A stretch of DNA of 33,611 bases from Mesorhizobium sp. (GTDB lineage Bacteria > Pseudomonadota > Alphaproteobacteria > Rhizobiales > Rhizobiaceae). The position numbers were made by a program, and so were the translations under genes. The notes beneath the pieces were generated by a model. The model did not search any database. It was given only the letters and a program-made list of their open reading frames with translations, and was not told the DNA's origin. The stretch is from positions 1 to 33,611 of the forward strand of contig JAIPUZ010000101.1 in NCBI GenBank assembly GCA_022833215.1. Direction: 5' to 3'. Shown here piece after piece: positions 1-33,611 of the stretch. The first letter of the stretch is position 1. Every line of letters begins with the position of its first letter.

Positions 1-2
1 GC

Positions 3-512
3 GGTGACGGCTTCGGCGGCTTCGGCGGCTCCGGCACCGGCGGCATGGGCGGCATGGGTGGCGCAGGCGGCACCGGCGGCGACGCCGATGGCGGCGGCGG
101 CCTCGGCTTCGGCGCCGGCCAAGGCATCGGCCTCGGGCTCGGCGGCGGCCTCGGCGGTGCCGGCGGCGACGGCGGCGCGGGCCTCGGCGGCTGGGCTCTG
201 GCGGCCGGCGGCGACGGCGGCGCGGCATGGGCCGGCGAAGTGTCCGGCGGCAATGGCGGCTTCGGCGGCATGGGCGGCATAGCCACCACGGGCGCCGGCG
301 GGGCCGGCGGCGCAGGCGGCATGTGGGGCTCCAACAACGGCGACGACGGCTACGTCACCGGTTCCTCGCAGGCCAGCGCCAGCGCTCTCGTCGACACGAG
401 CGCCTTCAATCAGCAGATCGTCATGGGCGCCAACGTCCTTGGCAACACGGTCGACATGACTGTGGTCGGCGGCGACCTGATCAGCACGCTGGTCGGGGAA
501 GACGACGGATAA
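3..512 (+). CDS. Glycine-rich protein, 5' truncated by the window edge; possible type I secretion substrate
   Basis: The reading frame is open from the left edge, so the start is not in view; an internal ATG at 45 gives 155 codons. The visible N-terminal two thirds is almost pure Gly/Ala with GGxGG runs. It then changes to an ordinary C-terminal segment of about 50 residues containing ALVDTSAFNQ and TVVGGDLIST, ending GEDDG just before TAA. The Gly runs lack the GGxGxDxUx periodicity of calcium-binding RTX repeats. It lies upstream of a second candidate substrate, an ABC exporter and an HlyD adaptor, all on the same strand. I infer an exported surface or matrix protein whose non-repetitive C-terminus could be the export signal. 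The frame choice is secure because the tail is non-repetitive and ends cleanly before two hairpins. Function is unproven. Confidence 0.72.
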   Translation, partial: GDGFGGFGGSGTGGMGGMGGAGGTGGDADGGGGLGFGAGQGIGLGLGGGLGGAGGDGGAGLGGWALAAGGDGGAAWAGEVSGGNGGFGGMGGIATTGAGGAGGAGGMWGSNNGDDGYVTGSSQASASALVDTSAFNQQIVMGANVLGNTVDMTVVGGDLISTLVGEDDG

Positions 513-528
513 AAAGCCGTCCACGGGT

Positions 529-602
529 CCGGCGTCCTCTCCCCCCAAGGACGCCGGGTTCTGGAGCTGTGCATGGTCCCCGTGCACAGCTCCGCACTTT
601 TC
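529..602 (+). terminator. Tandem hairpins after the glycine-rich gene
   Basis: Two perfect inverted repeats follow the TAA at 510-512. The first has arms CCGGCGTCC (529-537) and GGACGCCGG (549-557). The second has arms GGAGCTGTGCA (563-573) and TGCACAGCTCC (583-593) and is followed by GCACTTTTCACTT. The second resembles a rho-independent terminator with a short T-tract. Together they would end, or strongly attenuate, the glycine-rich transcript before the 770-2764 gene. Confidence 0.6.
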
Positions 603-742
603 ACTTCATGCCCCGGCAGGAATGCTTTTGAGAAGCCGGGCGAAAACAAGGGGGGAGGCAGATCCGGACTGAAGCCCTGCGTCGTCCGCGAAAGCGGCGC
701 GCCGGGCATCGCATGGGGCGGGCGGCCCTGACCAACGGTTTT

Positions 743-760
743 GCTGGCAAGCCAGCGAGG
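743..760 (+). promoter_or_regulatory. Hairpin abutting the ribosome binding site of the 664-aa gene
   Basis: GCTGGC (743-748), AA, GCCAGC (751-756) is a perfect short inverted repeat. It is followed directly by GAGG (757-760), the apparent Shine-Dalgarno, 9 nt before the ATG at 770. The hairpin could modulate initiation, but the two-base loop is tight and the effect is uncertain. I see no convincing promoter in 603-742. Confidence 0.35.
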
Positions 761-769
761 TAGTGCACC

Positions 770-2764
770 ATGCATATGGACTCGACCACCGAGATCATCG
801 CCCATTTCATCGGAGTGTTTTCCCAGACAGTCGAGGATGTGCGGCTGCGGCTGGACTATGCGAAGTTCGCCGCCCAGCGCGAAGCGCCGCCCGAAACGGG
901 CGACCTGCTCGACATCAAGCTCACCATGACCAGCCCCTACACGCTGGGGCAGTTCGCGCCGAAGGTGACCTATGCGCCGCCTTCCTTTGACATCGTGCCG
1001 ACGGTGGCCATCAGCTCCCTTTCGCACCAGCCGATCCCGCTGCACATGCCGCCCGGCAACATGACCAAGGTGTTCGCCGCGCCCCATCAGCACCACATGC
1101 CCGGCATGTCGGAGCGGGCGATCCCCGAATATGAGCCGATCGGCTCGCTGGCGCTCTACCTGCGGCAGGAGGCGCACCTCACCGACAACGACATGCTGTC
1201 GATCGGCAATCACGGGCTTGCCATGGAAGCGGTGGGCGACCCGGTCGCGGCGCTCGCGAAGCTGATGGGAGCAGCCTCTCAGCTGCAGCCGCTGGCCGAC
1301 ATGGACGGCCTGCATTCGGAAGCCGACGCGGGCGAGTTCATCCAGCATGTCACGCAGGCCGTGGACACGCTGCCCGATGCCGCGCCCGCCGGCGGCACCC
1401 TGTTCGTGGCGCAGGGCGCGGCCACGGCAGGCATCCATGTCAACGGCGAGAGCGTGGAGGAAGCCCCGGTCCTGGAAGACCTCCTGCCGGCCAGGTTCCA
1501 GCCGCCCGCCGCGGAGACGCCCGAAGACGGGGACGACGACGCACCCGTGCCGACCGGTGTCGACTATTCGCTCAATTCGATGATCGAGCTGGAAGCGGGC
1601 GGCAACCTGCTGGTGAACGAGGCCGTGCTGGTGAACAACTGGTACGGCGCGCCGGTGGTCGCGGCGGCGGGCGACTACGTCCATGTCAACGCCATCAGCC
1701 AGACGAATGTGTGGAGCGACTGCGATGCGGTCTCCGACGCGCTGGGCGGCTGGCAGAGGCTGACCGACACGCCGACGCAAGCCTTCAACGTGGCCACCAT
1801 CGAGACCATCGCCAACCCGGCCTATGGCGGGCAGGCCGCTGCCGGGTCCGGGTTCCCGTCCTACTGGCAGGTCTCGCGCATCGACGGCGACCTGCTGATC
1901 GCCAACTGGATCAAGCAGGTCAGCTTCGTGCAGGACAACGACGTCACGGTGATGTCGGCCTGCGGCGGCGGCACGACCATCACGCTCGGCGACAACACCG
2001 TCGTCAACATCGCCTCGCTGGCGGAACTGGGCGTGTATTACGATCTCATCATCGTCGGCGGCAGCATCTACCACGGCAACATCATCAGCCAGACCAACAT
2101 CCTGCTCGACGACGATCTCGTCGGCACCGTGGGCGACTTCCAGACCTCGGGCGAGGCGTCGCTGGCCACCGGCGGCAATCTTTTGTGGAACCAGGCGTCG
2201 ATCACCCAGTACGGAACGATGAGCTTCGAGGGGCTGCCGCCATCCTTCCAGGCGGCCGCGGACAAGCTCGCGTCAGGTCCCGCCGACGCGCCCGACGACC
2301 TGCTCCATCACGAAGCGTTCGGCGGGCTGGCCGGGCTGAAGGTGCTCTATATTTCCGGCGATGTGATCGACCTCCAGTACATCAGCCAGACCAACATCCT
2401 CGGCGACGCCGATCAGGTGGCTCTGGCGATGGATCAGGCGGGCGCCTACGCCGATGCGGACTGGACCGTCTCGACCGGCACCAACGCGCTCGTCAACCAT
2501 GCCCATATCGTGGACGGCGGCGTCGATTCGACGGTCTATGCCGGCGGCAACGTCTATTCGGACGAGTTGCTCATCCAGGCCGAGCTGATCTCGAACGACA
2601 GCGGGCTCTACATGCAGGACGCGACCGCGCTCGTGAACGAGGCGGTGGTGTTCCTCAGCGACGACCTGCTGGCGCCGGATGCCGCCGACGACGGCGCGCC
2701 GGTTCACGACGGCGGGGCGCCGGGGGTCGGTTCGGCCGATGTAATGCAGACCATGCTGAGTTGA
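770..2764 (+). CDS. Acidic repeat protein of the type I secretion locus, probable exported substrate
   Basis: 664 aa; GAGG lies 9 nt upstream of the chosen ATG, and a second ATG two codons in is also possible. I do not recognise a named family. There is no Sec signal peptide. Residues 1 to about 100 look globular. From about residue 265 the protein contains a recurring unit that pairs a GGNLLVNEAV-like segment (about 277) with an ISQTN motif at residues 309, 439 and 538. Later variants read GGNLLWNQAS, GTNALVNHAH and ATALVNEAVV. The composition is acidic and rich in Asp, Gly, Ala and Asn, as is common for type I substrates, but no RTX nonapeptides are visible. The ABC exporter starts 41 nt downstream in what looks like one operon. 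Its VGGSIY and LLDDD segments echo the VGGDLIS...GEDD tail of the preceding glycine-rich protein. I infer secretion without Sec through the adjacent exporter; a structural or adhesive role is only a guess. Confidence 0.75.
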   Translation: MHMDSTTEIIAHFIGVFSQTVEDVRLRLDYAKFAAQREAPPETGDLLDIKLTMTSPYTLGQFAPKVTYAPPSFDIVPTVAISSLSHQPIPLHMPPGNMTKVFAAPHQHHMPGMSERAIPEYEPIGSLALYLRQEAHLTDNDMLSIGNHGLAMEAVGDPVAALAKLMGAASQLQPLADMDGLHSEADAGEFIQHVTQAVDTLPDAAPAGGTLFVAQGAATAGIHVNGESVEEAPVLEDLLPARFQPPAAETPEDGDDDAPVPTGVDYSLNSMIELEAGGNLLVNEAVLVNNWYGAPVVAAAGDYVHVNAISQTNVWSDCDAVSDALGGWQRLTDTPTQAFNVATIETIANPAYGGQAAAGSGFPSYWQVSRIDGDLLIANWIKQVSFVQDNDVTVMSACGGGTTITLGDNTVVNIASLAELGVYYDLIIVGGSIYHGNIISQTNILLDDDLVGTVGDFQTSGEASLATGGNLLWNQASITQYGTMSFEGLPPSFQAAADKLASGPADAPDDLLHHEAFGGLAGLKVLYISGDVIDLQYISQTNILGDADQVALAMDQAGAYADADWTVSTGTNALVNHAHIVDGGVDSTVYAGGNVYSDELLIQAELISNDSGLYMQDATALVNEAVVFLSDDLLAPDAADDGAPVHDGGAPGVGSADVMQTMLS

Positions 2765-2805
2765 GGGCCGAAGCGGGCTGGCGGGGAGCGGGGGAGCACG
2801 TCTTC

Positions 2806-5100
2806 ATGGAAAGGTTTCAGGCAACGACGGCGTTTGGCGTCGCATCAGGCGACACGCCGTCACGCGAGCCCGACGCCGGGTCGCTGACGCAGGTGCTGGC
2901 GGCGCTCGAACGGGAGATCGGGCTCTCCCTCGAGGAAGCCGTCTCGGAGCACCGGTGCACGAAGGAACAGGAGGATCGCCAGGCCGCATCCGCAAGGACG
3001 CGCGGCGATCCGGAACCGGAGACGAAGATGCGAGAACCGCAACAATCCGGGGCGGAGCCGGTCCGGCCGGGCGCAACGGTCATCCTCGAAGGCGAGAGCG
3101 GCCCGGTCGCGGCGCGGCCGCAGCAGCAGGACCGGGGCGCGGACCAGCCCCCCTCCCCGGCCGGCCGCTACGCCGTGGCGGACGACAAGGCCGGCGGCCA
3201 GAAGAATGGCGCGGGAGAAGGCGCCGGCCCCTTCCATCGCCGGCTCGGGCCGGTGGACCTGTCGAAAAGCCTCAGCGCCGGGCTGGGCGCCGTGCGCAAG
3301 AACCTCCTGATGGTGTTCCTGTTCACCAATGTCAGCAACATCCTGGTGCTGGCCATCCCGGTCTATCTGTTCCAGATTTCGGACCGGGTGCTGACCAGCC
3401 GCTCGACCGACACGCTGGTCATGCTCACCATCGTCATCGTCGGGGCCGTGCTGTTGCAGGCCACCTTCGACGCCATCCGCCGCTTCATCCTCATGCGCAC
3501 CGCCGTCGAGGTCGCGGCACAGCTCGGCGCGCCGATCCTGAGCGCGGCCGCCCGCGCCTCGCTGCACGGCTCGGGCCGCGAGTACCAGACGCTGGGCGAC
3601 CTCCAGCAACTGCGCTCCTTCCTCGTTTCGGGGACCCTTTTGTCGTTCCTCGACATTCCCTTCGCGCCGCTGTTCATTCTGGCCGTCTATCTGGTGCATC
3701 CGCATCTGGGCAGCATCATCATATTGTCCGGCCTGCTCCTGCTGGTCGTCGCCTTCATCAACCAGCGCATGACGGCCGCGCCCTTCGGCGAGGCCAACGT
3801 CTTCCAGAGCCGCGCCAACCTGCATCTGGATTCCATGGCCCGCAACTCGCAGATCATCAACGCGCTGGCGATGATCCCCGAGGCGGTGAAGATATGGGGC
3901 AAGGACACGGCCGGCTCGCTCAAGGCGCAGGTGAAGGCGCAGGACCGCAACATCGTCTCCGCCGCCACCTCGCGCGCCATCCGCCTGCTGACGCAGGTGG
4001 CGCTGCTCGGCTGGGGCGCATTCCTCGCCATCGAGGGCGAGATCACCGGCGGCATGGTGATTGCCGCCTCCATCATCGCCGGCCGGGCGCTCGCCCCGAT
4101 CGAAGGGTCGATCGAGGGCTGGAACCAGTACATCCTCTCGCGCGGCGCCTATAGCCGCATCAGCGCGCTGCTGCGTTCCTCGCCGCTCAATCTGGAACGG
4201 CTGGTGCTGCCCAACCCGGAAGGCCGGCTCGACGTGGAGCGCGTGCTCTATGTGCCGATGGGCACCAAGCGCGTGGTGCTGAACGGCATCAACTTCTCGC
4301 TCCAGCCGGGCGACTCGCTCGCCGTCATCGGCAATTCCGGCGCGGGCAAGACGACGCTCGGCAAGATGCTGGTCGGCTCCATCCTGCCGACTTCCGGGGC
4401 GGTGCGCCTCGACCTGATGGACCTGCGCAACTGGGATCAGCGCCAGTTCGGCGACAATATCGGCTATCTGCCGCAGGACGTGCAGCTCTTCCCCGGCTCG
4501 ATCAAGGCCAACATCGCGCGCATGCGCGACGATGTGGACGACGCCGAAATCTACCGCGCCGCGATCCTTGCCGATGTCCACGAGATGATCGCGACCTTCC
4601 CGCAGGGCTACGAGACACAGGTGGCGGCCGACGGCTCGCCGCTGTCGGGCGGGCAGAAGCAGCGCATCGCGCTTGCCCGCGCCTTCTTCGGCGATCCGCG
4701 CATGATCGTGCTCGACGAGCCGAACTCCAATCTCGACGCATCCGGCGACGCGGCCCTTGCGCGGGCGCTGCGCCACGCCAAGGAAAACCGCATCACGGTC
4801 ATCGTCATCACCCAGCGGCCGTCGCTGCTGCGCCATGTCGACAAGATCCTGCTGATGACCAACGGCACCGTTTCCATGTTCGGCCGGCGCGACGAGGTTC
4901 TGCGCGCGCTGGCGGCCCACACCGCCACCCACCCGCATGACAGCCCGTTCGGCGAACGGCTTCCCCAGCCCGGCATGGCCCAACCCGGCATGGCCCCGCC
5001 CGGCATAGCACAACCCGCAATGACGCAACCGGCGATGGCCAAGCCCGCTGTCCCGGCCGGCATGGCTTCCGCGAACATGACGAAGGCAGGTGTGGCATGA
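2806..5100 (+). CDS. Type I secretion ABC transporter, permease/ATPase (PrtD type)
   Basis: 764 aa. The inner-membrane energiser of a type I secretion system, it would couple ATP hydrolysis to export through the adjacent HlyD adaptor and an outer-membrane channel. The frame is open far upstream, but ATG 2806 has GGGGAG about 10 nt before it and follows the previous stop. Residues 1 to about 160 are a low-complexity Glu/Gln/Pro/Gly extension. The permease domain starts near 165 (KNLLMVFLFTNVSNILVLAI). The ATPase has Walker A GNSGAGKTT (509-517), signature LSGGQ (613-617) and Walker B MIVLDE (633-638) followed by PNSNLD, the wording usual in PrtD-type exporters. The C-terminus carries degenerate QPGMA/QPAM repeats (about 719-750). 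There is no C39 peptidase domain, so no leader-peptide cleavage is expected. The stop overlaps the next start (ATGA). Confidence 0.95.
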   Translation: MERFQATTAFGVASGDTPSREPDAGSLTQVLAALEREIGLSLEEAVSEHRCTKEQEDRQAASARTRGDPEPETKMREPQQSGAEPVRPGATVILEGESGPVAARPQQQDRGADQPPSPAGRYAVADDKAGGQKNGAGEGAGPFHRRLGPVDLSKSLSAGLGAVRKNLLMVFLFTNVSNILVLAIPVYLFQISDRVLTSRSTDTLVMLTIVIVGAVLLQATFDAIRRFILMRTAVEVAAQLGAPILSAAARASLHGSGREYQTLGDLQQLRSFLVSGTLLSFLDIPFAPLFILAVYLVHPHLGSIIILSGLLLLVVAFINQRMTAAPFGEANVFQSRANLHLDSMARNSQIINALAMIPEAVKIWGKDTAGSLKAQVKAQDRNIVSAATSRAIRLLTQVALLGWGAFLAIEGEITGGMVIAASIIAGRALAPIEGSIEGWNQYILSRGAYSRISALLRSSPLNLERLVLPNPEGRLDVERVLYVPMGTKRVVLNGINFSLQPGDSLAVIGNSGAGKTTLGKMLVGSILPTSGAVRLDLMDLRNWDQRQFGDNIGYLPQDVQLFPGSIKANIARMRDDVDDAEIYRAAILADVHEMIATFPQGYETQVAADGSPLSGGQKQRIALARAFFGDPRMIVLDEPNSNLDASGDAALARALRHAKENRITVIVITQRPSLLRHVDKILLMTNGTVSMFGRRDEVLRALAAHTATHPHDSPFGERLPQPGMAQPGMAPPGIAQPAMTQPAMAKPAVPAGMASANMTKAGVA

Positions 5101-6440
5101 GCAGCACGGACGTCGCCAAACTCCAAGACATCACCTGGTATGAGGAGGTTCCCCGCTCCATCGCCAAACAGAGCGTTGTCGGCGTGATCCTGCTGGTGGT
5201 GTGCTTCGGCGGCTTCGGCATCTGGGCCGGCTTCGCGCCGCTTGCCGCCGCCGTCATCGCGCAGGGCAGTTTCGTCGCCACCGGCCAGAACAAGATCGTC
5301 CAGCATCTGGAGGGCGGCGTCATCAGGGAAATCCTCGTTTCCGAGGGCGACCATGTGATCGAGGGCCAGCCGCTGGTGCAGCTCGACGAAACCTCGGCGC
5401 TGGCCAACGAACGCCAGCTTTTCCTGCGGCGCGCGCGGCTCGACGCCATCGTGGCGCGGCTTACCACCCAGTCCGAGGTCAAGACCGCCATCGCCTTTCC
5501 CTCCGAGCTGACCGGCAGCGCGGTCGATCCCGAGATCGCCGAAATCCTCGCCAGCCAGCGGCTCAATTTCGAAGCCTCGCAACGCAAGCTCAACAGCGAG
5601 ATCGAACTGCTGAACAACAACATCGCCGCGCTCGAATTCCGCGTCGGCGGCTATGAGGCCCAGCAGCAGGCGCTGACCCTCCAGATCCGTTTCCTGCACG
5701 ACGAATATGCGGGCAAGAAGAAGCTCTACGAGCAGGGGTTGCTGCGCAAGCCGGAGATTTCGGCGATCCAGCGCGCCATGGCCGAGGCCGACGGACAGAG
5801 CGGGCGGCTGGCGGCCGAGATCGACGAGACGCGGGCACAGATGGCCCGCTACCGCCAGCAGAAGCAGCAGACGCTCGCCGCCTACCGGCAGGCAGCGCTC
5901 GACGAGTTGCAGAGCGTCGAGGCGGAGCTGGACTCGGTGCGCGAGCAATCGCGCGCCGCCGAAAACGTGCTGCGCCGCGCGACCATCAACGCGCCTGTCA
6001 GCGGCACCGTGGTGCGGCTCTACTACCATACGGCCGGCGGCGTCATCGAAAGCGGCAAGAGCATCGCCGAAATCCTGCCTTCGGACGTGCCGCTCATCAT
6101 CGAGGCGCAGATACCGCGCACCAAGATCGACTCCGTGCGCACCGGGCAGGAGGCGACGGTGCGGCTGACCGCGCTGAACCAACGCACAACGCCGGTGCTG
6201 ACCGGCACGGTCTACTACGTCTCGGCCGATGCGCTGCGCGAGCAATCCGTGCAGGAAGTGCGCGAGATCTACCTCGCCCGGGTGCGCCTTCCCCCCGGCG
6301 AGCTGGCGCGCGTGCATGGCTTCCTGCCGACGCCCGGCATGCCGGCCGAAGTGCTGATCCAGACAGCGGAGCGCACCTTTTTCGACTATCTGTCGAAGCC
6401 GATCCGCGACAGCATGAACCGCGCTTTCCGGGAAGATTAG
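5097..6440 (+). CDS. HlyD/PrtE-family type I secretion periplasmic adaptor
   Basis: 447 aa, overlapping the exporter by 4 nt (ATGA), which indicates translational coupling. A short cytoplasmic N-terminus leads into one membrane segment (about residues 27-49, VVGVILLVVCFGGFGIWAGF). The split barrel-sandwich half-domains follow: first KIVQHLEGGVIREI...EGDHVIEGQPL (about 67-96), later ATINAPVSGTVVRL...GGVIESGKSIAEILP (about 297-328). Between them lies a long helical hairpin rich in Leu, Glu, Gln and Arg (about 130-290). The C-terminal TFFDYLSKPIRDSMNRAF is the classical ending of PrtE-type adaptors. Its job would be to bridge the inner-membrane ABC protein to a TolC-like channel. No TolC homologue follows in this window, so that channel is presumably encoded elsewhere. 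Confidence 0.95.
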   Translation: MSSTDVAKLQDITWYEEVPRSIAKQSVVGVILLVVCFGGFGIWAGFAPLAAAVIAQGSFVATGQNKIVQHLEGGVIREILVSEGDHVIEGQPLVQLDETSALANERQLFLRRARLDAIVARLTTQSEVKTAIAFPSELTGSAVDPEIAEILASQRLNFEASQRKLNSEIELLNNNIAALEFRVGGYEAQQQALTLQIRFLHDEYAGKKKLYEQGLLRKPEISAIQRAMAEADGQSGRLAAEIDETRAQMARYRQQKQQTLAAYRQAALDELQSVEAELDSVREQSRAAENVLRRATINAPVSGTVVRLYYHTAGGVIESGKSIAEILPSDVPLIIEAQIPRTKIDSVRTGQEATVRLTALNQRTTPVLTGTVYYVSADALREQSVQEVREIYLARVRLPPGELARVHGFLPTPGMPAEVLIQTAERTFFDYLSKPIRDSMNRAFRED

Positions 6441-6499
6441 ACGGCGGCGGGGCGCAGTGGTAGGATCGCGGCGAACGTGGGCAAGCGGGCAGCCTCGCG

Positions 6500-6994
6500 A
6501 TGAACCGACCGGTGCCGCCTTTCAGGGACGTGCTGACCCTTCTGGGGCAGCTCAACTATACCTGGACCAACACCGAAAGCCTGCTCATCCACCTGATCGC
6601 CGGGCTCGCCGGGGTGGACAAGGAAACCGCCACCATCGTCTTCCTGACCCTCAACACGACGCGCGCGCGCGTCGATCTGGTGGAGCGGCTGGCCAAGATG
6701 GCGCGCACGCCCGCACCCGTGCGCAGGGACGTTCTGGAGGTCACCCGCAAGATGATGGCCGAAGCGAAGCTGCGCAACAAATACAACCACTGCATCTATT
6801 CGTTCGACGACACGGGCGACAATGTCTCCACCCTGCTGATGCGGGTCTCCGAATCCGGCGACAGCCTCAGATACGGCAAGATGGACGCCATCGACGCCGA
6901 CGAGATCGCCAACATCACCCGCTCGATCGGCCGGCTGGCGCAAACCAACCGTGAAATATGGGCGCTAGCACGCCGGCACGGTTTTCCCCTCTGA
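6500..6994 (+). CDS. Small helical protein with HEPN-like RNxxxH motif, last gene of the type I secretion locus
   Basis: 164 aa, starting 59 nt after the adaptor gene on the same strand with no terminator between, so probably co-transcribed. The start is the first in-frame ATG, with only a weak purine tract before it. There is no signal peptide or membrane segment. The protein looks mostly helical: an early W..TESLLIHLIAGL stretch (about residues 20-38), a second helix LNTTRARVDLVERLAKM, then LRNKYNH (91-97). R92-N93-x3-H97 fits the Rx4-6H motif of HEPN nucleases, where the Arg and His form the active site. The downstream DAIDADEIANITRSIGRL helix also resembles HEPN proteins. I do not recognise a named family; a HEPN fold is inferred from motif and helix order only. 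A nuclease beside a secretion system would be unexpected, so a non-catalytic helical scaffold is an alternative. Confidence 0.75.
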   Translation: MNRPVPPFRDVLTLLGQLNYTWTNTESLLIHLIAGLAGVDKETATIVFLTLNTTRARVDLVERLAKMARTPAPVRRDVLEVTRKMMAEAKLRNKYNHCIYSFDDTGDNVSTLLMRVSESGDSLRYGKMDAIDADEIANITRSIGRLAQTNREIWALARRHGFPL

Positions 6995-7026
6995 GCAGGC
7001 GCCCCCGCTCTGCCGGCATCACCGAT

Positions 7027-7060
7027 GGCAATCGTCCGGCCTTTCGGACGGACGATTGCC
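7027..7060. terminator. Convergent-gene hairpin (probable bidirectional terminator)
   Basis: Perfect 12-bp inverted repeat: GGCAATCGTCCG (7027-7038), 10-nt loop, CGGACGATTGCC (7049-7060). It sits in the 75-bp gap between the convergent stops of the 6500-6994 gene and the porin gene. No clear T-tract follows on either strand, so it may act with Rho or simply protect 3' ends. Confidence 0.6.
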
Positions 7061-7069
7061 CGGACCGCC

Positions 7070-8149
7070 TCAGAAGGAGCGGCGGAAGCGCACCCAGCCA
7101 CCGACGGCGTCGGAATTGCTGGTATCGAAGTTGTCCCGATAGGTGATTTCCGGCTGGATATAGAAGCCGGGCACGACATCGTAGACCAGGTTAGCTACAG
7201 CGGCGAAATTCTCGTTCTCGTCATAGGCAAGCGCCAGGTTGGCCGCCAGCTTCGGCGAAAGCTTTGCGCTGCCTCCGCCCCACACGGCCCAGTTTCCACC
7301 CCACGGCTTGTAGACGCTGTTGGCGATGTTGTCGTCCGTGCCGTAGCCTGCCATCGCCCACAGCGAAACCCTGTCGGTCGCCTGAAGCTCGACGCGCAGC
7401 TTGCCGGCGAATTCCTGATAGTTGGAATCATAGCCGACCACGCCGTAGATGCCGCCCCATTTCTGCCTGAGGGATGCACCGGCCACAATGTGGGGCACAT
7501 AGGAATCGATGGTGTGGGTGAGGCCGTTGCCCTGTTCGAGACCAATGAGCGCCGCGAAGCCATTGCCGCCCTTGAAGGTGTAGGAAATCTGACCCGTGGC
7601 CGAAGGACCGACGGGAACCAGCTCATCCTGTATGACCTTGCCGGCGAACAGCGTGAAGGACTTGAAGAGCGAGCTCGAATAGCCGACCTTCAGGCCGCCG
7701 AGTTCCGCATAGGCGTGCTTGAGTTCATAATAGTTCTCGGTGTTGCTGGTCGAGACGACGTTCGCGCTGCCCGTCGAGCGATAGTCGAACCAGAGCTCGG
7801 TATAGCCACGCAAGGTTCCGAGTTCCGTCTCGGAACGGGCATCGACCATCAAACCGGCGCGGGCACGCTTGAAGTAGGTGTCGTTGCGGTCCGGCTGGCC
7901 GTTCTTCTTGTCCCAGGAGACACGGCCGACCAGATCGCCGACACCAATGTCATACTGTGCATAGCCCGAGATGCGCAGGCAGTTTTCCGTGCCCGGAATA
8001 TAGAAGAAACCGACGCCATAGGCATCGCAGACGCGCACATATTCGGCAGGCTCAGGTTCGGCCACCACCACCGCATCGGCAGCGAAGGACATCGATACGG
8101 ATGTAAGCAAAAACGTGGAAATAATTCCGGTTGTCGACATAATCTTCAT
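7070..8149 (-). CDS. Omp2-type outer-membrane porin (Porin_2 family)
   Basis: 359 aa from the ATG at 8149. The frame extends 10 codons further to a TTG, but the ATG has GGGGGAAG upstream and starts a normal signal peptide. Signal sequence MKIMSTTGIISTFLLTSVSMSFA precedes mature ADAVVVAEPEPAEYVRVCDAYG. The motifs YIPGTENCLRISGYAQYDI and the final RFRRSF with C-terminal Phe are hallmarks of the trimeric 16-stranded porins of Brucella and rhizobia. Two cysteines (in VCDAY and ENCLR) are conserved in that family. The rest alternates polar and hydrophobic residues as in beta strands. Role: passive diffusion of small solutes across the outer membrane. It is convergent with the secretion locus. A perfect palindrome lies in its leader, and a possible distant regulated promoter lies about 620 bp upstream. 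The large upstream intergenic region suggests its own controlled promoter, which I could not place. Confidence 0.95.
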   Translation of the reverse strand: MKIMSTTGIISTFLLTSVSMSFAADAVVVAEPEPAEYVRVCDAYGVGFFYIPGTENCLRISGYAQYDIGVGDLVGRVSWDKKNGQPDRNDTYFKRARAGLMVDARSETELGTLRGYTELWFDYRSTGSANVVSTSNTENYYELKHAYAELGGLKVGYSSSLFKSFTLFAGKVIQDELVPVGPSATGQISYTFKGGNGFAALIGLEQGNGLTHTIDSYVPHIVAGASLRQKWGGIYGVVGYDSNYQEFAGKLRVELQATDRVSLWAMAGYGTDDNIANSVYKPWGGNWAVWGGGSAKLSPKLAANLALAYDENENFAAVANLVYDVVPGFYIQPEITYRDNFDTSNSDAVGGWVRFRRSF

Positions 8150-8173
8150 GCCAACTTCCCCCTTTTGTGGATT

Positions 8174-8190
8174 TTTCAACCCGGTTGAAA
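8174..8190 (-). promoter_or_regulatory. 17-bp perfect palindrome in the porin leader
   Basis: TTTCAACCCGGTTGAAA consists of 8-bp arms around a central C. It ends 25 bp upstream of the porin ATG and just before the Shine-Dalgarno. It could be an operator, or an RNA hairpin in the porin mRNA leader controlling translation or stability. Confidence 0.5.
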
Positions 8191-8595
8191 GACAAAACAG
8201 TTCTCTTCCCGGATCAAGGACGAACCGGGCGCAGCACTCCCAATGGATGCAATTCGGGCGTTCGGTCGATTAGCTCATATCGGCCTCCGTCATATAACCT
8301 TTTGATTTCCTGTATTATTTATCCGCGGAAGCCGCCCCGATCGCAGCGCGAGCACCCCCCCAGGAATGTCGCTTCCGGCATCCCGCGATCAGACCCTGCA
8401 CTCAAACGGAAAGAAGTCGCGGGAATCCCGCCGACGCCATCCTGCACGCGCCCCCCGCGAAAGCGGGCAGCGATCTTCCGGATTCGCTTTCGCGCTCCAA
8501 GATATTGTTTTAACTATTTTATTTTCAGAAATCCCCTTTCAGGGAGAAATACCCGAATCCCGGAGACGGTGCAGCAGTACCTCCTGACGCCCGCC
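8191..8595. other. Non-coding region upstream of the porin, with hairpins
   Basis: No convincing gene. The open frames here start with TTG or GTG and have random-looking, Arg/Pro/Ser-rich composition. It contains the inverted repeat CGCGAAAGCG (8456-8465) / CGCTTTCGCG (8485-8494), a candidate end for the transcript from the 8.8-kb promoter. It also contains the hairpin GTCGCGGGAATCCCGCCGAC (8416-8435), and A/T-rich patches (8290-8325, 8500-8530) that may hold the porin promoter. On the minus strand an AGGAGG at about 8580 is followed by no usable start codon. Confidence 0.5.
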
Positions 8596-8673
8596 TCAAT
8601 CAAAACCTTCATGAATAATACAGAAGCACACCGAAACAGATGCGCATAATATTCCAAAAACAAATGAGATCAT
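8596..8673 (-). CDS. Candidate 25-aa single-span membrane peptide
   Basis: Too short for ordinary gene calling. On the minus strand GAGGGG sits 5 nt before an ATG opening 25 codons ended by TGA. The peptide begins MISFVFGILCASVSVCFCII and ends HEGFD: a single hydrophobic span of about 18 residues with three cysteines and a short acidic tail. It lies about 95 nt downstream of the conserved promoter at 8764-8815, which points at it. Small hydrophobic proteins of this size act as accessory subunits of transporters or oxidases (CydX and KdpF are examples of the type), but I see no partner gene directly downstream. It could instead be a chance ORF in an A/T-rich leader or a remnant of a deleted operon. 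The ribosome binding site, hydrophobic content and promoter context favour a real peptide, with moderate doubt. Confidence 0.4.
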   Translation of the reverse strand: MISFVFGILCASVSVCFCIIHEGFD

Positions 8674-8763
8674 GACATCCCCTCACTCTTTTATGCTTAT
8701 TCTTTCTTGTTTTTTACCATCCGGGAAAATTCCCATCATCTTCCGGCACGGCACCTCGCCACC

Positions 8764-8815
8764 GGATTTGAACCATTTGATTGACATGTTGTCAATTGGA
8801 ACATTCGGTTCCAAT
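8764..8815 (-). promoter_or_regulatory. Promoter P1 with shared operator, reading toward the small ORF and porin
   Basis: On the minus strand: perfect dyad ATTGGAAC-N5-GTTCCAAT (8815-8795), then TTGACA (8795-8790), exactly 7 nt, then AATCAAATGGTTCAAAT with TCAAAT (8771-8766) as -10 after an 18-nt spacer. The same arrangement and spacing recur at 11004-11055 and 12459-12510. The operator-like part covers the spacer and -10, as expected for a repressor site. A second small palindrome, TTGACA-TGT-TGTCAA (8781-8795), overlaps the -35. Confidence 0.65.
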
Positions 8816-9098
8816 ATAAAATCATGCCGGATGGGCGGCGGGCTTCACCCTCGATTTTGTAAAATCTTTAATATATTCAGATAATTACAATACGCACTTG
8901 CCTTCGGAACAGCATCGGGCCGTGCGAAGGATGGACGATCCTCTCATGCTGCCGCGCCGGCTTTTTCAGGGATCATACGGTTCAAAAGGCGAATCTCCGT
9001 TGCTGGAACGATACTTCATGTGCTTCGGTCTCCTCACCGCACAACCGGCACATTCAAGGCTCCGTCCTGCAACGAATCCGCTGCGCGGCGATAATTCC
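8816..9098. other. Intergenic region between promoter P1 and the acyl-CoA synthetase stop
   Basis: No gene with good support. The plus-strand frame 8898-9104 begins with TTG, has no clear ribosome binding site and looks random. On the minus strand ATG 9019 (GGAG 10 nt upstream) could open a 17-codon peptide ending at 8966, but its coding sequence coincides with the extra operator-like site. The 8816-8895 stretch is A/T-rich, as expected for sequence upstream of a promoter. Confidence 0.45.
8971..8989 (+). promoter_or_regulatory. Extra operator-like site without a -35 box
   Basis: GATCATACGGTTCAAAAGG matches the operator part of the 11004-11055 promoter at 17 of 19 positions. No TTGACA-like hexamer lies 7 nt upstream, so it is not a promoter copy. 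It is about 155 bp upstream of P1 and in the opposite orientation, a layout compatible with an auxiliary operator for looping or cooperative binding. Confidence 0.45.
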
Positions 9099-10775
9099 TC
9101 ATGACCTCTCCGCTGCGGCGCACGCCGCCTCTTCCTCCTGCAGGACCAGCTTCGACAGCTTGCCGACGCTGGTTCGGGGCAGGCTTTCGCGTATCTCCAG
9201 GGCCTGGGGGAGTTCGTGGCGGCCAAGCCGGCTGGCGAGGAAAGCACGCAATTCCTCCAGCGTGAATGCATCCGCGCCGGTCCTCAGTGCGACGAACGCC
9301 TTGGCGGCCTGCCCCCGATAGCTGTCGGGGATGCCGATGACGATACATTCGGCAACATGCGGATGCTCATAGATCGCCTCCTCGATGGTGCGCGGATAAA
9401 CGTTGAAGCCCCCGCTCAGGATCATGTCCTTCTTGCGATCGGTCAGGAAGACGAAGCCGTCCCTGTCCATGTGGCCTACGTCGCCGGTCAGGAACCAGCC
9501 ATCCCTGAACGAAGCGGCGGTTTCTTCCGGCCGGTTCCAGTAACCGGGGAAGAGATTGGGCCCGCGCATCCTGATCTCGCCGGTCCGGCCGGGTGCAAGC
9601 ACGCGCTGCGGATCCTTCATGTCGACGACCTGAAGCTCGATACCCGGCAAGGGCATGCCGATGGAACCGGCGCGGATTTCGCCACCGGGCGAATGCTGGC
9701 AGCCGATGGCGGCCGCCTCGCTCATGCCCCAGCCGGAATAGATGCGAAGACCTGTCAGCCTCCCGAAGGTGGCAGCCACCTCGACAGGCAGCGGCGCGCC
9801 GCCGGAAGTCGGCAAGGACAATGCGGAAAGATCACGCGTGGCGATGTCGGGGTGATTGGCCAGCGCGATCCACATGGTCGGCACGCCATGGAATACCGTG
9901 ATGGCATGGCGCTCCAGATCATCCAGACATTGGTCGGCATCGAAACGCCGCCGCAGGACGACCGTATTGCCGTGACCCAGATGCCGGTTCATCATGGTGA
10001 AGGCAAAGGCATGAAACAGCGGCAACAGCATCAGCGTGCGGTCCGGATCAGACGGATCACGGCGGCGCACCGTCTGCCAATAGGCCGAAATTTCGGCGGC
10101 AGCGGTAATGTTGGCATGGGTCAGCGCCGCCCCTTTCGGCAGCCCGGTCGTGCCTCCGGTGTACTGAAGGACGGCAACCTCGGCCGCCCCGACCTCGACG
10201 GGTGCGGGGAGAGGCGGCACCGCCAGCAGGTCCGCGACCGGAACCGCACCTTCGGGAAGCTCACGCAACGGCGAGGCTCCTTCCCAGAACGCGTCGTCAG
10301 CCACGACGAGCCTGTCGACAAGCCCCATTGCCTGCACCTCCGCAGCTCTGGCGAGAAGGTCCGGCTCGGCAAGGGTAACGAGCACCCGCGCGCCGGAATC
10401 CCTCAGCTTGTGCGCGATTTCCCTGACCGCATCGAGCGGGCTCAGCTGCACCACACGCAGCCCGGCGGATGCGCCGCCGAACGCCGCAATGGTGTGATAA
10501 GGCGTGTTCGGCAAGAGAAGGGCAACGCCATCCCGCGCTTCCGGCATCCGTGCCAGCGCGGACGCCATGCGCAACACCATCTCGCCAAGCGCCCGATAGG
10601 TGATCGAGGCATTGCCATAGACAATGGCGGTGCGGTCGGCATGACGCCGCACGCTGCGCGCCAGAAATTCTCCAAGAGACGCCGTCGGAACCGGGGCGTC
10701 CCAGCTTATCATATCGGGATAGCTGGCTTCCCAGAGAAACGGACGCGCAGGAACAGGATTTGCAAAGGGCATCAT
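9099..10775 (-). CDS. AMP-dependent acyl-CoA synthetase/ligase (ANL superfamily)
   Basis: 558 aa, cytoplasmic. It would activate a carboxylic acid with ATP to an acyl-AMP and then to the CoA thioester. Visible ANL motifs: P-loop YTGGTTGLPKG (from residue 205), GWGMSEA (348-354), WFLTGD with the ribose-binding Asp at 432, DRKKDMI in the hinge region, and the C-terminal catalytic Lys in SVGKLSK (K539). Length is normal for long- or medium-chain and aryl-CoA ligases. The substrate cannot be read from sequence. Two ATGs are adjacent (10775 and 10772) with no good Shine-Dalgarno, and the first overlaps the stop of a 43-codon upstream ORF (ATGA), suggesting translational coupling. A conserved regulated promoter lies about 230 bp upstream, and the RpiR gene is upstream of that. 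I infer a catabolic role shared with the nearby aminotransferase. Confidence 0.93.
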   Translation of the reverse strand: MMPFANPVPARPFLWEASYPDMISWDAPVPTASLGEFLARSVRRHADRTAIVYGNASITYRALGEMVLRMASALARMPEARDGVALLLPNTPYHTIAAFGGASAGLRVVQLSPLDAVREIAHKLRDSGARVLVTLAEPDLLARAAEVQAMGLVDRLVVADDAFWEGASPLRELPEGAVPVADLLAVPPLPAPVEVGAAEVAVLQYTGGTTGLPKGAALTHANITAAAEISAYWQTVRRRDPSDPDRTLMLLPLFHAFAFTMMNRHLGHGNTVVLRRRFDADQCLDDLERHAITVFHGVPTMWIALANHPDIATRDLSALSLPTSGGAPLPVEVAATFGRLTGLRIYSGWGMSEAAAIGCQHSPGGEIRAGSIGMPLPGIELQVVDMKDPQRVLAPGRTGEIRMRGPNLFPGYWNRPEETAASFRDGWFLTGDVGHMDRDGFVFLTDRKKDMILSGGFNVYPRTIEEAIYEHPHVAECIVIGIPDSYRGQAAKAFVALRTGADAFTLEELRAFLASRLGRHELPQALEIRESLPRTSVGKLSKLVLQEEEAACAAAERS

Positions 10776-10903
10776 GGCAGCACCGAACGCTCAGCAACGA
10801 AAAAGGGCTCGCCTGACATGGTCAGCGATATGAAGGCCGAATCCGGCCCGCGCGAGTGCGGCTGACAGCCCGGCGTGTCCGGACACCGACAAAGACAGTA
10901 CAA
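10772..10903 (-). CDS. Possible 43-codon leader ORF coupled to the acyl-CoA synthetase
   Basis: On the minus strand GGGGAGG is followed 5 nt later by TTG, opening a frame of 43 codons. Its TGA overlaps the synthetase ATG (ATGA). The peptide has four Cys in its first 13 residues (YCLCRCPDTPGC) and ends FFVAERSVLP. The synthetase lacks its own Shine-Dalgarno, so coupling through this ORF would explain its translation. The frame stays open further upstream and the start is non-ATG, so this may be chance. I do not recognise the peptide. Confidence 0.25.
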   Translation of the reverse strand: MYCLCRCPDTPGCQPHSRGPDSAFISLTMSGEPFFVAERSVLP

Positions 10904-11003
10904 ATCATCCTCCCCGCAGAGCTGCGGCCCTGTTTTCGCGGCCTCCGCCCCGGATTGTCGAAGGCACGCCGTCAGGCTCCTCCCGGAGTCGTTTCGGGAC
11001 AAG

Positions 11004-11055
11004 CCATTTGAACCATATGATCGGATTTATTTCAACAGGATCATTTGATCCAATC
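11004..11055 (-). promoter_or_regulatory. Promoter P2 with shared operator, reading toward the acyl-CoA synthetase
   Basis: On the minus strand: GGATCAAATGATCC (perfect 6+2+6 dyad, 11038-11051), then TTGAAA (11035-11030), exactly 7 nt, then GATCATATGGTTCAAAT with TCAAAT (11011-11006) as -10 at 18-nt spacing. It aligns without gaps to P1 and P3. The 228-nt leader that follows holds the short coupled ORF and small hairpins such as GTGTCCGGACAC. I see nothing in 11056-11299, between P2 and the RpiR stop. Confidence 0.65.
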
Positions 11056-11299
11056 CCGAAAGCAAACGGGCGGAGGATTGTTGCAGGCCGCCTATTCATG
11101 CGGGCGTGGGCAGAGCGCCGGCTGCGATGCGGTGTGCCGGATCGCCGTCATGGAGCATCCGGAAACCGGCACGGCGCAGACGCTTCCTGTGGAAGCGCCC
11201 GAAGGCTCCCGCACTATTCGGCGGACGAATGCAGCGGCATCAATTCACGTGGCCGATGCACGCATGTGCCGGACCCCGGTCTTCCCCGAAGCATTGTCG

Positions 11300-12235
11300 C
11301 TATTCCGCCTGCGACTTCGATCGCCGGCGAGAGCGGGTTCCCGCAACCATGTATTCGCCGGACTCCACCAGAAAGCGCTCATTCTTGCGAATCCGCTCCT
11401 GTGCCGGTTCGGCCAGCCTTGCAACGGCAAGGGCGACAAGCAGATTTGCGAGCGCGATCGCGCCGCCGGAAGATTCCGGAAACGCCCGGCTCAATGTCGG
11501 GGCGATGAAGAAAAGATCGCCGGCAAACTTCCTCAGGGGCGGAGCGGGCGAATCGGAAATGGCGACGATATGAGCCTTGGCCGCCGCCGCCCGGCGAACC
11601 AGCGTATCGGTGACGCGGCTGAACGGTGCAAAGGTGAAAGCCACCACAACATCTCCAGCCTGGACATCGTCCAGACCGGCCTCGGGCGCGCCGGAGACAT
11701 CGTCCAGAAGCCTCACCTGCGGGCGGGCCTTTCTCAGCGCGTAAGCGAGGATGAAGGCCGGAGGGAAGGTGGTCCTTCGTCCAATGACGAAAACATTCGG
11801 CGCCGTAGCCAGCAGATCGACGGCCTTGGCAATACGCGGCAGCGTCAGGCCGGCCGCCATACGCCGGATGATCTCTTCCTCGCCGTCGATGAATGCCTGC
11901 ACGAAAGGCCCGAGGCCATCCTTGCTCTTGGACGCGGCAAGGATGGAGCGCGCGCTCTCGATATTGCGTTTGGTGGCCAGGTTCGTACGCCGCCCCTTGC
12001 CCAGCAGCACATCCACATAGGTCTTTCGCAGCTCGCCATAGCCGGGCAGCCCCAGACGCTGCGCGAGGCGAACAAGCGTCACGGGCGGAACGTCCGCATG
12101 CCGGGCCAGTTCGCGCATTGAAAAAACGGCAACGTCATCAGGATGAGAAAGCAGGTAAGTGGCGGCCTGCGCCATATGTCCTCCAAGATGAGGGAGGATA
12201 TCCTGCAATTTATCGCGTATTTCGCCCTGATCCAT
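11300..12235 (-). CDS. MurR/RpiR-family transcriptional regulator (HTH_6 + SIS)
   Basis: 311 aa. The N-terminal helix-turn-helix domain is about residues 5-80, with MRELARHADVPPVTLVRLAQRLG as the HTH and LGLPGYGELR behind it. The SIS sugar/phosphosugar-binding fold spans about 120-260: VFVIGRRTTFPPAFILAYAL followed by DDVQAGDVVVAFTFAPFSRVT. Members bind DNA as dimers and respond to a small ligand, often but not always a phosphosugar. Relatives also control amino-acid and other catabolic genes. The start ATG at 12235 has GGAGATAAGG upstream. It is divergent from the aminotransferase and upstream of the synthetase, and the shared operator motif lies at both those genes and again upstream of the porin. 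That makes it the best local candidate for the motif's binder, probably as a repressor released by a pathway intermediate. The ligand is unknown. Confidence 0.93.
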   Translation of the reverse strand: MDQGEIRDKLQDILPHLGGHMAQAATYLLSHPDDVAVFSMRELARHADVPPVTLVRLAQRLGLPGYGELRKTYVDVLLGKGRRTNLATKRNIESARSILAASKSKDGLGPFVQAFIDGEEEIIRRMAAGLTLPRIAKAVDLLATAPNVFVIGRRTTFPPAFILAYALRKARPQVRLLDDVSGAPEAGLDDVQAGDVVVAFTFAPFSRVTDTLVRRAAAAKAHIVAISDSPAPPLRKFAGDLFFIAPTLSRAFPESSGGAIALANLLVALAVARLAEPAQERIRKNERFLVESGEYMVAGTRSRRRSKSQAE

Positions 12236-12254
12236 TTTTATACCTTATCTCCGG

Positions 12255-12270
12255 CGACTCCGAAGAGTCG
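12255..12270 (-). promoter_or_regulatory. C(UUCG)G hairpin in the rpiR-type leader
   Basis: Perfect 6-bp stem. Read on the minus strand it is CGACTC-TTCG-GAGTCG, so the mRNA would carry an extra-stable C(UUCG)G tetraloop. The stem ends close to the Shine-Dalgarno of the regulator gene. A role in mRNA stability or initiation is plausible. A separate palindrome CGTTCGACGAACG (12339-12351) lies further up the same leader or promoter region. Confidence 0.45.
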
Positions 12271-12458
12271 TGCGTTGTAGTCTGTTTGCCAGACTTAAAA
12301 TCAATTGCACAGCCGGTTTCTATCAACAGGACAGCGTCCGTTCGACGAACGCCGGAAAGCCCGGCCGGCAAAACCCCGCCCGCGCCCGCGCCGGAGTCCG
12401 GCGGATGTTCCCATCTGCGCAGGCCCGCTCCCGAGCGGCTACCCGAAGCGGCCACCCA

Positions 12459-12510
12459 ATTGAACCAAAAAGTTCTTATTGACATATGAAGAATCAAATG
12501 GTTCGAATGT
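12459..12510 (+). promoter_or_regulatory. Promoter P3 with shared operator, reading toward the aminotransferase
   Basis: ATTGAACCAAAAAGTTC (an imperfect GAAC-N6-GTTC dyad), then TTGACA (12479-12484), exactly 7 nt, then AATCAAATGGTTCGAAT (12492-12508) with TCGAAT (12503-12508) as -10 at 18-nt spacing. The aminotransferase ATG is 27 nt beyond the -10. It aligns gap-free with P1 and P2. A bound regulator would cover the -10 and spacer, which suggests repression. Confidence 0.7.
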
Positions 12511-12535
12511 TTCATTCTTACAGGAGCATTGCCGC

Positions 12536-13894
12536 ATGAATTCTTCAGTCCACAGCAAGGCCGGGGCATCTCTTCTCGGACACAACAGTTCGCGCTCCTC
12601 CGCCGCATTCCTGCGGGAAACGGAAGTCGTGCCCGGCGGCTCGATGCGGCAGGCTTCCTGGTTTGGCCCGCCGCCCTATGCCGCAAGCGGCTCGGGCTGC
12701 TGGATTGTCGACGTGGACCAGCGGAAAATCCTCGATTGCGCCAACAACTTCTTCTCGCTCATCCACGGCCATGCCTTCGCTCCTGTCGTTGAGGCCCTGG
12801 GCGAAATGCTCCGCAGGGGAACTGCCTTCGGCCTGCCGACGGAGGTTGAAATCGAGCTGGCCGAGACCCTCGCCGCGCGTGGGCCGGCGCTGGAGCAAAC
12901 CCGTTTCTGCAACTCGGGCTCGGAAGCCGTCATGCATGCGATCAAGGGCGCGCGCGGCCTGACCGACCGGCACCGGATCGCCAAGTTCGAGGGCTGCTAT
13001 CACGGCTCCTACGACTATATCGAAGTCAGCCTTGAATCGTCGCCGGACAACTGGGACGATGCGGACGGCAATCCCGCATCGGTGGGCTACACGCGCGGCG
13101 TTGCGCCTGCCGTGCTGACAGACACCGTTATCCTGCCCTACGACAATGCGGAGCTTTGCGAAGCCATCCTCAGGCGCGAAGGCCCCACGCTGGCGGCGGT
13201 CATCCTGGACCCCCATGCCTCCCGCGCAGGCATGATGCCGATGTCGGATGACGTGATCCAGGTCGTTCAAAGGGCCTGCCACCGTGACGGCATCATGCTC
13301 ATATGCGATGAAGTCATATGCTTCCGGCTGAGCCCCCGCGGAGCGCATCCGATATTCAACATCGAGCCCGATTTCGTCACGCTTGCCAAGACCATCGGCG
13401 GCGGGCTTCCTGTCGGCGCCGTATCCGGCCCGAGGGACCGCATGAGCGTGTTCGATCACACCGGAGGAAAACCCCGCGTGGCCATGGGCGGCACCTTCAG
13501 CGCCAACCCGATGAGCATGGTGGCGGGCCTTGAAACGCTGCGCCACTACGACGGCGACCAGATCGAGCGGCTGAACAGGTTGGGCGAACGTCTTCGCAAG
13601 CTCGTGAGCGACGGGCTTGCGGCAGGCGGCGTGGCAGGCAGCATCACCGGCATGGGGTCGCTGTTTCGCCTGCACCTCACCGACCGGAAGATAACCGGAT
13701 ACCGCAGTTCCTACCCCAACCCCGCCGAAGCGGCGGCACTGAAGGCCATTCATGGCGCCATGCTGGCTGACGGCATCCTGCTTACGCCCAACTGCTCGGG
13801 CGCCTTGTCCACGCCGATGACCGAAGCCGAGATCGACCTTCTCGCCGACAGGCTTGTCGCCCACACCATCGCCTGCCCCGTCCAGCCGGCCTGA
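12536..13894 (+). CDS. Class III PLP-dependent aminotransferase (GSA-aminotransferase-like)
   Basis: 452 aa from ATG 12536, which has AGGAG 9 nt upstream. The frame opens 19 codons earlier at an ATG that overlaps the promoter, so that start is unlikely. Motifs: an N-terminal VVPGGSMRQ resembling glutamate-1-semialdehyde aminomutases; NSGSEAV (126-132) for cofactor phosphate; ICDEV with PLP-nitrogen Asp D258; and LAKTIGGGLPVGA with the Schiff-base Lys K285. GTFSANPMSMVAG follows, as usual. The cofactor and fold are secure. The substrate is not: the neighbours (synthetase, porin, RpiR regulator) suggest catabolism rather than heme synthesis. Relatives of this subgroup include beta-amino-acid transaminases of rhizobia, a reasonable alternative to the aminomutase label. 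It is controlled by P3 and likely by the divergent RpiR protein. Confidence 0.92.
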   Translation: MNSSVHSKAGASLLGHNSSRSSAAFLRETEVVPGGSMRQASWFGPPPYAASGSGCWIVDVDQRKILDCANNFFSLIHGHAFAPVVEALGEMLRRGTAFGLPTEVEIELAETLAARGPALEQTRFCNSGSEAVMHAIKGARGLTDRHRIAKFEGCYHGSYDYIEVSLESSPDNWDDADGNPASVGYTRGVAPAVLTDTVILPYDNAELCEAILRREGPTLAAVILDPHASRAGMMPMSDDVIQVVQRACHRDGIMLICDEVICFRLSPRGAHPIFNIEPDFVTLAKTIGGGLPVGAVSGPRDRMSVFDHTGGKPRVAMGGTFSANPMSMVAGLETLRHYDGDQIERLNRLGERLRKLVSDGLAAGGVAGSITGMGSLFRLHLTDRKITGYRSSYPNPAEAAALKAIHGAMLADGILLTPNCSGALSTPMTEAEIDLLADRLVAHTIACPVQPA

Positions 13895-13994
13895 TCCGGA
13901 CAGCTGCGAATGCTGCCGGACGACGGCAGGCCGACATCGTGCGCCTGCCGGATCGGGACCGAGCCGGCTCCCGCTTTCGGGCGACGTACCCATG

Positions 13995-14093
13995 GAGTGT
14001 TTCCGCGTTTCCTCAAATCGCAGAAACACTCTGATCTTCTGTTCTTACGCAATTGCGAACGCAAAACCGCTTCACACCGTTACTGGAATTGCG
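13995..14093. repeat. Palindromic intergenic element of rhizobial type
   Basis: Two inverted repeats in tandem fill the gap between convergent genes. The first has arms GAGTGTTTCCGCG (13995-14007) and CGCAGAAACACTC (14019-14031), 12 of 13 paired. The second has arms CGCAATT (14048-14054) and AATTGCG (14087-14093) enclosing GCAAAACCGCTTCACAC. From memory, sequences of the form CGCAAAACCGCT..CAC....CTGGAATTGC recur between genes in Mesorhizobium, Brucella and relatives, so I read this as one copy of a dispersed element. It could also act as a bidirectional terminator. Confidence 0.55.
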
Positions 14094-14101
14094 GCAGCGG
14101 C

Positions 14102-14713
14102 CTACCGGCTTGTGAATGCCAGTTGCGCCGCCAGTCCGGCGAACGCGGCGGCGAAGCCGCGGCGCATCCATGTCTGGACGGAGGCGTTGGAGATGACATG
14201 CCGCCGGACAGCCGCGGCAAAGACGCCATAGGCGGCGAAGATTGCAAACGTCAGCGCCATGAAGACCAGACTGAGTTCCAGCATCCGGTTCACCGGCGAG
14301 GCTTCCTCGGCGCTCACGAACTGCGGAAGGAAGGCGAAGAAGAAGATCGACAGCTTCGGATTCAGCAGGTTTATGAAGATGGCCGAAACGATGATCTGCC
14401 GGACATTCTTTTCGTCCGTCTCGCCGTTCAGGCTGAGCATCCCGCGATCCCGGAACATGGCATATGCCATGTAAAGCAGGTAGGCGACGCCGAGATATTT
14501 CAGAAGCTGGAAGGCCAGCGCGCTCGTATGCAGCAGCGCGGCGAGCCCGCTGATCGCCGCCAGCATATGGGGAACGATGCCCAAGGTGCAGCCGAGAGCG
14601 GCAACGAGGCTTGCGCGCGCGCCTCCCGAGATGCCGGCCGCCACGGTGTAGATCGCGCCTGTGCCGGGCGATGCGACGATGACCAGTGAGGTCAGGAGAA
14701 ATTCCAGCGTCAT
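14102..14713 (-). CDS. LysE/RhtB-family amino-acid exporter
   Basis: 203 aa, inner-membrane protein with about six hydrophobic segments. Diagnostic N-terminus: FLLTSLVIVASPGTGAIYTV, with the SPG motif of the LysE/RhtB family, then ISGGARASLVAALGCTLGI and the NLLNPKLSIFFFAFLPQFV segment typical of RhtB. Role: proton-driven efflux of an amino acid or related metabolite; the substrate is not predictable. Its ATG overlaps the stop of the upstream B3/4-domain gene by 4 nt (ATGA), so translation is coupled and no separate promoter is needed. The AraC-type gene upstream on the same strand is the likely local regulator. Confidence 0.93.
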   Translation of the reverse strand: MTLEFLLTSLVIVASPGTGAIYTVAAGISGGARASLVAALGCTLGIVPHMLAAISGLAALLHTSALAFQLLKYLGVAYLLYMAYAMFRDRGMLSLNGETDEKNVRQIIVSAIFINLLNPKLSIFFFAFLPQFVSAEEASPVNRMLELSLVFMALTFAIFAAYGVFAAAVRRHVISNASVQTWMRRGFAAAFAGLAAQLAFTSR

Positions 14714-15387
14714 AGCGGCTCCATTTCCGTCACAGCGGCCCCGGCGCGGAGCGCTGCAATCTCCCCGGCAAGTGTGTGTGCAAGCGCGGCGACGTCTTCG
14801 TGCGCCGTGTCGTGCAGGGCTTCCGCGACGATCAGGGCCTGCGCGGTTTGCGCGCGAACGGCGGACCGCCCGCTTTGACGGTTGGTCCAGCGGCGGGCAT
14901 GGGCCTGCCGGCCCTCGTCGGCAAAAATCACCTCGCCGGGTTCCGGATGCTCGATCCCGCCCGCGAAGGTCTCATAGATCTCGTCACCGTCGGCGAGGCG
15001 CACGGTCATGCCGCCGGCAATCCCCGATGTATCGAACACCGCCACCGGAATGGCGAAGGCCATCGAGGCGGCGTTGCACAGGTCGACCAGAGGATGGAGC
15101 GCGGGAAGCCTCCCTTCCTTCCGGTAGCGTCTGAGCAGGGCTTCGGAGGCGCAACGGTATTGGGTCGGCTTGAGGCCCATCGCGGAAAAGGCGCGCCGCC
15201 AGCCCTGTATCTCCGGAAAATCGCCCTCGCTGGCTGCGGCGAGCCGCTTGTCGGCAACCCCGGCCAGCCGCGCGATCACGGCGGAAGTGTCGGCGTTCGC
15301 GTCGATGCCATCGACAAGCAGGGCGCGGGAGCGCAGTTGCGGAAACCGGCGCGGAATTTCAGGGGCATAGCGAAACTGTGTGGGCAT
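14710..15387 (-). CDS. Stand-alone B3/4-domain protein (PheRS-beta-like tRNA-editing fold)
   Basis: 225 aa from ATG 15387 (MPTQFRYAPEI...), with AGGA just upstream; the frame runs 12 codons further to a TTG, which I reject. The protein matches the free-standing B3/4 domain found in the phenylalanyl-tRNA synthetase beta subunit: WRRAFSAMGLKPTQYRCASEALLRR (about 61-85), then LPALHPLVDLCNAASMAFAIPVAVFD (about 91-116), and a GDEIYETFAGG...PGEVIFAD segment. Such proteins are thought to edit or recognise mischarged tRNA or amino acids. Coupling to a LysE-type exporter suggests disposal of a harmful or non-protein amino acid. That link is inference. Confidence 0.88.
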   Translation of the reverse strand: MPTQFRYAPEIPRRFPQLRSRALLVDGIDANADTSAVIARLAGVADKRLAAASEGDFPEIQGWRRAFSAMGLKPTQYRCASEALLRRYRKEGRLPALHPLVDLCNAASMAFAIPVAVFDTSGIAGGMTVRLADGDEIYETFAGGIEHPEPGEVIFADEGRQAHARRWTNRQSGRSAVRAQTAQALIVAEALHDTAHEDVAALAHTLAGEIAALRAGAAVTEMEPL

Positions 15388-15393
15388 AGTCCT

Positions 15394-15413
15394 GGCTCGA
15401 CTGTTTTCGAGCC
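15394..15413 (-). promoter_or_regulatory. Hairpin between the AraC gene and the B3/4 gene
   Basis: Perfect 7-bp inverted repeat GGCTCGA-N6-TCGAGCC in the 70-bp gap after the AraC stop and 7 nt before the B3/4 start. It could attenuate read-through from the regulator gene or act as an operator; CCATATGG lies directly beside it. Confidence 0.4.
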
Positions 15414-15457
15414 ATATGGACAAGCCTGCTTCGCCCTGTCTTGAAGGAAATTGCGGG

Positions 15458-16264
15458 TCAGTTCATGGCGGCCGCGTAGACGCCCGGCGACATGCCGTAG
15501 GTGCGCACGAAACGCCGGGTCATGTGGCTCTGGTCGGCGAAGCCGGCAGCATGCGCCACATCCGCAAGGGCAATGCCTTCCGCAATCATCTTGCGCGCCT
15601 TTTCCAGCCGGCGCTGAACGAGATAGGCATGCGGGGTCAGGCCGGTCGCCTTCGAGAAGCCGCGCAGGAGCTGAAACTGGCTGACGCCGCCGAGCGCGGC
15701 CAGTTCGTCAAGCGACACCTGCGCGGAAGGATCGTCGTCGATGCGCGCGCGCGCCTGTTCGATGGCCCGGGGCGCTCCCGGCCGCTCCCGTTTCCGGCGT
15801 TCGACCAGCCCCGCCAGAAGCAGGAGGAGATGTTCCCGAACCTCGATTTCACTTTGCCCGCCGCGTGGATCGGTCATCGCGCGAAACAGGGACTGAAAGC
15901 GTGCCGCCGATGCCGCGTCGCGCAGCGCCGGGTGCGAAAGCTCGGCGCTGTCCGCGTCGCCGTCCGTCAGGGCGCGGATCGGTTCGACCAGGGCGACCGG
16001 GTCGAAATAAAGCATCCGCCATGAACGGCCACCCTCTCCGAGGGGCGAGCCGTCATGCACCTCGCCGGGATTGACGGTGATGACGTCGCCGGCTTCCGCC
16101 TCCACGACACCGCGTCCGCTCATGGATTTCTGCGCACCGCGCAGGATGACCCCGATGCCGAACTGGTCGTGCGTATGCCGGCCAAACGTGTGAGACGTAT
16201 CGGCGCAAACCGCGTCCACGCCCCTCATCCCGCAACGGGTTATCCTGAAACGTCCGCTTGCCAT
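15458..16264 (-). CDS. AraC-family transcriptional regulator
   Basis: 268 aa from ATG 16264; the frame extends 7 codons to a TTG with no better ribosome site. The N-terminal cupin-like ligand domain (about 1-150) includes SHTFGRHTHDQFGIGVI and GDVITVNPGEVHDG, the usual AraC arm and barrel. The C-terminal double HTH spans about 165-268: VSLDELAALGGVSQFQLLRGF, then ALADVAHAAGFADQSHMTRRF and GMSPGVY. It would bind DNA near the B3/4 and LysE genes and respond to a small molecule, probably the exported amino acid. It is on the same strand directly upstream of those genes, in an arrangement common for LysE-type efflux operons. Confidence 0.92.
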   Translation of the reverse strand: MASGRFRITRCGMRGVDAVCADTSHTFGRHTHDQFGIGVILRGAQKSMSGRGVVEAEAGDVITVNPGEVHDGSPLGEGGRSWRMLYFDPVALVEPIRALTDGDADSAELSHPALRDAASAARFQSLFRAMTDPRGGQSEIEVREHLLLLLAGLVERRKRERPGAPRAIEQARARIDDDPSAQVSLDELAALGGVSQFQLLRGFSKATGLTPHAYLVQRRLEKARKMIAEGIALADVAHAAGFADQSHMTRRFVRTYGMSPGVYAAAMN

Positions 16265-16339
16265 CGCGCCTACACTACACCGCAACCGCAGCCCGGGCCA
16301 TGCATTGCCGGGGAGGCCGATGCGCCTCGCTGGCGCGCC

Positions 16340-16382
16340 CGGCTCGGGGGCCGCTGAAAAATCATCAGCGGCCCCCGAGCCG
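16340..16382 (-). terminator. 18-bp perfect inverted repeat holding the response-regulator stop codon
   Basis: CGGCTCGGGGGCCGCTGA (16340-16357) is repeated in inverted form at 16365-16382 with a 7-nt loop. On the minus strand the first arm encodes the last residues RLGGR and the TGA stop; the loop contains TTTT. A stem this long and GC-rich should end the kinase/regulator operon, but no T-tract follows it. Confidence 0.65.
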
Positions 16383-17003
16383 GACGATTCCGGTTTCCAG
16401 CGCCACGCGCGCTGCCTGGACGCGCGAGGTCACCTTCAGTTTCCTGTAGATGCTCTTGAGATAATCGCCGACCGTATGCTCGGATATTCCGACAATTTCG
16501 GCGATCCGCATATTGGTGTGGCCTTTCGCCAGTTCCGCCAGCACCTGTTTTTCGCGCGGGCTGAAATGAATGCCGCAATCCGCGGGCTGACTGTCTTCGT
16601 GCAGCCGGACCCTTTCGACGAGGCTCAGCTTGGAGCGCACCTTCATCTGCAGCATTTCGAAATCGATCGGCTTGGTCAGATAGTCATCCGCCCCAAGCCG
16701 CAGTCCATCCAGAATATGGGACCTGTCCGCCAATGCGCTCAGGAACAGGAAAGGGGTGCCATCCAGATGCCGGTGGCTGGCGCGGATCGTCCTGAAGAAA
16801 TCGAGGCCGCTGAGGCCCGGCATCAGGATGTCGCAGATGATGAGCGCGGGGTGCTCGGTCCTGAGAATATCAAGCGCCTGACCGCCATCGGCAGCCAGAA
16901 GCACGTCAAAACCCGAATGCGAAAGCTCTTCGCCGATCTCGGTGCGGATATCCAGCTCGTCCTCGATGCAGAGGATCTTATCCGCCTTGCGGTTGTCGGG
17001 CAT
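16365..17003 (-). CDS. Two-component response regulator, REC + LuxR-type HTH
   Basis: 212 aa. REC domain about 8-125: acidic pair in LCIEDE (E14, D15), phospho-acceptor D58 in LIICDILMPG, Ser/Thr switch position in FLFLSAL, and conserved K111 in YLTKPID. The output domain, about 148-208, is a LuxR/NarL-type HTH: FSPREKQVLAELAKGHTNMRIAEIVGISEHTVGDYLKSIYRKLKV. The gene overlaps the kinase gene by 26 bp, so the two are translated together and form a cognate pair. It probably activates transcription after phosphorylation; targets are unknown. The end of the reading frame is built into a perfect inverted repeat. Confidence 0.95.
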   Translation of the reverse strand: MPDNRKADKILCIEDELDIRTEIGEELSHSGFDVLLAADGGQALDILRTEHPALIICDILMPGLSGLDFFRTIRASHRHLDGTPFLFLSALADRSHILDGLRLGADDYLTKPIDFEMLQMKVRSKLSLVERVRLHEDSQPADCGIHFSPREKQVLAELAKGHTNMRIAEIVGISEHTVGDYLKSIYRKLKVTSRVQAARVALETGIVRLGGR

Positions 17004-18375
17004 GATGAAGGTCGCTCCCTGGCAGTTTCAGAATGAACCGTGTCCCCCCCGGGTCGATTGATTCGCAGTGGATATCGCCGCCATGGAGCCGGGCCAGCGT
17101 TTGCGACAGGCTCAGACCAAGCCCCGTTCCCGACAGATGGGCGACATTGGCAGCGCGATAGAAGCGGTCGAAAATCCTTGACCGCTCCGCCGCCGGGATG
17201 CCGATGCCACGGTCGCTGACAGCGCAGGTGCAGAACGCCCCCTGCCGTTCGAGCACAACGCTGATCGGCTGGCCGGCCGGCGAGTATTTTTCGGCGTTGG
17301 AAAGAAAATTCGTCAGGATCTGCTCGATCAGAATCGCGTCGCCTTCGAACGGCAGCGCCCTGTCCGGCAGCACAACCTCGACAGGCCGCACGGGATGGAG
17401 TTCCCGATGATCGGCGCAGACGCTCCTGACGAGCTGACGAAGGTCGAAGACCTCCTTTTTCAGCGGCAGGCCCTGCTCGTTGAGCGTATCGTTGCTGATC
17501 GTGCTGTCGATGATGAGGGTCAGACGCTGCACGGCATGGCGAATCCGCTGCGACCGCTCCGACAGGACTGCCGGGGTGATGTCGTGCGAGCGACGGATGA
17601 AACGCTGTGCGATCATGTCGATGATCGTGATCGGCGTCCTGAACTGATGCGACACGGTGGTGAGGAAGTTCTTGTAGATGGCGTTGGTCAAACGCTCGTT
17701 CTCGAGGGCTCTCCGCAAGGCCGCCGTTCGCTCCTCGACTGTCTCTTCGAGGAGATGCGCGTGCTCGTTCAGTGCCGTGTTCGCCTTGTCGAGGGCACGC
17801 AGATTGGCGAGCAACTGCCAGGCCATGAAGCCGCCCGCCGCCAGAATGCCGGAAATGGAGATCATGACGAGGTATAGCGTCTGCAACTGGTGGTCGCGCT
17901 GGTCGCCGCCCTCATCGCGCTGGGCCAGCATCACCTTGTTGCTCAGCCGGACGAGCTCATCGAATGACGAGGAAATCCTGCCATAGAGCTCCAGCCCGAA
18001 AGCGGGATCGGTCACGCGCTCCCTGTCCAGCCCGGAAAGATTGCCGATCAGCCTGTCGAGAGGCTCTGGCGACCCATCCAGCCCGGCCAGATAGTCGTAT
18101 TGTGGATTGTCCTTCAGCAGGCTGAGCCGGCTGATGAGAATATCGAGTTGCAGCAGGATCGCATCGTCGTCGCGCAGTTCTGCGGGCAACAGCATATGGC
18201 CGGCCAGCTTGCGCGCTTCGCGCTCGGCCTGCGTCACGCTCCACAGCATGTTCTCGCCGGTGTAGCTCGCGAGTTCGCGGTGGATGCTCATGAGCTGAAG
18301 GAACGCGTAGGACAGCGTCAGCGCGAAGCCGACGATCGCCAGCCCGGCAACAGCATAGCTGCGCCGCACTCTCAT
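16978..18375 (-). CDS. Membrane sensor histidine kinase
   Basis: 465 aa from ATG 18375, which overlaps the upstream stop (ATGA) and has AAGGA about 10 nt before it; an ATG nine codons earlier is less likely. First membrane span about residues 7-28 (AVAGLAIVGFALTLSYAFLQLM), a periplasmic helical region of about 130 residues, second span near 162-184 (LYLVMISISGILAAGGFMAW). A coiled-coil linker then leads to the H-box FLTTVSHQFRTPI with H243. The ATPase domain has NFLSNAEKYS, DRGIGIPAAERSRIFDRFYRA and GTGLGLSLS. All catalytic motifs are present, so it should be an active kinase for the neighbouring response regulator. The exported sulfite-oxidase-like protein encoded just upstream is the obvious candidate partner of its periplasmic domain. 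Confidence 0.95.
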   Translation of the reverse strand: MRVRRSYAVAGLAIVGFALTLSYAFLQLMSIHRELASYTGENMLWSVTQAEREARKLAGHMLLPAELRDDDAILLQLDILISRLSLLKDNPQYDYLAGLDGSPEPLDRLIGNLSGLDRERVTDPAFGLELYGRISSSFDELVRLSNKVMLAQRDEGGDQRDHQLQTLYLVMISISGILAAGGFMAWQLLANLRALDKANTALNEHAHLLEETVEERTAALRRALENERLTNAIYKNFLTTVSHQFRTPITIIDMIAQRFIRRSHDITPAVLSERSQRIRHAVQRLTLIIDSTISNDTLNEQGLPLKKEVFDLRQLVRSVCADHRELHPVRPVEVVLPDRALPFEGDAILIEQILTNFLSNAEKYSPAGQPISVVLERQGAFCTCAVSDRGIGIPAAERSRIFDRFYRAANVAHLSGTGLGLSLSQTLARLHGGDIHCESIDPGGTRFILKLPGSDLHHARQPQGG

Positions 18376-18866
18376 CTGATCCGGAGTTCCTTGAGCTGCC
18401 ATGCCCAGCGATGATCGAACCGCGAATCCCGAAGCTCCTGGAAATCGTCGCGCGGATAGACGACCCAGTAAGGCCCCTTGTCGCTCACATGCAGCCGCTC
18501 GCCATCCATATAGGCCGCGATCAGGACATCGTAGCGGGTGACATCGGCCAGCGGGAACTCGACCTCGTAGTCGTTGAGCGCAATCGCCGTGACCACGGAA
18601 TCGGGATGGTCGCCCGGATCGATGCCGGCCGCTTCCAGTATTTTTTCAAGGGACACACCTTCGAACAGGTGGGGACCTTCCGTCCAGACGGTGCTGGTGG
18701 TGATCCTGCTGCGTGGCAGGGCAAGCAGCCGATCTTCTGTCAGAACGGTTTCCCGCCCGTCAGCGGACAGGATTCTGAGGCTGCCAATGGCACCGGCATT
18801 AACGGTCTGGGCCATGATGAGAAACAACCCTGCGAACAACAGTCGCCATCCCGAACCCATGCGCAT
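18372..18866 (-). CDS. Exported sulfite-oxidase-like (molybdopterin-domain) protein without the catalytic Cys
   Basis: 164 aa; M1 at 18866 or M3 at 18860, the latter better spaced from AAAGG. A signal peptide (WRLLFAGLFLIMAQTVNA) predicts periplasmic export. The mature part resembles a shortened oxidoreductase molybdopterin-binding (SUOX) domain: TSTVWTEGPHLFEGVSLEKIL, ALNDYEVEFPLADV, YMDGERL..SDKGPYWVVYP. Active members of the fold hold Mo-pterin through a conserved Cys, but the mature sequence here has no cysteine at all, so enzymatic activity is unlikely. The gene is translationally coupled to the kinase (ATGA) and heads the operon. I infer a periplasmic ligand- or redox-sensing accessory for the kinase. 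Confidence 0.85.
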   Translation of the reverse strand: MRMGSGWRLLFAGLFLIMAQTVNAGAIGSLRILSADGRETVLTEDRLLALPRSRITTSTVWTEGPHLFEGVSLEKILEAAGIDPGDHPDSVVTAIALNDYEVEFPLADVTRYDVLIAAYMDGERLHVSDKGPYWVVYPRDDFQELRDSRFDHRWAWQLKELRIR

Positions 18867-18889
18867 GCCTTTCAGTCGTCATACTCAGA

Positions 18890-18911
18890 CTTGGCGACAT
18901 GCATAGCCAAG
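18890..18911. promoter_or_regulatory. Inverted repeat upstream of the signalling operon
   Basis: CTTGGC-N10-GCCAAG, perfect 6-bp arms, centred about 35 bp upstream of the 18866 start. It is a possible operator for the three-gene operon, perhaps for autoregulation. The rest of the gap up to 19058 contains degenerate GGTCGGGGCAG repeats and no gene. Confidence 0.3.
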
Positions 18912-19058
18912 GTTCGGAGTGTTTTCGACCCGACAAGGCAAAATTCTTTAGGCCAGACAGAAAAGTCCGGTCAGCGCAGGCCGGGTCGGGGCAGCCATGT
19001 TCGGGGCGGGTATGGTCGGGGCAGGCCGGGCCGGCGCGGAAATCCCGGCTCGGCATCG

Positions 19059-19589
19059 CTACAAATCCGCGTGCCGGTCCAGAGCCGACGCGAAGCCTTT
19101 CAGGGAAACGGAAAAGGTGAGCTCCTTGTCATCGGTGCTGGTCACCTTCAGCATGAGTGTCGATCCGGACCGCAGGGCCTTGAGAGCCGCGGCGTCGAAC
19201 TCGACTGGAAGAATGCAGCCGGCGGGCAGGCAGGTCGAGAAATGCGCTGCCGGAAGCGCTGCCTCGTCATCGACCTGGAAGGTGACCCCCTCCTGAAGTT
19301 TCAGCCCGAAGGGAAGAACGGCAATGCCCTTGATGCCGTCCTGCGACCGGGACTGGATCTCGATGGCGAGAATGCGCTGGCCGCCCTGCTGGTATTGCTG
19401 CTGCAACACAGCGCATTGCTTGGCGCCGTTGGCAATCTGGCAGCTGACCTGCCAGTCCTCGTGCGTCTCCTGCAACGAGGTTGCCCCGCCCGGCAGGACG
19501 GCGGCTTCCTGCGCAACGGCGGAAGGCGCGCCCAGCGCGCCTGCAGAGAACAGGAGCGCCGCGAAAAATGTCGATTTTGCAGTCTTCAT
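19059..19589 (-). CDS. IalB-family (invasion-associated locus B) exported protein
   Basis: 176 aa. Signal peptide MKTAKSTFFAALLFSAGALGAPSAVAQ, then a compact domain with DWQVSCQ...QCAVLQQQ, IEIQSRSQDGIKGIAVLPFGLKLQEGVTFQVDD, FSTCLPAGCILPVEFD and a final TFSVSLKGFASALD. This is the IalB family pattern, with four cysteines that probably form two disulfides. IalB was named in Bartonella, where it aids erythrocyte invasion. Homologues are widespread in non-pathogenic rhizobia, so no virulence role should be assumed. It lies about 100 bp after the autotransporter stop on the same strand, separated by a terminator-like hairpin. Confidence 0.92.
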   Translation of the reverse strand: MKTAKSTFFAALLFSAGALGAPSAVAQEAAVLPGGATSLQETHEDWQVSCQIANGAKQCAVLQQQYQQGGQRILAIEIQSRSQDGIKGIAVLPFGLKLQEGVTFQVDDEAALPAAHFSTCLPAGCILPVEFDAAALKALRSGSTLMLKVTSTDDKELTFSVSLKGFASALDRHADL

Positions 19590-19643
19590 GTCGAAATTCC
19601 GGTTTCAATGGTCCGGGATCTGCATCCCTGTGAAATGAGGCAA

Positions 19644-19668
19644 CCCCGGCCTAACCAGATGGCCGGGG
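19644..19668 (-). terminator. Hairpin after the autotransporter gene
   Basis: CCCCGGCC (19644-19651), 9-nt loop, GGCCGGGG (19661-19668). On the minus strand it lies about 24 nt after the autotransporter stop and is followed by TTGCC, a weak T-run. It is likely a terminator or attenuator between the autotransporter and the IalB gene. Confidence 0.55.
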
Positions 19669-19691
19669 CAATATCGATGCGGAAGCCGGTC

Positions 19692-22600
19692 TCAGAACTT
19701 CCAGCGCAGGCTGACGGAGCCGCTGTGCACATCCGTGTAGCTGCCGAACTGGCCCTGATAGCCGGCTTCCACGCTCCAGCCCTTCAGGCTTTGCAGTTCG
19801 GCCGACGCACCGATCTTCCAGTTCGACCTGTCAAGCGGCGTCGCGATCATGGCCGGGGCAGCAGCCGTGGAGGCGCCGATGAAGCTGATCGGCGTTTCGA
19901 TCATGTCGGTCGAACGATAGGCCCAGCCACCGCTCAGCGACAGAAGACCTTCCACGCCGTCTCCCGCCTCGAACCGGTATCCCAGCGACAGCTTCGGCTC
20001 CACCTCGCCGATATACTGGGTGTGCGAGGACATGCGCACACCGATTCCGCCGAGGCCACGTTCGGCATAGCTGCCGGTATGCAGGGCGGTGCCGGTGAAG
20101 GCCAGCGCAGGGCGCAGGGTCAGGCTCTCCGCCTCGGCCGTGTAGCCGATCTCCGCGGAGAGCTGGCCATAGCCGCTGTTGCCGCTGGCGGTTCCCAGTC
20201 CGGGCTCGAACACGTTGACGGAGCGCGTCGTGTCGTACCACTGCCATCCACCCGTCGCGGTGAAGGCGAGGTCGAAGCCGTTGCCGAATGCACGGCGTGC
20301 GCCGAAGCCAACGTCGAAGCCGTGCCCCTGCCCGTTGAACCGCTCGTCGTCCACGAACAGGCGGTCCATACGGTTGTAACCGAGGGCGCCCGACACCGAC
20401 CACCCGTCTTCAAGACGATGCTCGAAGCCGGTGCGCAGGGAAAGGGTACGGCTGGTTGCACCCCAATAATCCTGCGTCGCCTTCTGATCGAGCTTCGCCA
20501 CGCCAGCATCGGCCCACAGGCAGTTTTCGGCATCGCTTCCGGACCAGCGGCATTCCAGCATCCGCTCCCTGAAGCCGGCGGCCGTGCGATACTGCGTGTG
20601 AAGGGGAGCGACGTGACCCTCGGGATTGAGCTCGCCGAAGACGGTCTTGTAAAGCTCCTCCTGACCTTCCTCCATGTTGCCGAGAGCGGCCATCAGCCGG
20701 CCGATCCCGGAAGCGTCGCCAACCTGCAGGGCAGAATCCATGTGAGCGCCCAGCCGCCGCTCGTTCGGGCGCAGGAACTCGCGCCCGAAATCGCTCTGCA
20801 CCGTCAGATGGATGCCATCCTCGTCGCCGACGATGCCATAATCCAGCGCAAGCGTGCCCGGAACGGAAAGCCCGTTGTCGACGCCCTGCCCCTCTGTCGC
20901 GAACAGGGTCACCGGACGGGCGTTCTCCAGCCACATCAGGTTGATGCGGCCGTTGCCCGCAACCAGCGCATCGCCGGTGACGTTCACCCGGTCGGACGCA
21001 TAGGGGCCGAAGGCGACATCGAACTCCATGTGGCCTGCATCGGTCTGGACGAAATTGCCGTCCAGCGCGACCTCGCTCACCACCCGCGAACCGAACAACA
21101 GGTTGGTCGCGGGATCTTCCTCGTCGTCGAAATCGGGGAAGACATAGCCGGAAGCCAGGTCTTCGGCCCAGCGCGGCGCCGACAGCCCCATCAGGAACGT
21201 GCCGTCATTGGTGAAGGTCGCGACCCCATCCGCAACCGCGGCAGGAAGAGCCCCGCCCGCGCCATCGCCCAGGCCGATCGTGTCGAAAGCCATGAAGACG
21301 GCGTCGGCACGGTTGAGGAAGCGGTTTTCGCCGCTGCCGAGATCGACATTGCCGATCGTCAGGCCGGTGCTCTCGACCGTATCGTTGCCGTCGCTGCCAC
21401 GCACCGCCCATCCGGACACCGCCGACAGCGAGCCGGTGGCGAGCAGGTGATTGTCGGCACCGCCGTCCACCACGACCGCCGCGCCCCGGCCCGAGCCGCC
21501 GCGCACCAGGCCGCCGAGGGTCATGGCGATGTCGCCCGCGCCGTCCTGTCCCCTGCTCTGCGCAAAGACGCCGATGGAATTGGCGCCCGCGGCAAAGATC
21601 AGATCCGAGATGTCGAGACCGATCGCGCCGCCGGAGCCCTCGCCGCCGGCGGAACCGGCGAAGATGCCGTCGACCCAGCCGCCACCGCCGCCGAGGCTCT
21701 GGGCGATCACCCCATAGGCATCGTCGCCAAGCACCACGATCTCGTCGGACTGGGTGAAGGACACGGCGCCGCCGTTGCCACGGTTCTCACTGTTGAGGGC
21801 GACGGTCGTCTGGCTGTCCGCGCCGAAGACGCTGCCGCCGCCACCGCCGATGCTCTGCAGCAGAACGCCGTGCGCTCCGGCCCCTGCCGTCACGATCGCG
21901 CCATCGTTGACGAGCGAAACCATGCCGCCATCGCCCTCGGCGTGGTTGCTTCCGCCGAGCGACACGGATGCGATCCCGGTGCCGGCGACACGGACATCGC
22001 CGCCGCCCGCACCGATGGATTGCAGCATCAGGCCGACCGAACCGTCGCCCGTCGTCACCGCACCGCTGAAGATGCCCTCGACCGAGCCGCCATGGCCGCC
22101 GGCGGCATCCTTCGCCCCGAGCGACGCGCCAACATTCCCGGCCGCGCCCGACACCGAGGCGACCGATGCGCCGCCGCCAGCGCCAATGCTCTGCAACAGG
22201 GCGGCTGTCGCCCTGTCCCCGGTCGTGGCAATGCGCCCGATCTGTTCACGCACGACATTGCCGGCCTGTTCGCCCTGACTCCCGAGAGCGCCCAGTTCAA
22301 GACGAATGTCGCCGAACGCCGCATCCGTGTCGTTGAGGAAATTGCCCACCGCGACGCCGCCGCCGCCGCCGATCGACTGGCTCAGAACGGCGGCCGACAG
22401 CAGGCCCGTCGTAACGACCTCGCCTGTCTGCGAGGCGAGGATGTCGCCTCCCCTGTTGCCGGTGCCGTCCTGGCCGCCGAGGGCCAGCTCGAAATGAAGC
22501 GGGACCGCATCAGGATCGCCGTTGTCCGCGCCGAGGCGCGCACGCACGTCCACCGTGCCGCCGCCGCCGCCGATTGCCTGAGCCAGATCGCCGAACGAGA

Positions 22601-25600
22601 GATTGCCCGCCGCGCCGAAGGTGCCGGTGGAGTTGACCGTCACCTTGCCGGCATTCATGCCTGCGGCCCCCTGCGCACCGGCGCGGGCCACGACCATCGT
22701 GTCGGGAACTTCCGGGTTTCCGCTGGCACCGATCACCGGAGCCCCCGGAAGGCTCTTCACACCGTCGAGGTCGAGCGCAAGCGTGCCGCCGCCGCCGTTG
22801 ATGCTTTCAGCCTTTATGGCCACCGATCCGTCGCCAAGCACCGTGATGTCGCCGGAATGGATGACGACGACCTCGCCTCCCGCTCCGCCGGTGCCGCCGC
22901 CGACCGCGCCGAGCAACCCGTTGATCACCCCCGAGAGCCCGGGGCCGGAAGCATTGTCGAGAGCCGTCAGGACCATGTTGGCGTTGCCGCCGCCGCCGCC
23001 GATCGACTGCGCGACCACGCCATGCGCATTGGCGCCCTGCGTGAGGATGGTGCCGCTGTTGCTGACGACGACCTTTCCGCCGTCGCCGCCATCGGCGCCG
23101 AAGCCACCCACCGAAATCAGCGGAGCGGAGTCATCCGTCGTGATCAGCGAGTTCATGGCCAGGACGAGACCGCCATTGCCGCCGCCGCCGCCGACAGACT
23201 GAGCGATAATGCCATGGGCGCCATCGCCGGAGGTCTGGATGATCCCCTCGTTTTCGACCGTGACATCGCCGCCGCTTTCGCCGGTGCCGCCCGTGCCGCC
23301 GACATTGAGGCCGGCGACCGTGCTGCCCGTATCCGCGACGAGGCCCTGAACGCTCACGATGGACGAACCGTTGCCGCCGCCGCCGCCGATGGACTGCGCC
23401 ATGATGCCATGGGAGCCGGCGCCTTCAGTGACGATCCAGCCGGTTTCATCGGTGTCGGCGGGCTTGTTGGTTACCCGTACCGCGCCGCCGGTTCCGCCAG
23501 CACCGCCATCGCCGCCGAGATTGACGGCGTAGCGCTGCGACTGGTTGCCGCCGGTAACGCCGAGGACGAGGTTGATCATGACGCCGGCGTCACCGCCGCC
23601 GCCGCCGATGCTGCTGGCGCCGATGCCGACTGCGTCGATGCCCTTCGTGTAGATCAGCCCGGTGTTGTCAACCACAACCTCGCCGCTCGCGGCCCCGTCG
23701 CCGCCCGAACCGCCCAGATTGAGCTCCGCAGCCTGGCTTTGATAAGGTCCCTGAACCGTCGCCGAGATCACCGACCCGCCGATGCCGCCGCCGCCGCCAA
23801 TCGACTGGGCGCGGACGCCGAAGGCGCCGTCTCCCTGCGTGGCGATGATGCCGCTGTTGGCAACGGTGACGGAGTCCGCAACAGCTCCTTCGCCGCCGTC
23901 TCCGCCGACGCTGAGCGTCGCCGTATTCATCGTCGAGCCCTTGGTTTTAACCTGCAGGCCGATGGTGCGGACCGAGCCGCCGAGGCCGCCGCCGCCGCCG
24001 ATGGACTGGGCGAGAATGCCGTCGGATGCCTCGCCCTCGGTCAGGATCATACCGGCATTGCCGACGCGCACCTTGTCGGAGTGCGCGCCCTTGCCGCCCG
24101 TGCCGCCAACCGCGATGTTGGCCGAATTGGCCGCCATGACAATGGTCGATCCGGCCGTTCCGGCAATGCCGCCGCCGCCGCCGATGGACTGGGCGACGAT
24201 ACCGCGCGCCTCACCGCCCGTGGTGGCAATGATGCCTTCGAAATCGACCCCGACCGCGCCGGATACGGCGCCTTCGCCGCCATCGATCCCGACCTCCACG
24301 CTCGCGCTGGAGCTTTCACCGGCCTCGTTCTCGGACGAAACGCCGACCGACGTCGAGGAAGAGGTGCCGCCGCCGCCGCCGATGGACTGGGCGAGGATGG
24401 CGGTCGATCCGTCGCCAAGCGTCTGGATGCGGCCATTGGCGGACACGGACACGGTGTCGCCCTCGCCGCCGATGCCGCCCTTGCGGCCGATGCCGATGCT
24501 GACGGAACTTTTGGCGCCAGGGCTCATCGCCATGCTGGTTGCGGTGTTGCCGCCGCCGCCGCCGATGGACTGGGCCACCAGGCCATAGGAATTTTCACCC
24601 TGGGTCAGAATATCGCCGACATGATCGACGGTGACCTTGCCTCCTGCACCCGCAGCCCCGGTCGCGCCGCCCACGACGACGCTCATGCCAAGGCGCGCCT
24701 CACGCATGAGGCCCGCGCCGATGTTGTAATTCGCGTTGCCGCCGCCCCCTCCAATCGACTGGGCGACCAGACCATGCGAAGCCGCGCCATCGGTGACGAT
24801 GGTGCCATTGTGGCGCACGTCCACCGTGTCGCCGGCGCCTGCACCCGCACCCGAGCCGCCGACTGCGATGAGAGCTGCGAATTCCTGCCCCTGCGCGCCG
24901 CTGCCCATGGGTTTGACGCCGAGCACGAGATTTGCCCCGGCCTGGCCACCGCCGCCGCCGACGGACTGCGCGACAAGGCCGCTGGTGCCGTCACCGAAGG
25001 TGCGGATCAGACCGGGCGCGGCTGTTTCCACACCACCTTCCTGCGCATAGCCACGCGTGACGGTGACGCTGCCGGCATGGCCGCCCGAACCGCCCGAGCC
25101 GCCGACGCCCAGCGACACCGGCGATCCCTGCAACGAAACGACGCCGGTGACATTAATACCACCCACGCCGCCGCCGCCACCGATGGACTGGACGAGAACG
25201 CCCGCGCCACCGCCCGTGTAATCCGTGGCTTCGAGATTGTCTTCGTCGGCCCCGGCATCGGCAACGATGCGGCCATTGACGATGACATCGCCCGTGCTGT
25301 TGAAGGACACATCACCGGCATCGGCACCGGTTCCACCCGTACCGCCGACACCTGCGGCCAGCGCGACGGACTTCTTGTGCCCCGCCGAAAGATTGCCGGA
25401 GACGTTCAGCCCGCCGGAACCGCCGCCACCGGCAACGGACTGCACGAGCGCGCCAATGCTATCGCTGCCCTCCACGTAAATCTGGCCGTTGTGGGAAACG
25501 TTCACATCGCCGCTGATATTGCCTGCGCCGCCGAAGCCGCCGATGCCGAACACCAGCGAAGGCTCGCTGGTGTACTGGTCGGCCTGAATGCCGCCTGCGA

Positions 25601-28600
25601 TATTGATCGCGCCGGCACCGCCGCCGCCGCCAACCGACTGCGCCAGAAGACCGCGCGCGAACGAGCCGGCCGCATAGAGATCGGCATCGACCACAGCGTC
25701 AACGTCGTCACCCTTGCCGCCATCGCCGCCAAAGCCGCCAACACCGACCGTCAGCGCCGCATCCAGCGTCAGTCCGCCGGAGACGTTGATGCCGCCGGCG
25801 CCACCGCCACCGCCAACCGACTGCGCAATCACCGCGGAGCGGTTGTCGCCATTGGCCTGGACCTGCACGCGGTCCGCGCCCGGCGCGCCAATCGCAAGCC
25901 TGACGGTGGACGCATCACCGCCCGCACCGCCAAATCCGCCCACGCCAAGGGTTACCGCACGCGAATTCGAATTCTGCGGCTGGCCAAGGGCCAGGCTACC
26001 CGAAACGTTGAGGCCGCCCGAGCCGCCGCCGCCGCCGACCGACTGCGCGACAACGCCATTGGAGCCGCCCGATCGTGTGCGGGTGGCGTAAATTTCGCCG
26101 TCGTCGCCCTCGTCATAGGTGATGAGATCCCCATCCGAACCCCTGGCCCAGACATTGCCCGTGACCGTCGCCGTGACCGCCCCCGCATCGCCGCCGCCGC
26201 CGCCAAAGCCGCCAAGGCCGAGGCTGATGCCGGTTGCGGTGGATTTTGTGGTTGCCGAAAGCGAGCCGGACACATTGATGCCACCCGCACCGCCGCCGCC
26301 GCCAACGGATTGCGCAACAACGGCATCGGCATTGCGCCCTTCCGTCTGCGTGTCGCCGGTGCGCGTCAGCACAACAGCGCCGGCATCGCCCCCGGAGCCG
26401 CCGAATCCGCCGACGCCCACGGTGACGGCCGCCGAATCGCCGCCGCCAACCGCGACCGCGCCGGAAATATTGATGCCTCCGGAGCCGCCGCCGCCGCCGA
26501 TGGACTGGGCGGAAACGCCGAATGCGTCAGCGCCTGCGGTCAGATAATCGCCAACGACAGTTCCCGTCACACCCGCGGCATCGCCGCCCCCGCCGCCGAA
26601 GCCGCCGAGGCCAAGGCTCACCGCGCCGGAAAAACCGTTGCCGGTCGTCAGATTCGCGCCACCGGTGACATTGAGGCCGCCTGCGCCGCCCGCGCCGCCG
26701 ACCGACTGCATGAGCGCGCCGAACGAGCCAGTGCCATGGGTCTCTACATTGCCGGTCAGGCTCGCCACCACGGTGCCGGCATTGCCGCCGCCGCCACCGA
26801 ACCCGCCAATGCCGAGACCGATGTTTCCGGAGCCGTTCTGGCTGCCGGTGATGCCGCCGGTGACATTGAAGCCACCCGCGCCGCCACCGCCGCCGACCGA
26901 CTGGATCAGCGCTGCATGGGCCTGTTCGCCGCCGGTGAAGATGTTGCCGGCATGGGTGAGCGCCACAGAGCCGGCATCGCCGCCATCACCGCCAAAACCG
27001 CCGATGCCAAGGCCGGCCGTGCCGGCCATCTTCGAGATCGCAATGCCGCCGGTGACGTTGAAGCCGCCCGAGCCGCCGCCGCCGCCCAGACTCTGATAGG
27101 TCAGGCCGTAGCTGTTGTCGCCTTCCGTGAAGATGTCGCCCGTGACGATGCCGCTGACGGCCGCGCCATCACCGCCACCGCCACCAAACCCGCCAATGCC
27201 GACCATCAGGTTGCCGGCTCCCTGCGCGGCAGCGGAAATGCCGCCCGCGACGCTGAAGCCGCCCGAACCGCCGCCACCGCCGGCGGACTGCGCAAGGATC
27301 GCACCGGCATCATCACCGCGCGTGATGACAGCGCCATCCACGTTGGCCGTGACCGAAGCCGCGTTTCCGCCGCCGCCACCGCCGCCGCCAAGGCCGACGC
27401 CGACATTCCCGGCTCCCTGACCTGCGCCGGAGATGCCGCCCACCACGCTGAAGCCGCCGACACCGCCGCCGCCGCCGAGGGATTGGGCGACGATGGCCGC
27501 CGATCCGTCGCCTTCGGTAATGGCCCCGATCTTCAGATCGTCGTCAGCGCCGGTCGCGCCCTCGACCGTCAGCGCGACCGTTCCGCCGTCGCCGCCGGCG
27601 CCGCCCTGTCCGCCAAGCGAGACGCCGATGGTGCCGGCACCCGCGCCGGCAACGGCAATACCGCCGCTCACGTTGAAACCGCCGGCACCGCCGCCGCCGC
27701 CAACCGACTGCGCCAGAATGGCCGTGCTGCCGTCACCCGCCGTGCCGGTGCGCCCGGTGACGCCGAGGGTGACCCTCTTGCCGTCGCCGCCGCCGGCGCC
27801 CGAGCCGCCAAGACCGACATTGACCGTGCCGGCACCGGTTCCCGCGGCTGCAATGCCTCCGGACACATTGAAGCCGCCCGAACCGCCGCCGCCGCCGAGC
27901 GACTGCGCCACGATCGCATTCGAGCGGTCGCCGAGCGTCGTCACATCGCCATCGACCAGCGCATTGACGGTGCCGCCATCGCCGCCGCCGCCACCCGAAC
28001 CGCCGAGCCCGACGCTGACCGCGCCGCCGCCGGTGCCCGCCCCCATGATCGAGCCGGACACGTTGAACCCGCCCGAACCGCCGCCACCGCCGACCGATTG
28101 AGCGAGGAAGCCGGTTGCGTCGTTCCCTTCGGTAAAGATGGAGGCCGCATGCGCCACCACAGTGCCGGCATCGCCGCCGGAATCGCCTTTGCCGCCCAGG
28201 CCGACAGAGGCCGCACCGGCACCGACCCCGCCGCCGATGGACCCTGAAACGTTGAAGCCGCCGGCACCGCCGCCGCCGCCGATCGACTGCACGATCATTC
28301 CCGACGACTGGTTGCCGGTCGTATGGATCGTGTCTTCCGCATAACCGGATGCATTGCCGCCGGCGCCGCCTTCACCGCCGCTGCCACCGATACCCACGGA
28401 GATCGCCCCGGCTCCGATTCCGCCGGAAATCGACCCGGACACGGAGAACCCGCCATTGCCGCCGCCGCCGCCGACCGACTGCACGACGAATGCGCTGGAT
28501 TGCTCGCCTTCGGTGAGCACAGGACCTTTCACGCGGCCGGTGGCCGTACCACCGTCACCGCCCTTGCCGCCGGCTCCGCCGATGCCGACCGAGACCGAAC

Positions 28601-31472
28601 CGGCACCGAGGCCACCCGATATGGTGCCGGCCAGCGCATATCCTCCGGACCCGCCGCCACCGCCGACCGACTGCACCACAACTGCGCCGGACTGATCCCC
28701 GGTGGTGTGCACGCCACCCCCGATGGTTCCGGAAACCGAACCGCCATCGCCGCCGTCGCCGCCGCTGCCGCCAATGCCGGCGCTGATCGCTCCCGCCCCG
28801 ACGCCGCCGGAAGCCGACGCCGCAACGCTGAAGCCTCCGGCTCCGCCGCCGCCGCCGATGGACTGGAGGAGCGCGCCTGCCGCGTTTGCGCCCGTCGTCA
28901 CGATGGTTCCGTTGAAATCGATGTCGACCCGGCCGCCGTCGCCGCCACCGCCGCCGCTTCCGCCAATCGTCGCGGTCACGGCAAGGCCGGCGCCGCCATA
29001 GGCGGTGGCGCCCACGGCAAAGCCGCCGGAACCGCCGCCACCGCCTATCGACTGAGCCAGAAGCCCGGTCGAGAAATCGCCGGCGGTATTGATGAGACCG
29101 CCGCCGTCGCGCAGGATCACATTGCCCGCGGCACCGCCGCCGCCGCCACTGCCGCCGATGCCGACGCTGGCCGAAGCGCCGATGCCCACGCCGATGGTTC
29201 CCGCAATGGAGAAGCCGCCGGCGCCGCCGCCGCCGCCGATGGATTGCAGCAGCATGCCTTCCGAGAAGTCGCCGCCGGTCCAGATCTCGGTGAAACCGCT
29301 GGCGTTGACATCGCTGGCCGCGCCGCCCTTTCCGCCAGACCCGCCCAGAGCCACCGCTGCGGACCCCATGAAGCCCACGGACGAGGCCACGGACCAGCCG
29401 CCATTGCCGCCGCCGCCGCCGATGGACTGGGCGAACACGCCCCGCGAGCGCTCGCCTTCGGTGGAGACATAGGCGGGCTCATCGCCCGCACCGGCGAATG
29501 TCAGGTCGACCCGGCCGCCCTTGCCACCGTCGCCGCCGTCGCCGCCGAGGCTGACGGACGCAATGAGGCCGGCGCCGACCGTCCAGCCGCCGTTGCCGCC
29601 GCCGCCGCCAACCGACTGCGCAAAAATGCCATGGGAATCGGCTCCTTTGGTGGCGGCGCTGCCGCTGTGGACCACATCCACCCTGCCGGCATCGCCACCT
29701 CCACCGCCCCGGCCGCCGATCGTCAGGAGCGCGCCGCCCGCATTGCCGCCGTCGCCGCCGCCGCCTCCGATCGACTGCGCCTGGATGGCCGAGGACAGAT
29801 CTCCGCCAGTGATGACGGCGCCGGTGTTTTCGACGCGAACGGCGCCACCGAAGCTTCGCGTGTCGGAGGAGCCGCCAATCGACGCGTCGCCGCCGGAGCC
29901 GCCGGAGCCGCCGCCGGAAAAGACGCCGCCGCCCCTGCCGCCGGAACCGCCGCCGCCGCCGACCGATTGCGCGAAGATGCCCCGGGCCATCGTGCCGGAG
30001 GTGATGATGGTGCCACTGTTGGTCACCGTGACCGAGCTGCCATCGCCGCCGGCCTCGCCGTCACCGCCGAGGCTGACGAAACCATTGCTGCGCCCGCCCG
30101 ATCCGCCGCCGCCACCGACCGACTGCGCGAATATGCCGTCGGACCCGGTGCCCTGCGTGGTGATCTTGCCGGTGTTGGCAACGATGACAGTGCCGCCATT
30201 GCCGCCACGCGCGCCTTCGCCGCCGAGGCTGACCAGACCGCCGGCGCTGCCACCGTCGCCGCCCTGCCCGCCGATGGACTGGGCGAAAATGCCATGGGAG
30301 CCGGCGCCGGTCGTCAGGATCGTTCCGCTGTTGGCGAGATCGACCGTCCCGCCATGGCCGCCGGCTCTGGAGTCGCCACCGTCACCGAAGAGTCCGTAAG
30401 ACGCGCCGCCATTGCCGGCGCCGCCGCCAAGCGACTGGCCGAATATGCCATGGGCACCCCTGCCCGTCGTGGTCACATCGAGACTGTTCCGCAGAACCAC
30501 CCTGCCGCCATTTGCGGCGCTCCCCCCCGAACCGCCGCCGCCGGTGGCATAGCCGCTTCCGCCCGAACCGCCCACGCCCGCACGGCTCTGCACGACGATG
30601 CCATGGGCGTCGTCACCGTTCGTGGTCACCTTGCCGCTGCCGGTCAGCGTGACTTTAACGTTGCCGCCGGAGCCGGCAGCGCCGCCCGCCTTGCCGCCAC
30701 TTCCGAGATAGCTGTTGCCACCCTTGCCGCCATTGCCGCCGATGCTGGCAATGATGATGCCGGGGGCACCGCTTCCGGTCACAGCGCCATCGACCGGACG
30801 GTCGATGTTGAAGCTCTCGCCTGTCTCGCCGCCTCCACCCGATCTGGCAGGAACGAACAAAGCGCCGGCCCTGCCGTTTTTCCCGTTCGCAGCCCGCCTG
30901 ATGTCGGAGATGCCCGCCTGACCGGGAAGATCGGTATTCGCCACATCCGTGCCCGGATCGTCCAGCGGCGTGCCAACCTCCATTGAGCTCGTTATGACGG
31001 CTTCCGTATCCTCGCCGGCCGGCGTGCCGAAGGCGATGCCGGTGATCGGCGCGCCATTCGGCGCGACGGGCCGGCCATTCGAATCCAAGGAGAAGCTGGT
31101 CACGAATTCGGTGCCGGCCCAATAACCGGCGACGGTCTCTTCCACACTCCCCTGCTCGGTCGGGAACTCCATCTTGGAGCCCACCGCCGGAACGTCCAGA
31201 ATGCGGTATTCCTGTCCGTCCGCCGTCTGGGCGACAACGCCATAGGGAATTTTTTCCGTGACCGTGAGCTGCGTACCGTCCGGACTGACGATGACATCGC
31301 CGATATTGGCCGCCATCGTCGCCGTTGCGGACGACAACAGGGGAATGCAGGCCAGCGCCGTGGTCAGCAGCAACTCCTGAACACGGCGGGCAAGGAAGGA
31401 TCCGCTCCGGGCCCTTGCGTTGCCCGCGCCCGGGATCGGTCCCGCAGAATTCGTCACATGATGAGCAGCCAA
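19692..31472 (-). CDS. Giant glycine-rich repeat autotransporter (type V secretion)
   Basis: About 3,926 aa. No ATG precedes the signal peptide. AAGGAGG lies 5 nt before a TTG at 31472, which I take as the start; the frame extends 16 codons to another TTG. Residues 1-54 form a long signal peptide: a charged n-region with LARR, then ELLLTTALACIPLLSSATATMA. A short globular stretch (about 55-260) follows, then a passenger of about 3,000 residues built of about 48 units carrying QS[IVL]GGGGGxGG, each followed by a variable FNVSG/INVSG-like strand, GLGGxGGxGGD and a GxxxTxG turn. This should form a long beta-solenoid. Residues about 3,650-3,926 are the outer-membrane barrel (DYWGATSRTLSLRTGFEHRL, repeated aromatic strands, terminal SLRWKF). 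Role inferred: surface adhesin or matrix fibre. High GC makes the opposite strand open for thousands of codons; that is a shadow. Confidence 0.93.
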   Translation of the reverse strand: MAAHHVTNSAGPIPGAGNARARSGSFLARRVQELLLTTALACIPLLSSATATMAANIGDVIVSPDGTQLTVTEKIPYGVVAQTADGQEYRILDVPAVGSKMEFPTEQGSVEETVAGYWAGTEFVTSFSLDSNGRPVAPNGAPITGIAFGTPAGEDTEAVITSSMEVGTPLDDPGTDVANTDLPGQAGISDIRRAANGKNGRAGALFVPARSGGGGETGESFNIDRPVDGAVTGSGAPGIIIASIGGNGGKGGNSYLGSGGKAGGAAGSGGNVKVTLTGSGKVTTNGDDAHGIVVQSRAGVGGSGGSGYATGGGGSGGSAANGGRVVLRNSLDVTTTGRGAHGIFGQSLGGGAGNGGASYGLFGDGGDSRAGGHGGTVDLANSGTILTTGAGSHGIFAQSIGGQGGDGGSAGGLVSLGGEGARGGNGGTVIVANTGKITTQGTGSDGIFAQSVGGGGGSGGRSNGFVSLGGDGEAGGDGSSVTVTNSGTIITSGTMARGIFAQSVGGGGGSGGRGGGVFSGGGSGGSGGDASIGGSSDTRSFGGAVRVENTGAVITGGDLSSAIQAQSIGGGGGDGGNAGGALLTIGGRGGGGGDAGRVDVVHSGSAATKGADSHGIFAQSVGGGGGNGGWTVGAGLIASVSLGGDGGDGGKGGRVDLTFAGAGDEPAYVSTEGERSRGVFAQSIGGGGGNGGWSVASSVGFMGSAAVALGGSGGKGGAASDVNASGFTEIWTGGDFSEGMLLQSIGGGGGAGGFSIAGTIGVGIGASASVGIGGSGGGGGAAGNVILRDGGGLINTAGDFSTGLLAQSIGGGGGSGGFAVGATAYGGAGLAVTATIGGSGGGGGDGGRVDIDFNGTIVTTGANAAGALLQSIGGGGGAGGFSVAASASGGVGAGAISAGIGGSGGDGGDGGSVSGTIGGGVHTTGDQSGAVVVQSVGGGGGSGGYALAGTISGGLGAGSVSVGIGGAGGKGGDGGTATGRVKGPVLTEGEQSSAFVVQSVGGGGGNGGFSVSGSISGGIGAGAISVGIGGSGGEGGAGGNASGYAEDTIHTTGNQSSGMIVQSIGGGGGAGGFNVSGSIGGGVGAGAASVGLGGKGDSGGDAGTVVAHAASIFTEGNDATGFLAQSVGGGGGSGGFNVSGSIMGAGTGGGAVSVGLGGSGGGGGDGGTVNALVDGDVTTLGDRSNAIVAQSLGGGGGSGGFNVSGGIAAAGTGAGTVNVGLGGSGAGGGDGKRVTLGVTGRTGTAGDGSTAILAQSVGGGGGAGGFNVSGGIAVAGAGAGTIGVSLGGQGGAGGDGGTVALTVEGATGADDDLKIGAITEGDGSAAIVAQSLGGGGGVGGFSVVGGISGAGQGAGNVGVGLGGGGGGGGNAASVTANVDGAVITRGDDAGAILAQSAGGGGGSGGFSVAGGISAAAQGAGNLMVGIGGFGGGGGDGAAVSGIVTGDIFTEGDNSYGLTYQSLGGGGGSGGFNVTGGIAISKMAGTAGLGIGGFGGDGGDAGSVALTHAGNIFTGGEQAHAALIQSVGGGGGAGGFNVTGGITGSQNGSGNIGLGIGGFGGGGGNAGTVVASLTGNVETHGTGSFGALMQSVGGAGGAGGLNVTGGANLTTGNGFSGAVSLGLGGFGGGGGDAAGVTGTVVGDYLTAGADAFGVSAQSIGGGGGSGGINISGAVAVGGGDSAAVTVGVGGFGGSGGDAGAVVLTRTGDTQTEGRNADAVVAQSVGGGGGAGGINVSGSLSATTKSTATGISLGLGGFGGGGGDAGAVTATVTGNVWARGSDGDLITYDEGDDGEIYATRTRSGGSNGVVAQSVGGGGGSGGLNVSGSLALGQPQNSNSRAVTLGVGGFGGAGGDASTVRLAIGAPGADRVQVQANGDNRSAVIAQSVGGGGGAGGINVSGGLTLDAALTVGVGGFGGDGGKGDDVDAVVDADLYAAGSFARGLLAQSVGGGGGAGAINIAGGIQADQYTSEPSLVFGIGGFGGAGNISGDVNVSHNGQIYVEGSDSIGALVQSVAGGGGSGGLNVSGNLSAGHKKSVALAAGVGGTGGTGADAGDVSFNSTGDVIVNGRIVADAGADEDNLEATDYTGGGAGVLVQSIGGGGGVGGINVTGVVSLQGSPVSLGVGGSGGSGGHAGSVTVTRGYAQEGGVETAAPGLIRTFGDGTSGLVAQSVGGGGGQAGANLVLGVKPMGSGAQGQEFAALIAVGGSGAGAGAGDTVDVRHNGTIVTDGAASHGLVAQSIGGGGGNANYNIGAGLMREARLGMSVVVGGATGAAGAGGKVTVDHVGDILTQGENSYGLVAQSIGGGGGNTATSMAMSPGAKSSVSIGIGRKGGIGGEGDTVSVSANGRIQTLGDGSTAILAQSIGGGGGTSSSTSVGVSSENEAGESSSASVEVGIDGGEGAVSGAVGVDFEGIIATTGGEARGIVAQSIGGGGGIAGTAGSTIVMAANSANIAVGGTGGKGAHSDKVRVGNAGMILTEGEASDGILAQSIGGGGGLGGSVRTIGLQVKTKGSTMNTATLSVGGDGGEGAVADSVTVANSGIIATQGDGAFGVRAQSIGGGGGIGGSVISATVQGPYQSQAAELNLGGSGGDGAASGEVVVDNTGLIYTKGIDAVGIGASSIGGGGGDAGVMINLVLGVTGGNQSQRYAVNLGGDGGAGGTGGAVRVTNKPADTDETGWIVTEGAGSHGIMAQSIGGGGGNGSSIVSVQGLVADTGSTVAGLNVGGTGGTGESGGDVTVENEGIIQTSGDGAHGIIAQSVGGGGGNGGLVLAMNSLITTDDSAPLISVGGFGADGGDGGKVVVSNSGTILTQGANAHGVVAQSIGGGGGNANMVLTALDNASGPGLSGVINGLLGAVGGGTGGAGGEVVVIHSGDITVLGDGSVAIKAESINGGGGTLALDLDGVKSLPGAPVIGASGNPEVPDTMVVARAGAQGAAGMNAGKVTVNSTGTFGAAGNLSFGDLAQAIGGGGGTVDVRARLGADNGDPDAVPLHFELALGGQDGTGNRGGDILASQTGEVVTTGLLSAAVLSQSIGGGGGVAVGNFLNDTDAAFGDIRLELGALGSQGEQAGNVVREQIGRIATTGDRATAALLQSIGAGGGASVASVSGAAGNVGASLGAKDAAGGHGGSVEGIFSGAVTTGDGSVGLMLQSIGAGGGDVRVAGTGIASVSLGGSNHAEGDGGMVSLVNDGAIVTAGAGAHGVLLQSIGGGGGSVFGADSQTTVALNSENRGNGGAVSFTQSDEIVVLGDDAYGVIAQSLGGGGGWVDGIFAGSAGGEGSGGAIGLDISDLIFAAGANSIGVFAQSRGQDGAGDIAMTLGGLVRGGSGRGAAVVVDGGADNHLLATGSLSAVSGWAVRGSDGNDTVESTGLTIGNVDLGSGENRFLNRADAVFMAFDTIGLGDGAGGALPAAVADGVATFTNDGTFLMGLSAPRWAEDLASGYVFPDFDDEEDPATNLLFGSRVVSEVALDGNFVQTDAGHMEFDVAFGPYASDRVNVTGDALVAGNGRINLMWLENARPVTLFATEGQGVDNGLSVPGTLALDYGIVGDEDGIHLTVQSDFGREFLRPNERRLGAHMDSALQVGDASGIGRLMAALGNMEEGQEELYKTVFGELNPEGHVAPLHTQYRTAAGFRERMLECRWSGSDAENCLWADAGVAKLDQKATQDYWGATSRTLSLRTGFEHRLEDGWSVSGALGYNRMDRLFVDDERFNGQGHGFDVGFGARRAFGNGFDLAFTATGGWQWYDTTRSVNVFEPGLGTASGNSGYGQLSAEIGYTAEAESLTLRPALAFTGTALHTGSYAERGLGGIGVRMSSHTQYIGEVEPKLSLGYRFEAGDGVEGLLSLSGGWAYRSTDMIETPISFIGASTAAAPAMIATPLDRSNWKIGASAELQSLKGWSVEAGYQGQFGSYTDVHSGSVSLRWKF
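21540..30600 (-). repeat. Array of about 48 degenerate QSIGGGGG-coding repeats
   Basis: Read on the minus strand, each unit encodes a variant of AQSIGGGGGxGG followed by a strand and GGxGG turns. I counted 48 units by eye, including degenerate ends (QSRAGVGG at the N-terminal end, QSRGQDGAG at the C-terminal end). Central units (about the 9th to 29th) are the most alike, with FNVSGGI, FSVSG or INVSG after the glycines. Later units lose the second GG and diverge. Unit spacing varies from about 40 to 90 residues, so it is not an exact tandem array. Confidence 0.85.
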
Positions 31473-31981
31473 TTCCGCCTCCTTCCCACATCTTGCGGCG
31501 CAGGAAGAAATCCGAGGCAATCACACGCACCCATCAAATGGGGCAGGAAAAGGCTACAGTTCATCAAATCGACAAATGCAAACTCCCGGTCGCGGGAGCC
31601 TTTCCATGTGTATTCTGAGCGGAATTCGTCCAGCCAAGCACTGCCGCGAGTTTTGCAACAGCATGTGGCACCGTTTCAATTCCCGTAAATGGGGGGATGG
31701 CACCAGCTCATCCCCGAACGCCGCGGCGGGATGATGCCGGCGAGCCGATCTCTTCGAGCAATGCCGGCTCGGCGGCGGTCAAAAACGGGACCGGTCCGAC
31801 ACGCGGCCAGTGCAGACCCTTTCCAACCGCTCGAAGCCGAATCCAAAGTACTATTTTTCAGCGTATGGAGGACCTTGTCCGCAGGCTTGCGTTGGCGTAC
31901 TCGGAGGCCATCGGATTTTTGGGCTGACTGGCGGCACCGGGGAGCGGTGCTGCGTTCCAGCTTCATGACATTGGGGATGTG
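31473..31981. other. Divergent intergenic region between autotransporter and aconitase genes
   Basis: About 0.5 kb without a supported gene. A plus-strand frame at 31697-31927 (76 codons) has Arg/Pro/Ser-rich, random-looking composition and no good ribosome site. The region must hold both divergent promoters, but I could not place a confident -35/-10 pair for either. The A/T-richer patches at 31540-31600 and 31840-31865 are the likeliest places. Confidence 0.5.
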
Positions 31982-33611
31982 ATGAAACTCTACGCGGATT
32001 ATCTGGCCGAAATCAGCAACCGGAAGGATCAGGGGCTGGCCCCCAAGCCGATCGACGACGGGGCGCTCACCAGCGAAATCATTGCCCTGATCGAGGATGG
32101 CGGAAGCCCGCACCGGGACGACGCCCTGAAATTCTTCATCTACAACACGCTGCCGGGCACGACCAGCGCGGCCGGCGTCAAGGCGGCCTACCTGAAGAAG
32201 ATCGTGCTGGGCGAAGCCATCGTGCCGGAGATCACCCCGGACTTCGCGCTCGAACTGCTCTCGCACATGAAGGGCGGGCCTTCGGTTGCCGTGCTGCTGG
32301 ACATCGCCCTCGGCGATGACGCGACCATCGCCGCCAGGGCCGGCGACGTGCTGAAGACGCAGGTCTTCCTTTACGACGCCGACATGTTCCGCCTGCGCGA
32401 TGCCTATAAGGCCGGCAATGCCGTCGCCACCGACATCCTCGAAAGCTATGCGAAGGCCGAGTTCTTCACCAAGCTTCCCGATGTCGAGGACGAGATCAGG
32501 GTCGTGACCTTCATCGCCGCCGAAGGCGACATCTCGACCGACCTTCTTTCCCCCGGCAATCAGGCGCATTCGCGCTCGGACCGCGAGCTGCACGGCCAGT
32601 GCATGATCTCCCCGGAAGCCCAGCAGGAAATCGTCGCGCTGCAAAAGCAGCACCCGGACAAACGCGTGATGATGATCGCCGAGAAAGGCACGATGGGCGT
32701 CGGCTCGTCGCGCATGTCGGGCGTGAACAACGTGGCGCTGTGGACGGGCAAGCAGGCCAGCCCCTATGTGCCCTTCGTCAATTACGCGCCGATCGTGGCC
32801 GGCACCAACGGCATTTCGCCGATCTTCGCGACCACGGTCGACGTGACCGGCGGCATCGGCATCAACCTGAAGAACTGGACCAGGAAGCTCGGCGAGGACG
32901 GCAAGCCGATCCTCAACAACGACGGCAACCCCGTGCTCGAGCAGCAGTTCTCGGTCGAGACGGGAACGGTGCTGAAGATCGACACGAAGAACCGCAAGCT
33001 GCGCGACGAGGACGGCAACGAGCTCGTCGATGTCGCCTCCGCCTTCACGCCCCAGAAGATGGAGTTCATGAAGGCAGGCAGTTCCTACGCCATCGTCTTC
33101 GGCAAGAAGCTGCAGACCTTCGCCGCCATGACGCTGGGGGTCGAGCCGACCCCGGTCTTCGCCCCCAACAAGGAAATCTCCGTCGAGGGCCAGGGCCTGA
33201 CGGCGGTGGAGAAGATCTTCAACCGCAACGCCGTGGGGGTGACGCCCGGCAAGGTGCTGCATGCCGGCTCTGACGTGCGCGTCAAGGTCAACATCGTCGG
33301 GTCGCAGGATACGACCGGCCTGATGACCGCGCAGGAGCTGGAGGCGATGGCGGCGACCGTCATCTCGCCGCTGGTCGACGGCGCGTACCAGTCCGGCTGC
33401 CACACGGCTTCCGTCTGGGACAAGAAGGCGCAGGCGAATATCCCGAAGCTCATGTCGTTCATGAACAATTTCGGCGTGATCACCGCCCGTGACCCGAAGG
33501 GCGTCTATCACTCGATGACCGACGTCATCCACAAGGTGCTGAACGACATCACCGTGGACGACTGGGACATCATCATCGGCGGCGACAGCCACACCCGCAT
33601 GTCCAAGGGCG
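31982..33611 (+). CDS. acnB: Aconitate hydratase B, N-terminal 543 codons (runs off the window)
   Basis: The frame is open from ATG 31982 (GGGG about 6 nt upstream) to the window end. AcnB interconverts citrate and isocitrate through a [4Fe-4S] cluster in the TCA cycle, and in many bacteria also handles 2-methylisocitrate. The N-terminal HEAT-like domain (LKFFIYNTLPGTTSAAGVKAAYL, about residues 50-72) is followed by the swivel domain (GDISTDLLSPG...HSRSDRELHG near 180-205, GTMGVGSSRMSGVNNVALW, GTNGISPIFATT). The catalytic-domain segments VGSQDTTGLM and IIGGDSHTRMSKG appear before the edge. Cluster-ligand cysteines would lie beyond the window. The wording (KPIDDG, HRDDALKFFIYNTLPGTTS) seems closer to the AcnB form I recall from Bacteroidetes than to the E. 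coli protein. The missing C-terminal third is an edge effect, not a truncation. Confidence 0.95.
   Translation, partial: MKLYADYLAEISNRKDQGLAPKPIDDGALTSEIIALIEDGGSPHRDDALKFFIYNTLPGTTSAAGVKAAYLKKIVLGEAIVPEITPDFALELLSHMKGGPSVAVLLDIALGDDATIAARAGDVLKTQVFLYDADMFRLRDAYKAGNAVATDILESYAKAEFFTKLPDVEDEIRVVTFIAAEGDISTDLLSPGNQAHSRSDRELHGQCMISPEAQQEIVALQKQHPDKRVMMIAEKGTMGVGSSRMSGVNNVALWTGKQASPYVPFVNYAPIVAGTNGISPIFATTVDVTGGIGINLKNWTRKLGEDGKPILNNDGNPVLEQQFSVETGTVLKIDTKNRKLRDEDGNELVDVASAFTPQKMEFMKAGSSYAIVFGKKLQTFAAMTLGVEPTPVFAPNKEISVEGQGLTAVEKIFNRNAVGVTPGKVLHAGSDVRVKVNIVGSQDTTGLMTAQELEAMAATVISPLVDGAYQSGCHTASVWDKKAQANIPKLMSFMNNFGVITARDPKGVYHSMTDVIHKVLNDITVDDWDIIIGGDSHTRMSKG

Follow-up and report, generated by a model that had tools for sequence, protein, structure and literature searches.

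The targets of MurR in Escherichia coli are muramic acid genes. This HTH and SIS protein has been proposed to act as a tetramer that bridges two adjacent sites over the -35 and -10 hexamers, 47 bp in total (PMC12713135). NanR of Streptococcus pneumoniae (SpNanR) shows dimer-tetramer behaviour; it activates its targets and is described with no full adjacent second site, only a degenerate half-site (PMC12713135). In alphaproteobacteria, IolR recognizes palindromic GGAA-N6-TTCC sites in scattered operons, one of these sites having been shown to act in basal repression, and for Caulobacter iolC the two motifs are reported 104 and 45 bp ahead of the start codon, and so at a distance other than 30 bp (PMC2597717).

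The locus analysed here lies in a 33,611-nucleotide stretch of Mesorhizobium DNA (the window), which is contig C101 of a 4.55-Mb draft genome. As proposed for the MurR system, an HTH and SIS protein accompanies two adjacent dyads over the -35 and -10 region, here spanning 42-43 bp, a likeness of geometry and not a comparison of operator sequences. Unlike MurR, the targets here are aminotransferase, CoA ligase and transporter genes, and an SxSG-type phosphate-binding loop is replaced by TFAPF[SN]R. The domain build is also that of NanR from S. pneumoniae and Vibrio vulnificus (VvNanR), but the loop that holds the sugar-phosphate effector of NanR is missing in the present clade. With IolR, our regulator shares the RpiR family, palindromic sites and scattered operons, whereas its half-site is GRAYC and not GGAA, its targets are aminotransferase, CoA ligase and ABC transporter genes in place of inositol genes and it falls on a separate branch of the tree.

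Very probably, the three elements of the window and a further copy on contig C111 are operators of one regulon under the RpiR-type protein encoded at 11300-12235, which would bind and repress them. The two-dyad architecture is of a known kind, as proposed for MurR; the regulon, its GRAYC-N4-GRTYC operator and a ligand loop without the customary phosphate-binding serines are apparently new. In a literature that covered subscription journals thinly, no paper linked RpiR proteins to tandem palindromes, hydantoinase or hydantoin, and among those on RpiR and regulons in Mesorhizobium none concerned this regulon, judging by titles.

Architecture and likely action of the element

Three promoters of the window had been described beforehand as sharing a 52-bp arrangement, and our alignment, which is gapless, places all three exactly where they had been reported. 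Element 1 (8764-8815, minus strand) carries dyads at 8811-8798 (GAACCGAATGTTCC) and 8783-8770 (CAATCAAATGGTTC), with TTGACA at 8795-8790 and TCAAAT at 8771-8766. Element 2 (11004-11055, minus strand) has its dyads at 11051-11038 (GGATCAAATGATCC) and 11023-11010 (CGATCATATGGTTC) and TTGAAA at 11035-11030, while in element 3 (12459-12510, plus strand) the dyads occupy 12462-12475 (GAACCAAAAAGTTC) and 12491-12504 (GAATCAAATGGTTC) and TTGACA 12479-12484. The 7-nt gap after TTGACA or TTGAAA and the 18-nt spacing to TCRAAT also agree with the earlier account. Each element consists of two 14-bp dyads with half-site GRAYC (GRAYC-N4-GRTYC) and a -35 hexamer, TTGACA or TTGAAA, in between, the downstream dyad covering the spacer and the -10 region. 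The dyad centres are 28-29 bp apart, nearly three helical turns, in all four copies of this genome and in relatives.

Exact matches to the core RATCAWATGGTTCRAAT in the window number three; allowing up to three mismatches gives four matches against a shuffled mean of 0.13, the additional one having two mismatches. To be scored as a paired site, two dyads had to lie at a distance of 28-30 bp and be accompanied by five or more of the six positions of TTGACA. At a score of at least 17.2 there are three such sites in the window and none in 40 dinucleotide shuffles of it. A single dyad at 8970-8983 (core near-match at 8971-8987) was considered as a further operator and rejected: it has no partner dyad, and single dyads of comparable score are at chance level, with two in the window against a shuffled mean of 1.22.

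The preliminary description had called the core a near-perfect 14-bp dyad; its dimeric HTH protein is better read as one that probably binds as a dimer of dimers, with a pair of operators as its target. According to this model, a tetramer made of two RpiR dimers and linked by the SIS domains would occupy both dyads, and the resulting clamp over the -35 and -10 hexamers would exclude RNA polymerase and repress transcription. A small-molecule inducer at the SIS interface would release or rearrange the tetramer, and the aminotransferase, CoA ligase and ABC transporter would then be derepressed. Activation is the most serious alternative, and we regard it as rather unlikely: the RpiR protein would bind the same elements but would either help a promoter whose -10 is poor and whose spacer measures 18 nt or act with its ligand in the manner of pneumococcal NanR. 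What makes it possible is the poor -10 (TCRAAT), with which none of the three elements was reported by a strict promoter scan. The -10 is weak and the spacer long in all three elements, and pneumococcal NanR, itself an RpiR protein, is an activator. However, the downstream dyad overlaps both the spacer and the -10, a position in which bound proteins as a rule obstruct polymerase, and MurR and VvNanR, which use adjacent paired sites, are repressors (PMC12713135). We favour repression by the RpiR-type protein.

The RpiR-type regulator and its association with the element

The predicted binder of the elements (11300-12235, minus strand) has an N-terminal HTH_6 domain (PF01418, 35.8 bits, cut-off 28.3) and a C-terminal SIS domain (PF01380, 30.8 bits, cut-off 25). 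Its close orthologues are sparse, being found in 5 of 146 Mesorhizobium genomes (E <= 1e-50), 6 of 148 Rhizobium genomes (E <= 1e-60) and 3 of 397 genomes sampled across the order. The second of these genera is called Rhizobium here because one of its genomes, G170, shares contig and sites with that of R. ecuadorense (L081). Among named genomes, 12 loci were recovered. Nine of them, with identities of 46-50%, come from Rhizobium, Agrobacterium, Ensifer and Bradyrhizobium; the other three are Mesorhizobium sp. Root102 and two distant homologues (31%) that were left uncounted. In a quick tree, 13 orthologues group together as a single clade (SH-aLRT 99), separate from the paralogues; the R. ecuadorense locus (L081) is not among these 13 rows.

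The upstream half of the element together with TTGACA (GGATCANNTGATCCNNTTGACA) has exact matches in 6 of 148 Rhizobium genomes, at 26 sites, all on the contig that carries the RpiR gene. These are the same six genomes that have the RpiR orthologue, a coincidence with a chance probability of 7.6e-11, although the cluster could be transferred horizontally as a block, which weakens this figure as evidence of binding. In Mesorhizobium, a looser GRWYC pattern matched exactly in two of the five genomes with the RpiR gene and in none of the 141 without it. With one mismatch it was found in three of the five (missing G020 and G065) and in 23 of the 141, each of the latter having one or two scattered matches; the reversed control matched in 4 of 141. 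Together with the conservation at orthologues described below, the Rhizobium co-occurrence supports the candidate RpiR regulon suggested at the outset, and RpiR control of the elements appears very likely from these sequence comparisons.

The mobility of such clusters could also mean that a different DNA-binding protein uses the paired dyads and that the RpiR gene is a mere neighbour, which we judge quite improbable. The candidate in its favour is a LysR gene near one site common to G003 and G027, with a weaker homologue (31%) in the Bradyrhizobium stretch L163. However, this LysR has no match in the window, on C111, in G020 or in the remaining fetched loci. The AraC, LuxR-type response regulator and kinase genes of the window likewise lack homologues in those orthologous stretches that were fetched (E <= 1e-4; annotated ORFs, with small ORFs covered incompletely). 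RpiR is the only regulator found common to the fetched loci and remains our preferred binder. A sparsely distributed rhizobial regulator thereby gains a defined operator, a list of targets and a strong phylogenetic footprint, which makes binding and inducer screens straightforward.

We also considered whether recognition-helix residues co-vary with the operator. At half-site position 2, proteins with VPPVT go with A in 11 of 16 half-sites (window and C111) and 3 of 6 (G020), and those with QPV[SN] go with G in 9 of 12, 9 of 12 and 16 of 20. Bradyrhizobium VPPVS, contrary to this trend, has G in 8 of 8, and the idea, being weak, was dropped.

Targets in the genome and in relatives

As previously proposed, elements 2 and 3 face an acyl-CoA synthetase and a class-III aminotransferase, respectively. 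Element 3 ends 25 nt ahead of the start of the aminotransferase (12536-13894, plus strand), which resembles glutamate-1-semialdehyde aminomutase. Element 2 lies about 230 nt ahead of the start of the synthetase (9099-10775, minus strand), for which the nearest model is the dicarboxylate--CoA ligase PimA (601 bits, below the cut-off of 705.6). The assignment of a porin to element 1 was mistaken. The porin gene (Brucella_OMP2, 7025-8188) is on the plus strand. Transcription from the promoter at 8764, on the minus strand, would enter this gene from its 3' end and give antisense RNA, and we rejected the porin as a target. The 25-codon ORF (8596-8673, minus strand; MISFVFGILCASVSVCFCIIHEGFD) does lie downstream of element 1 as stated, but it is a doubtful target: a search of 146 genomes (E <= 0.01), in which so short a query can miss diverged copies, found it in its own genome and in none of the 145 others, and it was discarded as a conserved target. 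Element 1 may be an orphan, may drive a small or antisense RNA, or may belong to a small gene that escaped recognition.

The roughly 570 bp between element 1 and the 3' end of the porin gene (8190-8764) are without a convincing gene. Elsewhere in the window, very long open frames overlap on opposite strands, one of 3278 codons at 18411-28247 (plus), which has no Pfam match, and one of 3942 codons at 19692-31520 (minus). Probably one of them encodes a large repetitive surface protein and the other is its shadow.

A fourth full element is present on contig C111 (L007:11572-11623, plus strand), upstream of genes for a family-5 peptide-type binding protein and ABC permeases. Divergent from it is a DMFA2_C (dimethylformamidase beta-like) gene with a perfect dyad of its own (GAATCAAACGATTC). 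In that divergent promoter (L007:11420-11520), TTGACA directly precedes the perfect dyad and a weak partner lies 28 bp on, possibly a variant fifth operator. Searching the 4.55-Mb genome with a 42-bp pattern (up to three mismatches) returned elements 1 and 2 and the C111 copy only, with none for the reversed control; element 3 is missed because its upstream dyad is shifted by 1 nt. The concern that the motif might be a genome-wide repeat is answered by this result, the three places all being known sites. Three of the four copies precede catabolic or transport genes, element 1 being the one with no credible target.

All 14 RpiR-orthologue-bearing genomes scanned (that of the window, G020, G003, G027, which is Mesorhizobium sp. 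Root102 (L087), G065 and the genomes of L078-L086) contain at least one paired element in which TTGACA or TTGACG separates the dyads. The preliminary description had advised looking for it ahead of orthologous genes, and it does occur there in genomes that retain the RpiR gene. In the Ensifer draft, the short contig of locus L082 has no paired element and contig C17 has two. The second dyad is a weak one at the two sites of G020, as it is at the divergent DMFA2_C promoter. Wherever the class-III aminotransferase gene was fetched, the element lies directly upstream of it (11 of 11 loci: the window, L045, L046, L047, L078, L160, L081, L083, L086, L162 and L163). Other genes with the element in front of them are, in R. 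leguminosarum, those for an ABC transporter, a GMC oxidoreductase and ETF as well as a 2-hydroxyacid dehydrogenase/FAD-oxidase operon. In G003 and G027 they are those for an ABC transporter of the sugar type and for a second GMC oxidoreductase.

Sites at orthologue loci score 16.2-19, most of them at least 17.2, and the lowest overlap the background. The latter was taken from 84 control loci (about 297 kb, leaving out L053, L057, L059, L065 and L071, which hold known sites) and amounts to three matches of 16.2-16.4, all in loci fetched for half-matching. One extra match each in the orthologue stretch L047 and the neighbour stretch L158 (16.4-16.6) is probably background as well. That the elements are chance or mobile repeats without regulatory role, as the lack of a conserved target for element 1 might hint, is extremely improbable and contradicted by the comparative data, given the empty shuffles, the dyads and -35 hexamer that are kept while the filler between them varies, and the same position ahead of orthologous genes in several genera. 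We conclude that the element of the three promoters is, as judged from sequence, a real and conserved gene switch across rhizobia, which probably governs how compounds with an amine or amide group are degraded.

Effector, pathway and similar arrangements elsewhere

In SpNanR, Ser179, Ser181 and Thr184 are among the residues that contact the phosphate (PMC12713135). A phosphate-binding loop is a common, though not a strict, trait of RpiR proteins, and the loops of MurR (SYSGSK) and VvNanR (SSSGST) align here to TFAPF[SN]R. All 13 aligned orthologues are without it, having TFAPF[SN]R or, in G065, TSYPYSR, with T201 and P204 invariant. The missing serines suggest that the effector of this clade is probably not a sugar phosphate, and point to RpiR effectors beyond that class. 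PDB entry 3sho, deposited as RpiR family, also departs from the loop (SVWRYL), so that its loss does not bar membership.

Judging by the genes present, the regulon may serve to degrade a compound with an amine or amide group via an omega- or beta-amino acid towards a dicarboxyl-CoA. In G020 the ligase is nearest to PimA (626, cut-off 705.6) and one acyl-CoA dehydrogenase to pimD small (496, cut-off 652.7), both of pimeloyl type. The hydantoinase-like pair of G003 is nearest to caprolactamase CapA (627) and CapB (352), each with a cut-off of 1000. As all these scores are under their cut-offs, they indicate a direction (amide or lactam opening, transamination, CoA activation) and not a name. The G000 and G020 clusters were also considered as simply the split and joined forms of one cluster; this was rejected, their DMFA2_C proteins being 24% identical. 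One may tentatively speculate, with rather more doubt than confidence, that an RpiR clade lacking the phosphosugar loop senses a non-phosphorylated amine or amide intermediate and controls, through the double-dyad clamp, a mosaic pathway from amides or lactams to dicarboxylates. According to this speculation the enzymes would vary by species (amidase-like DMFA2_C with a CoA ligase and beta-oxidation, or caprolactamase-like CapAB with a GMC oxidoreductase), with the regulator, operator and aminotransferase largely constant.

Our findings support the view that RpiR proteins may commonly work through paired operators around the -35 hexamer. At the Mesorhizobium locus L040, where an RpiR homologue is linked to an iolC-like gene (TIGR04382, above cut-off), TTGACT is flanked by an exact GGAA-N6-TTCC dyad and a near one, 30 bp from each other, which suggests that IolR may use a similar double-operator plan. 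Such pairs (the second GGAA-N6-TTTC), 30 bp apart around TTGAC(T), are seen at L040:2325-2368 and also at the RpiR-homologue loci L041, L043 and L044. In a search for pairs of any half-site in 28 other RpiR-homologue loci, the distances of 28, 29 and 30 bp were represented by 5, 1 and 11 pairs, compared with means of 1.5, 1.3 and 0.6 after shuffling. The result was not clean, as a distance of 33 bp also gave 11 pairs and others up to 7 (coding and intergenic pairs pooled). We judge only the pairs of L040, L041, L043 and L044 meaningful because of the TTGAC(T) between their dyads. Near another RpiR paralogue (L023, about 1415-1460), GCTCCAATTGTAGC and GCAACATATATTGC stand 29 bp apart around TTGACA, the same plan with another half-site. 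In uncultured Alphaproteobacteria, too, dyad-like pairs lie immediately ahead of distant RpiR homologues (L088:8876-8921 and L089:8830-8875).
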